Below, piece by piece: positions 1 to 63,656 of a DNA stretch of 63,656 nt; within the stretch, counting starts at the first letter, position 1, and every line of letters begins with the position of its first letter. A model generated the notes under the pieces. That model made no database searches. It was not told where the DNA came from and saw nothing but the letters and a program-made list of their open reading frames with translations. This stretch comes from a virus, in the IMG/VR virus record IMGVR_UViG_3300017771_003653, positions 1-63,656 of that record. One strand, given 5' to 3'. A program made the translations under genes and the position numbers.

Positions 1-243
1 AAATCTTCCTTTTCCTTCCTCAGATAATGTCTGGTTGTAGTAGTTATTTGCTACTGTTAACATTTTATCAATGTTTGCGATAGTTTTCTTTTCTTTAGCT
101 CCTGCACCGATTTGTCCAAATTTTGGTGCGGCTGTTGTAGCAAGTGTTGCCATCATTGCTGTAGTAACTGCGAATTCAGCAAGAGAGTTTCCTTTCGTGC
201 TTTTCATCTTTTTTAAGATCTTTTTTATTATTTTAACGAACAT
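1..243 (-). CDS. Type IV pilin-like protein (3' part outside window)
   Basis: An open frame of 81 codons runs from an ATG at 243 to the window edge with no stop, so the C-terminus is missing. After a short basic leader the sequence KGNSLAEFAVTTAMMATLA matches a class III prepilin signal: Gly at -1, then N-S-L-A-E with Glu at +5, followed by a hydrophobic helix ending in TTAAPKF. This is the layout of type IV pilins and pseudopilins, which are cleaved and N-methylated by PilD and assembled into a fibre on the periplasmic side. The start is supported by AGGAG at 251-255. It stands alone behind a 256-base spacer, downstream of a terminator. The rest of the protein is needed to tell a major pilin from a pseudopilin. 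Confidence 0.75.
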   Translation of the reverse strand, partial: MFVKIIKKILKKMKSTKGNSLAEFAVTTAMMATLATTAAPKFGQIGAGAKEKKTIANIDKMLTVANNYYNQTLSEEGKGRF

Positions 244-285
244 TTTAATGCTCCTTTTGTGTTTTTACTGGTTATTGTAGTGTTC

Positions 286-318
286 CTATAGTATATAGAG
301 AAAAAACCGTGCCAAACC
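286..318 (-). promoter_or_regulatory. Promoter of the pilin-like gene
   Basis: Reading leftwards, TTGGCA (315-310), 16 bases, then TACTAT (293-288) forms a good sigma70-type promoter about 40 bases upstream of the pilin start. The same stretch contains TTGGCACGG followed by TTTTTTCT, which matches the -24 half of a sigma54 promoter exactly and its -12 half with the G of the essential GC replaced. Many bacterial pilA genes use sigma54, so this may be a decayed or borrowed host promoter. The two readings cannot be separated from sequence alone. Confidence 0.5.
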
Positions 319-424
319 CTAGCACTTTTGGAAACTATTTTTAATTATTTTTGCATTTCTTTGTAAGTGTGATTATTGTTGAAGATAAAATAAAACTTTT
401 TTTTGATAATTTTGCTCTTTATAA

Positions 425-451
425 CAAAAAAGGCCTCTGAAAAGAGGCCTG
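425..451 (-). terminator. Rho-independent terminator
   Basis: A perfect 8-bp stem (AGGCCTCT / AGAGGCCT, arms 431-438 and 443-450) with a 4-base loop is followed on the minus strand by six T residues (430-425). It closes the leftward unit that ends with the gene at 500-763 and isolates the pilin gene. The rest of 244-499 holds only the pilin promoter and no gene that I can see. Confidence 0.85.
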
Positions 452-499
452 TTTAATTTTGTTACACTTAAAATGTAACAGCTATAACATTATGTTACG

Positions 500-763
500 C
501 TAGAATTTTAAGTCATCATCCATGATTTCGCCATCTTCTTTCCACCATCTTCTGTTAGGATCTGATGATGCAGGACGTGTAAATGCTTCTTGATTCAGGT
601 TGTATTCTTTCTCTGACTTGACAACCCATAGATTATCAAAAGTATTTTCATCAAGCTGCTTTACACCCATAAAATAAGCTTTTGCAGACTTAATTCCATA
701 ACCACTGTGTAATTCTGCTTTTGTGTTTACATTGCCTTGATTATCTACCAAAACCCATTTCAT
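500..763 (-). CDS. Hypothetical protein, 87 aa
   Basis: This is a small acidic protein rich in Trp near both ends (KWVLVDNQGN at the start, RRWWKEDGE near the C-terminus). I recognise no family. It has no signal peptide or membrane segment. It starts 3 bases after the stop of the methyltransferase-like gene and is the last gene before the terminator at 425-451, so it belongs to the same leftward transcript. Confidence 0.7.
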   Translation of the reverse strand: MKWVLVDNQGNVNTKAELHSGYGIKSAKAYFMGVKQLDENTFDNLWVVKSEKEYNLNQEAFTRPASSDPNRRWWKEDGEIMDDDLKF

Positions 764-766
764 TTG

Positions 767-1471
767 TTATACCTCACTAAGTTTAAAGTTTTTATTTTGC
801 TCAATAACATCTGTGTCTTTTCCTAACACATAATATCCTCTTCCGCCTCTTCTTGCCTTCTGCATACAGGGATAAGTATATTTGCTATGAGGATTATTTG
901 TAAACACTTTAACTTTGTCTTCAGGGTGAATTAGATTGTCTGATACTGCCTTGCTTATCATTTCAGGATTGCATACTACATTATTATAAGCATCATATCC
1001 AAATGCAATATCACCAATATCACAGTCGTCAACACAGACAACACCTGATTTAATTATGTTGAGCTCATCATGTAATGGCCAATAATCTTGCCAGTGTGCA
1101 TCCAAAAATATAAATGGAAATTTGTAATCTCCTGCATATTGAGCAAGAAACTTTTCACTACTCTGCAAAAATACATTTACGTTATCATATTTTTCTAATC
1201 TTATGTTTGCTACATCAACATACCTCTGTTCTATTTCGCATGTTAGCACGGGAAGGCTTGGAAACATTTTTGCTAAGAACTCAGTTGTGTCACCTGAATT
1301 TGTTCCTGTTTCTAGAATCGCATCACAGTTATAATGATGTATCAAATAGCATGCTTCTAATGCATGGTGTATGTCAAATCCAAATGCACCGCCTCCATCA
1401 CTCATATCCATTCCAAGTCTTGGTGTTGTATAGAAGTTTTTAAATATTTCTAAATTAAGATCGATCTTCAC
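767..1471 (-). CDS. Class I SAM-dependent methyltransferase-like protein
   Basis: The 234-residue protein has a Rossmann methyltransferase motif I at residues 51-61 (AILETGTNSGD), an acidic end to the next strand (VLTCEIEQ), and a FIFLDAHWQDYW segment typical of class I methyltransferases of the Methyltransf_24 kind found in glycan and natural-product clusters. The substrate cannot be told. Its start overlaps the end of the 2OG-oxygenase gene by 17 bases, so the two are likely translated together. A sugar or protein methylation role would suit the glycan genes further right, but that is inference. Confidence 0.7.
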   Translation of the reverse strand: MKIDLNLEIFKNFYTTPRLGMDMSDGGGAFGFDIHHALEACYLIHHYNCDAILETGTNSGDTTEFLAKMFPSLPVLTCEIEQRYVDVANIRLEKYDNVNVFLQSSEKFLAQYAGDYKFPFIFLDAHWQDYWPLHDELNIIKSGVVCVDDCDIGDIAFGYDAYNNVVCNPEMISKAVSDNLIHPEDKVKVFTNNPHSKYTYPCMQKARRGGRGYYVLGKDTDVIEQNKNFKLSEV

Positions 1472-2000
1472 TCATAGCCTCCTCTGTTTTAAATGCAACA
1501 GTATATCTGAATGCATTAGTTCTTATGTTTGGCAAGGCTCTATGATTGAACTTTGCATTAAATTTTATAATTCTGTTAAATACTGGGTACGACACCACCG
1601 ATGTCATATCAAGGGTTTGAAATTCAGTCCCACCACCATCATCGTAGGACCATTCTGGGTTAATATAGATAAGATAAGTTAACGATCCGTCATCTTCGTG
1701 AAAGTCACCATGTTGTCCAAAAGTCTGATAATTTACATATGCTCTTACTATTTTTGATGGGAAGTGTGATCCTATATGTTCTACATCTTTATTGTATTTC
1801 TTTCCTTCAAGCAAGTCTAAGAACCAGAACTGGTTTAGTCCTGTTCCATCGGGTTCTGCAGAAACACCTCTAAATTCAAATTTATCGCTTTTAATTTTAT
1901 TATAAAGTTTTAAGAGCCAGTCAGGATCAAAGAAGCTGTCAATATACTCGACACCATCTATTATGTTTTTCCATCCTCTTTCTGTATCAGGATTCGTCAT
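1455..2000 (-). CDS. 2-oxoglutarate/Fe(II)-dependent dioxygenase
   Basis: The protein is 181 residues, the usual length of a single-domain prolyl-4-hydroxylase-like enzyme. The facial triad is visible: H97 and D99 in QHGDFHEDDG, and H153 in FNHRALP. Arginines at 160 and 165 are candidates for binding 2-oxoglutarate. Between them lies the expected YLIYINPEW strand and a GGGTEF turn. Such oxygenases are common in marine T4-like phages, where substrates are mostly unknown; protein hydroxylation or modification of DNA or sugar are possible. It is followed directly by the methyltransferase-like gene. Confidence 0.82.
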   Translation of the reverse strand: MTNPDTERGWKNIIDGVEYIDSFFDPDWLLKLYNKIKSDKFEFRGVSAEPDGTGLNQFWFLDLLEGKKYNKDVEHIGSHFPSKIVRAYVNYQTFGQHGDFHEDDGSLTYLIYINPEWSYDDGGGTEFQTLDMTSVVSYPVFNRIIKFNAKFNHRALPNIRTNAFRYTVAFKTEEAMSEDRS

Positions 2001-2003
2001 GTT

Positions 2004-2531
2004 CTAATCCATTAAAAATATTGACATTGAATCAATAACTGTTCCGTTTATTGACCACCACAACCACATTGATCGACTAACCATTGATTTAACTGGCGCA
2101 AGTACATTACCAAACTCACCTTCTGAATCTGCAAGTGATACTTGATTTGTGACAGGTGCCATTGTGTGAAAATTGTATGTCATTGGAGATGTTGTGCCAT
2201 CTGAATCATACCAAGTTCCGTTTACACACGTTCTACAGTCTAACTTAAAATATCCTGCTGTATCATCTACAACCCAAAACATATCAGACTGCCATTCAAT
2301 TCTCATGTTCTCTACATCAATATTTTCTGATTCTAGAAGACCGTACATTGTCACTATTGTCTGCCATGTATAATCATTTAGTTCTATTCTTGGAATTGAG
2401 GGCATTATAACTGTTACATTTCCTGTCACATGTTCATGTGACGTCATCCCGGTTCCTACTGGTGATTCACATGCTATGACAAGTAATAATAGTGTGCTAA
2501 CGACGAGGTTTTTTAGGGTGTTGTGTACCAT
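2004..2531 (-). CDS. Predicted lipoprotein, 175 aa
   Basis: The N-terminus is a lipoprotein signal: a short charged region, a hydrophobic stretch and a lipobox V-I-A-C with Cys at 21. The mature part (about 155 residues) has two Cys close together (CRTC) and ends WWSINGTVIDSMSIFLMD, mostly beta-strand-like. No family is recognised. SD AAGGAGA sits 9 bases before the ATG. Its beginning overlaps the end of the upstream 55-residue gene by 35 bases. A phage-borne lipoprotein would be anchored in the host envelope; superinfection exclusion is one known role of such proteins, but here it is only a guess. Confidence 0.75.
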   Translation of the reverse strand: MVHNTLKNLVVSTLLLLVIACESPVGTGMTSHEHVTGNVTVIMPSIPRIELNDYTWQTIVTMYGLLESENIDVENMRIEWQSDMFWVVDDTAGYFKLDCRTCVNGTWYDSDGTTSPMTYNFHTMAPVTNQVSLADSEGEFGNVLAPVKSMVSRSMWLWWSINGTVIDSMSIFLMD

Positions 2532-2664
2532 TCTTTTTGGTCTCCTTCATTTTCTTTGCTTGAGTATGATCTAGTTTTTTCTTCTTATTCTTGAAAGATT
2601 GTTTGTATTCTCTCTCTTCAAGATCTTCGAATTCTTCTATATATTTTTCCCAATGCTGTGCCAT
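2497..2664 (-). CDS. Small basic protein, 55 aa
   Basis: A 55-codon frame starts at 2664 with SD AGGAG and ends at 2497, overlapping the lipoprotein start by 35 bases in another frame. The product begins MAQHWEKYIEEFEDLEERE and turns strongly basic (FKNKKKKLDHTQAKKMKE, ending KKPRR), which suits a nucleic-acid-binding or virion peptide. No family is recognised. It fills what would otherwise be an unexplained gap between the genes at 2004-2531 and 2674-2916. Confidence 0.65.
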   Translation of the reverse strand: MAQHWEKYIEEFEDLEEREYKQSFKNKKKKLDHTQAKKMKETKKNGTQHPKKPRR

Positions 2665-2673
2665 CGTTTACTC

Positions 2674-2916
2674 CTAATTGAATAAAACTTTTAGTTTGTC
2701 TAAGTGATCAAAAAACTCTGTTAATGTGTATTTTGTTCCCATATCTGTAACTATTGTAACATCTTTTAAGTTGATCGGTGAACGTTCGATAATGCGCTCC
2801 AGAGTTTGCATTCCTCTCTCAGCGTAAAATGTACCGAAGCTTTCTCTTCCTAAAATGTTTACATCAAATATGTCCTTTGGATCATCATCAGGGAGTAATA
2901 TATAGAATTCTGCCAT
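2674..2916 (-). CDS. Hypothetical protein, 80 aa
   Basis: The protein begins MAEFYILLPDDDPKD and contains LTEFFDHLDKLKVLF near the end. I recognise no family. It is the first gene after one of four repeated promoter elements. The ATG lies within a few bases of the expected transcription start, and no Shine-Dalgarno is visible, so the mRNA may be leaderless here. Confidence 0.7.
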   Translation of the reverse strand: MAEFYILLPDDDPKDIFDVNILGRESFGTFYAERGMQTLERIIERSPINLKDVTIVTDMGTKYTLTEFFDHLDKLKVLFN

Positions 2917-2961
2917 GTTAGAATCTAATACTCTTTTCCTATTAAAGTAAAGGACTTTTTT
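2917..2961 (-). promoter_or_regulatory. Repeated phage promoter element, copy 1
   Basis: The minus strand reads AAAAAAGTCCTTTAC (2961-2947), an 18-base spacer containing GAAAAG, then TTAGATTCTAAC. The same arrangement occurs at 25175-25220, 31713-31758 and 35347-35392, each time just upstream of a leftward gene. The 15 bases ending in GTCCTTTAC are identical in all four copies. Confidence 0.75.
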
Positions 2962-3085
2962 ATTTTATTTTTATACATCTCATGAATCGTCTAAGTACAC
3001 GTTTGACAATATGTGGATTGCCGCTGTTCCTGTTTACTAATATTAGCGTTTGTGCTCTGACAACGGACTCTTGTAACTCACTCAA
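2960..3085 (-). CDS. Possible small protein, 41 aa
   Basis: An open frame of 41 codons starts at a TTG 4 bases past the nuclease stop, preceded by AAAGGA. The product would be basic at its C-terminus (VKRVLRRFMRCIKIK). It runs up to the edge of the repeated promoter at 2917-2961. The start is weak and there is no homology I can name, so it may be chance. Confidence 0.3.
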   Translation of the reverse strand: MSELQESVVRAQTLILVNRNSGNPHIVKRVLRRFMRCIKIK

Positions 3086-3088
3086 TTC

Positions 3089-3595
3089 CTATTCCTTTGT
3101 TGCTTGTTCCTCCGCAGGCTTATCAACAAGGTCTTCTTTTTTAGCTGCTTTTTCTTTTGCAATCTCTTTTTCAAAGTCTTTCTTTTTTCCACCGTGATAA
3201 TCGTAAGCATGACCTTCCGCTATTAATATGTCATTTATGCTTACTAATCCGTCTTTATTTCTATCAACACTCTCATCGATAACTGCATTTTCTCCAACAG
3301 CGTCAGGACTAACAAATATCTCTCCAAGAACACGACCAAATTTGCCTGTTCCATAAGATACTATTTTGAAAGTTCCTGCCTCTAGAAGCTCTTTGTTTCT
3401 AGCTTTTGCTGCAAGGCCTTTTTTCTTTTCTTCTAAGTCTCTAGTCCGTGATTCCCAGGTATCGATACCCATGTAACGAACTCTTTTCTTTATCTTGAGA
3501 TCGAAACCTAAATCAATGTAACAATCGATTGTGTCTCCATCTAAAACTTTTATTAACTGTGCGTTATATTCAAACGACGCGGGTTTTTGTGGCAT
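3089..3595 (-). CDS. Staphylococcal-nuclease-like (thermonuclease) protein with an EF-hand-like loop
   Basis: This 168-residue protein has the SNase core: DGDT (19-22), RYMGIDTWES with R40, D45, T46 and E48 at the positions of the catalytic and calcium-binding residues, and KFGR with R88. The SNase fold hydrolyses DNA or RNA with calcium. Unusually, residues 111-122 (DRNKDGLVSIND) fit a 12-residue EF-hand/dockerin calcium loop before the usual AEGHAYDY end of the domain. A charged 30-residue tail follows. It has no signal peptide, so it acts in the cytoplasm or virion. Degradation of host nucleic acid is a likely role. Confidence 0.8.
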   Translation of the reverse strand: MPQKPASFEYNAQLIKVLDGDTIDCYIDLGFDLKIKKRVRYMGIDTWESRTRDLEEKKKGLAAKARNKELLEAGTFKIVSYGTGKFGRVLGEIFVSPDAVGENAVIDESVDRNKDGLVSINDILIAEGHAYDYHGGKKKDFEKEIAKEKAAKKEDLVDKPAEEQATKE

Positions 3596-3632
3596 AACTA
3601 TTCTCCGTATTAACCATTCAATATATAAATAT

Positions 3633-4346
3633 CTAAATCCTGTGTTTGAATGTCATATAATGATTCCAGTCCTGTATATTTTCATCTGGCAAGAGCCTTT
3701 CACTATCTAATTTTGGATAGAACGGTGTTCTTAATATTGATCCAGTGAGTGATGTTGCTTCTAACTTGTGAACATACATAAAGTATAAGAAGTTATCGAA
3801 GTCAAACAATCCTCTGTAGATAAACTGATGATTCATTCTCCAGTTAGGATTGCTTACAAATATTACAGAATCTTTATCTGTTAAATTATAAACTGTCTGC
3901 ATGATTATTGTAGGATTCTGAACATGCTCTAAAAAGTCATTCATTATTATAAGATCATATTTTTCTTCAAGTCCATCTGTATCAAATGAATTTGCTAGAT
4001 CTTTTACTATAAACTTACCTTTAAAGTTATGCTTGTCAAAATATTCTTTTGCAAAAGGCTTGTCAATGAGTGTAAATTCTAATTCAGGATTTAGTTTTAA
4101 CACCTCTTGTGATAAGACACCAGGGCCACTTCCAATCTCTAATACTTTTTTTATATTACTATTTTGTGATACTACCGAACTTACTAGTTGTGCTTCATAC
4201 TCGTATCTATTTCCCCATCCTGGCTCTTTCAGCCTGTCAGCTGATGCATCTTTCCACTCATCATGCATGTTAGTATCAAAGTCATCAAATGTAAAGTCCC
4301 TCTCAAATCTCTGAACTTCAGGATTTAGTCTAAAAAGATCTTCCAT
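3633..4346 (-). CDS. Class I SAM-dependent methyltransferase
   Basis: Motif I is clear (VLEIGSGPGVLSQEVL), followed by LIDKPF, LIIMNDFLEHV (motif with Asp and His typical of Methyltransf_11/12) and FVSNPNW. The ATG at 4346 overlaps the upstream stop as TAATG, which I take as the start; a TTG six bases earlier would add two residues. It is the last gene of the glycan island, coupled to the RmlB-like dehydratase, so methylation of a sugar is the best guess. Confidence 0.8.
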   Translation of the reverse strand: MEDLFRLNPEVQRFERDFTFDDFDTNMHDEWKDASADRLKEPGWGNRYEYEAQLVSSVVSQNSNIKKVLEIGSGPGVLSQEVLKLNPELEFTLIDKPFAKEYFDKHNFKGKFIVKDLANSFDTDGLEEKYDLIIMNDFLEHVQNPTIIMQTVYNLTDKDSVIFVSNPNWRMNHQFIYRGLFDFDNFLYFMYVHKLEATSLTGSILRTPFYPKLDSERLLPDENIQDWNHYMTFKHRI

Positions 4347-5296
4347 TACCAAATAAAATTCTGTTTATAAAATTGTACAATTCCCATTATCTCTTTATCA
4401 AACTCCCTCTCAGGTTTCCAGCCAAGCGATCTTAGCTTTGAATCATCAACTGCATATCTCACATCTTGACCCGGTCGTGTGTATTTAAAGTCTACATATT
4501 CATCAGGCTTGACATCTGCTTCCCAGTAGCACTGAATAATTGATGTTATTGTTTTCATATTTTCCTGTTCAAAGCCGCCACAAATATTGTAAATCTGATT
4601 AATTGCTTTGTCACCTGATTCAATTATTGTTGTTATTGCATTTGCAGTATCAGCAGCATGAAGCCAGTTTCTTACAGGTTTTCCTTGTTCGTGTATTGGT
4701 ATTTTTCTTCCCATTGAAAGATACTTACATGTTTTTGGTATTAGCTTTTCAGGATACTGCCATTTTCCGTAATTATTTGTTGGACGAACAATAACATAAG
4801 GTAAACCATAGGTTCTTCCCCAAGCAGTCACCAACTGATCAGCAGCAGCCTTCGTTGCTGAGTATGGATTACTCGGCTTAAGCATGTCATCTTCTTTGTG
4901 CATGCCATCTATAATATCACCATAAACCTCATCTGTGCTGAAATGTAAAAGTGTTGGCATTCTATAGTTTTCTTTTGTTCTGATTAGCTTTAGTAAATTG
5001 TGAACACCACCAACATTTGATTCTACAAACTTATTGGCATCAACTATTGAATTATCAACATGTGTTTCAGCCGCTGTATTAATTACATAATCACAATCAT
5101 ACAACCAGTCTAGTTCGTTGATGTCTTTTTTCTCAAATACAAAGTTCTTATATTCTGAAAACTCGTTTAGTATTTCTGGATGTCCTGCATAAGTGATATT
5201 GTCTACACCTCTTACTTGCCATCCTAGCTCTAAACATGCTTTTGTTACGTGGGAGCCTATAAATCCTAGACATCCTGTTACGTATACTACTTTCAC
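4346..5296 (-). CDS. rfbB: dTDP-glucose 4,6-dehydratase-like enzyme (SDR family)
   Basis: The protein has the extended-SDR NAD site GCLGFIG, then AAETHVDNSI, the STDEVYGD signature with the Thr-Asp-Glu active-site group, YSATK (the Tyr and Lys of the catalytic YxxxK) and NNYGKWQYPEKLIP. These are the marks of RmlB/RfbB, which converts dTDP-glucose to dTDP-4-keto-6-deoxyglucose. At 316 residues it is shorter than the usual 350, so the nucleotide (dTDP or CDP) should be checked. Its start overlaps the end of the RfbH-like gene by 4 bases, which suggests the two act in one pathway. Confidence 0.85.
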   Translation of the reverse strand: MKVVYVTGCLGFIGSHVTKACLELGWQVRGVDNITYAGHPEILNEFSEYKNFVFEKKDINELDWLYDCDYVINTAAETHVDNSIVDANKFVESNVGGVHNLLKLIRTKENYRMPTLLHFSTDEVYGDIIDGMHKEDDMLKPSNPYSATKAAADQLVTAWGRTYGLPYVIVRPTNNYGKWQYPEKLIPKTCKYLSMGRKIPIHEQGKPVRNWLHAADTANAITTIIESGDKAINQIYNICGGFEQENMKTITSIIQCYWEADVKPDEYVDFKYTRPGQDVRYAVDDSKLRSLGWKPEREFDKEIMGIVQFYKQNFIW

Positions 5297-6675
5297 TCCA
5301 TTATCTCCTTTGCAACTTTTTCTATATAGTCATAATGTTCAGGCAAAGCACCTGGCCACACGCCTAAGAAGAAAGTATCGTTTGTAACTTTAGTTGCAAC
5401 TGGAAATGCCTTTTGGACATCTTTGTATTTCTTTCTTAATTCGGCATATGCCGGGTGTAGTAATGCGTTACCTGTAAAATAGCTTCTAGTCTGTATCTTT
5501 GCTTCTTCTAACTTTGCGATCATCTGTGCTTTGTTTACAGGCGAGCTATCTTTAACAGTTATTAAATAACCAAACCAAGACGGGTCTGCTCCTTGCATAG
5601 TTGTTGGTAACATTAAATGTTCTCTATACTTTCCCCATATTTCTGTCTGTCTAAAATAATTAAGCTTTCTTTTTGCATGCATTTCTGGTAACTTCTTAAC
5701 CTGTTCTAAACCCATTGCTGCTTGCATATCAAGTGGCTTTAAGTTGTAGCCCACTTCATCAAACACATAACGATGATCAAAAGTTGCTTGTGATCCTGCA
5801 TCTTTAAACCATTCAGAAAACCTATTTCCGCAAGCAGTTCCTTCAGTAACATTTCCTGGTTTTTGTGTATTGCAGTAACACGCTCTTCCCCAGTCTCTTG
5901 TTGCTGCAAGTGCAATCCTAACTTGATTATCATCTGTTGCAATAAAGCCGCCTTCTCCCATTGACATGTGATGTGCTGGAAAGAAAGAGCACGTTGACAT
6001 TAAGCCAAAACTACCTAGTGGTTTTCCTTTCCAAGTAGATCCTAATGCATCACATGCGTCTTCTAAGAATATTAGATCGTATTTCTTAACAATATCCATA
6101 AGTCTATCCATGTCTGGTGGATTACCGAGAACATGTGCAAATGTGATACCTTTAATTTTAGGATTCTTTTTCTTTCTATCTTTTTCCAAAAGTTTTTCTA
6201 CTTGATCTAAGTTAGGATGAAGATTGGGTAACTCTACATCAACAAAGACAGGCTCAAATCCATTTTGCAACATTGGATTTATTGTTGTAGGAAAACAAAC
6301 AACTGGTGTGATAAACTGATCGCCTCGTTTTAAGTTATATCTACTTTTTAGCCTATTTGATTTTAACACACTCATCATTAATAGATTTGCAGAACTTCCA
6401 GAATTAGTAAGCGATCCGTATTTTTTTCCTAAATGTGGAGCAAACTCTAATTCGAATTCTCTTGCTCTTTCTCCGTATATCAACCATTCATCCATTAGCC
6501 TTCCGACTCCTGCTGAATACTCTTCACCATCAAAGTAAGGCCCTGAATATTGAACCCAGTCTTTTCCTGGTTCCCATGTTTTCATTGCATGCTTTTGATT
6601 TATGTAGCTACGAGTATTTCTTATTATTGATTGCTTCTTTCTTTCAAGTAAATACTCTTTTAATTTAGTTATCAT
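5293..6675 (-). CDS. rfbH: PLP/Fe-S sugar 3-dehydratase of the E1/RfbH type
   Basis: This looks like a DegT/DnrJ/EryC1 aminotransferase, but in SFFPAHHMSMGEGG (230-243) the PLP lysine is replaced by His 235. That is the signature of E1/RfbH and ColD, which use PMP to remove the C3 hydroxyl of a 4-keto-6-deoxyhexose. Cys 208 in EDACDALGS is followed by exactly 57 residues to Cys 266, then C-x-C and Cys 282, matching the [2Fe-2S] ligands of E1. The product would be a 3,6-dideoxyhexose. E1 needs a ferredoxin-type reductase, and none is seen here. The start overlaps the GMD stop (ATGA). The substrate may be CDP-, dTDP- or GDP-linked. Confidence 0.85.
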   Translation of the reverse strand: MITKLKEYLLERKKQSIIRNTRSYINQKHAMKTWEPGKDWVQYSGPYFDGEEYSAGVGRLMDEWLIYGERAREFELEFAPHLGKKYGSLTNSGSSANLLMMSVLKSNRLKSRYNLKRGDQFITPVVCFPTTINPMLQNGFEPVFVDVELPNLHPNLDQVEKLLEKDRKKKNPKIKGITFAHVLGNPPDMDRLMDIVKKYDLIFLEDACDALGSTWKGKPLGSFGLMSTCSFFPAHHMSMGEGGFIATDDNQVRIALAATRDWGRACYCNTQKPGNVTEGTACGNRFSEWFKDAGSQATFDHRYVFDEVGYNLKPLDMQAAMGLEQVKKLPEMHAKRKLNYFRQTEIWGKYREHLMLPTTMQGADPSWFGYLITVKDSSPVNKAQMIAKLEEAKIQTRSYFTGNALLHPAYAELRKKYKDVQKAFPVATKVTNDTFFLGVWPGALPEHYDYIEKVAKEIME

Positions 6676-7649
6676 GCGAATTCTCCATAATATCCTACCC
6701 AGTATTCTATCATTTCATCTAACATTGACTCAAATGTGTATTCTAATTCTAAGCCAAGAACTTTTTTAGCCTTTGATGGGTCACCTTTTAAATGCTCTAA
6801 TTCATCAGGCCTCCAAAACCTTTCATCTACATCAACATACTGTTTCGGATCTAAGTCTAATGAATTAAACACATAGTCTACCAAACCGCCAACTGAATTA
6901 GAAACACCTGTTGCACAGACAAAATCATCTGGTTCATCTTGCTGCAATATCATGTGCATTGCTCTTACATAATCTTTTGCATGACCCCAGTCTCTTGTTG
7001 CATTTAAATTACCAAGTAACAATTTATCAGAAAGGCCGTAGTTAATTAATACTGCTTCTTTTACTACTTTATTTGTAACAAAATTTGTTCCTCTTCTTGG
7101 TGACTCGTGATTAAACAAAATACCATTTGCAGCAAACAAATCATATCCAGCTCTATAGTTCTTCATTAAATTATATGCAAAAACCTTTGCACACCCATAA
7201 GGACTTGCAGGATGCATTGGTGTAGTTTCTCTCTGAAAACCATCTTCATCCATAGAATTACCAAACATTTCTGATGAGGATGCTTGATATATTTTTGCAC
7301 CTGGACATACTAGCCTTACAGATTCTAGTAAATTAAGAACACCCATTCCTACAACATTACCTGTGTAGATTGGCTGATCAAATGATATTCTTACATGTGA
7401 CTGTGCTGCTAAATTGTAAATCTCATCTGGCATAACTTTCTGCAACACACTTATAAGTGATGCCATGTCTGTCATGTCTGCATATTCTAAATTTATTTTA
7501 TCAAAGATATGCTCTATTCTTGCAGTTTGATTTTCTGCTACAGAGTTTCTCTTTAATATTCCGTGTACTTCATATCCTTTTTCTAGCAATAGCTCTGCAA
7601 GGTATGATCCGTCTTGACCGTTAATCCCAGTAATTAGTGCTTTTTTCAT
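6672..7649 (-). CDS. gmd: GDP-mannose 4,6-dehydratase
   Basis: The 325-residue protein is a close match to GMD: ALITGINGQDGSYLAELLL at the N-terminus, SSSEMFG and SPYGCAK (catalytic Ser, Glu, Tyr, Lys), FNHESPRRGTNFVTNK, and NLNATRDWGHAKDYVRAM. It makes GDP-4-keto-6-deoxymannose from GDP-mannose, the precursor of GDP-fucose, GDP-perosamine and GDP-colitose. A GDP-fucose synthase lies in the same operon at 10209. It overlaps the small upstream gene by 4 bases and the RfbH-like gene by 4 bases. Confidence 0.95.
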   Translation of the reverse strand: MKKALITGINGQDGSYLAELLLEKGYEVHGILKRNSVAENQTARIEHIFDKINLEYADMTDMASLISVLQKVMPDEIYNLAAQSHVRISFDQPIYTGNVVGMGVLNLLESVRLVCPGAKIYQASSSEMFGNSMDEDGFQRETTPMHPASPYGCAKVFAYNLMKNYRAGYDLFAANGILFNHESPRRGTNFVTNKVVKEAVLINYGLSDKLLLGNLNATRDWGHAKDYVRAMHMILQQDEPDDFVCATGVSNSVGGLVDYVFNSLDLDPKQYVDVDERFWRPDELEHLKGDPSKAKKVLGLELEYTFESMLDEMIEYWVGYYGEFA

Positions 7650-7783
7650 TTACTCCAACCTCTCTTAAATGGGCTTTTTAAAAAATGTTTAAATCCCTTA
7701 ACAACTTTTGTAAAGAATATATCTTCTTCACCTCTAAAGTTTCCAGCAATATTTGTTGATCTTCTTCTATATTTCTTTGGCAT
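7646..7783 (-). CDS. Small basic protein, 45 aa
   Basis: A 45-codon frame starts at 7783 (SD AGGA at 11 bases) and its TGA overlaps the GMD ATG (ATGA). The product is MPKKYRRRSTNIAG... ending FKRGWSK, very basic. It fills the only gap in this part of the island, and its tight junctions on both sides support translation. The function is unknown. Confidence 0.6.
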   Translation of the reverse strand: MPKKYRRRSTNIAGNFRGEEDIFFTKVVKGFKHFLKSPFKRGWSK

Positions 7784-7792
7784 TTTGTTTTC

Positions 7793-8275
7793 CTATCTTG
7801 ATAAATTAACGTAACTTGGCAATCCATTATACATGAAGTCGCTAAATTGGTCTTTCATTTCTTTGGCATCTTTTGGCCTAAATTTCTCTATGTTTTTAAA
7901 AGAGTTTAGGTGTGTTCTATCATCTATTCCCCAGTGTGAAAAGCCTAACCCACCATAATCTTTGTCCCTACCAGATCCGACTAATTTAACAGGTATTAGC
8001 TCATGATCTAAAAAGTTTCTTAATAATTCAAAAGGTCTAAAAATTACAAACGGTGTTATTGAATAACATACAGCTATCTTTCCATCTAATGCTAATCCTG
8101 TTGCCATTCCTACCATTAATTGTTCTGCTGCTAGTGGATTAATAACTCTGTCTGGATAGTCAATCCTGTGTTGATTGAAATGTCCGTAACCTAAATCTCC
8201 TAGTATCAATATTACATCATCATTCTCAGCCATCTCATCATACATCAATGAACTGAATTCTTTTCTAACACTCAT
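7793..8275 (-). CDS. Transketolase, C-terminal (pyrimidine-binding) half
   Basis: These 160 residues correspond to the Pyr domain of transketolase: ILILGDLGYG near the start, INPLAAEQLMVGMATGLAL carrying the glutamate that activates the thiamine diphosphate, and SHWGIDDRTHLNSF. With the preceding gene, which supplies the diphosphate-binding half, it should form a two-subunit thiamine enzyme. Split transketolases occur in sugar-biosynthesis clusters, where they are thought to move two-carbon units. The two genes overlap by 4 bases. Confidence 0.85.
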   Translation of the reverse strand: MSVRKEFSSLMYDEMAENDDVILILGDLGYGHFNQHRIDYPDRVINPLAAEQLMVGMATGLALDGKIAVCYSITPFVIFRPFELLRNFLDHELIPVKLVGSGRDKDYGGLGFSHWGIDDRTHLNSFKNIEKFRPKDAKEMKDQFSDFMYNGLPSYVNLSR

Positions 8276-8922
8276 AATGACGCCTCCTGTATATCTAGAC
8301 TATGTAATCCTTCTTTGTAGTCTTCTTTACTCATAATATGATAATGTGCATTTATGCCTTTTAAGAATGAGAAGTGATTAACATACGTGTAGTGTATTAT
8401 TATGTCAGGTAAAAATGCTTTAAGTCGCTTTTCTAAATAAGGAACATCAACAGCATCATAAGCTGCAAGTCCATTCATATTGACATGAACTTTTATATTT
8501 CTGATATTGTGCTCGTAAATAAATCTTAAGCTTTCCCATACAGTTCCTTCTGCTGCTTCACCATCGCTTATAAGCACATGAACTGTTCTACTAGTATCAG
8601 CAAGTGCCCTTCCAACAGCAACTGTAATTCCTAATCCTAAACTTCCTGATGAGCAGTAAATTTTATTTTTTTCATCTAGATGAGGATGTCCTCCGTGCTT
8701 ATTAACTAATTCTTGTGCATCAATTCCGTAGTGCTTTTCTATAACAGCATAAAGTGCATAACCTAGATGTCCGCATGATAAGATAAAAATATCATCTTTG
8801 TCCATACTTGTGTGTATGTCATCTATTATTTCTAATCCAGAAAAACAACTTCCTACATGTTCTTCATTGTTTCTATAGTGTAGCTCTAAAAGACGCTTCT
8901 TTAATGTAACTGAGTTTGACAA
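8272..8922 (-). CDS. Transketolase, N-terminal (thiamine diphosphate-binding) half
   Basis: These 216 residues carry the PP domain: CGHLGYALYAV, GGHPHLDEKN, SSGSLGLGITVAVG and the TPP motif SDGEAAEGTVWES followed about 20 residues later by VNMNGL. The first Gly of the usual GDGE is Ser here. A full transketolase is about 650 residues; the third (C-terminal) domain is absent from both halves. The start is TTG at 8922 with AAAGG upstream, because no ATG fits. It is a partner of the gene at 7793-8275. Confidence 0.85.
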   Translation of the reverse strand: MSNSVTLKKRLLELHYRNNEEHVGSCFSGLEIIDDIHTSMDKDDIFILSCGHLGYALYAVIEKHYGIDAQELVNKHGGHPHLDEKNKIYCSSGSLGLGITVAVGRALADTSRTVHVLISDGEAAEGTVWESLRFIYEHNIRNIKVHVNMNGLAAYDAVDVPYLEKRLKAFLPDIIIHYTYVNHFSFLKGINAHYHIMSKEDYKEGLHSLDIQEASL

Positions 8923-8978
8923 TTTAAAAACCTTTATTTTGTTTATATATATCTTTTAAAAATGCGTTATTTAAATTT

Positions 8979-9320
8979 TTATTCGTCTTCAAAACCTTTA
9001 TATAATTTTGGATTCTCTGCAACAGGGTTAAACTTTCCATTGCACATATTAGTAATAATTTTATCGATAGACTTTACTAGCATTGGCCTCTTCTGTTTAA
9101 AAGTAATATCTGCTTTATCTTTTAATTGTTTCATTTTATTACCATCTGTTTCCAATGTCATTGCATCTTCCAGATACCAAAGTCTTATATGTGTTATTAC
9201 TAATTTATCTATTAGTTCTGAAAAAGTATCGCTGTGTATGTTGTCATATTCAGGAAATTTTGTCTGATCTAAAACTTCTTTTACTTTTTCTTGTATGTAT
9301 TTATCTATTCCTGTTCCCAT
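8979..9320 (-). CDS. Hypothetical protein, 113 aa (DUF4254-like)
   Basis: This is a helical protein with FSELIDKLVITHIRLWYLEDAM followed by LKDKADITFKQKRPMLVKSID. The pattern resembles DUF4254 proteins, which are found in glycan gene clusters and have no known activity. The match is by eye and tentative. It overlaps the end of the upstream 303-residue gene by 16 bases and lies inside the glycan island. Confidence 0.65.
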   Translation of the reverse strand: MGTGIDKYIQEKVKEVLDQTKFPEYDNIHSDTFSELIDKLVITHIRLWYLEDAMTLETDGNKMKQLKDKADITFKQKRPMLVKSIDKIITNMCNGKFNPVAENPKLYKGFEDE

Positions 9321-10216
9321 AGTTCCTTCGCTAATTTTTCTGGTTCTGGTGGATTGTATTGCTTATCACCTTTTATTATGTTTAATTTTACATTAGAAAA
9401 GTTTAGACAAGGATGAAAATAAGATGCATCTCTTTCTTCAGGCACATCTGACAGCATACCATTATTATCAATCATACTTAACACTGTTTTACCACTTACA
9501 TTACCAAAAGATTGTACGTAGTGACAAGGACCTGAAATTGTGCTTATAACATGCTTGCAGCTTGGATGATGCACATAACTACAATATTCTTTTAGCGTAT
9601 CTACATACTCAATATTATCACTAATAAGATACTTTGTCTCTTTTCCAAAAACAAATACTCTACTAAAATATTTTTTTGCTATGCTTAAAAAGCGAGTCCA
9701 GTACTCTTTGTCTAAATTCCTTCTAGTGTCAGATCTTTTCAATCTAGGAATGCAAATTAAAAAATCATCTAATTTTTTGTCAAGAATATTTGAATCGTAT
9801 TTTATATTCTGAATTAGTTCTTTGTCTCTTTCATAATTTCCATAAAGAGGTCCTTTACTATTTGTGTAATACGGGAGATCTGCAATATGTTTGTCAAAGT
9901 TAACTGGTGAGATAAAGTCTAGAGCATCTATATCTTTGTGTTGTGTGTCGTAGCCTCTGTCTCCCCAATACTTTTCTTCAAAGTCCACAACAGTATCTAC
10001 TAAGTTCTCATACAAAAACTTTCTCTCTGGGAGTGTCACAACAATAGTTTTCCTATCTAACTTTCCTCTCTGAAGCTTATCGATGAAAGCAAGTCTATTT
10101 ATGATGAGCTCTGTTGCTGCTTCTGTCTGATCAGCAGGAGTTCCTGTTGTAAGTGCACCGTTACCACTATTATAGTTTGTTGTTCCTTTTGAAAGTATTG
10201 CGTATTTTTTAGCCAT
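9305..10216 (-). CDS. Hypothetical protein, possible GT-B-type glycosyltransferase
   Basis: The 303-residue protein sits between GDP-fucose synthase and the transketolase halves. It shows alternating strands and helices, with RVFVFGKETKYLI and CKHVISTISGPCHYVQSFG in the second half, which look like the C-terminal Rossmann domain of a GT-B glycosyltransferase. No catalytic signature is clear enough to assign a family. It overlaps its neighbours by 8 and 16 bases. Confidence 0.6.
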   Translation of the reverse strand: MAKKYAILSKGTTNYNSGNGALTTGTPADQTEAATELIINRLAFIDKLQRGKLDRKTIVVTLPERKFLYENLVDTVVDFEEKYWGDRGYDTQHKDIDALDFISPVNFDKHIADLPYYTNSKGPLYGNYERDKELIQNIKYDSNILDKKLDDFLICIPRLKRSDTRRNLDKEYWTRFLSIAKKYFSRVFVFGKETKYLISDNIEYVDTLKEYCSYVHHPSCKHVISTISGPCHYVQSFGNVSGKTVLSMIDNNGMLSDVPEERDASYFHPCLNFSNVKLNIIKGDKQYNPPEPEKLAKELWEQE

Positions 10217-11129
10217 TTACTCTAAATAGTGTGTCTTTATCTTTTATCCTACTGTAAGTTAGTTTTATTCCTTCTTCTAGCTCAGTAAATTTAAAATCAT
10301 TTAAGATATTGAGCAGCTTAGAAGAATCTACATCTTTTCTAAACTGACCGTCTGGTTTTGTAGAATCATAAGTTATTGATAAGTTCTCTTTGCCAATTGC
10401 TGCCTTTGCAATTGAAGCCATCTCTGCTATTGAATAATTGAAGTTTGGAGCGACATTATAACCACCAAAAATTTTGTTTTCTATAAAATATAGAATTACC
10501 TTTGCTAAGTCAGCACCGTACATAAACTGCCTGAGTGGCTTTCCTGTTCCCCATAATTCTATGCTGTCATCTGATTCGTGAATTTTTTTAATCAGCGCAG
10601 AAACAAAGTGACTGTTGTGCTCTGTGTATTTATCATACTCGCCATAAAGATTGCATGGTATTAAATAAGACCACTTCTTGTCATACTGTTTTGTATAAGA
10701 TTCTATCTGAGATGCTGTACATCTTTTTGCTAAACCATACGTAAAGTTACTTTTTGGAGGTGGACCATTAAACAAATCTTTTTCTGTCATTGGGTAATTT
10801 TCAACAACATCAGGATACACGCATGTACTCAGCATTGTTATTACATTTTCAACATCATATTTGTGACAGAACTTAAGAACATTAGTATTCATTAAGATAT
10901 TTTCTTCTAAATATTCTACAGGATGTTTCATGTTATCAAGTAAACCCCCAACTCTTGCAGCTAAGTGTACAACAACATCAGGATTTGTTTCTTTTACCAT
11001 AAGTTCTGCTTGTCTACAGTCAGCTAAATTATAATCTTTAGATGATAGGTATGATGCGTTTGGTAAAATTTCTCTTAAGTGGCTTCCTACTAATCCGCTA
11101 CCACCTGTTACAACTATCTTTTTATTCAT
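10209..11129 (-). CDS. fcl: GDP-L-fucose synthase (epimerase/reductase)
   Basis: Features of GMER/Fcl: VVTGGSGLVGSH, HLAARVGG, STCVYP, TYGLAK (catalytic Tyr and Lys), IPCNLYGEYD, LWGTGKPLRQFMYGADLA. The enzyme epimerises and reduces GDP-4-keto-6-deoxymannose to GDP-L-fucose, using the GMD product made by the gene at 6672. I start it at 11129, where GGAGAA precedes ATG and the gap to the upstream stop is one base. An ATG 30 bases earlier has no ribosome site. Confidence 0.9.
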   Translation of the reverse strand: MNKKIVVTGGSGLVGSHLREILPNASYLSSKDYNLADCRQAELMVKETNPDVVVHLAARVGGLLDNMKHPVEYLEENILMNTNVLKFCHKYDVENVITMLSTCVYPDVVENYPMTEKDLFNGPPPKSNFTYGLAKRCTASQIESYTKQYDKKWSYLIPCNLYGEYDKYTEHNSHFVSALIKKIHESDDSIELWGTGKPLRQFMYGADLAKVILYFIENKIFGGYNVAPNFNYSIAEMASIAKAAIGKENLSITYDSTKPDGQFRKDVDSSKLLNILNDFKFTELEEGIKLTYSRIKDKDTLFRVNG

Positions 11130-11130
11130 T

Positions 11131-12705
11131 TTATTCTCCAAATAAATAATCATCGACAATTACATAGTCTAGCTCTGTATTGTCTAGGACATGAAGTGCA
11201 TCTTCGATCTTTGTCAAAATAGGATTGCCAAGTATATTAAAAGAAGTATTTAAGATAACTGATACATGTCCTTGATTATCTAATTCTTTTAAGATTTCAT
11301 AGAATCCTTTGTGCTGATCTTCTGTCACTGTTTGCAGACGTGATGTTTTATCGATATGTGTTATTGCACTTAACTCTTCTTCATATTCTGCTTTTACTGT
11401 AGGAGCAAAGCTCATATACTTTGACTCAAATACATTATTAAAATATTTAGAAGCATTTTCTAGTCTTGCAACAGGAGCAAAAGGCCTGTACCATTCTCTA
11501 AATTTGACTTTTGAGTTTAGTGTATCTTTCATGTCAGGAAAAGAAGGGTCACAAATAATACTTCTGTTTCCTAATGCTCTTGGACCTACTTCAGAACAAC
11601 CTGTAACCATGCCTATTAGTTTGCCACTTTTTAAAAGAGAAACTATTTCTGGTGTTTTAATTTTTCTTGCATTTCTTTTAGTAACGTAGTCATCTAATTT
11701 GTTGTAGTCAAGTAATTCCCAGCCATTGTAATGTAGATCTTCAGGGTGTATTTTATTATGAAGTAAAAATTGACCGAGAGCAAGACCACAATCATTTGGA
11801 TTCGGTGGAACATATAATTTTCTTCCTGTGATTGACAATTCTTCATATAATATCTGATTAAACAATACGTTCAGTGCACAACCCCCTACTAATACCACAT
11901 CATGATCTTTGTACTCATCGATTAATGGACTTAAAATATCCATAGCAATTGTTTCAAAAACATACTGAGATGTTGCAGCTAAGTCATAACTATTCATACC
12001 TTCTAGACTGTCAAATGATAAGTCTAATTTAATATCCCTACCAAGTGTTTCTAGTGACATATGTTTATAATAGTCATGCATTGGTTCAACCCAATCTTTT
12101 CTAACTTCACCATAAGCGCATAATCCCATAACTTTTCCTGCATAAACCAACGAATGCGCATCGCTGTCAGGGCCTGGCTTTATTTCTGATATAGGCATTC
12201 CGATGTGTCCGTAAGCAACCCCTAGATTTATAAATTCATATGTTTGAATTGTCTTAATTTTATCATCTTCTGCTAAGTAAGAAGCTGTGTATATTATTTC
12301 ATCAAAATCATTTCCACCTCCGTCTATTGATAATATAATTGCTTTGTCAAAGCCTGACTGGAAATATCCGCTAGCTGCATGTGCTCTATGATGCTCCATT
12401 CTTATAAACTCACATTTTGGAAAATGTTCTGCTATAAAGCTTATATCTTCAGGATTTAATTCATTGTAAATTACAGTTGCAATCTTTTCTTTTGTATTTG
12501 CCTTTATGTACTCGAGGAAAGCACTACGCTCTTCGTCATTGCTTCCCATCTTTGGACCTCTTGCATCCATTTTCTTTTTAAAAGATCCGTAACGCTTGTT
12601 AACAAATCTTTCATACTCTAAAACTTTTATATTGTCATCTTTGTCTATGAAAGTTGCTGCTGCGTCATGTGATCCATAAATACTTAATACTTGCTCTTTA
12701 CTCAT
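11131..12705 (-). CDS. Carbamoyltransferase (NodU/TobZ/CmcH family)
   Basis: The 524-residue protein has both domains of the family: an N-terminal Kae1-like part with SIYGSHDAAATF, MEHHRAHAASGYF and LSIDGGGND, and a YrdC-like C-terminal part with GMVTGCSEVGPRALGNRS and VILNTSFN. Such enzymes use carbamoyl phosphate and ATP to put a carbamoyl group on a hydroxyl, often of a sugar as in Nod factors. Its place between a fucosyltransferase and GDP-fucose synthase suggests a carbamoylated surface glycan. It overlaps the GT10 gene by 8 bases. Confidence 0.9.
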   Translation of the reverse strand: MSKEQVLSIYGSHDAAATFIDKDDNIKVLEYERFVNKRYGSFKKKMDARGPKMGSNDEERSAFLEYIKANTKEKIATVIYNELNPEDISFIAEHFPKCEFIRMEHHRAHAASGYFQSGFDKAIILSIDGGGNDFDEIIYTASYLAEDDKIKTIQTYEFINLGVAYGHIGMPISEIKPGPDSDAHSLVYAGKVMGLCAYGEVRKDWVEPMHDYYKHMSLETLGRDIKLDLSFDSLEGMNSYDLAATSQYVFETIAMDILSPLIDEYKDHDVVLVGGCALNVLFNQILYEELSITGRKLYVPPNPNDCGLALGQFLLHNKIHPEDLHYNGWELLDYNKLDDYVTKRNARKIKTPEIVSLLKSGKLIGMVTGCSEVGPRALGNRSIICDPSFPDMKDTLNSKVKFREWYRPFAPVARLENASKYFNNVFESKYMSFAPTVKAEYEEELSAITHIDKTSRLQTVTEDQHKGFYEILKELDNQGHVSVILNTSFNILGNPILTKIEDALHVLDNTELDYVIVDDYLFGE

Positions 12706-13582
12706 GTTTAAATAGCTCCGGATATTCAGTTTTTATTATATTTTTATAATACCACTCTTCTGGTATTTCATAATCTTTTGCTTTTACAAAGTTGTCTAAC
12801 ATTGCGTCTGTCATATCTTTGTATTTTTCTACTGATAGATTCTTAATAATTTTTTCGACATCATACAGTGGAGGTGTGTTGTTTAATATAATCATTCCGT
12901 CTGTATTGAAATACTCATCAACATTTGGACATCCCCAATAAATTGGTATTGTTCCTGTCAGAAAGGGATCTATTAGTTTTTCTGTAAAATAGTCATTTGT
13001 TCTTATATTTTCTATCACTATTGTGAACATAAAATCTGTAAGTCCTATCTCTTTATATTCTATTGGTGTTGGTGATCCGTTTCCAAAAAGCTCCAATCCT
13101 GCAACGTTGTTCGCAATATCATGTCTCAACATGTGACCTAGTTCTTGTTTTTTATTTGAGTAAATCATTGAAACCAGTCTACGCTTTTCTTTTTCTGCAT
13201 TTTGGTTTTCTTTCTTTATCCATCCGCCACCAAACGGAGTAAACCTTGCCTTATCAGGATATTGCTCTATCAGTGACTTATCATTTGTCATTATTAGATC
13301 TAAATCTTTTACACTATCATGAAATGATTGTGGGATTGTTCCAATTCTCTCGATCAACCATCCAATCTTTATTTCTGAGTTAACAGAGCTTACATTCTCA
13401 GGAGTTATAAGAGAGTCAGTGAATATTGTTATGCCCTCCCAGTCTCTATTTCCTCTGACGTACTTTATGCTTGTTGGTTTTTTAATACTGTTTGGGTGTC
13501 CAGCCATAGAGTAATGACCGTCAGGTGTTTCTAAGTGCCCGAAAGAGGCGTCAATTAAATTAATTGTTACTGGATAGTTCAT
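12698..13582 (-). CDS. GT10 alpha-1,3/1,4-fucosyltransferase-like
   Basis: The C-terminal half has the GT10 donor-site block: FTIVIENI, then YFTEKLIDPFLTGTIPIYWG and the PNVDEYF loop. This Glu-Lys-rich block binds GDP-fucose. The N-terminal half is variable, as expected for the acceptor domain. At 294 residues it is close to bacterial members such as those of Helicobacter without their heptad-repeat tail. It overlaps the GT2-GT11 gene upstream by 23 bases. GDP-fucose can be made by gmd and fcl in the same operon. Confidence 0.85.
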   Translation of the reverse strand: MNYPVTINLIDASFGHLETPDGHYSMAGHPNSIKKPTSIKYVRGNRDWEGITIFTDSLITPENVSSVNSEIKIGWLIERIGTIPQSFHDSVKDLDLIMTNDKSLIEQYPDKARFTPFGGGWIKKENQNAEKEKRRLVSMIYSNKKQELGHMLRHDIANNVAGLELFGNGSPTPIEYKEIGLTDFMFTIVIENIRTNDYFTEKLIDPFLTGTIPIYWGCPNVDEYFNTDGMIILNNTPPLYDVEKIIKNLSVEKYKDMTDAMLDNFVKAKDYEIPEEWYYKNIIKTEYPELFKHE

Positions 13583-15152
13583 CTATTGTTTTCCACTCCT
13601 TTGGAAATAAATCTCTTGTGTTTACTGTGCTTGGCTGTGAGGGACCAAACCACTCATTAGGTATAATGACTTCTTTACCGTCGTTAACGTTTAAGAATGC
13701 ACCCCACCAACTAAATGTTGAATTTGCTATTATGTTGTGATTGCACCAAGTCATTATGTACATATCCATCCAGTCAGTCTCTGCTTCCATATAGTATATG
13801 TCAAATTTACCATCACTCAAATTTTCTTTACACCATCTAATATCATCGCTAAAGCACATAAATCTAACATCTTCTCCAAAGTATTCCATTGCTTCTAAAT
13901 AGTATGATGCTGGAAGAACAGTGTGATAGTCACTCAAATTTACAAAGTCTCCTCTTCTTACATGAAGTGAAACTGTTTTCTTATCAAATAAGTGACCGTA
14001 TGTATTACTCATTGCAACTTTTTCTGCTTCATTTGGTGAAAACAACTTGACAATATCATCTTTGTATTTTTCAAAATATTTGTAAGACTGATAATAACCG
14101 TCTACGTAAATTCTTTTGTTTAAGAATTGTTGTGTATCTATAGGTTCATAATTATACTGCCCCTCTTTAAATAAGAGTGCATCTTCTCCCATCTGCTGTG
14201 TCTCAGGAAGATTTTTAAATATGTTTAATTTATAATTTGTTGGGTGTCCATGCAATGTGCCAATATGAACATAGTCTACTGCAAACTTAGATTTTACGTC
14301 TTTTGCAAAAGAATATGATGCAGCTATTTGAAACATCATGTTTCCAAGACCTCCTGCAAGCTTAGGCACTACTAATCCGTTGTCATCTGCAATCTCTTGG
14401 TAAGGTAACTTTGCTCTGCACTCTGTTTCCATTTCCCAATGATTCTCTTGTGATTGTCTTTCTGCTGTATTACCATCCGCATCTTCCCCGCCATTCCAAA
14501 CATAGCTTGTAAAGTCCAATACACCAATTCTTTCTTTTGGACACATTTCTAAGCAAGGGTATGATGTTGCAAGATCTTCTGCATGATAGTACTCATTTGT
14601 TTTTGTGTACCTTAAGTCTTTATCTTTTATTTTTTCGTACAACCACCACTTAAAAGATCTGAGATGACTTGCTCTCCATAAATCTTGCCTATAAGCATTC
14701 ATTGCATGAACGTTAGGTGGGTAATGTGAATTTTGTGGATGAGCCTGATCTATTCTATCTCCACCTCTCCAGCATACCATTCCTCCGTATGTCATCCAGA
14801 TTTTTTGATTATTGTAAAACTCATTTACTTTTTCTAAAACACCTGCATGCGGCAACCAGTCATCCCCGTCTACAAATAAAAGTATTTCTTCAGGATCATT
14901 AAAAAAGTGTGCTAAGTTTTTAGGTGCAACATTGTAAGGCCTTTTTCTATTAACCTCATTATTTTGAAGTGTCCACTTAGGGTCATCACCTACTAATTTA
15001 TGATATAACTCTTCTGTATTGTCTGTTGATTTGTCATTTATATAGAGTACTTCATAGAACGCATAGTTTTGTTCTTGAATACTTTCTATATTTGTCTGTA
15101 TCCATTTCTCATTATTGTAAGATGGGACTACTATTTTAAATTTATTGTTCAT
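13560..15152 (-). CDS. Fused GT2 glycosyltransferase and GT11 alpha-1,2-fucosyltransferase-like protein
   Basis: Residues 1-250 are a family 2 glycosyltransferase: KIVVPSYNNEKW, YINDKSTDNT and the metal site DGDD at 95-98. Residues 260-530 are a GT11 fucosyltransferase: GGLGNMMFQIA (start of the domain), HVRRGDF near 397-403 which contacts GDP-fucose, and NSTFSWWGAFLN near 477. One polypeptide could therefore add a sugar and cap it with alpha-1,2-fucose. No frameshift is seen between the parts. It overlaps the next gene by 23 bases and the previous one by 11. Confidence 0.9.
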   Translation of the reverse strand: MNNKFKIVVPSYNNEKWIQTNIESIQEQNYAFYEVLYINDKSTDNTEELYHKLVGDDPKWTLQNNEVNRKRPYNVAPKNLAHFFNDPEEILLFVDGDDWLPHAGVLEKVNEFYNNQKIWMTYGGMVCWRGGDRIDQAHPQNSHYPPNVHAMNAYRQDLWRASHLRSFKWWLYEKIKDKDLRYTKTNEYYHAEDLATSYPCLEMCPKERIGVLDFTSYVWNGGEDADGNTAERQSQENHWEMETECRAKLPYQEIADDNGLVVPKLAGGLGNMMFQIAASYSFAKDVKSKFAVDYVHIGTLHGHPTNYKLNIFKNLPETQQMGEDALLFKEGQYNYEPIDTQQFLNKRIYVDGYYQSYKYFEKYKDDIVKLFSPNEAEKVAMSNTYGHLFDKKTVSLHVRRGDFVNLSDYHTVLPASYYLEAMEYFGEDVRFMCFSDDIRWCKENLSDGKFDIYYMEAETDWMDMYIMTWCNHNIIANSTFSWWGAFLNVNDGKEVIIPNEWFGPSQPSTVNTRDLFPKEWKTIDELSSNN

Positions 15153-16131
15153 AATTCCTCATAAAATTTTTAAACCATACATCTTCTGAGTATTCTTTTT
15201 TGTAAAACTCTTTAGCTTTTTCAGAAACGTCATTTCTAAAGTTTTCTTCATCTCTTAATTTTACTGCTAGTTCAACTGCTTTTTCTACATCATCATTTTC
15301 AACTGAAAGATCTGGAAAGCATATTCTTTGTGTATCAACTTTTTGATTTCCTATGCAGGGTATTCCCCAATAAGCACAGTTTAAACTAAATGTTCCTGCT
15401 GCAACTGTTGGCATTAAGTGAACTGCATATTTAAAAGTAGATAATGTTCTCATCCATTCAGTCCAATTCATTCTTGGTAAATGCTCTAACTCTTGTATTC
15501 TTGCCTCATCTTGCATCATTGCATGTGAAGTTTGTGTGTACACTTGATTTCTAAAATGAGATGCTACTGTAAAGCTTTGAAAACCTCCGTACCATCTTGC
15601 AAAATTACCACCAATGATAGTTTTATCTAGCTTTGGTCCATTCATGTCTTCAACATTATCTGTTATCATTAGTGTTCTCATGTCAAAAACTTTCTTACCT
15701 GGAAATAATCCTTTGTAAAATTTAACGTCTGATTTGTTATGAGCAAGTATCATGTCAGTTTGACTTAACTGGTTATAAAAACCGATCTGCTCTTTAATAT
15801 CATAATCATTAAATAGCCAGCAAGGACCTTCTTGCATATAAGCAACTTTTTTATTATTTGACTTTAACATTTTTATAAAATCGTATGTTAAAAAATCACT
15901 TATAGGATTTTGTTGATCTTCATGCATTCTAACACCAACTGCATTTTTAAACACCAGGCCTTTCGGTAATATTACAATTACAAGATCATAATTCTGTATG
16001 CTAGCACCTGCGTCAATTGGATAGTGCTCTGCATCTAATTTGCACATCCATGCAAACTCAGTCCTCATATTATGGTGTTCTCTTCCTACCTTTCCTCTGT
16101 TTGGTAATTCAGATGTAAATGCTATCTTCAA
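15142..16131 (-). CDS. GT-B glycosyltransferase-like protein
   Basis: This is a 329-residue protein with two Rossmann-like halves. The second half carries FKYAVHLMPTVAAGTFSLNCAYWGIPCIGN, the place where GT4/GT1 enzymes bind the nucleotide sugar, followed by a region enriched in Asp and Glu. The N-terminal part reads YDLVIVILPK and NKKVAYMQEGPCW. The family is not certain and the substrate is unknown. It overlaps its neighbours by 4 and 11 bases inside the glycan operon. Confidence 0.7.
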   Translation of the reverse strand: MKIAFTSELPNRGKVGREHHNMRTEFAWMCKLDAEHYPIDAGASIQNYDLVIVILPKGLVFKNAVGVRMHEDQQNPISDFLTYDFIKMLKSNNKKVAYMQEGPCWLFNDYDIKEQIGFYNQLSQTDMILAHNKSDVKFYKGLFPGKKVFDMRTLMITDNVEDMNGPKLDKTIIGGNFARWYGGFQSFTVASHFRNQVYTQTSHAMMQDEARIQELEHLPRMNWTEWMRTLSTFKYAVHLMPTVAAGTFSLNCAYWGIPCIGNQKVDTQRICFPDLSVENDDVEKAVELAVKLRDEENFRNDVSEKAKEFYKKEYSEDVWFKNFMRNYEQ

Positions 16132-17417
16132 TGTATCTCCAATAAGCTCATGTCAAATGGTGGATTTTCAACTAATAATTCAGGGTTTCTTATTGCCTTT
16201 TTCCTGATGTGTATTTTTAAATTTCCGTACTCGTACTCACCAAAATCATATTCTTCTATTACCTTATTGACAGTGTGACATACTTCTTGTACTTCTCTTA
16301 CCCATGCTTCTTGAGTTTCTGGAGTTGGTGGTGTTCCTGCAACTAAGACTTTGTACTGATTTTGCTTTGGCAAACCTATTTTTATCTTACTAGACAGATC
16401 TGTCTTATTGTAATATCGGCTTGCAACTTTCCAATCATTCTCAGTAAAACCGAGCAGCTTATTTGCATATATATGCTCTTCGTCTTGTAGCTCTGTGATA
16501 TACGCTTGTTTTATCTCATGCTTAGGTATCCACACTCTTGAGAAGTACGGTTCTATTTCTGCTAATAAAGCTAAGCTTGGTGGAAAATTAAAAGCAAAGT
16601 CACAGTCGTATTTGTTTACTTTTTCTGTGTGAGAAAAATGTCCCCACTTTCTTAAAAATCTTCTTAACTCTATAATGTCTGCGCTCTGTTGTATTTGTAC
16701 TCTTTCTTGTGCTTTGTTATTGTCACTTTTAAACCAATCTTTTCCTCTAGAAGTAACACATGTAAAATGATACACTATTGCACCAAAAGTCTGTTTAATT
16801 TCTACACCTTGATGTCGAAGCCTCATTAATAAGTCACTGTCTTCTCTAGACCTTCTAAACATTGTGTCATAACCGCCTGCATCTTGCCATGTTTTTTTAT
16901 AGAAAGTAAACGGTGCAAAGAAGTACTCCATTGTTTTCTCTTCTTTACTTTCTTTTGCAAAGTGATTAAATTTACTAAAATCAAAATCATCAGGCTCTAG
17001 TCCAAAGTCTTTTGTAATGACTTCTTGTGATGTTCCGTGCAAAGGCGGCTCTATTCTTGTAGAGCTTAAAATTTGATTAGGTTTTACATACTTTAAAATA
17101 TCTTCATCATAATTTTCTGAGATAACCATGTCTGATTGAAGGTAACTTACGATTTCATGTTTGGCTAGTTCAACTAATAAATTGTTATTTCTAGCATATC
17201 CAATACAAGGCTTTACTTTATGAGTAACAATTTTTAGATCTTTAAACTTGCTTTTTTGAGTTTTTAACCATTCTGCTGTTCCTTCATTATCTGAATCAAC
17301 AAAAATTATTATTTCATGAGCATCTGATTTTAAGTTGATTATCAAAGACTTTACTAAAAGCTTAAGATGATTAAGCGTGTCATTTGAACAGTTAATTAAA
17401 AAACTAATTTTTTGCAT
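16128..17417 (-). CDS. GT2-type glycosyltransferase
   Basis: The N-terminal 250 residues form a GT-A domain: KISFLINCSND, IIIFVDSDNEGT, CIGYARNNNL, YLQSDMVIS (the DxD-like site) and YDTMFRRSREDSDLLMRLRHQG with the ED pair that serves as base. The last 180 residues are not recognised; they may bind the acceptor. The starting ATG overlaps the previous gene by 14 bases. Confidence 0.8.
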   Translation of the reverse strand: MQKISFLINCSNDTLNHLKLLVKSLIINLKSDAHEIIIFVDSDNEGTAEWLKTQKSKFKDLKIVTHKVKPCIGYARNNNLLVELAKHEIVSYLQSDMVISENYDEDILKYVKPNQILSSTRIEPPLHGTSQEVITKDFGLEPDDFDFSKFNHFAKESKEEKTMEYFFAPFTFYKKTWQDAGGYDTMFRRSREDSDLLMRLRHQGVEIKQTFGAIVYHFTCVTSRGKDWFKSDNNKAQERVQIQQSADIIELRRFLRKWGHFSHTEKVNKYDCDFAFNFPPSLALLAEIEPYFSRVWIPKHEIKQAYITELQDEEHIYANKLLGFTENDWKVASRYYNKTDLSSKIKIGLPKQNQYKVLVAGTPPTPETQEAWVREVQEVCHTVNKVIEEYDFGEYEYGNLKIHIRKKAIRNPELLVENPPFDMSLLEIH

Positions 17418-18201
17418 TCATTGCCTCCAAACCTTTTGATAAACCTGCCAGTTTATCTTTCATAAAAATTTCTATGTGACTTAATTGTGTTGAATTGCCT
17501 GTGTATTCATCTCCTGTTGGATTTCCAATTACAACTTTTAATTCTGGCCTGTACTTTTCTTTTATCATATTTGCAATATCAGAAAGCTTGTGTTTTTCTT
17601 CATATACACAATCTATATCTTTTATTCTTTCATTGTATGCAGATCTGCTGTCTCCGAGACCACCATCAATTAGAAACTTACATACCCTTGCAACGTCTTC
17701 AACATAAAAGAAGTCAAACTCTATATCATCTGCTACAATTATTTCTTCTCTTTCAAAACATCTTTTGATAAATCTTGTTTCCATCTCATCAGGCCCAAAG
17801 CATCCATATAATCTTAAGTTGTAAGAGTTTTTCCTGCCATTTATTAATCTTGTAGTAATTTTCTTTGCTAGTCCGTATGCAGTATTTTCATTTCTAAATT
17901 CTGCTCCTGAGCTGAAGTTTATTAATACTTGTTCATCATTTATTTCAGACATTAGATTCTCTATCATTGCCATATTATCACAAAAAACACTTTTATCATC
18001 TACGTCTTTTCTATTTCCGCCTACAACTGCTGTATTTATTATTACATCATAAAATTCTAATGCTCTTCTATGTATGCTTTCTTTATCTAGAAGATTTAGT
18101 TGATCTTTTCCTAAGCAGTGAACTTCATAGTCTCCTCTTAAATACTCATCTAATACTTTTGCAACAAAACCGTTGCCTCCTGTTATTAATACTCTAGACA
18201 T
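17404..18201 (-). CDS. NAD-dependent nucleotide-sugar epimerase/dehydratase
   Basis: This is an SDR protein with RVLITGGNGFVAK (nucleotide site), INTAVVGG, INFSSGAEF and TAYGLAKK (catalytic Tyr, Lys). It is short (265 residues) and the C-terminal substrate domain is reduced. I start at 18201, where AGGAGA precedes the ATG; the ATG 21 bases upstream would cover that ribosome site. It is probably a 4-reductase or epimerase of a 4-keto sugar such as those made by the dehydratases in this operon. Confidence 0.8.
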   Translation of the reverse strand: MSRVLITGGNGFVAKVLDEYLRGDYEVHCLGKDQLNLLDKESIHRRALEFYDVIINTAVVGGNRKDVDDKSVFCDNMAMIENLMSEINDEQVLINFSSGAEFRNENTAYGLAKKITTRLINGRKNSYNLRLYGCFGPDEMETRFIKRCFEREEIIVADDIEFDFFYVEDVARVCKFLIDGGLGDSRSAYNERIKDIDCVYEEKHKLSDIANMIKEKYRPELKVVIGNPTGDEYTGNSTQLSHIEIFMKDKLAGLSKGLEAMNAKN

Positions 18202-19073
18202 TGATATTCTCCTGTAATCCAATTAAGTACATCTATTTTTGGCTCCCAGTCAAGTAACTCCATTGCTGTTCTATTATCTGAGCACCTCGTCTCTCTCATC
18301 TCTCCTGGTGTTGCTGGAATATATTTTGTTGGATAATCTTCACCAAATGCTGCTGCTAATTGATTTATTGAATAATTTTTTCCAGTTCCTAACTCCAGTG
18401 TCATTCCTGAAAACTTCATGTCAACTTCTCCCCACATTGCCCTTAGACATTTTTCTATTGCTTTTCCAATATCTTCAGCATGAATAAAGTCTCTTCTTTG
18501 TTCACCATCACCTGTAATTGTTAGCGGTCGTCCTTCTTTAAACAGCCTGTCAAAAACTCCTAGCACATTACAATATGCACCCTCAGTTGCTGCGTGAGGA
18601 CCAAATACATTATAAAATCTAGTTATGCACGAAGGGACATCGTATATCAAGCTATACATTTTTATAATTTCTTCAGCCTGATGTTTTGTGAATGTGTAAG
18701 GATTTGCCATTATATTTCCATGCACAGAAGATGTTCCTGCGTAAACTACTGGGATCTTATTTCTTCTTGCATCTTCCATTATATTGACAGTTGCAGCAAC
18801 ATTATTAGAAAAAGTCATTCTTGGCTTTTCAAAAGAAGGTTGTATTCTTGACATGCCTGCTAAATGTATTATTGCATCTGGCTTCTGTGCAAATATTGAT
18901 ATGTACTTTACAGTAGACAGATCTAAATCGTAATATTTGCATCCTTCTTGTTCATTCTCTTTTTTCCCTGTTGAATAATCATCAATTGAAGTTACATCGT
19001 AACCTTTCTTTAATAAAACTTTTATAACATTTGTACCTATAAAACCAGCGCCTCCTGTTACTAATATTTTCAT
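18186..19073 (-). CDS. NAD-dependent UDP-sugar 4-epimerase-like enzyme
   Basis: An extended SDR with ILVTGGAGFIGTN, HLAGMSRIQPSFE, GTSSVHG, YTFTKHQAE (Tyr, Lys) and RFYNVFGPHA, GDGEQRRDFIHAEDI. These are the marks of the GalE/WbpP group. The start at 19073 is fixed by an ATGA overlap with the upstream stop; a longer frame adds a 24-residue basic stretch without family resemblance. It is in the glycan operon between a GT2 gene and another SDR gene. Confidence 0.85.
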   Translation of the reverse strand: MKILVTGGAGFIGTNVIKVLLKKGYDVTSIDDYSTGKKENEQEGCKYYDLDLSTVKYISIFAQKPDAIIHLAGMSRIQPSFEKPRMTFSNNVAATVNIMEDARRNKIPVVYAGTSSVHGNIMANPYTFTKHQAEEIIKMYSLIYDVPSCITRFYNVFGPHAATEGAYCNVLGVFDRLFKEGRPLTITGDGEQRRDFIHAEDIGKAIEKCLRAMWGEVDMKFSGMTLELGTGKNYSINQLAAAFGEDYPTKYIPATPGEMRETRCSDNRTAMELLDWEPKIDVLNWITGEYQCLEY

Positions 19074-19699
19074 CTTAATATCTCCGCGTATTTTTGATTT
19101 TGACTTTCTTGTTTTTGTATTGTTTTTGGGTGATACAAACACCACTGTTCTTCATAAGGTAAGAAAGCATCTTTTTTTGCACCGATAAGCCTTTCGTGAA
19201 CTGGTCTTACCCATTCAATATGATCTGCATTCTTATAAATTCTCTGTTGAGGATCTGGCCAGTTTACCCATCCGTTCTCTTCTACTCTCCAGTTCCACAT
19301 TTTAATATGATCATCTGTAAGACCTTCTACTGTGTTTACTCTTGGCACCCAATATAGTTCTACTTCTGGATTTGTTGATATAAGAGCTTTGATATTCTGC
19401 ATTAAAAACTGATTTGGTATTTCATCAGCATCTATATTAACAATCCAATCACCACTGCATTGTTTATTCATAAAGTTTTTATGAACTGAAAAGTCGCTAT
19501 ACAGTGCATGCTCTACAAATTTTATATGATGCCATTGATCATGTATGTATTCATCAAAAACATTCAATGTCTTATAATCAGAGTGATCGTCGATAATTAC
19601 TAATTCATCTTCAGGGTCTTTATTTTCAAGTATAAAGGGAATTAATTTTGCTATTTCTTTATGTTCGTTGTGTGTTGTAACCGCGTAACTTATTTTCAT
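19070..19699 (-). CDS. GT2 glycosyltransferase (WaaE/KdtX-like)
   Basis: A single-domain GT-A enzyme of 209 residues: YAVTTHNEHKEI, LVIIDDHSDYKT, WIVNIDADEIP (metal-binding DAD) and HIEWVRPVHERL. The RVEENGWVNWPDPQQRIYK block followed by VHE is typical of WaaE-like beta-1,4-glucosyltransferases of lipopolysaccharide core. The sugar specificity is not certain. Confidence 0.85.
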   Translation of the reverse strand: MKISYAVTTHNEHKEIAKLIPFILENKDPEDELVIIDDHSDYKTLNVFDEYIHDQWHHIKFVEHALYSDFSVHKNFMNKQCSGDWIVNIDADEIPNQFLMQNIKALISTNPEVELYWVPRVNTVEGLTDDHIKMWNWRVEENGWVNWPDPQQRIYKNADHIEWVRPVHERLIGAKKDAFLPYEEQWCLYHPKTIQKQESQNQKYAEILR

Positions 19700-19705
19700 T
19701 TTCTT

Positions 19706-20401
19706 CTATATGTCATCCAAAGTTATATTTTTAGGTTTGTATAAATCCTTTGCTAATTGTGCTTTAAGCTGTTTTTTCATTTTTTCATTTTGCTGTTTCA
19801 AAAAAGCTTCATTGGATTCTTTAATTTGTTTCTCAACCTGTGGAGTGGTTGCATCTTTTGCTTCTTGCGTAACAAACTTGCTAATATACTCGCTTGGCCA
19901 ATCATAATCCCTATCTCTAAAAACTGATGATCTTTTTAATATATCCCAGCTAAATGTTCTATAAATTGAATTCTTTTCTAAAACTACTTTTAATTTGCTA
20001 TAACTTTTTTTTGCATTGCCTCGTGATAAATTAATTCTGTAGGCTTGGTCACCTATTGCATACTTTTCTGTTCCTGTTCTTTTTAACCCTAGATTTCTTT
20101 GCTCTTGATATGAAGAGTCATCTTCACTAGTCATTAATATTGCAGGTCCTAGTTGTTTAAATATTTTTTTTGCCTCTTCAGGTCTAATTTTTCTATTCCC
20201 TCTAGGTCTTGGAATAGCATCAAGTTGAAGTGCGTGTATTAGTCTTATTTTTTTACCATCGTTTCGAAGATACATGTGTCTCATATTCAGTATCAGGCAT
20301 GTCCTATTTCTACTTTTAGCATCTTTCTTCTTGCCCTTGTAACGAAAATTTACTATTTCGCCTTCTAAAATACCACCCCACTGTGTTCTTTGCTTAGCCA
20401 T
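19706..20401 (-). CDS. Hypothetical protein, 231 aa
   Basis: This is a basic protein with a long charged helical C-terminus (KQIKESNEAFLKQQNEKMKKQLKAQLAKD) and a tail NITLDDI. The first 150 residues are mixed alpha/beta. I recognise no family. It overlaps the zinc-finger protein by 8 bases and interrupts the run of glycosyltransferases, so it may be a phage core gene that predates the island. Confidence 0.65.
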   Translation of the reverse strand: MAKQRTQWGGILEGEIVNFRYKGKKKDAKSRNRTCLILNMRHMYLRNDGKKIRLIHALQLDAIPRPRGNRKIRPEEAKKIFKQLGPAILMTSEDDSSYQEQRNLGLKRTGTEKYAIGDQAYRINLSRGNAKKSYSKLKVVLEKNSIYRTFSWDILKRSSVFRDRDYDWPSEYISKFVTQEAKDATTPQVEKQIKESNEAFLKQQNEKMKKQLKAQLAKDLYKPKNITLDDI

Positions 20402-20828
20402 CTGTTATGTCTTTTGCTATTCCCATTTCTTTGCAAGCATCTAAAAATGTATTATAAGTACTTGCATTTTCTGTGTCTAGCATTGATGAATAGTTCGGCA
20501 TTGCTTCTCTCTTCTCTTCAGGTATAGGGATAGTTTTGGCATATTTCCATTGCCACTCATCTTCTGTTCCTTCTGGATAAATAATACCCAGCTTGCCCAT
20601 ATTGACAACAGAAGGACGCCACCAAATACCTTTTTCTTCGTCAAATTTTTTCAACTTATTAATTAAGATAGTACCGTCCTGTTCCATTTTATCTTCATTG
20701 TCTTTTGTAAATCTAGAATCACTCATAAATCCGCAATTAAAACACATATAGCTGCTATACTCTTCCTGCATTTCTTCGAAACAATGGTGTTCACTATTAC
20801 ATATCGGACACTTAATTACTCGTTCCAT
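20394..20828 (-). CDS. Small zinc-ribbon protein
   Basis: Residues 7-35 hold a CPIC...CFNCG pair with about 20 residues between, a four-cysteine zinc ribbon, with a His pair nearby. The rest (144 residues in all) is acidic and rich in Trp (EKGIWWRPSVVNMG, EDEWQWKYAK). Zinc ribbons of this kind occur in many uncharacterised T4-like phage proteins. The start is one base from the end of the GT4 gene at 20828. Confidence 0.65.
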   Translation of the reverse strand: MERVIKCPICNSEHHCFEEMQEEYSSYMCFNCGFMSDSRFTKDNEDKMEQDGTILINKLKKFDEEKGIWWRPSVVNMGKLGIIYPEGTEDEWQWKYAKTIPIPEEKREAMPNYSSMLDTENASTYNTFLDACKEMGIAKDITDG

Positions 20829-22099
20829 TATATTTTCTCCAATTTAGGAACATTTAGCTTTGGAAGTTTAACACCTACAGTCTCTGTAAATGCTGGCAAG
20901 TGCTGATTTAATATGTTACCCAGCAGCTCTGTCATTTTCTTTAAGCTAAATTTATTTCTGTTTGATCTAGATAGTTTTCCTGCTAGCTTCTTGTACTGAT
21001 TGTAGTTCTTTTTAGTTTCTTTCATAGCTAATCCAGCTTTTTGAATATCTACTTGAAACCATTGTTGTTCTTGAACCCATATTCCTTCTTGGAAACCACC
21101 TTCAGGAACTGGGATTAGATTACCTTCAAGTAATCTTGTATATTTAGGATTTAAGAAGTCAACATGACCACTCCAATTAGGAGCGATAACAGGCTTACCT
21201 GATAGTGATGCCTCTAGAAGTGGCCTTCCATATCCCTCACCGTGTGTAAAAGTTATATTTGCACTTACTTTTGGATGATTGTATAAATCATTCATTTCAG
21301 TATCATGAAGATCTCCGTGTAGCAAATAAACATTTGGGATGTCGTCATTAATAACAGATGTCCTAATATCATCTATTCTCCTTAACATATCTTCTCTGTC
21401 TAATCTAGATACGCTTGCTCCGCTAGATTTTAGTATAAGACCTGCACCTTGTTTCTTTTTAAATGTAGACATAAATGTTTTTACTAAGTTACCTACATCT
21501 TTCCTGTCCTGTCCTAAGTTTCCACCTAACCAGTGGCCGACAAATAGAAAGTTAAATTTTTCTTTTACATTGTCCATCTCTTTTTTAAGGTCTACAGAGC
21601 ATTCATTTGTTTTATGAAATATATTAGTGTCTGCACCTTCAAAAAATGTAACTATTGGTGTGGTTGCTGTGAGTGAAACACCGGTGTCATTATTCTTCCA
21701 TCCTGAGTTTCTCATTACATGTGCACCAAAATTAGAGCTGCATAAAACCAAATTCATTCTGTTAATTCCTTCTATCCAGTTTGAAGGTATTATTGTTGCT
21801 TCTAATCCCGCAGTAATTCCTATATTATATTTTCCGATCGGCTGAAATTCATTCGGTATAACAATATGAATATGCACATCAGGAGTTCCTCTGTCCCAAG
21901 GCTTTATGCACTCAATTATTTTTTGATCGTTTGGATCATCTGAGTTCAATGCATTTTGTGCAGTTGCTCCCCACGGAAGAGCGTTTATTGTAACATCGTA
22001 TTTGTCTAAGCCTATTAGTGACCTAACAACATCTCTTGATCTTGCACCGTAACCTGACCTTGTTGCTACTGGTGCTGAAACTAAAACCGTTGGCTTCAT
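20828..22099 (-). CDS. GT4-like glycosyltransferase
   Basis: The 423-residue GT-B protein begins TVLVSAPVATRSGYGARSRDVVR and has FLFVGHWLGGN, then ITFTHGEGYGRPLLEASLSGKPVIAPNWSGHVDF. This last block, with the E-G-x-G-x-P-x-x-E-A pattern, is the nucleotide-sugar site of GT4 enzymes. Its ATG abuts the stop of the next GT4 gene, so the two are co-translated and may act in succession. Confidence 0.85.
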   Translation of the reverse strand: MKPTVLVSAPVATRSGYGARSRDVVRSLIGLDKYDVTINALPWGATAQNALNSDDPNDQKIIECIKPWDRGTPDVHIHIVIPNEFQPIGKYNIGITAGLEATIIPSNWIEGINRMNLVLCSSNFGAHVMRNSGWKNNDTGVSLTATTPIVTFFEGADTNIFHKTNECSVDLKKEMDNVKEKFNFLFVGHWLGGNLGQDRKDVGNLVKTFMSTFKKKQGAGLILKSSGASVSRLDREDMLRRIDDIRTSVINDDIPNVYLLHGDLHDTEMNDLYNHPKVSANITFTHGEGYGRPLLEASLSGKPVIAPNWSGHVDFLNPKYTRLLEGNLIPVPEGGFQEGIWVQEQQWFQVDIQKAGLAMKETKKNYNQYKKLAGKLSRSNRNKFSLKKMTELLGNILNQHLPAFTETVGVKLPKLNVPKLEKI

Positions 22100-23583
22100 T
22101 ATATCTCCTTCGTCATAGTTAAACCATTTTCTTTGATAACTTTTCTTCTCCAGTCAGTTCCATTTACCACAACCATTCTAGGTATTGGTTTGAAATTGTC
22201 GATTGTTTGTAGAATATCATGTGTAAATCTCTTTGACATTTCTGATGCTGTAAAACCGTATTCCGGATTTATAACATACTCATATCCTGCTTTTCCTCTC
22301 GCTTTAAGTTTTTCACCTCTTTCAGACCAAGCATTTTTCATCTGTATTGCAACATCTTGCCAGTCTGGTCTGTCATCTGAAATATACGGCGTAGGGATTG
22401 ATCCTTGAATAGATCTACTAGTTGGCCATACTGGAAATGCCCATTCGCCATGATCTTTGTAACGACCATCATGATTAGATCCCCACTCAGTTGTGTAGTC
22501 TTCATGTGTTAAATGAGTCCCATCTTCTTTTTTAAAGCCACAGTAGTCCTGCATACCGCCAGACACGTTTACAATTATAGGATTTCCTACCATCAAACTC
22601 TCTGCACCAGAAAGTCCAAATCCTTCATTTGAACTTATTAGTATTCCAACATCACCGATATTATAAAGAATATTCATTACTTCTCTATCATACTTTGTTG
22701 TTGAAAATATCACATCGTGTCCATTTCCGAGCTGTCTAACTACTTCAGGTAGATCTGTTCCGTTTTGGTCTGCAGGATCGCAGTGCATTAATAATGCACA
22801 TTTTTTAGCCTGTTCTTCTGTTAAAGAGTCACAAAATGCTCTGTACGCGTATACAATATCAGCAGGTAGTTTTCTCCTGATATTTCTTGCATTATAAAAT
22901 ATTACAAAGTCTTTTTCTTCACCTTTGAATATCTGTTCTTTTAATTCTGCTTTTGCTTTTTGTAATTTTTCATCACCTTCTGGAATTGGAAAGTAGTCTT
23001 GTTCACTTATTCCGTGAGGAATATAAGTAACTTGCCAATCTTCATATGAAGTCCTAACATTCTTAACAATATTAACTGTTTGCTTTGATATATTAAAAAG
23101 TGCATCTACAGAATCATAATACTTCTGATTCCATATTGGGTAAGGTAAATCATCCCAGATGTTGTAGTACATAATAGGAAGATGTGACCTGATCTCATGT
23201 TCCATCTGAAACAGCCATTCCCAGAATCTTGGGTCTGTATAGATCATTAATCCTTCTATTTCTGGATGTGCATTGAGAACCTGTCTTACAAGCTGTGGAC
23301 TTCCGTAACCACTGCAAGGATACATCCTTACAAAAGCACCTGGTACACCTGTTCTTTGTTGTGTATCTGCATCTAGATCAATTGCTTTTCCTTCATCAGG
23401 ATGCGTTATTGCACCGCCTATCTGTACCCAGTTAAAATGGTGTACTGTTCCCATAACAAACTCTTTAGACATGTTTCCTACACCTGAGGGCATTCTTAAA
23501 TCATCACTCAGTAGCAGAATTGTTTTCCGCTTGTTTGCTGGGAGGACTTCGTATCCGTTACGAATATCTCCTATCTTTAACAT
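22099..23583 (-). CDS. GT4-like glycosyltransferase
   Basis: A 494-residue GT-B protein. The first half contains LLLSDDLRMPSGVGNMSKEF, the acceptor domain start; the second half has VIFYNARNIRRKLPADIVYA and ISSNEGFGLSGAESLMVGNPIIVN, the GT4 donor-site signature with two glutamates. Together with the gene at 20828 it opens the glycan island in the direction of transcription. No signal peptide is present, so it acts on the cytoplasmic side. Confidence 0.85.
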   Translation of the reverse strand: MLKIGDIRNGYEVLPANKRKTILLLSDDLRMPSGVGNMSKEFVMGTVHHFNWVQIGGAITHPDEGKAIDLDADTQQRTGVPGAFVRMYPCSGYGSPQLVRQVLNAHPEIEGLMIYTDPRFWEWLFQMEHEIRSHLPIMYYNIWDDLPYPIWNQKYYDSVDALFNISKQTVNIVKNVRTSYEDWQVTYIPHGISEQDYFPIPEGDEKLQKAKAELKEQIFKGEEKDFVIFYNARNIRRKLPADIVYAYRAFCDSLTEEQAKKCALLMHCDPADQNGTDLPEVVRQLGNGHDVIFSTTKYDREVMNILYNIGDVGILISSNEGFGLSGAESLMVGNPIIVNVSGGMQDYCGFKKEDGTHLTHEDYTTEWGSNHDGRYKDHGEWAFPVWPTSRSIQGSIPTPYISDDRPDWQDVAIQMKNAWSERGEKLKARGKAGYEYVINPEYGFTASEMSKRFTHDILQTIDNFKPIPRMVVVNGTDWRRKVIKENGLTMTKEI

Positions 23584-23594
23584 TTAAACTCCTA

Positions 23595-23798
23595 TCAATA
23601 ACCGTTTTTGTAATTTTCTTTTAACTCTTCTGTGGATTTGATTTTACTTGCGAAATCTTCGTCATTTAAGTAAAGCCACATTGCTCTATTAACTAATTTC
23701 TGAAGTGTAACATTTTCCATTCGTCCTTTGTTTTTGAATCCGTTGTAAACTTCAGTTAATAACTTAATAGATGTGAGCCTCCAAATATCAATACTCAT
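23595..23798 (-). CDS. Hypothetical protein, 67 aa
   Basis: A small helical protein (IWRLTSIKLLTEVYNGFKNKG...). The family is unknown. An ATATATATAG stretch lies 20-40 bases upstream of its ATG and may be a promoter for the glycan island that follows. SD AAAGGA fits the start. Confidence 0.65.
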   Translation of the reverse strand: MSIDIWRLTSIKLLTEVYNGFKNKGRMENVTLQKLVNRAMWLYLNDEDFASKIKSTEELKENYKNGY

Positions 23799-23849
23799 AC
23801 TTATTTCCTTTGTTGTATATACTATATATATCGTGTAAAAGTGGAAAGA

Positions 23850-24296
23850 TTATTTTTTATTGTAGTCAAAGTCGATAGAATCATTTCTTTTTTGCTTCTT
23901 ATTAGAAGTTACTTGTTCTTCGTTCTTTGACCTCATAAATCTAAAATGATCAATGATAAAATTCATTGACATTATAACATTTGTAGGTGCAGGCGCATTA
24001 CATGCAAACCTATATCTTCTTATATGTGCAATATCAGCAGGTGTGAAAGAATCTAAAAATACACTCTCAGACTTTGCTTTTTCCCATAGTTTAACAGTTG
24101 TCTTTAACTGCAAACTATCAGCATGCTTATCTGCTGATGCTGCTATTTGTTTTAAACTTTTTGAGTCTGACCCATGAAAACAGATCATAAATTCTCTTGC
24201 GCAAGCTTTCTTTGCTTCTTTTATATTATTCCATATAGCACTTTCATATTCTGTGCCTATAAAATCTTCGCCATTTATTCTAACTATTGGTATCAT
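23850..24296 (-). CDS. Hypothetical protein, 148 aa
   Basis: The protein has a Cys-containing segment EAKKACAREFMICFHG, then a helical middle and a basic, Asp-rich tail (NKKQKRNDSIDFDYNKK). I recognise no family. Its ATG overlaps the stop of the Fe-S cysteine subunit gene at 24293, so it belongs with the two nuclease genes. Confidence 0.65.
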   Translation of the reverse strand: MIPIVRINGEDFIGTEYESAIWNNIKEAKKACAREFMICFHGSDSKSLKQIAASADKHADSLQLKTTVKLWEKAKSESVFLDSFTPADIAHIRRYRFACNAPAPTNVIMSMNFIIDHFRFMRSKNEEQVTSNKKQKRNDSIDFDYNKK

Positions 24297-24523
24297 TTCT
24301 TCCCCTTATCACATATTTCTGGTGATTTAGCAAATTCACACCATTTACATTTTGTGTTTACACCAAGCTTTTCATATGTTGCTTCTGTCTTGTAACTTCC
24401 ATCTTCATTGAAACATTCATTAATAAATAGGTCAACTTGTTTAAAAATTCTATTAATTGACACACCTGCTGAAGGAGGTTCAAATCTCTGTATCCACTTT
24501 ACTGCCAGTCGCCTTTGTCCCAT
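24293..24523 (-). CDS. C-terminal part of a Cas4/RecB-like Fe-S nuclease (separate gene)
   Basis: The 76-residue product carries CKWCEFAKSPEIC, three cysteines arranged as in the C-terminal cluster of Cas4/AddB-type nucleases, and begins with a helical part that continues the RecB-like fold. The fourth cysteine is in the upstream gene (YTQCPFKWK). The gene starts inside the end of that gene in the -1 frame, with AAAAGGA just before the ATG, so it can be translated on its own. No slippery heptamer is seen in the overlap. Either the nuclease is truly in two chains or a one-base error splits it. Confidence 0.65.
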   Translation of the reverse strand: MGQRRLAVKWIQRFEPPSAGVSINRIFKQVDLFINECFNEDGSYKTEATYEKLGVNTKCKWCEFAKSPEICDKGKK

Positions 24524-25155
24524 ACAATCCTTTTAATGATTATAAACTCCACGTCAACCATAGATATGTCTACATTATACTTATCAGCAATAAACTTCTT
24601 ATAAAATAATAGCTGGCCTCGCTTCATAGGATCTGTCTTTTCTTTTTTCCATCCCATAGTAGAAGTTTTAAGATCAATTACTTTTATCTTTCCTGACTTT
24701 GTATTACGCATAAGAACATCAATATAACCTAACACTCCTACACTTTTGTATTTGTCTTCTATCGGAACCTCAATTCCTAATAATTCCCAGTTCTTTTTTG
24801 CAAAATAACTAGCTCTATTCTTCTTAAACCAGTCCAGAGCTTTTGCACCCTGTACACAGAATTCAGTTAATTGTGACTGTGTGGAGAAATGCTTTCCATC
24901 TGCATTCTTAACGCCTTCACTATAAAAATGCTTTAATTTGTCTACGAGCATATTTGGCATGTCTATTTCATCAGCTTTTTTAATTGAGTCTTCATACATT
25001 ACCGTCAAATAATGTTGTAAAACTTCATGTACTGCTTTTCCGTAAACTGTGTAAATAGAGTCTGTAAACTTTCTATTCTTATCAATATAATTTAGTTTCC
25101 ATTTAAATGGACACTGTGTATAGATTTGTACTTGAGACCAACTTATTTTGTTCAT
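24499..25155 (-). CDS. PD-(D/E)XK nuclease of the RecB/Cas4 type, catalytic part
   Basis: The N-terminus ISWSQVQIYTQCPFKWKLNYI is the start of a PDDEXK_1 (RecB-like) domain, with Cys 15 in the place of the first Fe-S ligand. The active site reads GYIDVLMRN then IKVIDLKTSTMGW (D...DLK), followed by QLLFYKKFIADKYN. Such enzymes are exonucleases in replication or recombination. I start at 25155, where AAAGG precedes ATG and the transcription start of the promoter at 25175 falls just upstream; an ATG 18 bases earlier has neither. Confidence 0.8.
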   Translation of the reverse strand: MNKISWSQVQIYTQCPFKWKLNYIDKNRKFTDSIYTVYGKAVHEVLQHYLTVMYEDSIKKADEIDMPNMLVDKLKHFYSEGVKNADGKHFSTQSQLTEFCVQGAKALDWFKKNRASYFAKKNWELLGIEVPIEDKYKSVGVLGYIDVLMRNTKSGKIKVIDLKTSTMGWKKEKTDPMKRGQLLFYKKFIADKYNVDISMVDVEFIIIKRIVWDKGDWQ

Positions 25156-25174
25156 GATTGTACCTTTATTCATG

Positions 25175-25220
25175 ATAGAATCTAAGCCTTTTTCGTGTTA
25201 ATGTAAAGGACTTTTTTCAT
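25175..25220 (-). promoter_or_regulatory. Repeated phage promoter element, copy 2
   Basis: The minus strand reads AAAAAAGTCCTTTAC (25217-25203), a 17-base spacer with GAAAAAG, then TTAGATTCTATC. It is upstream of the RecB-like nuclease gene and overlaps the stop of the zinc-binding protein gene. It shares the 15-base core with the other three copies. Confidence 0.8.
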
Positions 25221-25450
25221 AAACTTATAGATTCTGAATAGCAAGTCTCATTACAATAGTGCTTTATAGAGCATTTTTCAGAACCCCTTCTATCAGCCCT
25301 TAGTTCTTTTTCTTTTTTAGGCGGTTGAATTTCAAAACTAAAACCCTGAGGAGGAACAACAGTCCTTGTGTAAGGCAGCCATGCCATCTTTCCGCAACTT
25401 TGACATTTTCTCCTAATTTGTGGTCTTTTGTATTTTCTGGGTCTTCCCAT
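25217..25450 (-). CDS. Small zinc-binding protein with an AT-hook-like N-terminus
   Basis: The 77 residues begin MGRPRKYKRPQIRRK, a GRP core flanked by basic residues as in an AT hook. Two cysteine pairs follow (KCQSCGK and CSIKHYCNETC), which would bind zinc. It looks DNA-binding. It abuts the exported 91-residue protein gene. The family is unknown. Confidence 0.65.
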   Translation of the reverse strand: MGRPRKYKRPQIRRKCQSCGKMAWLPYTRTVVPPQGFSFEIQPPKKEKELRADRRGSEKCSIKHYCNETCYSESISL

Positions 25451-25725
25451 TATAACTGTCTCCTTGATTTTTGTACTACATAATCGTAGTGGTTTTTGTT
25501 TGAATTATATAATGCTTGAACATCTTCAAATTGAAAATGCTTCTTGCAGTAAAGTGTCTTTTTATCTAAATGATATAATAGTGGAAATTCATTATAGTCA
25601 TGTTGTGATTTTCTCTGGTCTACAAGCAAAAAGCTTTTTGCATCTGCATGTGCACATGTAATTTGTGTTAGTATAAAAGCCAAACAGCAAAACTGGAATA
25701 TTAACGTGGGTATGTATCTATTCAC
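25450..25725 (-). CDS. Small exported protein, 91 aa
   Basis: The N-terminus has a hydrophobic signal sequence (IPTLIFQFCCLAFILTQITCAHA) with a likely cleavage after AHA. The cysteine in QITC is not in a standard lipobox. The mature part is about 65 residues with one Cys-Lys-Lys-His stretch. The start is GTG at 25725, overlapping the end of the 49-residue gene. A periplasmic or envelope role is likely; a lysis accessory role cannot be excluded. Confidence 0.55.
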   Translation of the reverse strand: MNRYIPTLIFQFCCLAFILTQITCAHADAKSFLLVDQRKSQHDYNEFPLLYHLDKKTLYCKKHFQFEDVQALYNSNKNHYDYVVQKSRRQL

Positions 25726-25867
25726 TTCTTTGGCTAAGCTTTCGAAGCTTATAAGTACGCGCTTCTTTTTCTTTTGTCAAAACATAATCTCTAACTTGTT
25801 TACCTAGCATCATATCATTTGGATATTTGCTTACTAGTTCTTTAATCTTCTCATACTGTGTATTCAT
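25718..25867 (-). CDS. Small protein, 49 aa
   Basis: This is a 49-codon frame starting ATG at 25867 and ending TAG at 25718. The product is helical and basic (MNTQYEKIKELVSKYP... LRKLSQRSE). The start overlaps the stop of the 34-residue frame upstream (ATGA) and its end overlaps the exported-protein start by 8 bases, the same tight spacing as its neighbours. Confidence 0.55.
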   Translation of the reverse strand: MNTQYEKIKELVSKYPNDMMLGKQVRDYVLTKEKEARTYKLRKLSQRSE

Positions 25868-25968
25868 CTGTCTCTAAATTTTCCTTCGATTTTATCTGCT
25901 ATCCAATCAACTACATCTGTAGAAACTGCTAACAGACAGATTCCTAATGCCCATAATAATCCTTCCAC
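25864..25968 (-). CDS. Possible 34-aa membrane peptide
   Basis: A GTG start overlaps the stop of the DUF1599-like gene (TAGTG) and the TGA overlaps the next ATG. The product begins MEGLLWALGICLLAVSTDVV, a single hydrophobic segment, followed by an amphipathic basic end. The overlaps on both sides and the clean membrane segment support it, but no ribosome site is clear. Confidence 0.45.
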   Translation of the reverse strand: MEGLLWALGICLLAVSTDVVDWIADKIEGKFRDR

Positions 25969-26333
25969 TACTTACCCCACTTTCCTCTTGCAACAATTGC
26001 TGCCATAATACCGTAATTTGATACATCAAGGTAAGCATCTTCCATAGATTCTTCAACAGCAGCTTTTCTTCCTCCCAGCAACAGTGTTTTTAGCCTTTGT
26101 ATTTTATCGTTCATTCTAAACCATAATCCTGTCAGAGATAAGTTAATTTCATCTTTTGTTGCCAATTGTGTTCCAACTGAAATATTCCCTGGACCGTAAT
26201 CATGTTGCTTCTTGCAGAATAAATCAAATTGTTGTTTTTGAATTATTTTAAATTCTGCTATCATTTTAGGATATGCTTGTTCTAGAACTGATTCTGCATC
26301 AGCCATTGTCATATCATTTTCTGTAACACTCAT
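25968..26333 (-). CDS. DUF1599/Nmad1-like nucleotide-modification protein
   Basis: The protein shows the DUF1599 pattern: KKQHDYGPGNIS, then GLWFRMNDKIQRLKTLL and ESMEDAYLDVSNYGIMAAI. This family (also called nucleotide modification associated domain 1) is a small all-alpha fold common in phages near thymidylate and deaminase genes. It may process a modified or unwanted nucleotide. It sits 9 bases after the dCMP deaminase. Confidence 0.7.
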   Translation of the reverse strand: MSVTENDMTMADAESVLEQAYPKMIAEFKIIQKQQFDLFCKKQHDYGPGNISVGTQLATKDEINLSLTGLWFRMNDKIQRLKTLLLGGRKAAVEESMEDAYLDVSNYGIMAAIVARGKWGK

Positions 26334-26342
26334 TATAACTCC

Positions 26343-26780
26343 TTATAAGCTCTCACAACTTATGTTATTATCGTTTAAAAACTTTATTCCTTCTATAATT
26401 CTGTATTCATCAATATACCAGACTTCTTTTATCCCTGATGCAACTATTAATTTTGCACAGTCAATACAGGGAGAAACTGATGTGTATAATACAGCATTTT
26501 TTGTTGATACACCACTTTGTGCTGCATAACCTATTGCATTAACTTCTGCATGTAATTCATTTAGAGGAGACCAGTCTTGATGACTTTTGTCATTTAGTGG
26601 TAATGCACCCCATTCATAAATGTGATCACAGTGCTGTTTTCCTGCCGGTACGCCATTCCATCCTGTAGATATTATCCTTCCGTCCCTTACAATTACACAT
26701 CCGACTTGTGTTGATGCGCATGTTGACATTACCTCTGTTCTTTTTAATATGTCAGTAAAATAACCTTTGTAATTTGGCAA
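26343..26780 (-). CDS. dcd: Deoxycytidylate deaminase
   Basis: The zinc site of the cytidine/dCMP deaminase fold is intact: HAEVNAI with the catalytic Glu, and SPCIDCAKLI. The N-terminal CASTQVGCVIVRDGRIISTGWNG is typical of dCMP deaminase (ComEB/T4 cd). It makes dUMP, the substrate for thymidylate synthase, from dCMP. The start is TTG at 26780, 1 base after the upstream stop, with AGAGGG before it. The symbol is the T4 cd type; allosteric features were not checked. Confidence 0.9.
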   Translation of the reverse strand: MPNYKGYFTDILKRTEVMSTCASTQVGCVIVRDGRIISTGWNGVPAGKQHCDHIYEWGALPLNDKSHQDWSPLNELHAEVNAIGYAAQSGVSTKNAVLYTSVSPCIDCAKLIVASGIKEVWYIDEYRIIEGIKFLNDNNISCESL

Positions 26781-26781
26781 T

Positions 26782-27144
26782 TTAGCCCTCTTTAAGTCTT
26801 TCTTCTACTTTTTTAGATTTATTTTTAAACATATTATAAACTTCATCGACTGTAAATCCGTTTACAATTATTAATCCTAAAAGAAACTTCATCACATCAA
26901 TACTTTCTTCTAAAAGTCTATCTCTTGCGTCTGTAGGTAGATTCATCTTTTTATGCATTTTCCAGTCAACCTCATTTAGTACTTCAGTTGATTCTGCTAT
27001 TAAAGCAAGTATGTATTCTTTATTCCACTTTACTAGCATGTGTTTATTATTTCTGACTTGCTTTAGTGTAAGATCTTGCTTTTCTTTAAAGAACTTTTCA
27101 GTAAATGCTTCTTGTATTTTGTAAATTTCTTCTAACTTATCCAT
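26782..27144 (-). CDS. dUTPase-2/MazG-like nucleotide pyrophosphohydrolase
   Basis: An all-alpha protein of 120 residues with ALIAESTEVLNEVDWKMHK and EESIDVMKFLLGLIIVNGF, the EExxD motif of dimeric dUTPases and MazG-like enzymes. It most likely turns dUTP into dUMP and so feeds thymidylate synthesis alongside dCMP deaminase and ThyX. It overlaps the kinase-like gene by 8 bases. Confidence 0.75.
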   Translation of the reverse strand: MDKLEEIYKIQEAFTEKFFKEKQDLTLKQVRNNKHMLVKWNKEYILALIAESTEVLNEVDWKMHKKMNLPTDARDRLLEESIDVMKFLLGLIIVNGFTVDEVYNMFKNKSKKVEERLKEG

Positions 27145-28057
27145 CTTCTTCCTCTATTATGTGTGCAGAATGCATTGATATATCAAGAGACATTTCATCC
27201 TGATCTTCTATTTCTAAATGATTTTTTACGAACCTTGACATGTAAATTAAGAATTTTAAGTCAAATGAAAATGTATCGATTGTATTTGAAGATCTGCATG
27301 TTGCATAAAATGATAGTCTGTCCTTCCTAAACATTGTGTGGAACAAAGATATGCATGTTGGTTCTGTATGTATAAATCTTCTTGTTGTTATTGGTTTTTG
27401 TTTTGATTTATACTCATTCTTTCCATTTACTTCTTTGTCTATGTTTGTTATAACATCATTTAGAATTTGTTTATAATACTTGCCTTCTATTTCGTCATCC
27501 ATAACATCTTTAAGCAATTCAACATCATAGCTTTTTAAGTCTACTTGAAGTTTGACAGGATGTGCTTCATTATCTGATGCAGATGCTATTTCTGCAATAT
27601 CGTTTGCAATGCTATCTATATCTGATGTTTCACAGTCTGCTAGCCATGCGATACATAGTGCAGTTATCTCTTCTACTGATCCTTCTATATTTTCTAGCAA
27701 TCCCATAGTAGGATAATCAGAATATAGCTTTGCATTTTTCTTAAAAATCTCATAAAGCTCTATTAGAGACTTTTTATTTTGTTTGTCATCACCTCTCTTG
27801 TCGTATCTTTCAAGTATGACATCAAGTGGTGGTATTACAACAATCATTCTGTCATTTAAGTTTTGAAGCCTGTCTCTTAATCTTTTATGCCAAATATCAG
27901 TATTTCTACCGTACATTTCTGCGTAGCAAAGCATACTAAGTTCAGATCTGTCCTGTATGTTCCACCTATAACCTGTTGCTGAGTGTATTGCTTCAAAAAG
28001 AGTTGTTTTTCCAGATAAATCTGGACCTTCTAGTGTAACATTATTTAGTCTAAGCAT
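27137..28057 (-). CDS. Deoxynucleotide kinase-like domain fused to a thymidylate-synthase-like region
   Basis: Residues 10-19 form a P-loop, EGPDLSGKTT, as in thymidylate kinase, with ILERYDKRGDDKQ as a possible lid. From about 200 the protein changes: FRKDRLSFYATCRSSNTIDTFSFDLKFL and SMHSAHIIEEE resemble the part of thymidylate synthase/dCMP hydroxymethylase that binds dUMP (RxxD...N/D...H). The catalytic cysteine region is not clear, so the second half may only bind nucleotide. It stops one base before DnaE on the other side. Confidence 0.6.
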   Translation of the reverse strand: MLRLNNVTLEGPDLSGKTTLFEAIHSATGYRWNIQDRSELSMLCYAEMYGRNTDIWHKRLRDRLQNLNDRMIVVIPPLDVILERYDKRGDDKQNKKSLIELYEIFKKNAKLYSDYPTMGLLENIEGSVEEITALCIAWLADCETSDIDSIANDIAEIASASDNEAHPVKLQVDLKSYDVELLKDVMDDEIEGKYYKQILNDVITNIDKEVNGKNEYKSKQKPITTRRFIHTEPTCISLFHTMFRKDRLSFYATCRSSNTIDTFSFDLKFLIYMSRFVKNHLEIEDQDEMSLDISMHSAHIIEEEDG

Positions 28058-28058
28058 A

Positions 28059-31000
28059 TTATATGTTTAATTGGCTTATTTTTGCACAACTCGAAGACAT
28101 ACCCCATTGTGGGTCATGATGAACTTCGCCTACGCACAAAGTATATTTTTCAGGTTCTTTACCTTCAAGAAAAGTACCCCAAAGTCTTAGCCATCCTGTG
28201 TTATTTAAATTATCCATTATTTTAAACCGCCAAAACGTTTTACCGTTCTTCGTTTTCTTTTTAATTTTATCAACTAAGCAAAACCAAGACATTAATTTAG
28301 ATCCTGGTGGTATTGCCATTGTAGAAGTTACATTATGAACATTAATTTGCTGTATTACTTCATCAGGAAATAACAATTTTCCATTTGCTGTTTGCGTCAT
28401 GTCCATATAGTTTTCTATCTTTTCAATTCTTGTCCAATCTTCAACATCTTCATACTTTGCAACTAGTTGAGTGAGTATTTGTTCAGGCTGGATACCTTTT
28501 TTAGTTTCTCTTGCATATTGAGTTTTTGTAAGACCGTATGGACCTTTTCTAAGCTGTTCATAATTCTTTTCGTCTGTTAATATTAATTGAAGTTGATTAT
28601 GATTCTTTATTTCACCATTTTGTAATTCACCAAAAGATGAAAATGCTTCTACAGCGCACAATGATTTAAGTGCAGTCTTATTAAATTTTGACCATCTCCA
28701 AACGCCATCACTATCCCATAGAAATTCTCTTAAACTCTTAAATGGTCGTTTTTCTATTAACTCATTCATTGCAACGTCACCAACACCTTTTACAGATGAA
28801 AGCGGTGGAACAAATGCTTTAATCTCAGAAGAGTATTCCCATTCCTTACCTGAATAGTTAGCGTCTGGATCAATAAATGAGTAGCCATAAGATTTTATTT
28901 CTGCTATTGTTTTTTGTAGTCCTTTTGGGTTGTTATTTTCAGACTGTAGTACTGTTCCTAGCCATTCTTCTTCATGATATGTATGCAACCATGCTGAATA
29001 GTAAGAATCGATAGCATAAGCAATTGCATGTGACTTATTAAAACCATACACTGAGAATGCTTCGATTGTTTCCCATAATGCAACTGTTATTTTTTCATCT
29101 ATATTGTGAAGTTTTTTAGCACCTTTTACAAATTTTTGTTTTGCCAATTCTCTTTCAGACGCCTTACCATCTAATGTGTCAAGTGACTTCTTAACAAGTG
29201 TCTTTCTAAGTTTATCAGATTCACCTGGAGTAAATCCTGCTAGTTTTTGTGCAAGTAACATAAACTGTTCTTGAAATATTACAAAATTAAAAGTAGGTCC
29301 TAACACTTCTTTGATTACTGGGTGGTCGTATATTATATTTGCAGCATTCTTCTTAGCTTTTACAAATTTTTGATGAACATTAGCTTTTAATGGTCCAGGC
29401 CTGTAGATTGCTGTCAATGCACCTAATGTTTCTATGTCTGTTGGCTTTGCATTTAAGCAGAATTTTCTTGCACCTTCAGCTGTAAACTGGAATATTGCAG
29501 TAAACTTTCCTTCTTCATAAACATGTTTCCAAACCTTTGGGTCTTCTTGAGTATTTGTTCTACAATTTAAGTGCTTATCAAAGAAGTCTCTGATTTGTAA
29601 GAATGACGGTTCTTTTATTCCTTGCTTTACTAATATTCTTCTAATACAGTTTTCTACATCTTTTAAAAGTGTTAATCCTAAGAAGTCAAACTTTAGAAAT
29701 CCGTTATCTTCAAGGTGTCTAAAATTCATACCTTCTGTCCACGGAGTTTGAAGCTCACCTCTTACAGAAATCAATGGCATACAAGATTCTATATCACCTT
29801 CTGTTGCAACTATAACACCACCTGCATGTCTACCTATTGACCTGTTTTCCATAAAAAGAGTTTCTACATGCCTGCCGACATCTTCATGCTTTTCCATAAA
29901 TTCACGATACTTTTTAGAGTATTTCATACAGTCAGCATGTTTTAGAACAAATACTGATTTTTCTTCATCTTCGTTTCTTGCATGAGGCATTACTTCTTCT
30001 TGCAAGCCATTCATAAGTGTATTGACATCAGAAAACGGTATTCCATAAAATTTACAAATGTCTTTTACGAGAGATTTTAATTTAAGTGTATTGAAGTTTG
30101 ATACTGGTATAACAGCATCTTCACCAAACAATTCACGTGATGCTTCTATTAATGCATCTCTGTCTCCAGCATCTGTATCAATATCTGGCCATGAAACTCT
30201 GTGTCTTCCTAAGAATCTTGACCATAGCAAACCGTAAGGTAGGGGATCAATCTGTGTTATTCCTAAAAGAAAGTTTACTAAACTTCCAGATCCTGATCCC
30301 CTGCCAGGTCCGAAAAGAGTCTTATCGCGTGCCTTCTCAAATATTTTGTACATTGATATAAAATAAGACTCATGTCCTAAGTACTTAATGTCTGCTAATT
30401 CTTCTTTACACCTGTCGATGTATTCTTGTTTTTTGTCTAGGTCTTCTCTTACTAAGCCTTCTTTGACTAGATCAACAAGCATATTAAATGCAGGTTTTTC
30501 TGTTGATCCAAATGTTGGCAACTTCGCAGTTTTATCAATCCACGTGTCTTCACATAAATCCCAAGCAATATCGTGAGTTCTGTTTATTGAGTCACGAACA
30601 TCTTCTTCATAACCTTTGTAGAAGTCGTATTCTTGGTAGTTATCACTAAATTCATCCCACATCTGCTGTGCATTCTTAGGATATAGCAAGCATTTGAGAT
30701 CTTCTTCTTTTGGCAAAACCATTTTTGTAGGATCATTGCTAAACCAGCCTAGTTTCTTATATAGCTCGCGTGCTTCCCACTTATCAGGGCTAGGAAAATG
30801 TGAATCTGCTGTAGAGATTAGCTTTATACCTGTATCCCTAGAAAGATCTAGTAACATTCTATTTGTCATGTGCTGTGCAGATAATTTATTGAACTGTAGC
30901 TCTAAGAAGAAGTTTTCTTGTCCAACACAGTCAACAAAATAGTCAGTCATATTTTTTAATCTACCCATTACTGTATTATATTTTAATGAGTCGTTCAATA

Positions 31001-31691
31001 AGTCTGGGTGGAATTGATCGAATGTCTTGTCTTGAAATTCATTATAAATAATTCCAGATGCCAAACCACCAACACATGCAGTAGAAACTACAAGTCCTTC
31101 ACCGTGTTCTTTAAGCATTTCAAAGTCAATTCTAGGAAACCTATAAAAGCCGTGTTTGTAAGATTTTTTAACAAGAGTGAAAAGATTAGATAAGCCTGTT
31201 CTGTTTTTTGCAACAACAACTAAGTGATAATATCTCTTCCATGCCGGCTTTCCTTTTGCTGATCCTTTTGTTTCTTCTTCATCTTCTAAAACATGTCCGC
31301 CGGCTTTAATCTCAGCCTCTGCTTCTACTATGACAGGAGACTTAGAAAGCTTTTCTTTCTTCTTTGCATCTCTTTCAGCTTGCACTGCTTCACGATGATT
31401 TTCGTACTGTTCTTTCCATGTTTTTAATGAAGGGACAAAATAAAACTCTACACCATATAACTGCCTGTATTTTCTACCTGTTTTTTTCATTAACTCAGCA
31501 TGTTGATTTGCATGTGCTAGACCGGAACCTTGTCCATGATCTGTCAATGCCCAAGAATCTCCTCCTTGTGCCTCACTAGTTATGAAGTCAATATGCTCTT
31601 TTGGATAACCTAGACCATCAAACGTACTGAAAGAAGTATGCGCATGAAGTCCAGTGAATTGTGTTGGTGGTTGTATATTTTTCAAAGACAC
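28059..31691 (-). CDS. dnaE: DNA polymerase III alpha subunit-like replicative polymerase
   Basis: The 1210-residue protein has an N-terminal PHP domain (LHAHTSFSTFDG, LTDHGQGSG), a C-family polymerase domain with the metal-binding pair in WPDIDTDAGDRD and the third aspartate in FDFLGLTLL, a GRGSGSGSLVNF palm segment, a helix-hairpin-helix (VKGVGDVAM) and a C-terminal OB fold. All three catalytic Asp are present. The start is GTG at 31691 with AAGG upstream. T4 itself uses a B-family enzyme, so this phage replicates differently. It follows promoter copy 3. Confidence 0.93.
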   Translation of the reverse strand: MSLKNIQPPTQFTGLHAHTSFSTFDGLGYPKEHIDFITSEAQGGDSWALTDHGQGSGLAHANQHAELMKKTGRKYRQLYGVEFYFVPSLKTWKEQYENHREAVQAERDAKKKEKLSKSPVIVEAEAEIKAGGHVLEDEEETKGSAKGKPAWKRYYHLVVVAKNRTGLSNLFTLVKKSYKHGFYRFPRIDFEMLKEHGEGLVVSTACVGGLASGIIYNEFQDKTFDQFHPDLLNDSLKYNTVMGRLKNMTDYFVDCVGQENFFLELQFNKLSAQHMTNRMLLDLSRDTGIKLISTADSHFPSPDKWEARELYKKLGWFSNDPTKMVLPKEEDLKCLLYPKNAQQMWDEFSDNYQEYDFYKGYEEDVRDSINRTHDIAWDLCEDTWIDKTAKLPTFGSTEKPAFNMLVDLVKEGLVREDLDKKQEYIDRCKEELADIKYLGHESYFISMYKIFEKARDKTLFGPGRGSGSGSLVNFLLGITQIDPLPYGLLWSRFLGRHRVSWPDIDTDAGDRDALIEASRELFGEDAVIPVSNFNTLKLKSLVKDICKFYGIPFSDVNTLMNGLQEEVMPHARNEDEEKSVFVLKHADCMKYSKKYREFMEKHEDVGRHVETLFMENRSIGRHAGGVIVATEGDIESCMPLISVRGELQTPWTEGMNFRHLEDNGFLKFDFLGLTLLKDVENCIRRILVKQGIKEPSFLQIRDFFDKHLNCRTNTQEDPKVWKHVYEEGKFTAIFQFTAEGARKFCLNAKPTDIETLGALTAIYRPGPLKANVHQKFVKAKKNAANIIYDHPVIKEVLGPTFNFVIFQEQFMLLAQKLAGFTPGESDKLRKTLVKKSLDTLDGKASERELAKQKFVKGAKKLHNIDEKITVALWETIEAFSVYGFNKSHAIAYAIDSYYSAWLHTYHEEEWLGTVLQSENNNPKGLQKTIAEIKSYGYSFIDPDANYSGKEWEYSSEIKAFVPPLSSVKGVGDVAMNELIEKRPFKSLREFLWDSDGVWRWSKFNKTALKSLCAVEAFSSFGELQNGEIKNHNQLQLILTDEKNYEQLRKGPYGLTKTQYARETKKGIQPEQILTQLVAKYEDVEDWTRIEKIENYMDMTQTANGKLLFPDEVIQQINVHNVTSTMAIPPGSKLMSWFCLVDKIKKKTKNGKTFWRFKIMDNLNNTGWLRLWGTFLEGKEPEKYTLCVGEVHHDPQWGMSSSCAKISQLNI

Positions 31692-31712
31692 GTATTTTTA
31701 CCTTATTTATAG

Positions 31713-31758
31713 TTGTAACTTAACACTTTTTCATGAATAAGTAAAGGACTTTTTTAAT
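31713..31758 (-). promoter_or_regulatory. Repeated phage promoter element, copy 3
   Basis: The minus strand reads AAAAAAGTCCTTTAC (31755-31741), 17 bases with GAAAAAG, then TTAAGTTACAAC. The last 12 bases are the same as in copy 4. It lies 22 bases ahead of the DNA polymerase start. Confidence 0.8.
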
Positions 31759-32737
31759 AAAAGTCCAATAAATTTACATTTTTTTGTTTTGCTTCTTCAA
31801 GATACTGAAGTGGGTTATAGCCCACATTTCCTTGTACAGCATGACAGATACTATTCCAAGCATCCCTCAGACCTTGATCTAATGTAAATTTTGGCTGCCA
31901 TCCTGTCATCGCCTTGAACTTTCTAGCAGATAGCCTATGGTGACCTAAGTAGTCTGTCTCTGGATGCCAAGTAATTAGCTTATTTAGATCTTCACCTGCA
32001 ATTACTGACATCATATCAACAATTTCTCTTGTCACAATTGGTGTTTCTGCAGCGACATTATAATCTTCACCTCTGTGATTTTCGTTTGCACAAACAATTG
32101 CAACTGCATCACAAAAGTCACTTACATGTAAATAGTCTTTTATCTTTTGAGGATCTAAGAACATATCTATATTATCTTTTTTAGCAAAATAACCATAGAA
32201 AGTTTTTGCAATTAAAGAGTTCATGTCTCCTACACCGCCAAATGCAAAAAGTGGTCTAACAATTGACCAGTCATTTGCGTAAGACTTGACAAGATTCTCA
32301 CCTAATAATTTTAAGTGACCATAGTAAGTATGAGGACCTCTTTGTGAACCTTCTACTATACTTTCTTCTTGATATTTAAACGTATCGTAAATTACAGATG
32401 TCCCTAAATAGATGATTGGTATTTTTAGTTTATTCGCAACTCTTGTTAAACTGTAAGTGCCTGTTACATTTGAGCTTGTTGCTCTTTCAGGATCAAGACC
32501 TACAACATCAGTTCCTACAACAGCAGCATTGTGAATTAAAATGTCAACTTCTAATTCTTGCAATACTTTCTTCCAAACATCTTCACTATTTGTGTAAACA
32601 TCTAGTTCGTTATTATTTGTAAAGTTTAAGTCTAAATGTCTTTCATCTGTAAATACTGTTTGTATTCCCTGCCGCTCTAGTGCAGCAGGGAGATTCTTTC
32701 CTATAAATCCATTGTGTCCAGTTATAAATGCTCTCAT
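31754..32737 (-). CDS. NAD-dependent nucleotide-sugar epimerase/dehydratase
   Basis: An extended SDR: AFITGHNGFIGKN, IHNAAVVG, LGTSVIYD, TYYGHLK (Tyr and Lys of the active site) and RPLFAFGG, ending with WQPKFTLDQGLRDAW as in GalE-like proteins. It stands among nucleotide genes, away from the main glycan island, and overlaps the thyX stop by 4 bases. It may be a stray glycan gene or act on another substrate. Confidence 0.8.
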   Translation of the reverse strand: MRAFITGHNGFIGKNLPAALERQGIQTVFTDERHLDLNFTNNNELDVYTNSEDVWKKVLQELEVDILIHNAAVVGTDVVGLDPERATSSNVTGTYSLTRVANKLKIPIIYLGTSVIYDTFKYQEESIVEGSQRGPHTYYGHLKLLGENLVKSYANDWSIVRPLFAFGGVGDMNSLIAKTFYGYFAKKDNIDMFLDPQKIKDYLHVSDFCDAVAIVCANENHRGEDYNVAAETPIVTREIVDMMSVIAGEDLNKLITWHPETDYLGHHRLSARKFKAMTGWQPKFTLDQGLRDAWNSICHAVQGNVGYNPLQYLEEAKQKNVNLLDFY

Positions 32738-33693
32738 TTCTTACCTAAAAAGTCATATCTTTCATATGCTTGTCTTCTTAGGTCTTCAATTTCAGCATCA
32801 ACTTCTGCTATCTTTTCCATGAATGTATTTCGTCCACCTTCAGTACCATTTAGATCTTCACGTGTTGACTGATATAAGAAGTCGTTTTCATTATATTCGA
32901 ACTCATCAGAATCAGCATCTGGCCAGTATAAGTTTGTGCCTGTACCAGTCCTTGCTGTAGAAATATAGTATCTTGCAGGTGTGTGAATATCAATACAGTC
33001 AACAATCATTGGATATTGCCTGACCAATTCTAACCACATGTAATAAGCAACTAGATTGTCTTCTGTTGGCTGGATTTGCTTGTCAATGCGTGTCTTAATA
33101 AAAGCCATTACATCTCTTATGTTTCCTCTTGCCCAGTAAAATGTGCTTAAGCACTTAGGTAATATATGTCTAGCATCCATAACAGAAATCTCTTTAGTGT
33201 CAACCATATCTGCATATAATTGCTTTGTGTCGTTAACTAATTGTTTATAACGTTCTGCCATTTCAGGTGAGTTTATTATTGCATGTGGTATAACAGCATC
33301 ATCATTTCTTTGTGATCTATCACCTGTGCACTGTGCTGAAAAACTAAATGCACGGTGTCTAATTAAGTGTGTAACAAATTGTGTGTCAACACCTTCAATT
33401 GTAAAAGTACAATTAATTGTTTCGAATGCTGTTGGTAATAGTTTACCATTAAAAAGCATCCAGATCATTTTATCTTTTTCATAGTTTGATAATGATCCCT
33501 TGTTAAATGGTTGTTCTGCCCATGTAGCTGTGCAGAAGTCTGGTATATAGTTTCTTAATTCTTCTATAGACGGACAACTTACTAGTTTTGTCTTTATAGA
33601 GTCTAAGTGATCATGAAACTCTGTTTTTATCGGTTCATCAAACCCCAACCCAGTTGGAAGTTCAACTACTGATAGTTCATTATTAATTGGCAT
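32734..33693 (-). CDS. thyX: Flavin-dependent thymidylate synthase
   Basis: The ThyX motif is at 112-129: RHRAFSFSAQCTGDRSQR. The RHR is intact, while the usual RHRxxSxNxxSxR becomes S, S and C at later positions with a small insertion. DARHILPKCLSTFYWARGNIRDVMAFIKTRI further on is the conserved dUMP/FAD part. At 319 residues it is longer than most ThyX (220-260). It makes dTMP with methylene-tetrahydrofolate and FADH2, and overlaps the HD nucleotidase gene by 11 bases. Confidence 0.88.
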   Translation of the reverse strand: MPINNELSVVELPTGLGFDEPIKTEFHDHLDSIKTKLVSCPSIEELRNYIPDFCTATWAEQPFNKGSLSNYEKDKMIWMLFNGKLLPTAFETINCTFTIEGVDTQFVTHLIRHRAFSFSAQCTGDRSQRNDDAVIPHAIINSPEMAERYKQLVNDTKQLYADMVDTKEISVMDARHILPKCLSTFYWARGNIRDVMAFIKTRIDKQIQPTEDNLVAYYMWLELVRQYPMIVDCIDIHTPARYYISTARTGTGTNLYWPDADSDEFEYNENDFLYQSTREDLNGTEGGRNTFMEKIAEVDAEIEDLRRQAYERYDFLGKK

Positions 33694-34219
33694 TTTTTAT
33701 TCTCCTGTATTTTTGTAAGTTCTTTTCACATTCAATTACACGTTTTCCTGCGTTTGTTGCAACCTCTGTCATATATCCTTTGTTACCAAGCTCCATTTCA
33801 GCATGAGCATATTGTACACAGCTTAAGTTGTCTGCCATTTTTACAACTAATGCTTCTACAGAGTCTTGGTCTTCGAATAGCTTAAATGTATCATACCACT
33901 GCGGGTATCTTTCTTTCATAATAACATATTCTGCTTTTACAACCTCTTCAGCTAACTTTGGAAAGTTTCGCTTTACATCATGAGTCACATCAGAAAGATG
34001 TAGTTCTGGTATGTCGTGTATTAAACACATCTTCAGTGCTTTTTCTAAGTCAAATTCATAATCATCATGTAGTTTAAGTGCTAGCACAGAAACAAAATAA
34101 GAATGTTCTGCAACACTTTCACTTATGATTTTAAATTTATTATTATATCTTGTGAGTGCTTTTAAGATATAGACATCATTAACAAAATCACTCAATGAAA
34201 CCGACATATTCTTTTTCAT
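33683..34219 (-). CDS. HD-domain 5'-nucleotidase (YfbR-like)
   Basis: The HD signature is visible: SVAEHSYFVSVLAL, CLIHDIPELHLSDVT (HD pair) and VKMADNL (final Asp). This matches YfbR-type enzymes that remove phosphate from deoxynucleoside monophosphates. An inner ATG four codons in is also possible. It overlaps the deoxyribosyltransferase-like gene by 32 bases, so the two are likely coupled. Confidence 0.8.
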   Translation of the reverse strand: MKKNMSVSLSDFVNDVYILKALTRYNNKFKIISESVAEHSYFVSVLALKLHDDYEFDLEKALKMCLIHDIPELHLSDVTHDVKRNFPKLAEEVVKAEYVIMKERYPQWYDTFKLFEDQDSVEALVVKMADNLSCVQYAHAEMELGNKGYMTEVATNAGKRVIECEKNLQKYRRIKNAN

Positions 34220-34622
34220 ATGTTAAATCTTCCATTATACCTGTTACGTGTTCTTTTAACTCTTCAACGTTTGTTGCTACAGCTCTTCCGCTGCGTGATA
34301 GCATAAGATTAAAATTTCCTGTCAATCCTTCTGCATAATAAATGATAGGTACATTAGAAGCATATGAAAAACCTGCTTCGAATATTGTTCCAAGATCTTT
34401 ATCACGTGTATTACAAACAACAAAGCGTCCTTCTGTGATTGCATCAACGTTGCCTTTGAAGATCATTTCTTGTTCTTCTGTTGTTGCATCTCTTTTTGCT
34501 ACAATTTCATCTTTAGGTGAAAAGTAGTTTACGCCTAAATCATCAAGCGCATTTTTTATGTTTTCTAAGTCCCTAGCTTGGTTCTCATTAAACCAGCCGC
34601 TAGCAATATAACAATCATGCAT
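34188..34622 (-). CDS. Nucleoside 2-deoxyribosyltransferase-like protein
   Basis: The 144-residue protein begins CYIASGWFNE and has LDDLGVNYFSPKDE, FVVCNTRDKDLGTIFEAGFSYA and VPIIYYAEG. The D-x-G-T-x-x-E pattern with the glutamate nucleophile is that of nucleoside deoxyribosyltransferases. It would exchange or release bases from deoxyribosides, useful for salvage or for removing a host nucleotide. TATATATATTAC upstream may be its promoter. Confidence 0.75.
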   Translation of the reverse strand: MHDCYIASGWFNENQARDLENIKNALDDLGVNYFSPKDEIVAKRDATTEEQEMIFKGNVDAITEGRFVVCNTRDKDLGTIFEAGFSYASNVPIIYYAEGLTGNFNLMLSRSGRAVATNVEELKEHVTGIMEDLTYEKEYVGFIE

Positions 34623-34696
34623 TTAAAACTCCTTTGTGAATTAATATAACCATTTGTAATATATATACTCTAAATTTATCAAAATATATATTTTTT

Positions 34697-34924
34697 TTAT
34701 TTTTTTAAAATTTCTAATTTATACCACTTTTTCTTTGGTGCACCTTTTAATTCATCCCATTCGTGTAATTTTTCAGATACGTTTAAATAAAAGCTTAATC
34801 TCTTCCACACGCATACAAGTGTGCATTCTCTTCCGAAAACAATACCACATATAGCCCTATAGTTATCTTCATCTGGATACTTTGGGTCATATCCGTAGTA
34901 TTTATTCCACCAAATATCAATCAT
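34697..34924 (-). CDS. Hypothetical protein, 75 aa
   Basis: This is a Trp/Tyr-rich small protein (MIDIWWNKYYGYDPKYPDEDNY...) with two Cys near the middle. No family is recognised. It overlaps the end of the cytidylyltransferase-like gene by 8 bases, so it is in the same transcript from promoter copy 4. Confidence 0.65.
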   Translation of the reverse strand: MIDIWWNKYYGYDPKYPDEDNYRAICGIVFGRECTLVCVWKRLSFYLNVSEKLHEWDELKGAPKKKWYKLEILKK

Positions 34925-35327
34925 TTATCTGTTTAAGCCCTGTTAGGTCGCTGCTACTTCTTATTTTATTGCCTAAGCCGTCTATCATTTCAATATTATA
35001 TTTTTCCATTATCTTAGTCTCTGGTATTTCTCCATTGCTTCTATCACCACCGTTTGCGAATACATTAGGTCTTATAATTGCTAAAGATTCACATACAGAT
35101 AAGTCTGTGTCTATGCTGAGAAATGCTGAATCAACTGGAACTAGTGCTTGTACTATTCTCAGTCTGTCATCTTCATTCATAAAAGATTTTCCCTTTTTTA
35201 ATTTACACTGATAATCATTATTTACGATTACCGTTAGATGATCGCCAAGTTCGCTAGCTAATTCTATATATTCTAAATGACCTACGTGTAGTGGATCAAA
35301 ATAACCGCTAATTGCTATAGTCTTCAT
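34917..35327 (-). CDS. Cytidylyltransferase-like protein (HxGH nucleotidyltransferase)
   Basis: The N-terminus AISGYFDPLHVGHLEYIE has the HxGH nucleotide-binding motif, followed by VIVNNDYQCKLKKG and FMNEDDRLRIVQAL as in RfaE2/TagD proteins. It would join a phosphorylated sugar or alcohol to CMP or AMP. The usual C-terminal ISSS(T/S) is RSSSD here. It is the first gene of its unit, with AAGG before the ATG. Whether it serves the glycan island is not shown. Confidence 0.8.
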   Translation of the reverse strand: MKTIAISGYFDPLHVGHLEYIELASELGDHLTVIVNNDYQCKLKKGKSFMNEDDRLRIVQALVPVDSAFLSIDTDLSVCESLAIIRPNVFANGGDRSNGEIPETKIMEKYNIEMIDGLGNKIRSSSDLTGLKQIND

Positions 35328-35346
35328 AATTTAACCTTATGTTATG

Positions 35347-35392
35347 TTGTAACTTAAGCCTTTTTTCTTTAAAAGTAAAGGACTTTTTTTAA
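35347..35392 (-). promoter_or_regulatory. Repeated phage promoter element, copy 4
   Basis: The minus strand reads AAAAAAGTCCTTTAC (35389-35375), 17 bases with GAAAAAAG, then TTAAGTTACAAC. It starts the leftward unit that begins with the cytidylyltransferase-like gene and separates it from the tRNA cluster. Confidence 0.8.
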
Positions 35393-35400
35393 TTATTTTG

Positions 35401-35471
35401 CTGGGGTATAAGGATTCGAACCTCAACTGCCTGGACCAAAACCAGGTGTCCTACCATTAGACCATACCCCA
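35401..35471 (-). tRNA. tRNA-Gln (anticodon TTG)
   Basis: A full cloverleaf of 71 bases: acceptor TGGGGTA / TACCCCA, anticodon stem CCTGG / CCAGG with loop TTTTGGT (anticodon TTG, reads CAA), and T arm with GTTCGAATC. The 3' CCA is not encoded. It is the last of the tRNA group after the TonB receptor gene. Confidence 0.93.
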
Positions 35472-35482
35472 AATAACATTTG

Positions 35483-35554
35483 TAGCCCGTAGGAGAATCG
35501 AACTCCTGTTGCCAGGATGAAAACCTGGAGTCCTAACCACTAGACGAACGGGCC
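35483..35554 (-). tRNA. tRNA-Glu (anticodon TTC)
   Basis: A cloverleaf of 72 bases: acceptor GGCCCGT / ACGGGCT, anticodon stem CCAGG / CCTGG with loop TTTTCAT (anticodon TTC, reads GAA), and T arm GGAGTTCGATTCTCC. The 3' CCA is not encoded. It lies 11 bases before tRNA-Gln. Confidence 0.93.
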
Positions 35555-35563
35555 ATTAATTTT

Positions 35564-35622
35564 GGTCCGGCTGCTTCGAGGATTTATCCTATCTTAGAGA
35601 TAAGTACCTGGAAGCTAGCCGG
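35564..35622 (-). ncRNA. Structured RNA of unknown type between tRNAs
   Basis: Between tRNA-Ala and tRNA-Glu lies a 59-base element that is not a normal tRNA. The ends pair as CCGGCT-A-GCTTC with GAAGC-AGCCGG (11 bp, one bulged A). Inside are a small hairpin TATC/GATA and another GGA/TCC. It is followed by A-CCA, so the 3' end looks like a tRNA end with an encoded CCA. It may be a tRNA-like fragment, a remnant, or a processing signal. Confidence 0.5.
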
Positions 35623-35625
35623 TAG

Positions 35626-35698
35626 TGGAGCTGACAGGGATCGAACCTGCGACCTCCGCAGTGCAAGTGCGGCGCTCTCCCAACTGAGCTACAGCCCC
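35626..35698 (-). tRNA. tRNA-Ala (anticodon TGC)
   Basis: A cloverleaf of 73 bases: acceptor GGGGCTG / CAGCTCC (one G-T pair), D arm GCTCAGTTGGGAGAGC, anticodon stem CCGCA / TGCGG with loop CTTGCAC (anticodon TGC, reads GCA), and T arm GCAGGTTCGATCCCTGT. It is close to ordinary bacterial tRNA-Ala and starts only 9 bases after the TonB receptor stop. The 3' CCA is not encoded. Confidence 0.95.
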
Positions 35699-35707
35699 AA
35701 ATTTCAA

Positions 35708-38434
35708 TTAGAAATTAACCGAAATTCCTACATTAGCATATCTTGGTGTTCCAAGAAATACTTCTGCGTTATGAGCAGCATGAACTTTGTCACCATACCC
35801 ATTATATTGACTATTGTCAACAGCATCTTGTACGTATACTCCGTCAAGTGCATTAAATACATGAGCTGATATTGTCATATCAACTGCATCTATTGGAAGC
35901 TTATACGATAAGTGTAAGTCTAACTTACCATAACCAGGTGCTTTCCAAACCTGATCTCTATCTGCATCACCATCTACTTCACGTGAATCAGGACTCCAGT
36001 CGGAGTAATTATCATCATACATTCTGTAAAGAGCTTGCATGTTTAGGCCTTTAATTGGCTTGAATGTTAATCCACCAACATAAGCTGTTTGCGGCATGTC
36101 ACCAACCATAAGGTCATTAAGTGCATAAGAATACTCAGATGTTGTCATACCAATTACTTCACCGTTCTCATTGAACTCTTGTTCTTGATATGTACCATCA
36201 GCGTCGCCTACGAACTTCCAATTACCTTTACTTAAAGCTAAATCAATATCTAGCATTTCGTGAACAGCAATTTTACTTTCCACTTCCCAACCAGTATGAT
36301 TTTGTTCAACTCCTCGTAAAAAGATAACATCAGTATCACCAGAATCGCCTTGACCTGTTGAAACAGCTTTAGTGATATTTCTATCAATCCAGCGTGTGTT
36401 GTACTGACTTAATTTAACAGCTACTTTATCACTGTTATACTTTCCACCAAATTCGAAGCTTTTAAACTTCTCATTATCAGGGTCAGTAGCTACTGTTCCA
36501 TCATAGTATATGACGTTGTCCATAATTGGCGGCTTTTGAACGTATCCGTAATTAACAAATCCAGACATACGATCATCTAAATTGTAAGTAGCACCACCTT
36601 TTAACTGAAATGTAGTTATAGCATCAGCACTTATCTTTTCATTAGCCACAGTAAAGTGATCCTGATAGGAATAAGCTATAGTGGATAAACCACCCATACC
36701 GTATAAACTCATTTTGTCAGTTGTGTACTTACCTTGTGCAAAACTACCAAACCAGTCTACTGTTGTAGTGTTAAAGTATGCGATTTCATCACCTAAACGA
36801 ACAATTTTACCGTCTTCGGCATTGTCGTCTGCAAAATCTACATAATAATCACCACCAAGTAGGTCACGTACTTCACGCGCGTGTTCTATTTCAGCAGTTC
36901 GCCAATCAATACCTACTTGAATCTCTAACTCATCTGATACATCATAATTAAGTTTAGAAATTAATCCATAAGTGTTTTGACGATTAATTGAATTACGAAG
37001 GATTCCTGTTGAGCGATTTTCTGTATCTGAAAAAGCAGAATCTACATTTGCAGAGTTCTGTGCTATCTCAGCATTCCAATCCCATTGCCAGGGTGAAGAT
37101 GCATACCATCTTTCTCCTTCTACCGCGGGTGTTCTACTTACGCTACCATAAGTTCCAGTTCCTCCACCAGAGCCACCACTCCAATATAGTACTGAACTTA
37201 ATCTTGCATTGTCATTTAAAGTTAAAAAGTGGTTTAAGTTGACAAGAGGCTTGTGGAAATAATTTTCCCTTTCATTAAGCATGCCAGCATTCATTCTATC
37301 TGTAGTGTTTGCACCATACATATAAAAATACTGTTTTCCTTTATAGGATTCATCCACAGGTGCCCAGTTCTGGTTAAACAATCTACCAGCTTCAGTTTCA
37401 AACTTCTCACCTGCAACATAAGCAGAGTCATTATAACCATCAATGTCTCCTGCTAGATCTTGCGAGTAAGTCGCTATATTCTGCTTGTATAGATTTTGAC
37501 CATGACGCTGTGGTGCACCAATAGCGTATAGTTCGAATCGTTGATCGTCACTGACTGCATAGCTTCCACCTAAGTAGTATGCCCATGCATCTGTCCAAGT
37601 TCCGTCAATGATTCCATCACCTGTCTTTTTAACGATTGTTCCGCTTAATGCTAACTTATCGCCAATAAGACCTGTGTTGTAATTCATAGTAGTTTTTACA
37701 AAACCACCAGCTCCAGCTTCCTGCTTAACTAACCCACCTTTTTCGTGAGCAGCAGGATCTGTTATTATGTTCATAGTTCCACCTATAGAAGGTGTTGCTA
37801 GATTGACTGCTGATAAACCTCGTTGCATCTGGATAGAGTTTGCAGCATCTGCTACACCGTCCCAATTGGACCAATAAACCCAACCGTTCTCCATATCGTT
37901 TTGAGGTACACCATTAATCATAACAGCAACATTTCTTTGGTTAAAACCACGAACATTGATACGAGCATCACCCGCACCACCACCTTGTTGAGTCGCATAA
38001 ACTGACGGTGTCATATTAAGCGCCATTGGAATGTCTTGTGATCCAAGACGGATTTCCATTTCAGCTTTATCAACCGTAGTATAGGCAACAGGTGTGTTTT
38101 CGTCTGCACGAGAAGCCAAAACTTCTAATGCTGTCATTGCAACAACGTCAGATTCCATAATAAAATTGACGCTTGACACAATATCTCCAACACTAACTGT
38201 TTGAGTGTTTGAGATATAACCAATGAAGGAAGCAGTGATGTCATAGTCCCCAGAAACGACGTCTATTTTGAATTTACCTTCTGAATCGGTAACTCCTCCA
38301 AGATCTGTTTCTTCAACTACTACATTAGCTCCAACAAGTGGTTCTGAGTCTGAATCCAGTACTACACCTACAATAGATTGCGCGAACAATCCTGATAAGA
38401 ATAGTAAGGACACAGCAAGATTACGATAGTTCAT
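35708..38434 (-). CDS. TonB-dependent outer-membrane receptor
   Basis: A complete 908-residue receptor. Signal peptide MNYRNLAVSLLFLSGLFA, then a carboxypeptidase-regulatory-like beta domain (about 20-105: VGVVLDSDSEPLVGANVVV, GGVTDSEGKFKI), then the plug (about 110-230: INVRGFNQRNVAVMINGVPQ, NDMENGWVYWSNWDG, GGTMNIITD), then a beta-barrel to the C-terminal Phe (YANVGISVNF), as outer-membrane insertion requires. The NDMENGWVYWSNW block is typical of FCB-group receptors. Such proteins import siderophores, cobalamin or glycans using TonB. SD AAGGAG fits the start. Its DNA is less AT-rich than the flanks by eye, which suggests acquisition from a host. It lies between the B12-dependent reductase gene and the tRNAs. 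Confidence 0.93.
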   Translation of the reverse strand: MNYRNLAVSLLFLSGLFAQSIVGVVLDSDSEPLVGANVVVEETDLGGVTDSEGKFKIDVVSGDYDITASFIGYISNTQTVSVGDIVSSVNFIMESDVVAMTALEVLASRADENTPVAYTTVDKAEMEIRLGSQDIPMALNMTPSVYATQQGGGAGDARINVRGFNQRNVAVMINGVPQNDMENGWVYWSNWDGVADAANSIQMQRGLSAVNLATPSIGGTMNIITDPAAHEKGGLVKQEAGAGGFVKTTMNYNTGLIGDKLALSGTIVKKTGDGIIDGTWTDAWAYYLGGSYAVSDDQRFELYAIGAPQRHGQNLYKQNIATYSQDLAGDIDGYNDSAYVAGEKFETEAGRLFNQNWAPVDESYKGKQYFYMYGANTTDRMNAGMLNERENYFHKPLVNLNHFLTLNDNARLSSVLYWSGGSGGGTGTYGSVSRTPAVEGERWYASSPWQWDWNAEIAQNSANVDSAFSDTENRSTGILRNSINRQNTYGLISKLNYDVSDELEIQVGIDWRTAEIEHAREVRDLLGGDYYVDFADDNAEDGKIVRLGDEIAYFNTTTVDWFGSFAQGKYTTDKMSLYGMGGLSTIAYSYQDHFTVANEKISADAITTFQLKGGATYNLDDRMSGFVNYGYVQKPPIMDNVIYYDGTVATDPDNEKFKSFEFGGKYNSDKVAVKLSQYNTRWIDRNITKAVSTGQGDSGDTDVIFLRGVEQNHTGWEVESKIAVHEMLDIDLALSKGNWKFVGDADGTYQEQEFNENGEVIGMTTSEYSYALNDLMVGDMPQTAYVGGLTFKPIKGLNMQALYRMYDDNYSDWSPDSREVDGDADRDQVWKAPGYGKLDLHLSYKLPIDAVDMTISAHVFNALDGVYVQDAVDNSQYNGYGDKVHAAHNAEVFLGTPRYANVGISVNF

Positions 38435-38464
38435 AATCTGTCTCCTTGTTTTTGATTAGTAAGT

Positions 38465-38488
38465 GGCACATTTTTCTACAGGTGTGCC
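38465..38488 (-). promoter_or_regulatory. Hairpin in the leader of the TonB receptor gene
   Basis: In the 81-base spacer between the reductase and the receptor, GGCACA and TGTGCC pair around a 12-base loop. No T-run follows, so it is not a classic terminator; it may slow transcription or stabilise the mRNA. The spacer is too short and lacks the boxes of a cobalamin riboswitch. Confidence 0.4.
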
Positions 38489-38515
38489 GTCTGCCTGTCC
38501 GCTTTTTGTGTAAAT

Positions 38516-40489
38516 TTAAACGATGCATACATCGCCATCACAAAACTTTTCAGCTTCTGAATCTTCGCCTTTCATCTTTGCAAAAGATAAGTTCTTTAAT
38601 TTCTTACTCATTTTATTGTAAGTCTTCTCATCAATTGCTTCATAAGGCATTTGTTTATATGCACCCATGTCTAATCGAGGTAAACAACTTATTCCCTTTA
38701 ACTGATATTGAAAGTAATTCAAACACTGTTCTAATTGATCTGCTTCTGTCTCTGGATCAAATGTAACTGTACAACTAACTTGATTATCTGCCCAATGTCT
38801 TTGCAGTAGTGCTGCTAAACTAAATTGTTCCCATACAGTCAATTCCTTTGCAGTTCTTATTCCATCACCGACATCTATTGGAACTTCTATGCAAACAGTA
38901 GAGTCTTCAGAACCAAATGCAGGTTCTATTGTATATCCTGCGTCTTGTAATGGCTTAAGTAGCTCTGACTGGTTTGATAATCTCATTCTTCTAATATAGT
39001 GTCTTGATTCAGGATAGTGTACACCTGGCGTTGATCCTGCAAGTAGTGATACTGTTCCACTTGGCTTTACAGATGTTGTTTTTATTGACTTAGGAATAGC
39101 TAAGAAATCTGAATAGACGTTATCTAAACGTTGAATTTCATCATATCCTGATTCTAGCCAATCTCTTAATTCACCAACACCTCTGTAAGTTAAGAACTGT
39201 GCAACTCCACTAACAGAACATCCTATTCTTCTATTACGAAGCATAACTCTGTTTGTTTCTGGCCAATGTGTTTTTCCTAATGTAACTGTCTTTGCATATA
39301 AGTACGCATACTTTAATGTCTTTTTATAATCTTCTAATGATTCATGTTTATACGGAAATGTTTCTACTAAGCAGCATAATTCATAAGATTCCAGTGTTTG
39401 CTCTAAACAAGGATTTCCACCCATTGCTCTATGGTCTTTGTTATCTTTACCATTTTTCATTCTAGAGTATTCACGCATATTATCTAGCCATGCAAATCCT
39501 GGTTCACCATTCTTAACAACTCTTTTACAAGCATCAGAATAATCCATTCCTAGCTCTGCAAATATTGAATTATTAGATGTCCATCCGTATTGATCTCTGT
39601 GAGGGTTTACTTCATAATCTTTTAAGTCCATGTATTCATCAGAATAAGGGTCACCGAATACGATTTCAGCTGTGCGACGTACGTTTCCTGCTACTACACA
39701 CTTCCCGATGAGATTCATTATGTCTACAATTGTCGTAATTGTAATTGGTGAACCTGCATTTCCATCTAGAGTTTTTCTTATAGTTTCATGAACTTCTCTT
39801 AAAGGGTCAGGGCCACTTGATTGTCCCCCAAAACCTTTGATTGGTACACCAGCTGGTCTAATTTTAGAATAATCAAATGTGATTGCAGATGTTCCGTGAA
39901 AATAAGAATCAATTAATGCTGCAACTGATTCTACCCAGCCTTCTCTTGTGTCTGGTATTGTAATTACTTCAGGATCTCTTTTTTCTGTAGGACCTTTTAC
40001 CATTATTTGGTCAGCACCTTTTGTGTCAAAGCCAACACCCACACCTAACATGCTTGCATCCATTAAAAATGTGAAAGGTTTTGAGCCGTCATCTTTTATA
40101 GTTTCTGTTGATACAAATGCACAATTATTAAGAGCAGCATATAGATTTCTTTCTTCTGTTATTGCTGTTCCCATTGCCCATAACCCTCTGCCTGGTGGTA
40201 GAAACTTCATGTTAAATATTCTATCAAACATTTCTTGTGCAGATTTTTGTGCTTGCCACGGGTTCCAACCTAACTGATGTGATTCAATATGGTCTTTTTG
40301 CATAGAGTATGTTCCTTCTACAACCCTTTGTACTGTTTCCCACCATTTTTCGTTTTTACCATTTTCTTTTAGCCTAGAATATGTCCTCATAAAGACTAAT
40401 TCTCCTAAACCATTAAACCCAAATGGTGCTTTTTTTCTTTTATATTTGTCTATGAATGCTTGTGAAAGCTTAAATTTATTTGAATCCAT
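38516..40489 (-). CDS. rtpR: Adenosylcobalamin-dependent ribonucleoside-triphosphate reductase (class II, monomeric)
   Basis: The 657-residue protein matches RTPR of Lactobacillus leichmannii type: PFGFNGLGELVFMRTYSR, LPPGRGLWAMGT, NCAFVST (first active-site Cys), NPCLEQTLESYELC (thiyl Cys and Glu), and a C-terminal C-x4-C pair (FCDGDVC) that takes electrons from a redoxin. No partner subunit is needed. It converts NTPs to dNTPs using adenosylcobalamin, so the phage depends on host B12. It is followed by the receptor gene. Confidence 0.95.
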   Translation of the reverse strand: MDSNKFKLSQAFIDKYKRKKAPFGFNGLGELVFMRTYSRLKENGKNEKWWETVQRVVEGTYSMQKDHIESHQLGWNPWQAQKSAQEMFDRIFNMKFLPPGRGLWAMGTAITEERNLYAALNNCAFVSTETIKDDGSKPFTFLMDASMLGVGVGFDTKGADQIMVKGPTEKRDPEVITIPDTREGWVESVAALIDSYFHGTSAITFDYSKIRPAGVPIKGFGGQSSGPDPLREVHETIRKTLDGNAGSPITITTIVDIMNLIGKCVVAGNVRRTAEIVFGDPYSDEYMDLKDYEVNPHRDQYGWTSNNSIFAELGMDYSDACKRVVKNGEPGFAWLDNMREYSRMKNGKDNKDHRAMGGNPCLEQTLESYELCCLVETFPYKHESLEDYKKTLKYAYLYAKTVTLGKTHWPETNRVMLRNRRIGCSVSGVAQFLTYRGVGELRDWLESGYDEIQRLDNVYSDFLAIPKSIKTTSVKPSGTVSLLAGSTPGVHYPESRHYIRRMRLSNQSELLKPLQDAGYTIEPAFGSEDSTVCIEVPIDVGDGIRTAKELTVWEQFSLAALLQRHWADNQVSCTVTFDPETEADQLEQCLNYFQYQLKGISCLPRLDMGAYKQMPYEAIDEKTYNKMSKKLKNLSFAKMKGEDSEAEKFCDGDVCIV

Positions 40490-40548
40490 TGCAACTTACT
40501 CCTTTAGTAACATGTTTATATTTTGCTATTCTAAATAAGAAGATATAA

Positions 40549-41967
40549 CTAATTTGTCTCAAAATTTTTCCACTTTGTGTCATCTTTTTTCTCTTCATTA
40601 TTTCCTTTGAGGTCTTCGTATTTTTTAGCTAAAAGCTTTCTTGTATACTCATTACCATTGTCTTGTTTTTTCTGTTCAGCTTGTCCATTAGATGAAGATG
40701 AATCATATATGTCCATCTTGCCAATCGATGTATTCATAGTCAAAGGATAGGTCATTCCGTCAGGTCCAAACCTATTTTTTATTACGTGTACACGTCCTGT
40801 ATTTGCAATTTTATCTTCTATCTTTCTAGAAAGTGACATAACAAAATCAGCTGTCATTATTTTAGAATACGATTCTGCTATCTTTTCTGCTCCGATTACT
40901 TCATCTTCCAGTGATGATCTATTTGACTGTGATGCTGTCCACACTGGTATTTGAAATTCTCCACTGAGCCCTCTTAAATCTTCGTAAATGTTTCCCAATT
41001 GATGTCTTACAGCTGCATCTCTTGCAGCACTAGTGTCCCTTAATAAATCAGCATAATCAACTAATATTAAGTCAGGACTATTTCCCATAAGCTCTATTGT
41101 CTTTAAATGTGTGTGTATTGTCTGAACAGTTGCACCTCTAGTAGGGAAATATTTAATAATTAAATCACCCTTACACATCTTCTTTATTTTTTCTTTTACT
41201 TCTTCTTTGTTGTCTTTAATATTTGCTACAGGAATTTCAGAAAATATAGTTGCAAATCTTAATCCTACGTATGCTTCATTTAGCTCCAACGTGTAGTGAA
41301 TTACGTTCTTGCCTGCTTTAAGTGCATTAACACCAAGCGCTTGTAAGAACCAACTCTTACCTATTCCTGAAGGTGCAACAACTACACCTAATTCTCCACC
41401 TGCAAGACCTCCGTCCATTATTCCATCTATTGGTTCCCATCCTGTTGGTGTTGTATCTCTGTTAATATCTTCTAATATAGAGTCAAATTCTTTTACATAT
41501 TCTAAACCTATGTCTCTATGAGTTCCTGCTCTCATTGCATTGTCAACAAGTCTTTTTATCTCATCATACTGACCTTCTTGTAGCAAATCAACTGACTTTA
41601 CAATTGCTGCTTTGAGTGTTTGATTTTTGCAAAAAGTTATTGTTTCATTTTTGACAAAGTCTAAGTCAGGTGCTTCTAAGTTTTTTGTTACTTCACGAAG
41701 CTCATCAACTATTGAATCTCTGAGTAGTTCAGCATTGACTTCATTTAGTTTAATTTTTAGTGTCTGTAGTGAAGGTGTTAATTTATATTCGTAATAATAA
41801 TCTTTGATAGTTTTTATCAACCATTGTTTTGCTTCTGTATCTAATAATTCTGGCTGAAGCATATCATAAATTGTTACTGCGAATTGTTGATCTTCTAGCA
41901 GACTAGTAATTATTTTAGTCTGAAATACTGATCCGTACTTTGTTAGTGCGTCATTTATTGGTGGCAT
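40549..41967 (-). CDS. DnaB/gp41-like replicative helicase
   Basis: The 472-residue protein has an N-terminal helical domain and a RecA-like core: GGLAGGELGVVVAPSGIGKS (Walker A), HYTLELNEAYVGLRF (H1a-type Glu), LILVDYADLL (Walker B) and WTASQSNRSS. These are features of DnaB-family replicative helicases, here the T4 gp41 counterpart. The charged tail may contact a primase. It overlaps the exonuclease gene by 17 bases. Confidence 0.88.
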   Translation of the reverse strand: MPPINDALTKYGSVFQTKIITSLLEDQQFAVTIYDMLQPELLDTEAKQWLIKTIKDYYYEYKLTPSLQTLKIKLNEVNAELLRDSIVDELREVTKNLEAPDLDFVKNETITFCKNQTLKAAIVKSVDLLQEGQYDEIKRLVDNAMRAGTHRDIGLEYVKEFDSILEDINRDTTPTGWEPIDGIMDGGLAGGELGVVVAPSGIGKSWFLQALGVNALKAGKNVIHYTLELNEAYVGLRFATIFSEIPVANIKDNKEEVKEKIKKMCKGDLIIKYFPTRGATVQTIHTHLKTIELMGNSPDLILVDYADLLRDTSAARDAAVRHQLGNIYEDLRGLSGEFQIPVWTASQSNRSSLEDEVIGAEKIAESYSKIMTADFVMSLSRKIEDKIANTGRVHVIKNRFGPDGMTYPLTMNTSIGKMDIYDSSSSNGQAEQKKQDNGNEYTRKLLAKKYEDLKGNNEEKKDDTKWKNFETN

Positions 41968-42976
41968 TTTGTAATATTAATTCTAATTTGTTAAAACTGT
42001 CTTGCAGCCAGACGTCAGGATTTCTGATTGCATGATCAATTGTATCTTCTAAAAACATTTTATGAATTTTATATTTTACTAGTCTTCCAGAACCATTGTT
42101 TACTTGATCAATTATTTGTAACTTTGCATTTCCAGCAATATCTACATCCTTAAGTTGCATTAAGTCGTAGTTTCTTTCAAGTAAATCTTTGTGTTCATCT
42201 AATTTTCTAACATTTAAAAACTCATCTATATTAACTATTTCTGTATCTGTCAAAAGAGGAAATTTTTTCCTAATTGTTTTTAGACCTAGTCCTCTTACTC
42301 CCGGGATATTATCTGACTTATCCCCATCTATAATCCTGTAGAAAACAAAGTTCTCTGCTAATATTTCAAATTCATCTTCAAGACGTTTTCTATCATATAA
42401 AACCTTTTTAGTAGGCGACCAGACTGCTACTCTATCATTAACCATTTGGTAGAAGTCTTTATCTGTCGACATTACTGTTATTTTAGATGTCTTTAAAACT
42501 TGATTTGCAATATAGGCAATTGTGTCGTCTGCTTCTATATTTTCAACTGTAATAAACGTAACGGGCAAAACGTCAAGATATTCAATTAAGCGTGAAAACT
42601 GCATTCTCATATTTTCAGCTTCATTTACATCATTAACACCCTCGATTCTATTTGGCCTTTTAAGTGGTTTTCTACCTGCCTTATAATCAGGATAGATTTT
42701 CTTTCTACGAGCAGAGCCACCTTTACCATCAAACGCAATAATAACCCTGGTAGGTGATAACGTCCGGATTGCAAGAGCTATTGTCTGTAAGAATCCTACG
42801 ATACCACCTATATGTTGTCCATTTGCATTAGTTGCGGGTGAGACAGCCCACGTCCTGATAAAATTGTTTAGTCCGTCAATTACCAGGACGTGATCATTTA
42901 CGTCTCGCTCTTTGTTGGCTTCATTGCCTATCTGCTTCAGTATTTCACTATATCGCTTGCTAAGCAAGGTCGCCAT
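41951..42976 (-). CDS. 5'-3' exonuclease/flap nuclease (T4 RNase H/PolI-N type)
   Basis: The fold and metal sites of FEN nucleases are clear: LVIDGLNNFIR, IAFDGKGGSARRKKIYPDYK, VENIEADDTIAYIA, MSTDKDFYQMV and IDGDKSDNIPGVRGLG with the helix-3-turn motif. It would remove RNA primers and flaps during lagging-strand synthesis. 341 residues is close to T4 RNase H (305). It overlaps recA by 17 bases and the helicase by 17. Confidence 0.9.
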   Translation of the reverse strand: MATLLSKRYSEILKQIGNEANKERDVNDHVLVIDGLNNFIRTWAVSPATNANGQHIGGIVGFLQTIALAIRTLSPTRVIIAFDGKGGSARRKKIYPDYKAGRKPLKRPNRIEGVNDVNEAENMRMQFSRLIEYLDVLPVTFITVENIEADDTIAYIANQVLKTSKITVMSTDKDFYQMVNDRVAVWSPTKKVLYDRKRLEDEFEILAENFVFYRIIDGDKSDNIPGVRGLGLKTIRKKFPLLTDTEIVNIDEFLNVRKLDEHKDLLERNYDLMQLKDVDIAGNAKLQIIDQVNNGSGRLVKYKIHKMFLEDTIDHAIRNPDVWLQDSFNKLELILQNATNK

Positions 42977-44066
42977 CCACTACTTCATCTGTAAATTCAA
43001 CATCATCGATACCTCGCTTGTCTTCATATTGCAGTATGCTTTCATCACATATCTTTTCGTAAAGATAATCTTTGAGTCCTTCATTTTCTGCAAGCTTATC
43101 AGCAAAGTCTTTTGATAAGAATTTAATTGGCTTTCCTTTGTAGTCTATAGTATACCAAGCGCCTGCTGTTTGTGCAATTTTAAGATTTTTTAATTGCGCA
43201 AGCCAACCACCTTCATCGTCAATTCCTCTATCAAAATACATTTCATAGTCTGAAATTCTTAATGGAGGTCCAATACGGTTTTTAACGATTTTAGCACGGC
43301 ACTTATGTCCAATTACGTTGCCTTCCTTATCTTTAATCATACCCATATTTGATAATCTAATACGTGTTGATGCATGAAAAGGTAGAGCCAATCCGCCACT
43401 TGTTGTATAAGGATCACCAAACATGACTCCCATCTTTTGACGTAACTGGTTAGTAAATACTAGTGTTATTTTATGACGACCAATCATCTGCGTAATTTTA
43501 CGCATAGCCTTAGAAATAATGATAGCTTTTGACGTAGCCCATCCGTCTTTGTCATAATCAGACGACATTTCAACCTTAGTAGAAGCAGCTGCAAGACTAT
43601 CAACAAGTATTGTTACATGTTTGTCTTTGTTAGTTTCTCTTACTTTAGTTACGATGTCTTCAATGCCTTGAAATATATCTTCAACAGTTTCCATATGAAG
43701 ATACAGGATATTTTGAGTATCAGCTCCAATTGCGTCCAAAAACTCTTTACTAACTGAAGTTTCTGTATCAATGTAGATTCCAATACCACCTTTTTTCTGT
43801 GTTTCAGCAAGTATATGTGCACCAAGCAGTGATTTTCCGGAAGCCTGAAGTCCATTGATTTCAGTTATTCTTCCCACTGCTATTCCGCCATTCGGCCTAT
43901 TTGATATTGCTAAGTCCAGTAAAGATGACCCTGTAGATATAAAGTCATTAATGTCTGTCGGTGTGTCGTCTGATCCATCTAAGAAAAAAGCAACTTTTTG
44001 CCCTTTAATTTTAGAGTTTAGACTATCTGCTAGCTCGCTAGCAAGGACATCTCGTCTCTCGCTCAT
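42960..44066 (-). CDS. RecA/UvsX recombinase
   Basis: Core motifs: STGSSLLDLAI, ITEINGLQASGKS (Walker A, where RecA has GPESSGKT), IYIDTETSVSKEFL, ILVDSLAAAS (Walker B) and VFTNQLRQKMG with TTSGGLALPFHAS. The protein is 368 residues with an acidic tail (EFTDEVVDGD). It forms filaments on single-stranded DNA for strand exchange and recombination-dependent replication. The gene sits 15 bases after the SSB gene. Confidence 0.92.
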   Translation of the reverse strand: MSERRDVLASELADSLNSKIKGQKVAFFLDGSDDTPTDINDFISTGSSLLDLAISNRPNGGIAVGRITEINGLQASGKSLLGAHILAETQKKGGIGIYIDTETSVSKEFLDAIGADTQNILYLHMETVEDIFQGIEDIVTKVRETNKDKHVTILVDSLAAASTKVEMSSDYDKDGWATSKAIIISKAMRKITQMIGRHKITLVFTNQLRQKMGVMFGDPYTTSGGLALPFHASTRIRLSNMGMIKDKEGNVIGHKCRAKIVKNRIGPPLRISDYEMYFDRGIDDEGGWLAQLKNLKIAQTAGAWYTIDYKGKPIKFLSKDFADKLAENEGLKDYLYEKICDESILQYEDKRGIDDVEFTDEVVDGDLA

Positions 44067-44081
44067 TGCGTTCTCCTAAGT

Positions 44082-44834
44082 TTATGAATTAAATAGATCG
44101 TCGAATGCTGAAGATACGTCTTCCGTAGCTGTAGCTGCTTTAGCTCCAACTGCTGGATCAGTAACCTGACTGTCTTCAACATCACCTTCTTGGCTTAACC
44201 AGCCTTCTAGTGCTTTTTGAAGATCATCATACTCTAATTCAGAATAGATGTCAGTAATTGGTTTCTGTGTATCTTTAACAGTCTTCATAACGTCGGCATT
44301 CTCTGTGAGAGGCGTCTGATTAGGTTTAACTCTAATAGACGTCATTGGGAAAGCACGTCCTGTTTCTTCGCTGGTCTTAAACTCAACAACAATATCACGT
44401 CCGTTTACTGGATCGGTAATATCGCCATAGTCTGGATCTGCGATAACAGAAAGTAGTTCCTGATATACCATTTTTCCAAAGCCCCAGAATTTTACGCCTT
44501 CGTTCTCTTCACCTCTTACGATGACAGGAGCGTAGGTACGCATCTTAGCTTCGATTTTCTTACCAAGCTTGTAGTCTTCTTTATTACCAGAAGTTTTTAG
44601 CTTAGTTGCAAACTCCTCAATTGGGTCAGGACGTCCAAATGAAATTGGAGATAAGTAATTTTTATCGCCCATGTCATAATGGAAATATAACTCAATGAAA
44701 GGATTATCCTTATTAAATTTATAAGGTACAACTCTAATCTGTGTCTTACCTGGTGAAGGTTTCCATAGATTTGAGGTTCTGTTGTTGGTTGATTGTAGTT
44801 GTGATAACCTGGATTTTATTACGGATAAGTCCAT
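44082..44834 (-). CDS. gp32-like single-stranded DNA-binding protein
   Basis: The 250-residue protein has the gp32 layout: basic N-terminal part, an OB core (KTQIRVVPYKFNKDNPFIELYFHYDMG; PVIVRGEENEGVKFWGFGK) and an acidic tail ending SSAFDDLF, which recruits replication proteins. Unlike T4 gp32 it contains no cysteine at all, so it lacks the zinc site. SD AAGGAG lies 9 bases ahead, and the RecA, exonuclease and helicase genes follow in order. Confidence 0.85.
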   Translation of the reverse strand: MDLSVIKSRLSQLQSTNNRTSNLWKPSPGKTQIRVVPYKFNKDNPFIELYFHYDMGDKNYLSPISFGRPDPIEEFATKLKTSGNKEDYKLGKKIEAKMRTYAPVIVRGEENEGVKFWGFGKMVYQELLSVIADPDYGDITDPVNGRDIVVEFKTSEETGRAFPMTSIRVKPNQTPLTENADVMKTVKDTQKPITDIYSELEYDDLQKALEGWLSQEGDVEDSQVTDPAVGAKAATATEDVSSAFDDLFNS

Positions 44835-44932
44835 GTGTCATTACTCCTTAGTTAAGTGTTCATTATTCAATTAATACGCTTATATATATTGCGAAACATT
44901 TTTAAAATTAAATTTTTTATAACATTTTTAAT

Positions 44933-45003
44933 AAAATAAAGGCCACAGCTGTTTTTAAGCTTTTAATATAGTGGAAACTAAAAATCGTTCGGGCCTTTAT
45001 TTT
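44933..45003. repeat. 12-bp inverted repeat upstream of the SSB gene
   Basis: AAAATAAAGGCC (44933-44944) and its complement GGCCTTTATTTT (44992-45003) surround 47 bases that contain small palindromes (ACAGCTGT, AAGCTT). The arms extend imperfectly outwards. This lies in the 239-base spacer between the 189-residue protein gene and the SSB gene. It may end the upstream unit, act as a structured leader, or be an operator for SSB autoregulation. An ATATATATA stretch nearer the SSB gene (44880-44890) could be its promoter. No gene is seen in the spacer. Confidence 0.55.
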
Positions 45004-45073
45004 AATAGCATTTTTAATAAGCAATAATATATATACTGTTAAAGACCCAAAAATCAGTTTTTATATATATTTT

Positions 45074-45643
45074 TTAAATTATGTATCCGGTCATTTGTCC
45101 TTCATCAGCTTCTTTTGCATTTGCTGCTGGATTTCCCCAGCCTCCCATTCCGCCGCCTGATACTTTTATCTTGCCGTCTTTTAAAGATACTTGTATGTCT
45201 TTTCTAGCAGCATGATCAACAACTCCTATCCAGTCAGGTTCGTTTTGATAAATACTTATACCCTGAAGTTTAATAACATCATCGAAAGGGTCACCATACA
45301 TCCATCCTTTTCCTTTAGAGACATGTTTTTTCATCATGTCTTCTAGCTGCTTCATCTTGCCGTCGTCACCAGAAACGCCGCCTAATTGTTTAATTGCTTT
45401 TGAAAACTCATTTGCTGTTTTCTTCACTCTTGAATCGATACCTTTTCTGCTCCATACTTTTTCCATTCTATTTTTCTTTATCCAAGCAGGATCTACATCA
45501 TCAGCACCGGTTGAAAACGGATATTTTTTTGCAAGTGCTTCTTGCTCTGGAGATGCTTCTTCTTTCAAGACTTGTTTCTTAAAATAGCTCTCCTGAATCT
45601 TTTTAAAAGATCCTTTTTTTGGTGGCCAGTTAAATTTTTTCAT
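45074..45643 (-). CDS. Hypothetical protein, 189 aa
   Basis: The basic N-terminus reads MKKFNWPPKKGSFKKI and is followed by YFKKQVLKEEASPEQEA, which holds an L-x-E pair like a T4-type capsid-targeting cleavage site. The middle is charged and helical and the C-terminus is Gly-rich (VSGGGMGGWGN). No family is recognised. It stands just before the repeat and the SSB gene and has an ATATTTAT element and GGAG upstream. Confidence 0.65.
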   Translation of the reverse strand: MKKFNWPPKKGSFKKIQESYFKKQVLKEEASPEQEALAKKYPFSTGADDVDPAWIKKNRMEKVWSRKGIDSRVKKTANEFSKAIKQLGGVSGDDGKMKQLEDMMKKHVSKGKGWMYGDPFDDVIKLQGISIYQNEPDWIGVVDHAARKDIQVSLKDGKIKVSGGGMGGWGNPAANAKEADEGQMTGYII

Positions 45644-45673
45644 TAGTTCACTCCAGTTAATTTTATATAAATA

Positions 45674-46063
45674 TTAAACGTTTATTATTTTATATAGTTT
45701 TGTTCTTATCACATTCAATCCTGCATCATTTGTAAGAAGCAGTGAATTTCTATAGCTTTCCCAGTTTAGTGAATAAGACTTATCCAATATACCGTTATTC
45801 TCTTTTCTTATTGCTTCATTTAAAGCATTGATTGTGTATAGTGTATTTGTCTCTTTCTTTCTATGGATTGCCATAGTCTTATTGTTCTGTATAAAGTCTT
45901 CTGTCTTCTCTACATTATAAGTAGATATTAACGAATTGCTGTCATCTACATTTTCAAAGACATATATTTTATTAAATACTATTTCTGATGCCATACTAAT
46001 TAATTGTATTGTGTCATCAAAATCTTGTTTTGTACAAAATGTGCATAATAATTGTGTTTTCAT
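45674..46063 (-). CDS. Hypothetical protein, 129 aa
   Basis: The protein begins MKTQLLCTFCTKQDFDDTIQLI, with a C-x2-C pair, and is otherwise mixed alpha/beta (IVFNKIYVFENVDD). Family unknown. I start at 46063, where the ATG overlaps the Nudix stop (TAATG); a longer frame of 18 more residues would read through the Nudix gene. It is in the block of small genes between polymerase-like and SSB genes. Confidence 0.65.
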   Translation of the reverse strand: MKTQLLCTFCTKQDFDDTIQLISMASEIVFNKIYVFENVDDSNSLISTYNVEKTEDFIQNNKTMAIHRKKETNTLYTINALNEAIRKENNGILDKSYSLNWESYRNSLLLTNDAGLNVIRTKLYKIINV

Positions 46064-46467
46064 TAGATTAAATCCTTTAATCGTGGATCTGTTCTGTCTG
46101 GTAGTTCTTTGAACCACCGCACTTCTTCGTGCTCTAAACTTTTAGTTGGTATAACAGCCATCTTCATTCTTGTCTCGTAAATATAATAATTGCCATTTCT
46201 TGAATTTTTCTTTGTGGCTTTTAGTTCGACTGGACTGTTTAAATGAGATCCTTCTTTTTTGACGAGAATAGAAACTTCTTCTATTGTCTCTCTACATGCT
46301 GCATCGATTGGTTCTTCACCAGGCTCCACTTTACCTTTTGGTATTCCCCATTCATACGCATCAGTTGCATCTTTAACCAATACAACTCCTGCGATTGGAT
46401 CTCTTAAAATTATGCCAGCAGTATTCATTTCTTTCTTTTCTACTATTAAATCTTTTAATTTTATCAT
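46063..46467 (-). CDS. Nudix hydrolase
   Basis: The Nudix box is complete: GKVEPGEEPIDAACRETIEE followed by VSI (G-x5-E-x7-R-E-U-x-E-E). The 134-residue protein therefore cleaves a nucleoside diphosphate linked to some group, such as an ADP-sugar, an oxidised nucleotide or an RNA cap. The N-terminus MIKLKDLIVE is almost the same as in the next gene (MIKLKDILLE), which suggests a shared targeting tag. It overlaps that gene by 4 bases. Confidence 0.88.
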   Translation of the reverse strand: MIKLKDLIVEKKEMNTAGIILRDPIAGVVLVKDATDAYEWGIPKGKVEPGEEPIDAACRETIEEVSILVKKEGSHLNSPVELKATKKNSRNGNYYIYETRMKMAVIPTKSLEHEEVRWFKELPDRTDPRLKDLI

Positions 46468-46718
46468 TTAAAGACTCCAGCTCCTTTCTTGCCAGTCGTC
46501 ATAATAAAATTAGTAAACCAGTTCTTTTCCTCACCCACTCTTTTAACTGCATCATATAACCCATCTTTACTAATCTTACTCTGCTTTGCGACATCATCTG
46601 ATATTTCTTTTAATTTTTCTTGTGACACTTTAATCTCATTGCTAATGATATAGTCCCAGACTCTTCCTGCAATGTTATCCCACTTTGCCTCTAACAATAT
46701 GTCTTTTAGTTTTATCAT
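46464..46718 (-). CDS. Hypothetical protein, 84 aa, with a tag-like N-terminus
   Basis: The product starts MIKLKDILLEAKW, then a helical body (KVSQEKLKEISDDVAKQSKIS). The first ten residues resemble T4 internal-protein capsid-targeting peptides such as MKTYQEFIAEA, with L-x-E before Ala. No family is recognised. It overlaps the Nudix gene by 4 bases and the 403-residue gene by 1. Confidence 0.6.
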   Translation of the reverse strand: MIKLKDILLEAKWDNIAGRVWDYIISNEIKVSQEKLKEISDDVAKQSKISKDGLYDAVKRVGEEKNWFTNFIMTTGKKGAGVFK

Positions 46719-47929
46719 TATTCTAATTCTTTAAATTTAATTCCATTTTGACTAATTACAGAATAGTTAAAATTCTTACCTTTAGCAGGAATAACTTTCA
46801 TCTGGGGTGAGGACTTTCCTCTAAATATTACCCAGTATTTAGCTTGCCCGCCTTCTATAATTTCATCTATTGCTGATTGTATGTCTTTGTCAAATCCTTT
46901 TGGATCTCTTATATACTTTAATTTTTTAAGATAATTAAAAATTGTTGCTTGAGTTATCGAACCTTTTGAAGACGAAAAGTCTATTTTTACACCTGACTTT
47001 ATATCATTTGCATTTATTGGCTCTATTTCATACGACATCGGCTTAACACCTGGTCCTTGAAATATTACTTGGTTTACAGAATTATCAGATTCACCGAGCA
47101 AGCTAGACATTATTGTATAAAACTCTCTTGTCACTCTTGTGTCTTCTTTATTATATTCACCATTGACTATTTTTAATTGATTCTGTACTCTGTCTAGTAA
47201 ATAGTCTTTTAATTGAATTACTGGCGCAAATGCAGGAGATGATGCTGACAAAACATCCCACGCATCATCTGACTCCATCTTTTTTAATGTCTCTATTGTT
47301 CTTAAAACTTCTTTCCAAAAAGTGAATTTACTTACAGATGCTTCAACTCCTGCTCTTATTGCAGCACTATTATTTTTTGCTGTGTAGTCTTTTACTTCAT
47401 AATTTGTGTCTGCCTTTATATCAAAACTTGTATTCCCACCTTGTATTTCTCCGCCATCAATAACCCATGCTAAATAAATTTCTCCTTTACCAATACCTTT
47501 TGCGTCAATATCAAATATTTTTGTCTCGAGTCCGCTACTCAATGTTCTTGGCTTTATGCTTTTTCCTCTGCTTCCTAGACCTTTGTAAAATTGCTGAACT
47601 TCTTTTGAAGATAGCGTTCCTAGTACATTAATTGCTGCTTTTAGAGGTGCACCTGTTGGCAGCTTTTTATAAAAAGACTCAAATTTTGCTTTTTCACTGT
47701 CGCTTCCATTTTCTTCCCATATTGTAGCATTTTTAAATTTTGCGTATGATTTTGCTTCATTAATCATACTTTTGTCAAATAAGCTTTCTACGATTTCTGC
47801 TGGTACGTGTTTTTTTAGTTCTTCTTGAACCATATAAAGATGATATGAATCATCTAAGCTTACCATTCCGTTTGCTGTCTTTAGTGAGACTTTGTCAACA
47901 GCTTCACTTATAACTTTGTTAATGTCCAT
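46718..47929 (-). CDS. Hypothetical protein, possibly PD-(D/E)XK-like
   Basis: The 403-residue protein has a segment GKGEIYLAWVIDGG, SFDIKADTNYEVKDY, where Glu, Asp and E-x-K fall in the order of a PD-(D/E)XK active site, though the match is by eye. The N-terminus (MDINKVISEAVDKV) also shows I-x-E-A. The remaining parts are helical. It overlaps the PolA-like gene by 11 bases. If the nuclease reading holds, it would join a polymerase in the same unit. Confidence 0.55.
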   Translation of the reverse strand: MDINKVISEAVDKVSLKTANGMVSLDDSYHLYMVQEELKKHVPAEIVESLFDKSMINEAKSYAKFKNATIWEENGSDSEKAKFESFYKKLPTGAPLKAAINVLGTLSSKEVQQFYKGLGSRGKSIKPRTLSSGLETKIFDIDAKGIGKGEIYLAWVIDGGEIQGGNTSFDIKADTNYEVKDYTAKNNSAAIRAGVEASVSKFTFWKEVLRTIETLKKMESDDAWDVLSASSPAFAPVIQLKDYLLDRVQNQLKIVNGEYNKEDTRVTREFYTIMSSLLGESDNSVNQVIFQGPGVKPMSYEIEPINANDIKSGVKIDFSSSKGSITQATIFNYLKKLKYIRDPKGFDKDIQSAIDEIIEGGQAKYWVIFRGKSSPQMKVIPAKGKNFNYSVISQNGIKFKELE

Positions 47930-49220
47930 TTATTCTCTCCGTTATATCTTGCATTTCCCCATAGTTTAAACCTGCTTTTACCTTAACAGGAAAGGAACCT
48001 GCATTTAATATTTTCTTTAACCGTAGTATCACTTCTAATCCCTCTGTCCTATCTAGATCAAACAGAAAACTATCATACGTATATAATATCATGTTAGTGC
48101 TACGAGACTTTAAAAAATCTTGTATTTTCCTTATAGTCTCTATATTCTGCTCCGTTTCATACGATTGAATAAAATAGTTCAATACTTTATTTTTATTTGC
48201 ATCAGGAACATTACTTGACGCAAACTGTCGTCTATAAATATGCGATTTAAAATGTTTATGCTTTTTAAAATAACCCCATAATGCATCTGACATTTTATCA
48301 ACTTTATAGAAAAACGGGTTTTCTTTTTCTGTTACCTTAACATTACCGTATAGTATTTGCCATGATATTCTTTTTGCTTCATCATATGAAGACTTGTAAA
48401 TTGTATCTGCAAAGTATTGGTGTAGTGATACATCAGAAGGCACATCATACTTCAATATCTTTGCCAAAAGCCTTAAATGATATGCATCATAATCAAATTC
48501 AACTAGCATTCCCGGTTTGTGTCTAGTTACTATTTGATTTCTAGTATCGTCATTCTTATTTAATGCGCCTAGATTTATTCCTCTAAATGTGTTTGAAGGC
48601 CTACCTGTTGTTGTCAATATATTAAAGTTTGAATATGCGTAACCATTCTTAAAAACCCTTTTGAAAGGACCCATTGTAATTTTAAGTCCTGACTTTTCTA
48701 ATGCTGCAAATGTCTTTAGTGATTTATTATATTTCAAGTACGGCTTTGTAATATTTTTTGGCTGGCTTATAGTGTTTAATTTAGATTCTGAATACTGTAT
48801 TACTTTTGTTAGCGGAACTAGTCTGTTAATACCTTGCTTCTTTGAAGCGCCTAGATGTTCAAAAACATACGGTAACACAGGCTTTTCTAATTTCTCATTA
48901 TTAAAGTAAGATAACAATTTACTATCATAACAGTTTTTTAATCCTGTTAAATGATAAAATTCTTTTGCATCATCTACAAAAAATCTTTTAACTTTGCTTA
49001 GATCTTGCAAGTCTATATCATTTCTCTTTGGCCAGCTTTCTGACTCTGTATGATCTAGTACTATATTATAGACTTCGCTGTTATATTTTATTGTTACTAC
49101 AATTGGATCACACTCTGCCGGGTGGTATCTAAAGTCATCAGATACTGCTGTTGCAAATACATTCTTATTGTTTAGTTTACTAACCAGATCTTTATATTGT
49201 TGTCTGCTTTCTATAACCAA
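47919..49220 (-). CDS. Divergent A-family DNA polymerase-like protein
   Basis: The C-terminal 240 residues follow PolA order: TGRPSNTFRGINLG (205-218), motif A FDYDAYHLRLLA with Asp 243, motif B EAKRISWQILYG with Lys 283 and Tyr 291 at the usual spacing, and motif C LYTYDSF with Asp 383. Both catalytic Asp are kept, but the HDE of motif C is YDS and the Glu of motif A is His. The first 190 residues do not show a clear exonuclease site. At 433 residues it is small. The start is TTG at 49220 with AAAGG before it. It may fill gaps or be non-polymerising. Confidence 0.75.
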   Translation of the reverse strand: MVIESRQQYKDLVSKLNNKNVFATAVSDDFRYHPAECDPIVVTIKYNSEVYNIVLDHTESESWPKRNDIDLQDLSKVKRFFVDDAKEFYHLTGLKNCYDSKLLSYFNNEKLEKPVLPYVFEHLGASKKQGINRLVPLTKVIQYSESKLNTISQPKNITKPYLKYNKSLKTFAALEKSGLKITMGPFKRVFKNGYAYSNFNILTTTGRPSNTFRGINLGALNKNDDTRNQIVTRHKPGMLVEFDYDAYHLRLLAKILKYDVPSDVSLHQYFADTIYKSSYDEAKRISWQILYGNVKVTEKENPFFYKVDKMSDALWGYFKKHKHFKSHIYRRQFASSNVPDANKNKVLNYFIQSYETEQNIETIRKIQDFLKSRSTNMILYTYDSFLFDLDRTEGLEVILRLKKILNAGSFPVKVKAGLNYGEMQDITERINGH

Positions 49221-49273
49221 TTGTATAACCTTTGTTTATATATATCACTTGTATTTGTGAAAAATTAAATTTG

Positions 49274-49834
49274 TTACTCCGCGTAAGTTGGATTCTGTAG
49301 CAATAATTCTCCTAAGTTTCTATCATCTTCAAACTTTGATTGGTGTAGCTGAAGTGTGGGAATTGCTTCTGATATTCCTAATATCTTTTTCTCTGCAATC
49401 CTTAACTGTTTAGAGTTATGTATTTCTGCTTGCTCTGTTGATCCGCCTATTTGCCATTCCAGCTTAACAAATCTATAGAGATTAGTTTTTGTAGGCTTTT
49501 CAATTTCAATAATCTTAGGTGTTTCTTCTAGCTTGCTTATTGCAAAATATCTTGTCATAAACAGGCTGTCAAATGGAAGATCTTTTTTTGTAGAATACTT
49601 TATCTTAGGATAGACGTCTCTATTTTTTGTAGGTTTGAGAAGGTAGTAAACTTCTTTATTAAGCTTTTTTAGCCTGTATATTATTTCATCTGTTGCTCTT
49701 AAAACATAAGTAGCAGATTTATCATCTTTGTAATAAATCATGTACTCTTGGCCTCTTCTAATTTGTATTCCTCTACTGTCGTAGAATTCACCTATTTTAG
49801 TTTTTAGAGGACCTTCTTGCATTTCAATAATCAT
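49274..49834 (-). CDS. Hypothetical protein, 186 aa, probable tail/baseplate-associated
   Basis: A mixed alpha/beta protein without known motifs (KTKIGEFYDSRGIQIRRGQEYM; RFVKLEWQIGGSTEQAE). Its start abuts the end of the large baseplate-type gene (one-base overlap), so a virion or assembly role is likely by position only. A TATATATAAAC element follows in the spacer before the PolA-like gene. Confidence 0.6.
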   Translation of the reverse strand: MIIEMQEGPLKTKIGEFYDSRGIQIRRGQEYMIYYKDDKSATYVLRATDEIIYRLKKLNKEVYYLLKPTKNRDVYPKIKYSTKKDLPFDSLFMTRYFAISKLEETPKIIEIEKPTKTNLYRFVKLEWQIGGSTEQAEIHNSKQLRIAEKKILGISEAIPTLQLHQSKFEDDRNLGELLLQNPTYAE

Positions 49835-52800
49835 TAATATCCTCCTGATCCTCTTGGTCTACCTGGAAATCTTGTTGCCCTACCTATATTCTGTGTTTCT
49901 TCAAATACATTCCTGTTGACATCTAATGTTTTGTCAGGATTCATAAAGTCATCTAAATTATCATATTCAAACAGTGTTGTATTACCAATGCTGAATGATG
50001 AATTACTATCTCCTATTCTATGATACGAGTCTTCTTCTGCAGGGTCATAAAAAATTGATTGTTTAATTTGATCGTCTGGCTCAATTATCACTACTTCTGC
50101 TGGTGCAGGATAAGAGTCATTAACAGGAGGTGGTCCTGGAGGTGCTCCTCCCGCAGCAGGTTGTGGTATTGGTGCTGGTGGTCCTATTGGAGGAATATCA
50201 GGCTCTGCTTTAATAAAATTGCTTATTTTTTCTTTGTATACTTGTCTTACTATATCTCTTGATTTTTTAGTTGCCTCTTCCTCATATACGTCATCTTTTG
50301 ACTTATTTGTGACCGCTGTTATCTGTGTATCCCATCCGTCACTACTTATTGTGTGGGTCAATCCCATTACAGAGAAATATGTTTTTGGCATAATGTCATT
50401 CGGCTTTACATAAGCAGGCTTTCTAATTGAGTAGTCTACTTGACCGTATATTTCTGGAAGATAAGATAATCTAAACATATCACCTGGATAAATACCACCA
50501 CAACCTTCTATTGTCATGTCAATGTTTATTGGCATTGTCAATGGCCCTTGATTGTTTGCAGAAAACCTAGTAAGTGGTGACTCAGTCAAGAACCATTTCA
50601 TTGCTCTTTTAAATGATTCAATCATTTCGCCTTCTGGGTTATAAGGCATTCTGTAGACTTTTTGTCCGTTTGGCTCTACATCATACATAAATAAATTAGA
50701 TATGTCTTCAGCCTTAGCTTTTCCTGCCTTTACTTGTTGCCATGCCTTAGTTTCTAGTTTACGCCTTTCTTGTTCGTGTTTCTTCTTAAATTGATCTAAA
50801 AATTTTGTTGTAGCTGCATTAGAAGATACTTTTTCTAAAATTGGTGGTATTGTATGGCTCCATCTATCTCCATTAGGTCCTGTAGCTGCAGAGTGTGAAA
50901 GTCCTCCTTTAGATAATTCTGGTGTAGACACTTCTATATGAGCAAATTCAAATGGATTTCCGTAGTCAGGATCTTTTGTTGCCTCTGTTTTGACTTGAAA
51001 TAGTCCTATATTTGCTGGATCTTGAAAGAATTCTCCTGCAGCTTTAAATTTATCTTCATCAACATCATCAGTCCCATCTTTAAAATATTTGCTTATTGCA
51101 TCTTCATTTGAGTCTTTTTCACCTGCCTGTCTAGCTCCTGTAAATCCTGCAGTAATCGCAAACTTATCAGGTATTGTTGACTGAAGTGATATATCTTTAA
51201 CTAGTGAATTAAAACCAAAGTTGTCAAATACGTAAGAATTTTTTGGGCTTGTGTCTGCAGCATCGCCTGTTTCAGCACCTTCTGAAGATTGTTCTGCAAC
51301 TACTCTAAATGTAGATATTGCACCTGTAATATTATCTGCTTTGTCAATAGTAAAATTCCACAACTTTACATCACCATTTATAACATTTGCTAGCTTTATC
51401 ATAGAGCTCTGTATCGTAGCACCTGATGTAGAGAACACAGATTTTATTTGATTTAAATTTATATAAACGTTTCTTAAGTAACCTTCTGTCTTCTTATCAT
51501 CTGTTGCAAACAAGAATCTATCTTCTGTTATTACTTCTGCCTCTATTGATTCTGCAAGAAGTCTGTATGCAGACTTTGTATCAGACTTTTCTCCTACTTT
51601 TGCAAAAAATGAAGAAGGAAATTGTCCTGGTAGAATAAATTTTGAAGGATCATAAGTGTAAAGTTCAGGGTCATTCTTTATTTTTACTGATCTTAGCTGG
51701 CCTACTGCTCCTCCTACTCTGTCCAATGATCTAAAGTCTGCAAGTACTTTTCCATCTGACTTATCCGATCTTGTGTAAAAAGACACGATATTGTCTTCAA
51801 ACCAACCCCACCTAACCCAGATTTCGTTAGAAAAATCTCTTGCTCTTTTTAGTGTTTGTGTTTCTTCACCATCATTATCTAATTCTTTCTCAAAAAGAAC
51901 AGGTCTGTCAGAACCATCTTTTCCTGTATCTCTCAATATTGCAACTACATTCTTATCAAATGACACAGCAACATTTACACCTTTATTCAGTTCTAATTGA
52001 TCATCTTTTTTATCTAAATAATTTTTAAAATATTTCATTAGAATTTCTATATCTAATGATGCAATTCTGTCAGGGAGACTAAATTCTTTTGTAAACTGCC
52101 TGCCTACTCCGTAATTATCGTTATTATCACCGTCTTTTGTCATAACGTCTTTTATTAGCTCGTCAGCAAATTCTTCAAATGTAGGCTGTTTTACGGGAAA
52201 TGTCTTTAATTCAGGAGGTGTGTTTTGTAGAGCTGTCAAAGACTTATCGAAGATATTTGATCCTCTCGATATCATTTCTGTTACACAATCAAATCCTCCA
52301 TCAGATCTTTGTGCCCATGTAAATTTTGTAATTGGCCCTATTAGTCCTGACCAGTCTCCAAAATATTCTATCTCTAATTTATCCCACTGAGCATCTACAG
52401 TTTTTCTTTCTACACCGTCTACAATATCTATTGTATCTTTAAATAAGTCTTGATTTATTTTCGCATGCTGACCTTCACCCATCATAAATTTTGGTATGTC
52501 ACCTGCTCTACCTGAAGGTTTTTGTGATCTTACCCAACCAAAGTCTAATATTATGTTTTGGCCTGATGAAAGAAAAGATCCTTTTTGATACATCTCTAAT
52601 TGTTCTAGTGTAAAGCATGTCCAATTTATAGTTGCTTTTCTAACAGCTCCACCGTATCCTGTATATTCAACAGAGACATTATTTATTCCTGCAATCGGTC
52701 TTATTCCTGGTACTGATACTTGTTGCTGATGAGGGTGATCATGTCCTTTGTTAGGTACTGTATCATAAAATGCATCAGCTGCGCCTTTTACCCTAGATCC

Positions 52801-53100
52801 TAATGACTGGAAGTAGTCTTCTCCTCCATCTGCACCAGGCACTTCTCCTGTAATTCTTGCATCATCAATATTAAACATTCCATAGATAATATTTGTCTTT
52901 CTTGTTCCTGGAGAGATCATTCTTATGTAACAATTCTTAGAAACTTGTCCTTCTCTTGTCAATACAAAGTCTTCACTTGCTTGAGATTCTGCTAACAGTG
53001 AAGATCTTAATTCTTGTCCAGCATACTCAGAAATTGCTTTAACGCGTGCATCCAAACCTTGCTTAATATTCGGGTGTATGTTGTGCCTAAAACCTGCCAT
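49834..53100 (-). CDS. Large baseplate/tail structural protein
   Basis: The 1088-residue protein is mostly beta-rich. It contains INNVSVEYTGYGGAVRKATINWTCF and a strand-rich run near 150-200, and a run of Pro and Gly (IGPPAPIPQPAAGGAPPGPP) near the C-terminus. Large proteins with an NNVSVEYTG-type block lie beside gp53-like genes in marine T4-like phages; the exact T4 counterpart (hub gp27/gp5 or another) is not clear. It starts one base from the LysM-like gene. Confidence 0.65.
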   Translation of the reverse strand: MAGFRHNIHPNIKQGLDARVKAISEYAGQELRSSLLAESQASEDFVLTREGQVSKNCYIRMISPGTRKTNIIYGMFNIDDARITGEVPGADGGEDYFQSLGSRVKGAADAFYDTVPNKGHDHPHQQQVSVPGIRPIAGINNVSVEYTGYGGAVRKATINWTCFTLEQLEMYQKGSFLSSGQNIILDFGWVRSQKPSGRAGDIPKFMMGEGQHAKINQDLFKDTIDIVDGVERKTVDAQWDKLEIEYFGDWSGLIGPITKFTWAQRSDGGFDCVTEMISRGSNIFDKSLTALQNTPPELKTFPVKQPTFEEFADELIKDVMTKDGDNNDNYGVGRQFTKEFSLPDRIASLDIEILMKYFKNYLDKKDDQLELNKGVNVAVSFDKNVVAILRDTGKDGSDRPVLFEKELDNDGEETQTLKRARDFSNEIWVRWGWFEDNIVSFYTRSDKSDGKVLADFRSLDRVGGAVGQLRSVKIKNDPELYTYDPSKFILPGQFPSSFFAKVGEKSDTKSAYRLLAESIEAEVITEDRFLFATDDKKTEGYLRNVYINLNQIKSVFSTSGATIQSSMIKLANVINGDVKLWNFTIDKADNITGAISTFRVVAEQSSEGAETGDAADTSPKNSYVFDNFGFNSLVKDISLQSTIPDKFAITAGFTGARQAGEKDSNEDAISKYFKDGTDDVDEDKFKAAGEFFQDPANIGLFQVKTEATKDPDYGNPFEFAHIEVSTPELSKGGLSHSAATGPNGDRWSHTIPPILEKVSSNAATTKFLDQFKKKHEQERRKLETKAWQQVKAGKAKAEDISNLFMYDVEPNGQKVYRMPYNPEGEMIESFKRAMKWFLTESPLTRFSANNQGPLTMPINIDMTIEGCGGIYPGDMFRLSYLPEIYGQVDYSIRKPAYVKPNDIMPKTYFSVMGLTHTISSDGWDTQITAVTNKSKDDVYEEEATKKSRDIVRQVYKEKISNFIKAEPDIPPIGPPAPIPQPAAGGAPPGPPPVNDSYPAPAEVVIIEPDDQIKQSIFYDPAEEDSYHRIGDSNSSFSIGNTTLFEYDNLDDFMNPDKTLDVNRNVFEETQNIGRATRFPGRPRGSGGY

Positions 53101-53101
53101 T

Positions 53102-53404
53102 CTATTTTAAGTTTTCAGAATTGAATGCTCTTAAAACTTCTCCTATGTCTGTAGGTATTCTTAATTGTGTTGCCGGATCTAGCCCTATATCTGATGGGTT
53201 TAGTCCGTTTGCCTTACTTATTATCCACCAATAATTAACGTCACCATAATATTTGTGTGCTAACAAGTCTAATCTTTCACCCTGAACAACATTATGCATT
53301 ATATCAGTATCTCTCTCTGGTATTGCAGGGTATAGTGTTGGCTTAAAGTATCTGTCTTTATTGCTTGATATTTTTATCTTTGTGTCTTTATATCTGTTAA
53401 ACAT
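53102..53404 (-). CDS. gp53-like baseplate wedge protein with a LysM domain
   Basis: The 100-residue protein has a LysM fold: MHNVVQGERLDLLAHKYYGD, NYWWIISKANGL and PATQLRIP. The T4 baseplate wedge protein gp53 has this domain, and LysM 'tail protein X' plays the same part in other phages. It binds glycan or neighbouring baseplate subunits. The position between two baseplate genes agrees. Confidence 0.82.
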   Translation of the reverse strand: MFNRYKDTKIKISSNKDRYFKPTLYPAIPERDTDIMHNVVQGERLDLLAHKYYGDVNYWWIISKANGLNPSDIGLDPATQLRIPTDIGEVLRAFNSENLK

Positions 53405-53416
53405 AAGATCTCTCTA

Positions 53417-55879
53417 TTATATTACTGACTCACGATCTAAGAAAGCGCCTATTGGGTTTGATTCGTTCCTTAAAGCACCTGATTGTTTACCATCAGTATT
53501 TTGCAAGTCTTCGTAAGTTTGACCTGCTCCGTTGTTATTTAGCCATTTTAAGTTATAATGTGTACCTCTATTTAGTGGCAAATTATCGCCAATATATTGA
53601 AAACCAACAGATACATTTATTCGCTTTGTAAACATTAATCCAGCATCTGTTTCCCATGTACTATCTTGTGGAAATGATATTGAACACTCTGTCAAGAATC
53701 CCATTTGATCATGAATAATATCACCTACTGTCATTCTTATCATTGGCCCAGACATCCTGTAAAATGAGTCTAAATTTGGATAGCATAAGCCCACAAGATA
53801 ATTTACTTTCTCTAATAGTGCAGGAAATTCTTGTTTTGTCTTTGGATAAACAACAAAGCTAAATGATAGTGACCTCTCAGTCCCTTGATAGGTGTATGAA
53901 GATACTGGCCTTCCTACAAAAGATGTAGGACTCCAAGTAGGCTGAATTGAGTCTTCAATGTCTCCGTCAAAACTTGCCCTAAAAGGTATATCAGTATTAT
54001 TGTGAATGTCATAAAAATTTAACGGTATAAAGTCATTTGATGCCAATCCTATTGTTTGTGCACCACCTTCGTTTGGAGTGTTCTCTTTTCTTTCAGTAAC
54101 TTTTTGTGCGTTTACTTTGTCTACACCGTCATATAAAAGTTTATTGGCGTCATTCTTATAAACAAGTGCATCACCAAAAGTCTTATTACCTGGACCGTCT
54201 AAAAATCTTGCTTGAAGCCCTTGTCTTCCTATTGCATAAACTTTATTTCTGCCTTCTAGTCTTTTACCTTCCATTGGGAAAGCTACAGCATTTTCTCCTT
54301 CTGGTACATCATCTGCATGATCAAGTACTCCTGTATCTTTTAAGTTGATTTTCCACTGCTTGCTATTAAGCTCTTTAGGTGTGAGAAGGTTGTCTTCATA
54401 TTTATTTATTTGATCAAGTTGTTGATAGCCAAGTGTGCTATATTTATGTGCTAGTCCTTGTGAAGTCTCTTTTTCATATTTCTGTACATAATTTTCACCT
54501 TCTATAGATCTGTCTAATATTAGTTTTGTTGGGTCGTGGAAAAATTCTTTAACACGATCTTCATTATCAAAATCTTCAAATTTTTCTCTTAAACTTCCTA
54601 TAGGTGTTGGTTGTAATTTATCTTCTAAGCGATTATACTGCAAATTAGTTGCTTTAAACTTAGAATCAAAATAGTAATCCTCAGGCATTCCTTTTGATGC
54701 ATATCCTGCTTTTAATATTTTATCTCCACCTATCTCCAATTCTTCATTAAAAGCATCTTTGATATATTTTCTAGTTCCTAATACGGAAGCTGTTCCTCCA
54801 TGCCAGTAATTAGTTTCTGGCAGATAGGGAATTGAATTTACAACGTTTAAGGACGGTACAATTGGATTTATGAACTCATTTGCTGTGTTTTTAAATAATG
54901 AAAATGCTGCTGCCCAAAATCCACCAGGCCCTTGTTCAGAAGTATCAGTTAGTATAAAGTTTTTATATAGATAAAGCATTTTTGAATCTGTCTCTTGATC
55001 AAATTTATCTCCTTTCTGCTGCTTTATGAAAGACATGTCTGTGATAACATCGGCACTGTATGTATTAGTATCTATTCTTGGTGTATTCTTTAAATAAGAA
55101 GGCTTTCCAAATATTACACTTCCTATAGATACTCCTCTAACACCTGGATAAAATCCTGCTTGCAAGCCTATTGCATCAAATGTTCCAAATTCTGCAGGAA
55201 GCCCTTCAAATTGGTCAGCACTCGGATCAGCTGCACCTTGCATTACGTGATATAGTGCTTGTCTTGAAGTTCTCTTATTTATAAACCTATTGTACATATC
55301 ACCTGAATCCCTTACTAATTCTAAGTGTCTATCAGCTGATCTATCTGCATTGCTCCCTCCTCTTTGTAACTGAACAGTATACCCTATTAAAGGATTTTGA
55401 CCAACTGGTCTAAAAGGGCCTTCTTCTGCAGACTGTTGTCCAAAATAATAAGAGTTTGCCAGACTATCATCAAGTCCAGGATAACCCTCTAATTGAGGCC
55501 TTTTCATATAACTAAAAAGATCTTGATTGTCTACTGAATCTGCCCATGTAGATACTAAAATACTTTTTGACTTTAAATCATCTAATCCGCTAAATGAAAC
55601 AGAACCTTTTAATCCTGATATTGTTGCCTCACCACCTGCATGTGATATTGTATAGACTTGAGGAGTTGGTGGGTTTGTATCATCAAAAACTGTTGCTGCG
55701 GTGTTAACTGTTATTGGTTCACCAGGATTTAAAAATTGTTCTAGAATTTTATCTCTTTCACCAGTTACAGTTGTTCCGGAATGACCGTCATCAAATGTTT
55801 GTGCAGTATCAGTCTCTGCTCCTATTGAGTCATATCTAAAATTTCTTAACTTGGATGCGTCAAAGTCTTTTAAACTCAT
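53417..55879 (-). CDS. Large tail/baseplate structural protein
   Basis: The 820-residue protein has no named domain. The N-terminal half is rich in Gly, Asp and Ser, and the C-terminal part (SFSFVVYPKTKQEFPALLEKVNYL, RMTVGDIIHDQMGFL, INVSVGFQYIG) looks like the gp48/gp54 or ring-type beta domains of contractile tails. It lies directly after the tape measure, where the initiator or baseplate hub proteins usually are. Confidence 0.65.
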   Translation of the reverse strand: MSLKDFDASKLRNFRYDSIGAETDTAQTFDDGHSGTTVTGERDKILEQFLNPGEPITVNTAATVFDDTNPPTPQVYTISHAGGEATISGLKGSVSFSGLDDLKSKSILVSTWADSVDNQDLFSYMKRPQLEGYPGLDDSLANSYYFGQQSAEEGPFRPVGQNPLIGYTVQLQRGGSNADRSADRHLELVRDSGDMYNRFINKRTSRQALYHVMQGAADPSADQFEGLPAEFGTFDAIGLQAGFYPGVRGVSIGSVIFGKPSYLKNTPRIDTNTYSADVITDMSFIKQQKGDKFDQETDSKMLYLYKNFILTDTSEQGPGGFWAAAFSLFKNTANEFINPIVPSLNVVNSIPYLPETNYWHGGTASVLGTRKYIKDAFNEELEIGGDKILKAGYASKGMPEDYYFDSKFKATNLQYNRLEDKLQPTPIGSLREKFEDFDNEDRVKEFFHDPTKLILDRSIEGENYVQKYEKETSQGLAHKYSTLGYQQLDQINKYEDNLLTPKELNSKQWKINLKDTGVLDHADDVPEGENAVAFPMEGKRLEGRNKVYAIGRQGLQARFLDGPGNKTFGDALVYKNDANKLLYDGVDKVNAQKVTERKENTPNEGGAQTIGLASNDFIPLNFYDIHNNTDIPFRASFDGDIEDSIQPTWSPTSFVGRPVSSYTYQGTERSLSFSFVVYPKTKQEFPALLEKVNYLVGLCYPNLDSFYRMSGPMIRMTVGDIIHDQMGFLTECSISFPQDSTWETDAGLMFTKRINVSVGFQYIGDNLPLNRGTHYNLKWLNNNGAGQTYEDLQNTDGKQSGALRNESNPIGAFLDRESVI

Positions 55880-55880
55880 A

Positions 55881-58517
55881 CTAAGCTCCTTTAGATCTGC
55901 CTATGTTGTTAACTGCTGCAGTAATTTCTTTATTTGTTCTTATAATTTCTGACATTTGTGCATTAGAGTTATTTACGAGTGCCTGTAATAATGCAACTTG
56001 TTTTGTTCCGGAGTCATTCATTCCTCTGTTACCAGCTAGTGCTGATAAAACGCCTGGATCTTTTACACCGACGACTGTATCTGCTGATGAAAATCTTTGT
56101 ATTCCTTGTCCTGGTCTCATTACAAAATCTTGTGATACAACTCCACTTGGTTTATCGCCTCCAAGACCAAAGAAATCAGCAAACTTTCCACCAAAATCCA
56201 TTGCGCTTGCTATTAGTTCTTTTGCCTGCTCAACAAGTGCATCAAATACGCTGGTTATTCCGTCGACCACAACTTGACCTAAATTTGAAAATGCAGAAGT
56301 TACCGAGGAATAAACATTTACTGCGCTATCTTTAAATGAATTTACACCATTCATCACTGCATTGCCTAGACCACTAAAGTAAGATGTCAGTGCAACCCCT
56401 AAATCTTCTAAACCTGTCATTCCTGCATTAAATGCTCCAGTTGCAAGGGCTCCAGCGCCTGATAACACGCTTCCAAATCCGCTTATTAATCCTGAAATTC
56501 CGTTTGATAGCATTTCGCCTACTTTTGGAAATACAGTGTCTACTAGCATTCCTACTATACTTCCGATTCCGTAGCCTATTGCTGCTCCGACTGGTCCACC
56601 AAAAATTGCGCCTATCCCTGCACCAATTCCTCCAAACCCTATACTAGTCAGCGCATTTTCTTTTGTATCTTTACCACCAAATGCAAATGACAGCATATCA
56701 ACTAAAGGTGCAAGAAACAATGATAACTTACTTAAAAATCCTAACATTGGCCTGAAAAATTTTGAGATGTTGGCCATTGTCTTTCCTAACATACTTCCTG
56801 ATCCGAGAAATTTCCCAATTCCGATTCTTTTTGCAATGCTTTTTGCCATTCCTTTTAATGGCGCTGTAAATTTTGCAATAGTTTTAGAAGAGGCTGTAAC
56901 TGCTCCGGCTATTGCACCTCCTGCTATACTAAATGCAGATCCTAATTTAGCGGGCGTCAATGCAAATAAGATGTCAAATAGTGTTTTATTTGATTGTTTT
57001 TGCAGCTTAAGGCCTATGTCTAAATCAGCAGCACCTTCACCACCCCTTCTAACCATAGCTGCAAGATCTTCGACTCCTACACCAATTGAATCTGCAAGCG
57101 CCTGTCTTTGTATTGCATTAAGTCTATTAAATTCTTCTTCACTTCCAAGCTGATCAACGATATCTTTCATTGCGCCTTCAATGTCATTGTTTAGTGCAAG
57201 ATTTCTTGCTCTATCAAAATTTAAATCGCGTCCAATAAGAACAGATGCTTCAAATTCACTTGCTATTGAAGATTCTAAGTTTAATAAGCTGTCAGCGATC
57301 TGCCCTGCTTTAGATAAGTTTATTCCTAATTTTTGTGCCTGTATTGCTGCCCTTGCCATGCCTTCTGCAGTCCCATCTGAAAACTTTGCTAACATTTCTG
57401 CATTGGTTGCCATATCTTCTAGTACTTGGCTTGGAATTACACCTGCCATTTCTGACATTGAAGCGAGTCCTAGCTGTAGCTGTGAAGCTTGCTCTGCTGT
57501 TGCACCTGCTGAGTTCTGAAATAATTGGTTTACAGTTGCAAGTGTTGATGCAGATGCACCTGTATCTTTTGAAATTTGTGCTAAGTTTACTGCTACTTGT
57601 CCGGATCTATTAGATGCCAAGCTTAAGTTGTTTGATGCAAGTCCTAATTGTGTGCTTGCCTCTGTTAGCTCATCATTTATTCCTAATATACTAAATGCTA
57701 GTGATTCTCTACTGAAGATTTGGCCTAATGCAGTTGCATTTGTAACCCCTAAATTATCTTGAAATTTTTGTGCTTCCTCTGCTGCATCTGCCATTTTTGA
57801 TGATATAAAAACAATTGCTGCGCCTAATGCCTCTGATAACGATGAAGATATGCCTAGTGCATCTTGGAAGTCTGATGCATATTCTGAAAATGATTTTCCT
57901 GCTGATGCAGTACCTTTCATTCCTTCAAATATATCTTTTGTCCTATCTCCGCCTTCTTTAAATGCGCCTTTAAATACATCATCTGCAGATTTTTCTATTT
58001 CTTTTATTTTGTCATTTAGTGCTTGAGCTTGATCATCTGATAAGTTCCTAAAGCCTGCGCCTGCTTCAATAACTTCTGTTTGCAAGTCAACTATTGTGTC
58101 TATTAATTCAGTTGCCTTATCTGCGCCTTTTTTTGAGCTACTTGAATATTCCTCTGCTAGTTTTGTAAGGCCTGTAAATCCTTTAGATCCTTTTAAAAAA
58201 AGTTCTTCTTCTTTTTCTGAAACACTTGATAATGCTGATGCTAGTTTCCTGTCTAATGATTGTGCGTAGTCTTCTGAAGCTTTCTTTGCTTTTTTTCCTG
58301 CTTTTGTTCTTTTATCAGCTGCTTTTGCAGCAGCTTTTCCTGCTTCTTCTGTAGCTTTTTTTAAATCTACAAATTCTCTTTTTTCTTCACCTGTAAGATC
58401 TATACCTTCTTGCTGATAACGGAGTAGTTTCGACTCCATTGCTGTCTGTTCTTTTAAGAGTTTTGTATATTCTCTTTTAAGTTGTACTGCTGTTTTAAGA
58501 TCTTTATTCTGAGCCAT
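55881..58517 (-). CDS. Tail tape measure protein
   Basis: The 878-residue protein begins with long charged coiled-coil stretches (KREYTKLLKEQTAMESKLL), has an Ala/Gly-rich helical centre, and a hydrophobic part with glycine zippers (FGGIGAGIGAIFGGPVGAAI) that would sit in the membrane on injection. This is the usual plan of a tape measure protein. It follows the gp26-type gene and a 96-residue gene and precedes the baseplate genes. Confidence 0.85.
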   Translation of the reverse strand: MAQNKDLKTAVQLKREYTKLLKEQTAMESKLLRYQQEGIDLTGEEKREFVDLKKATEEAGKAAAKAADKRTKAGKKAKKASEDYAQSLDRKLASALSSVSEKEEELFLKGSKGFTGLTKLAEEYSSSSKKGADKATELIDTIVDLQTEVIEAGAGFRNLSDDQAQALNDKIKEIEKSADDVFKGAFKEGGDRTKDIFEGMKGTASAGKSFSEYASDFQDALGISSSLSEALGAAIVFISSKMADAAEEAQKFQDNLGVTNATALGQIFSRESLAFSILGINDELTEASTQLGLASNNLSLASNRSGQVAVNLAQISKDTGASASTLATVNQLFQNSAGATAEQASQLQLGLASMSEMAGVIPSQVLEDMATNAEMLAKFSDGTAEGMARAAIQAQKLGINLSKAGQIADSLLNLESSIASEFEASVLIGRDLNFDRARNLALNNDIEGAMKDIVDQLGSEEEFNRLNAIQRQALADSIGVGVEDLAAMVRRGGEGAADLDIGLKLQKQSNKTLFDILFALTPAKLGSAFSIAGGAIAGAVTASSKTIAKFTAPLKGMAKSIAKRIGIGKFLGSGSMLGKTMANISKFFRPMLGFLSKLSLFLAPLVDMLSFAFGGKDTKENALTSIGFGGIGAGIGAIFGGPVGAAIGYGIGSIVGMLVDTVFPKVGEMLSNGISGLISGFGSVLSGAGALATGAFNAGMTGLEDLGVALTSYFSGLGNAVMNGVNSFKDSAVNVYSSVTSAFSNLGQVVVDGITSVFDALVEQAKELIASAMDFGGKFADFFGLGGDKPSGVVSQDFVMRPGQGIQRFSSADTVVGVKDPGVLSALAGNRGMNDSGTKQVALLQALVNNSNAQMSEIIRTNKEITAAVNNIGRSKGA

Positions 58518-58529
58518 TTAAAAATCCGA

Positions 58530-58820
58530 TTAAGACTTTGACTTTCTCATCTTAGCTGTCATCTGCTTGAGATTGTCTGACCTTCTTTCTATATCAGCTC
58601 TTTTTTCTGGATCCATTTTGTTAAGCCTTCTTTCAATAGACTTTTCAACTTTGTCCATTGCTTTACCTAAGTCTCGTATTGCTGCATCTGACGCAGCATC
58701 TTTGTCTTTAAAACCTAGTGCTTTTTTTATTTTATCTGAATTGGACAAGACAGCTCTTGTTCCAATATAAGCTGCAATAGTTTTTGCAAGGTTGGATATT
58801 TCATTTATCTCTTTGGACAT
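58530..58820 (-). CDS. Small helical protein before the tape measure
   Basis: The 96-residue product is almost all helix with many Lys, Asp and Glu (KAMDKVEKSIERRLNKMDPEK). It is 12 bases upstream of the tape measure gene. Position suggests a tape-measure chaperone or a small virion protein, but there is no family match. Confidence 0.6.
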   Translation of the reverse strand: MSKEINEISNLAKTIAAYIGTRAVLSNSDKIKKALGFKDKDAASDAAIRDLGKAMDKVEKSIERRLNKMDPEKRADIERRSDNLKQMTAKMRKSKS

Positions 58821-58876
58821 AGTAGCCTCCAGTTAATACTTTCTTAATGATAAATATTAGAAAAATAGCTTTTGTG

Positions 58877-59092
58877 CTACTTCTTTCTAGATCTAGATGC
58901 TTTATCTATCTTTTCTTGCTCTTTCTTTTTTTGTTCAGCTAACTTGTTCATGTAGAATTTACGAAGATAGATAGGCATACCATATACATCACTAAATGTA
59001 AATCCTCCCTCTGAAAAGTATATAAGCTGAAATATGCCCTCGTGTACTATGGGCCGGTATTCAGGGGTTACCGGGAGGGCCAGAAGAAATTT
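58877..59092 (-). CDS. -1 frame extension of the gp26-like protein
   Basis: After the slippery site at 59086-59092 the -1 frame is open for 69 codons to a TAG at 58877. It encodes HEGIFQLIYFSEGGFTFSD, then a MPIYLRKFYMNKLAEQ block and a Lys/Glu-rich tail ending SRSRKK. There is no ATG with a ribosome site at a suitable place; the only ATG (MPIYLRKF...) would give 33 residues. The fused product would be about 318 residues (249 plus 69). The arrangement of a short product and an extended one resembles the gpG/gpGT tail-assembly chaperones of lambda. Confidence 0.75.
   Translation of the reverse strand, partial: KFLLALPVTPEYRPIVHEGIFQLIYFSEGGFTFSDVYGMPIYLRKFYMNKLAEQKKKEQEKIDKASRSRKK
59036..59092 (-). 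promoter_or_regulatory. Programmed -1 ribosomal frameshift signal
   Basis: Reading leftwards in the gp26 frame, A AAT TTC is an ideal X-XXY-YYZ heptamer (59092-59086). A 5-base spacer follows, then GCCCTC (80-75) and CCGGTA (74-69) pair with GAGGGC (41-36) and TACCGG (59-54), giving two stacked 6-bp stems with a 9-base loop. The zero-frame stop (59068-59070) lies inside the stem, six codons after the slip site. Confidence 0.78.
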
Positions 59093-59832
59093 ACTGATAT
59101 TGGCAAATCAACATCTGAATTTTCACCGCAAGAAGGGCAAGAAAAGACTGTACTGAAGTCTATGTCTGGCTGTGATTCTGAATAGTGTTCTCTATAAGCT
59201 CTAGAATCCATAGCAAAGAACTCATTGTTAATAAAGTTATTAATAAACTCTTTGTCTTCATTTCCATCAACAGAAACTATTTGTTTCCTTAGCCTTGTAG
59301 TAACTTCTTGAGTTCTACCACCCATTGCTTTCTTCATTCTATCAACTTCTATAGCAGCATCTTGCTCATCTTTATGTGTCATAAATTTATATTCTATGAC
59401 TCTACCAGAATTAGGTAGTTTAAATTCAAACTTATTTTCACCTTTAAACTGGTTTTCATCTATAGGTTTGTGTTCAAAAAGTGTCAAATCATATTCGCAC
59501 TCTTTCTCTACTGCACCGCAATGAGTACATGTTGTATCTGTAGCATATGTTTTTCCATATCCTAGTATTCTAGCTGCCAACATTATTGCATTTTTATCAC
59601 CTATTAATAATTCATCTAGGCTTACTTTTGAAATTATTAAAGATTTCAAAAGCTGATCAATAACAACGCCTTTCTTAATAAGGTTTTGAGAAGTCAGTAT
59701 GTCTTCTTCTCTTGCTGTCATGTATTTTATTTCTATCGATCCTTCAGACAATGCATGTCCTTTAGGATATAAAAGTCCCTTGCTAGGCAGATCCACTGCC
59801 TCAGTCGGGAACTTAGGTTGTTCTTTAGGCAT
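59068..59832 (-). CDS. T4 gp26-like baseplate protein
   Basis: The 254-residue protein matches the T4 baseplate family (gp26 type): DLPSKGLLYPKGHALSEG, EIKYMTAREEDILTSQNLI, LLIGDKNAIMLAARILGYG and a zinc ribbon made of CTHCG and CPSCG. It is needed for baseplate hub assembly in T4. It is the zero-frame product of the frameshift described above, and the site lies in the codons for N248-F249. It is upstream of the tape measure, as in other tails. Confidence 0.85.
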   Translation of the reverse strand: MPKEQPKFPTEAVDLPSKGLLYPKGHALSEGSIEIKYMTAREEDILTSQNLIKKGVVIDQLLKSLIISKVSLDELLIGDKNAIMLAARILGYGKTYATDTTCTHCGAVEKECEYDLTLFEHKPIDENQFKGENKFEFKLPNSGRVIEYKFMTHKDEQDAAIEVDRMKKAMGGRTQEVTTRLRKQIVSVDGNEDKEFINNFINNEFFAMDSRAYREHYSESQPDIDFSTVFSCPSCGENSDVDLPISVNFFWPSR

Positions 59833-59924
59833 TATAACTCCTTTTTCTATTTTTTAACTACAACTATTTATCGACCATCAACACAGAATGCCACATTCAT
59901 AAACTGATGTTTGATATAGTACTC

Positions 59925-60413
59925 TTAGAACTGTAATACTGCGTAATCGTATCTAAGTGTGCAAGTGATTTCTACTGGATCACTTGTACCCCAATCTAAA
60001 TCTCCAAAAGAAGCAGACTGGATATAAGCACCAACAAGTTGCCATTCTTCAATGACGTCACCTACTGGTCCTAGTAAATTAAAAGTAACGTTTTTCTTAT
60101 AAAAATCTGAGTATCCATCACGGCCTGTTACTGACTCGTGAGATAAACGAACCCATTCCATAACAGCCTGTGAAGCTGAAGGAACGATTGGATCGTACAT
60201 TGTTATATCAAGTGTTTGCCATTCCCCTTTACCCTTAACATAGCGCTTTACGTTTATGTGATCAAGTGCAACTTCTTCAAACTCGATACTTGGACGACTG
60301 GCAGCCTTGATAGTGTAAGCAGGAATGCCTTCTATATACATGATGAACCGGTTCTGAACTTTCGGTTCGAATTGTGTGAACATTATATCGTTCGGATCAA
60401 TCAATTGTGGCAT
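59925..60413 (-). CDS. Tail tube protein (T4 gp19-like)
   Basis: The 162-residue protein is the length of T4 gp19 (163). It has FEPKVQNRFIMYIEGIPAYTIKAASRPS, HINVKRYVKGKGEWQTLDITMYDPI, LVGAYIQSASFGDLDWG and ITCTLRYDYAVLQF at the end. These are standard in the T4 tube family, whose hexameric rings form the inner tail tube. A hydrophobic strand pair lines the channel. It lies between the sheath and the gp26-type gene. Confidence 0.92.
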   Translation of the reverse strand: MPQLIDPNDIMFTQFEPKVQNRFIMYIEGIPAYTIKAASRPSIEFEEVALDHINVKRYVKGKGEWQTLDITMYDPIVPSASQAVMEWVRLSHESVTGRDGYSDFYKKNVTFNLLGPVGDVIEEWQLVGAYIQSASFGDLDWGTSDPVEITCTLRYDYAVLQF

Positions 60414-60445
60414 TCTATTTCTCCTGTGTTACAATTTTATCGATA

Positions 60446-60460
60446 ATAAATATCATTAAA
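60446..60460 (-). promoter_or_regulatory. ATATTTAT element upstream of the tube gene
   Basis: The minus strand reads TTTAATGATATTTAT about 40 bases before the tube start. The same core occurs before the sheath (62945-62952), the 96-residue gene (58850-58857), the 189-residue gene (45667-45674) and the SNase gene (near 3622-3629). It may be the -10 part of a late promoter. Confidence 0.4.
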
Positions 60461-60481
60461 CAAAGAAATAAGCACAAAAAC

Positions 60482-60513
60482 AAAAAAGCCCGAAGTATTA
60501 TTTCGGGCCTTTA
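60482..60513 (-). terminator. Rho-independent terminator after the sheath gene
   Basis: GCCCGAA (488-494) and TTCGGGC (502-508) form a 7-bp stem with a 7-base loop, followed on the minus strand by TTTTTT. It lies between the sheath stop (60531) and the tube start, so sheath message ends here and the tube needs its own promoter. Confidence 0.85.
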
Positions 60514-60530
60514 AGTTAATTAGGTGTCTC

Positions 60531-62894
60531 TTAGCTTGGGAAGCTAGCACCTGTAGGTTGTACGACAAAGTCCAATACAATGAATTCAACTGAACGTGCA
60601 GGTTGTAGGAATATCTGTCCTACTAGCTGGTTACGATCAATCACATATGGTGTATTATTAGTGTCATCCATAACAACTCTGAAAGCTGTCAGACCTTGAT
60701 TAGACTGTATAGATTCTAAATAAGGATTGACGATGTTCAGAAACCTGTTCCTAGTAGCAACTGTATTGTTTTCAAACAATAAGTAGCGTGAAGAACTTGC
60801 AACGAACTTCTTAACCCTGATAAGTAATCTTCTTACATTGATTCTATCAAGTGCTGAAGGTTTAGCTTGTAATGTTTTCTGTCCGAAAACTACTACACCT
60901 TGACCTGGGAATGAAGCAATAGGATTAATCCTGTCTTCATATAACAAGTCTCTTTCAGCGTGTGTTAAACGTGTCTTAGCTTCTAAAACGTTAGATAAGC
61001 CACCACGATTTAGACCTGCTGGTGCAAACCATTCGTGTGCTACTCTATCGTTCTGTGCTATAACACCTGGAATCACAACTGAAGGTGGTACCCAAGTTGG
61101 TAGATTAACGCTATCATCAAGTACCTTGACCCAAGGATAATAAGCAGCTGCATAGTTTGTATCTACAGAAGATACTGCGCTAGTTGCTGCTGATATTCCA
61201 TCACCCCATGCTGCAGGATCAAAAATATAGAAAGCATCGCCTCTATTTTTTACCATATCCATTGCATGATTGGTTGGGTTAGGGTGCAAGTTGTAAATTA
61301 AACCAGGAGTAGCTAACAAGTTAATGTCAAATTCATCCTGATTACTTACTGCATTAATTGCCCTCTTATAAGCAACAGACCCACTAGCAGAAGCGTTTGA
61401 GCAATCAAGACCTTGTTGGTTTGTTGCGCTTATGTCGCCTGCTGTGTTCTTCTTAATAGCAGGATTGGCACCGTCGAATCCACCTTGTAATGGAACTACG
61501 AATTTGTGCTGTGCTACGTTTGAAGTGCCTAATGCTAAATTACCAGCGCTAGTTACGAATGTTGAAGATCCACCAAAGTCTCCTGACGAAGCTGATGGGT
61601 GACCTTTAAAATCGTTAAGACTCATTGTCACGTTGTTACCTGCTACTGCTCCTACTGGAAGCGGTGATAGGTATTCTCTATTGATCTTCTTTGAGAAGTC
61701 AAAACCGTGAAATGATGAGAAGTCTTTTTCACCTGTCGCTGCATTTTGTTGTACTGTTACATAAGATGCAGATGCAACTGGTGATGCACCAAAAACGCCT
61801 ATTGTTGCATTTGGTACTGGTTGTAAGACTTTTCCATGTCCGAAAGGAACTAATGCTGCAGGTGCACCATTTTTGATAATATCATAATTCGATACGTAAA
61901 TATACTTAGACATATTTGGCCAGTCACCGTTGTAGGTTAACTTACCATCTGAATCTATAGTAACATATCTATCACCAATCTTTCTAGCAAAATAATTTGC
62001 TGAAGTTGGATCTAAATTAAGGTTATCAAACTGCTCTACAATAACATCATCAGATTCTTTAAAAGAGCTCTGGTCTATTTCTCTAACTTGTAAAGAAAAT
62101 GATCCAAAGTCTGATCCTGCTATTGACCCTGCTTGTTTTACATTTGCTATAGCTATTTTAAACTTACCGTGTGTATCAACTTCACCGTGTGATCTTAATT
62201 CTACTTTAAAAAGATTTGTAGCTGAATTATTGATCTTTTGTGATGTGATAAACGGTGTTACAGCATTCTGGTAGTCTTGCTTTAAATTAACAGCACCTAG
62301 TGATCCTGTTACATTTATTGTTCCTGCCATTGCTGTTACTGGTTGAAATAACTTGTATAGGTAAAATGGTGAGTCCTGACCCTGTGCCTTTGTTGACATT
62401 GGGTTAGAACTAAAAACATCCTCTATATAAGTTGCCGACGTAGCGTCTAGTGATGCTGTAAATTGGTATGATCCCGTTCCAATATTAAACGAACTAACAG
62501 ATCCTGTAATACTCGTTCCATTTAAAATCGCATCTGGATTTAAATTACTAGGAGCTAATACAGCAACTACATGTGGTTCAATTGAAGATGAAACAAGGGC
62601 ACCAATGTTTAGCATATTGGCAGAATATCCACCAATACCTAAGACTCTAACAATCGTAACAGAGCCAGCGCTTCTTAAGTACTCACGTACTGTAAATGGA
62701 ACGTATAAATCTTGATCAAGACCTCCAAACATATCCGCGAATTCGTTGAAATTTCGTACAATTGTAGGAACAAAAGCAGGACCTTTTTTAGTAGGTCCAA
62801 CGATTGCTGCGCCAATTTCAGCTATTCCTTGCGGTAAGAAGGAGAGATCTTTTTCACGAGTAAATACGCCTGGTGAGACAATTCTCTCTGCCAT
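60531..62894 (-). CDS. Contractile tail sheath protein (T4 gp18-like)
   Basis: The 787-residue protein begins ERIVSPGVFTREKDLSFLP, the conserved N-terminus of phage sheaths, with GPTKKGPAFVPT and YVPFTVREYLRSAGSVTIVRVLGIGGY. The end reads RINVRRLLIRVKKFVASSSRYLLFENN and RNQLVGQIFLQPARSVEFIVLDF, the C-terminal sheath core that links subunits. It is longer than T4 gp18 (659), with a large middle insertion, as often in marine phages. The sheath contracts to drive the tube. Confidence 0.95.
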   Translation of the reverse strand: MAERIVSPGVFTREKDLSFLPQGIAEIGAAIVGPTKKGPAFVPTIVRNFNEFADMFGGLDQDLYVPFTVREYLRSAGSVTIVRVLGIGGYSANMLNIGALVSSSIEPHVVAVLAPSNLNPDAILNGTSITGSVSSFNIGTGSYQFTASLDATSATYIEDVFSSNPMSTKAQGQDSPFYLYKLFQPVTAMAGTINVTGSLGAVNLKQDYQNAVTPFITSQKINNSATNLFKVELRSHGEVDTHGKFKIAIANVKQAGSIAGSDFGSFSLQVREIDQSSFKESDDVIVEQFDNLNLDPTSANYFARKIGDRYVTIDSDGKLTYNGDWPNMSKYIYVSNYDIIKNGAPAALVPFGHGKVLQPVPNATIGVFGASPVASASYVTVQQNAATGEKDFSSFHGFDFSKKINREYLSPLPVGAVAGNNVTMSLNDFKGHPSASSGDFGGSSTFVTSAGNLALGTSNVAQHKFVVPLQGGFDGANPAIKKNTAGDISATNQQGLDCSNASASGSVAYKRAINAVSNQDEFDINLLATPGLIYNLHPNPTNHAMDMVKNRGDAFYIFDPAAWGDGISAATSAVSSVDTNYAAAYYPWVKVLDDSVNLPTWVPPSVVIPGVIAQNDRVAHEWFAPAGLNRGGLSNVLEAKTRLTHAERDLLYEDRINPIASFPGQGVVVFGQKTLQAKPSALDRINVRRLLIRVKKFVASSSRYLLFENNTVATRNRFLNIVNPYLESIQSNQGLTAFRVVMDDTNNTPYVIDRNQLVGQIFLQPARSVEFIVLDFVVQPTGASFPS

Positions 62895-62981
62895 TATGGT
62901 TCTCCGATTATTTTGTGTTCATGAACAAAAACTTTTATTCAGGAATAAATATACATTAAACCATTGAAAATGCAGTTGTTT

Positions 62982-63293
62982 TTATTTTGCTGGCTTTGGT
63001 GCTTCTTCAGCTGCTGGTTTTTCTGGAGCAGGTGTAAATATACCTGTCTTTGGATCTAGTTGACCTTGACCATACTTCTCATTAAAAGATTGTGCTAGCT
63101 GTTGTTCTGAATCTTGAAGGCTACTTAGCTCATCTAATAGTGATTCTTCTAAAGACTCAAGTTGTTCAGCTGATTTTTCATGCTGAATCTGTTGCATCTT
63201 TAAATTACCCATTCTCATCTGTATATTTTGATAAGCTTCTTGAGTTTCTCTTAGACTTTTAAGTTCATCTTCTGTAAATTTTATTTCAGACAT
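62982..63293 (-). CDS. Small coiled-coil protein upstream of the sheath
   Basis: The 103-residue protein begins MSEIKFTEDELKSL and is predicted to be coiled-coil (QEAYQNIQMRMGNLKMQQIQ, ESLLDELSSLQDSEQQLAQS) with a Pro/Ala tail (APEKPAAEEAPKPAK). Similar small coiled-coil proteins precede sheath genes in marine phages. I use the ATG at 63293, which has GAGGA before it, instead of one 27 bases earlier. Confidence 0.7.
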   Translation of the reverse strand: MSEIKFTEDELKSLRETQEAYQNIQMRMGNLKMQQIQHEKSAEQLESLEESLLDELSSLQDSEQQLAQSFNEKYGQGQLDPKTGIFTPAPEKPAAEEAPKPAK

Positions 63294-63362
63294 TTTGTTT
63301 TCCTCATAATTAATTTTCATAACCAGTTATATATATTATCTTAAATTTTCAAAATTAAATTT

Positions 63363-63656
63363 TTATTCATTATCATTAAAAATAGAATCTTCAGACCACC
63401 AGTCGCTACTGCTGGAAAAGATACTTAATATTTCTGATTGTGTGTATTCTTTAGACTTTGTTGTTAAATTACTTACTGAACTTGGCATACTTCCTTCATA
63501 TTTTACGTATGTATAAGAACCTGAGACATTGGTGTTGAATTCTTGTGCTGAAGAAGTTACTTCTCTATACCCAGGAAATTTGTGTAGTGCAATAACCTGT
63601 GTAACATCTAGGCTGCCTGTCTCTGCTGTACTAAAAATTACCCATTTATGATTCGT
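63363..63656 (-). CDS. Protein of unknown function (5' part outside window)
   Basis: An open frame of 97 codons ends at a TAA at 63363 and continues past the right edge, so the start is missing. It reads KWVIFSTAETGSLDVTQVIA and further on ILSIFSSSSDWWSEDSIF. No domain is clear. By position upstream of the sheath it is likely to be a head or neck protein. Confidence 0.6.
   Translation of the reverse strand, partial: TNHKWVIFSTAETGSLDVTQVIALHKFPGYREVTSSAQEFNTNVSGSYTYVKYEGSMPSSVSNLTTKSKEYTQSEILSIFSSSSDWWSEDSIFNDNE

Follow-up and report, generated by a model that had tools for sequence, protein, structure and literature searches.

The window analysed here, i.e. the whole stretch of 63,656 nucleotides from a viral record, begins at position 1 with a gene fragment resembling the start of a type IV prepilin. 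This locus raises the question of whether a phage encodes a real pilin, where such a gene would come from and what it might do to the pili of an infected cell.

A prepilin-like gene at the edge of a phage contig

The fragment (hereafter PIL1; positions 1–243, minus strand) comprises the first 81 codons of a frame that is still open where the contig stops; only these codons are visible, and the 3′ part of the gene, as well as any further pilin genes of this phage, lies off the contig. Its translation, MFVKIIKKILKKMKSTKG followed by NSLAEFAVTTAMMATLATTAAPKFGQIGAGAKEKKTIANIDKMLTVANNYYNQTLSEEGKGRF, opens with a basic prepilin leader (190–243, minus strand; predicted cleavage after G18, i.e. G−1). 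The initial annotation had listed a basic leader, Gly−1, Glu+5 and a hydrophobic helix. The first three held, with P+22 found additionally, while the last held only in part, the helix being Ala/Thr-rich with Asn rather than Phe at +1 and giving no above-cut-off match in Pfam or NCBIfam. PIL1 has its own ribosome-binding site (AAAAGGAG; 251–258, minus strand), and AGGAGAAC-type sites lie upstream of most of its relatives. An intrinsic terminator with an 8-bp stem and a T run (425–450, minus strand; strong hairpin at 431–450, z −4.75) divides the upstream gene from the pilin unit, and because it closes the gene before, PIL1 opens its own transcription unit, as had been claimed.

A scan of the IMG/VR viral contigs with the 81 residues returned at least 141 relatives, 80 of which were kept at 64–97% identity, complete proteins being 209–235 amino acids in length. 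Residues K−5, G−1, L+3, A+4, E+5, F+6 and P+22 are invariant across 31 phage PIL1 proteins, and G−1, L+3, E+5, F+6 and P+22 across 49 proteins from phages and their presumed hosts (see below). Codon changes fell mostly on third positions, with dN about 0.01–0.11 against dS about 0.6–2.5 in eight of nine PIL1 pairs, the ninth pair being too similar for judgement. PIL1 is under purifying selection, and its many relatives together with the third-position bias demonstrate that the frame is more than a chance one.

No member of the PIL1 family matched Pfam or NCBIfam over the cut-off. All have N or Q at +1, and neither the Pfam N_methyl match nor the hydrophobic residue that goes with it is present; position +1 varies among type IV pilins, which limits the N_methyl claim and not the pilin claim. 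When searched against the PDB, the family profile retrieved mainly type IV pilins (Geobacter pilin, 1.8e−5; MshA, 6.5e−4), these matches covering the N-terminal helix only. PIL1 resembles type IVa pilins whose structures have been solved (Geobacter PilA, MshA and PilA) in its leader, cleavage Gly, E+5, P+22 and alpha-1, but differs from them by Asn/Gln at +1, an Ala/Thr-rich helix and a head without a fold match. Modelling of the globular part, as proposed in the initial annotation, was done on the family alignment of phage and host proteins: AlphaFold predicted a 56-residue helix (residues 24–79) and an alpha/beta head with four strands (mean pLDDT 86.5). Foldseek gave no structural match for the head of this good model in the PDB or BFVD, and likewise no meaningful match for an earlier, poor model. 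The possibility that the gene merely encodes a short membrane protein without a pilin head, which would have refuted the initial reading, is excluded for the family by full-length relatives with a predicted globular head. We have little doubt that the window fragment represents the beginning of a genuine type IV pilin gene, cleavage and filament assembly being inferred.

The window also encodes a tail sheath (60531–62894, minus strand), which marks the contig as that of a contractile-tailed phage, together with a tape measure protein, a single-strand binding protein, a ribonucleotide reductase and a DNA polymerase. It shows colinearity with G036, a record of 132 kb (sheath 69% and reductase 77% identical), in which the terminase, portal, protease and major head protein are of T4 type; with the sheath in the window and the other T4-type genes in this colinear record, the phage is a T4-like myovirus. 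Synteny anchors next to PIL1 are the adjoining small conserved phage protein c70 (500–763), common to the relatives L001 and L006, the putative lipoprotein or secreted protein c23 (2004–2531), and c50 and c40 (2674–3595), all on the minus strand. The counterpart of c23 (54% identity; G036:120921–121382) lies 2 kb before the PIL1 gene of G036, c40 is 85% identical in the same record, and the order c40-c50-c23-c70-PIL1 recurs in L001. This synteny rules out a chimeric contig end, the second case that would have refuted the initial annotation, and the claim that a T4-like phage carries a gene resembling those of type IV pilins is supported.

Elsewhere in the window, positions 767–19699 are densely packed with glycosyltransferase, methyltransferase, NDP-sugar and 2OG-oxygenase genes (assigned partly by Pfam, mostly by reading), which probably serve glycan modification of the envelope or virion. 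Positions 35625–35700 share about 85% identity with the tRNA-Ala region of other phages, and G036 contains an open reading frame of 5310 residues (G036:10074–26006).

Pilin cassettes in related phages

The gene had been described as standing alone, which is true of the visible fragment only and fails for the family. In 60 of the 62 relatives with a visible cassette end, PIL1 is followed directly and on the same strand by one to three canonical prepilin genes (two pilins per cassette in 29 loci, three in 15 and four in 16); the two remaining loci were counted as single-pilin, one of them, L059, being a counting artefact. The downstream pilins have GFTLIELIMV-type N-termini and match Pfam N_methyl at about 1e−8. 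After the pilins, most loci carry two conserved envelope genes, c2 and then c1, encoding by reading a protein with one membrane helix and a beta-rich domain and a secreted protein respectively. This cassette was found in several genomic contexts, that of the window being c40-c50-c23-c70-PIL1. As the colinear G036 has one canonical pilin after PIL1, followed by c2 and c1, the window's phage is likely to have at least one more pilin past the contig edge, although this is inferred and not visible. PIL1 was found in none of 33 large records, possibly incomplete, that were retrieved via the window's DNA polymerase (52–69% identity), and hence the cassette marks a subgroup rather than all relatives.

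In one context the cassette is accompanied by further genes, among them c11, for a membrane protein resembling the N-terminus of PilB, and c12, which is thioredoxin-like at a Pfam score short of the cut-off. The c11 protein (L062:8797–9429, L029:7866–8543 and 18 other loci) starts with an MshEN/PilB-N-like domain and also has a transmembrane helix and a coiled coil. Also observed were c32 (L041:8688–9335; L026:13422–14072), whose membrane part is POPDC-like and which contains a cyclic-nucleotide-binding domain (Pfam, 4e−15), and the short c80 (L026:12194–12535; L001:12230–12577), which by eye is like the beta domain of MscS-type channels.

A rival explanation is that the phage pilins poison assembly, entering the machine and stopping or weakening the filament, with superinfection exclusion as the outcome, as for the phage inhibitors of PilB. 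In its favour, inhibition of type IV pili by Pseudomonas phage proteins has been reported (PMC8143254, PMC8764522), and the first 55 residues of c11, present in some phages, resemble the N-terminal (MshEN-like) domain of host PilB (hhalign probability 93.6; BLAST E 0.003). However, a single pilin would suffice as a poison, yet two to four are co-conserved with intact heads, G−1, E+5 and P+22, and c11 is missing from many cassette neighbourhoods. Poisoning thus appears unlikely, and filaments are favoured because several co-conserved pilins with intact heads have been retained.

The Candidatus Marinimicrobia pilus operon and the region upstream of PIL1

Pilin genes were to be sought in relatives and in the presumed host, according to the initial annotation, and were found both in the phage relatives and in Candidatus Marinimicrobia (SAR406). 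The cellular PIL1 relatives obtained in a single scan, which covered 85,000 species genomes, came nearly all from this phylum or from unnamed or oddly binned marine assemblies. By reading, the host operon runs PilD-PilB-PilR-PilC-PIL1-pilins-FimT/GspI/GspJ-like (its PilB frames were also picked up by a PilT-family model). The phage cassette shares with it the order PIL1-PIL2-PIL3, a near-identical PIL1 N-terminus and a sigma-54-type site, but is without detected motor, platform, peptidase or regulator genes and adds c2 and c1. For the loci printed, the second pilins of the phages are 44–76% and the third pilins about 40–53% identical to host ones, the best second pilin reaching 76% over 141 residues (full-length); other phages match another host lineage (L097) at 60–66%. 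A maximum-likelihood tree placed phage PIL1 proteins nested among those of Marinimicrobia, with at least two virus/host label changes forced by supported branches and a long branch (1.13) for the main phage clade.

On an 8.4-kb contig of one genome classified in the host phylum, the head-region genes are colinear with those of G036 and mostly 50–64% identical to them. One phage contig (L082) sits in an Alphaproteobacteria-labelled bin; binning of phages is unreliable. The major head protein had one match (44% identity) among the 289 genomes searched from the class to which this odd bin belongs and one (61% identity) among 245 from the Marinimicrobia phylum, a weak control that rests on single events per group. 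We consider Candidatus Marinimicrobia to be the likely host of the pilin-cassette phages, an assignment inferred from sequence alone.

Host genomes encode RpoN (8 of 8), PilT (7 of 8) and PilM (8 of 8). Neither RpoN nor PilT was detected in any of six phages, PilM was not detected in the three searched, and PilB, PilC and PilD, sought in three phages, were not found. PilB-like phage matches were rejected, the sole PilB-like stretch belonging to a different ATPase. Since the machinery is undetected in these phages and present in the hosts, processing and assembly of the phage pilins by the host machine is the simplest account. These data also bear on the idea that the phage pilins form a pseudopilus serving protein secretion or DNA uptake, which would supply the infected cell with nucleotides or exported proteins. 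The FimT/GspH-, GspI- and GspJ-like minor pilins of the host operon (by reading) and a weak match of the GspG model to PIL1 (0.011, in 3 of 31 members) speak for it, whereas PilT and PilM, present in most host genomes, are typical of retractable type IVa pili, and we regard a pseudopilus as improbable.

The initial annotation had further credited the gene with its own promoter. A sigma-54-type −24/−12 site, TGGCAC-N5-TTTC, is seen in the window (299–314, minus strand), with a perfect −24 and a degenerate −12 element (GC to TC), and was matched by a loose pattern only. It overlaps a weak terminator-like hairpin (309–325) as well as a sigma-70-like reading at 288–315 (9 of 12); the spacing of the family site is incompatible with a sigma-70 reading, which the window taken by itself would permit. 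Sites of the −24/−12 sigma-54 type were present in 52 of 59 distinct phage upstream regions (0.08 expected) and the textbook TGGCAY-N5-TTGC/T in 30 of 34 regions upstream of host PIL1 (0.17 expected), counts which overstate the number of separate cases since related regions are not independent. Phage sites keep the spacing of the host elements, with C to T changes. The phage site is mostly GGTAC-N5-TTGTAC, an imperfect dyad followed by a conserved TATATA, and differs from the host site; it could instead act as an operator or as a promoter specific to the phages.

Other sigma-54-type matches in the examined genomes lay mostly inside genes; of those close to the start of a gene, the main one is found upstream of an Hsp20-like gene (G034:23879, minus strand; G040:65900, plus strand). 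The T4 late promoter TATAAATA was not enriched in the window.

The upstream region is also relevant to the possibility that PIL1 is a virion or lysis component merely resembling a pilin. Its strong conservation and its location in phage genomes would be compatible with this, but the nearest cellular homologues are bacterial pilus-operon genes, and the PIL1 upstream region lacks the ATATTTAT-like motif that, in an informal comparison, precedes the sheath gene and one tail gene next to it. We consider this explanation very unlikely.

Proposed role of the phage pilins

On balance, we lean towards a model in which the phage pilin cassette derives from the pilus operon of the host phylum and its pilins are assembled on the host machine, altering the pili; no expression, assembly or phenotype data are available. 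In this model, a cassette of type IV prepilins, with PIL1 first, would have been taken from the Candidatus Marinimicrobia operon and would probably be expressed like it; the gene family, the cassette of the relatives and the homology to the host operon are shown, and the presence of the cassette in the window's own phage is inferred. Host RNA polymerase with sigma-54 would transcribe the cassette during infection, probably with a PilR-type activator from the host pilus operon, the promoter-like sites being shown and the use of sigma-54 inferred. Once the host prepilin peptidase had cut the leaders, the host PilB/PilC machine would build pili that contain the phage pilins; it is shown that no such machinery was detected in the searched phages and that hosts have it, and assembly is inferred. 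Replacement or dilution of host pilins would finally alter the pilus surface, an effect that is inferred, as is any benefit.

The most likely benefit would be masking or changing the pilus as the entry point of competing phages (superinfection exclusion), for which purpose there are no test data, and the next most likely would be that adhesion or uptake is kept up for the infected cell. The roles suggested in the initial annotation (attachment, motility, DNA uptake and phage exclusion) similarly remain inference without functional evidence here. A bolder reading, which we hold to be somewhat less likely than not, is that one lineage of T4-like Marinimicrobia phages carries its own multi-subunit pilus (a major pilin with as many as three others), driven by a copy of the host sigma-54 pilin promoter, and that infected cells would switch to phage-specified pili.

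That few such genes are known in T4-like phages was a fair claim in need of qualification, as single canonical pilins are already annotated in T4-like cyanophages. The cyanophage pilin (phrog_3433; PHROGs category 'moron, auxiliary metabolic gene and host takeover') is, like PIL1, a pilin of T4-like marine myoviruses, of the N_methyl type. It differs in that each of the two records examined has one annotated pilin and no cassette was seen there; no PIL1 relatives were found among 50,697 phage records at E up to 10. Tip, Aqs1 and PfsE are Pseudomonas phage inhibitors of type IV pili. They resemble the PIL1 cassette as phage genes acting, in our model, on host pili, but they bind motor or platform proteins, whereas the PIL1-cassette phages encode pilins. 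The open-access literature that we searched contained no report of pilin cassettes in such phages, and within that scope a multi-pilin phage cassette matching a host pilus operon and sharing its promoter type is probably undescribed.

The cassette is a strong host marker for a widespread group of uncultured marine phages, the probable host of which, SAR406, is abundant and itself uncultured. Where phages are known to affect type IV pili, they do so mostly through inhibitors; a set of pilins apparently wired to host pilin regulation would, if true, represent virus-directed remodelling of a cell-surface machine.
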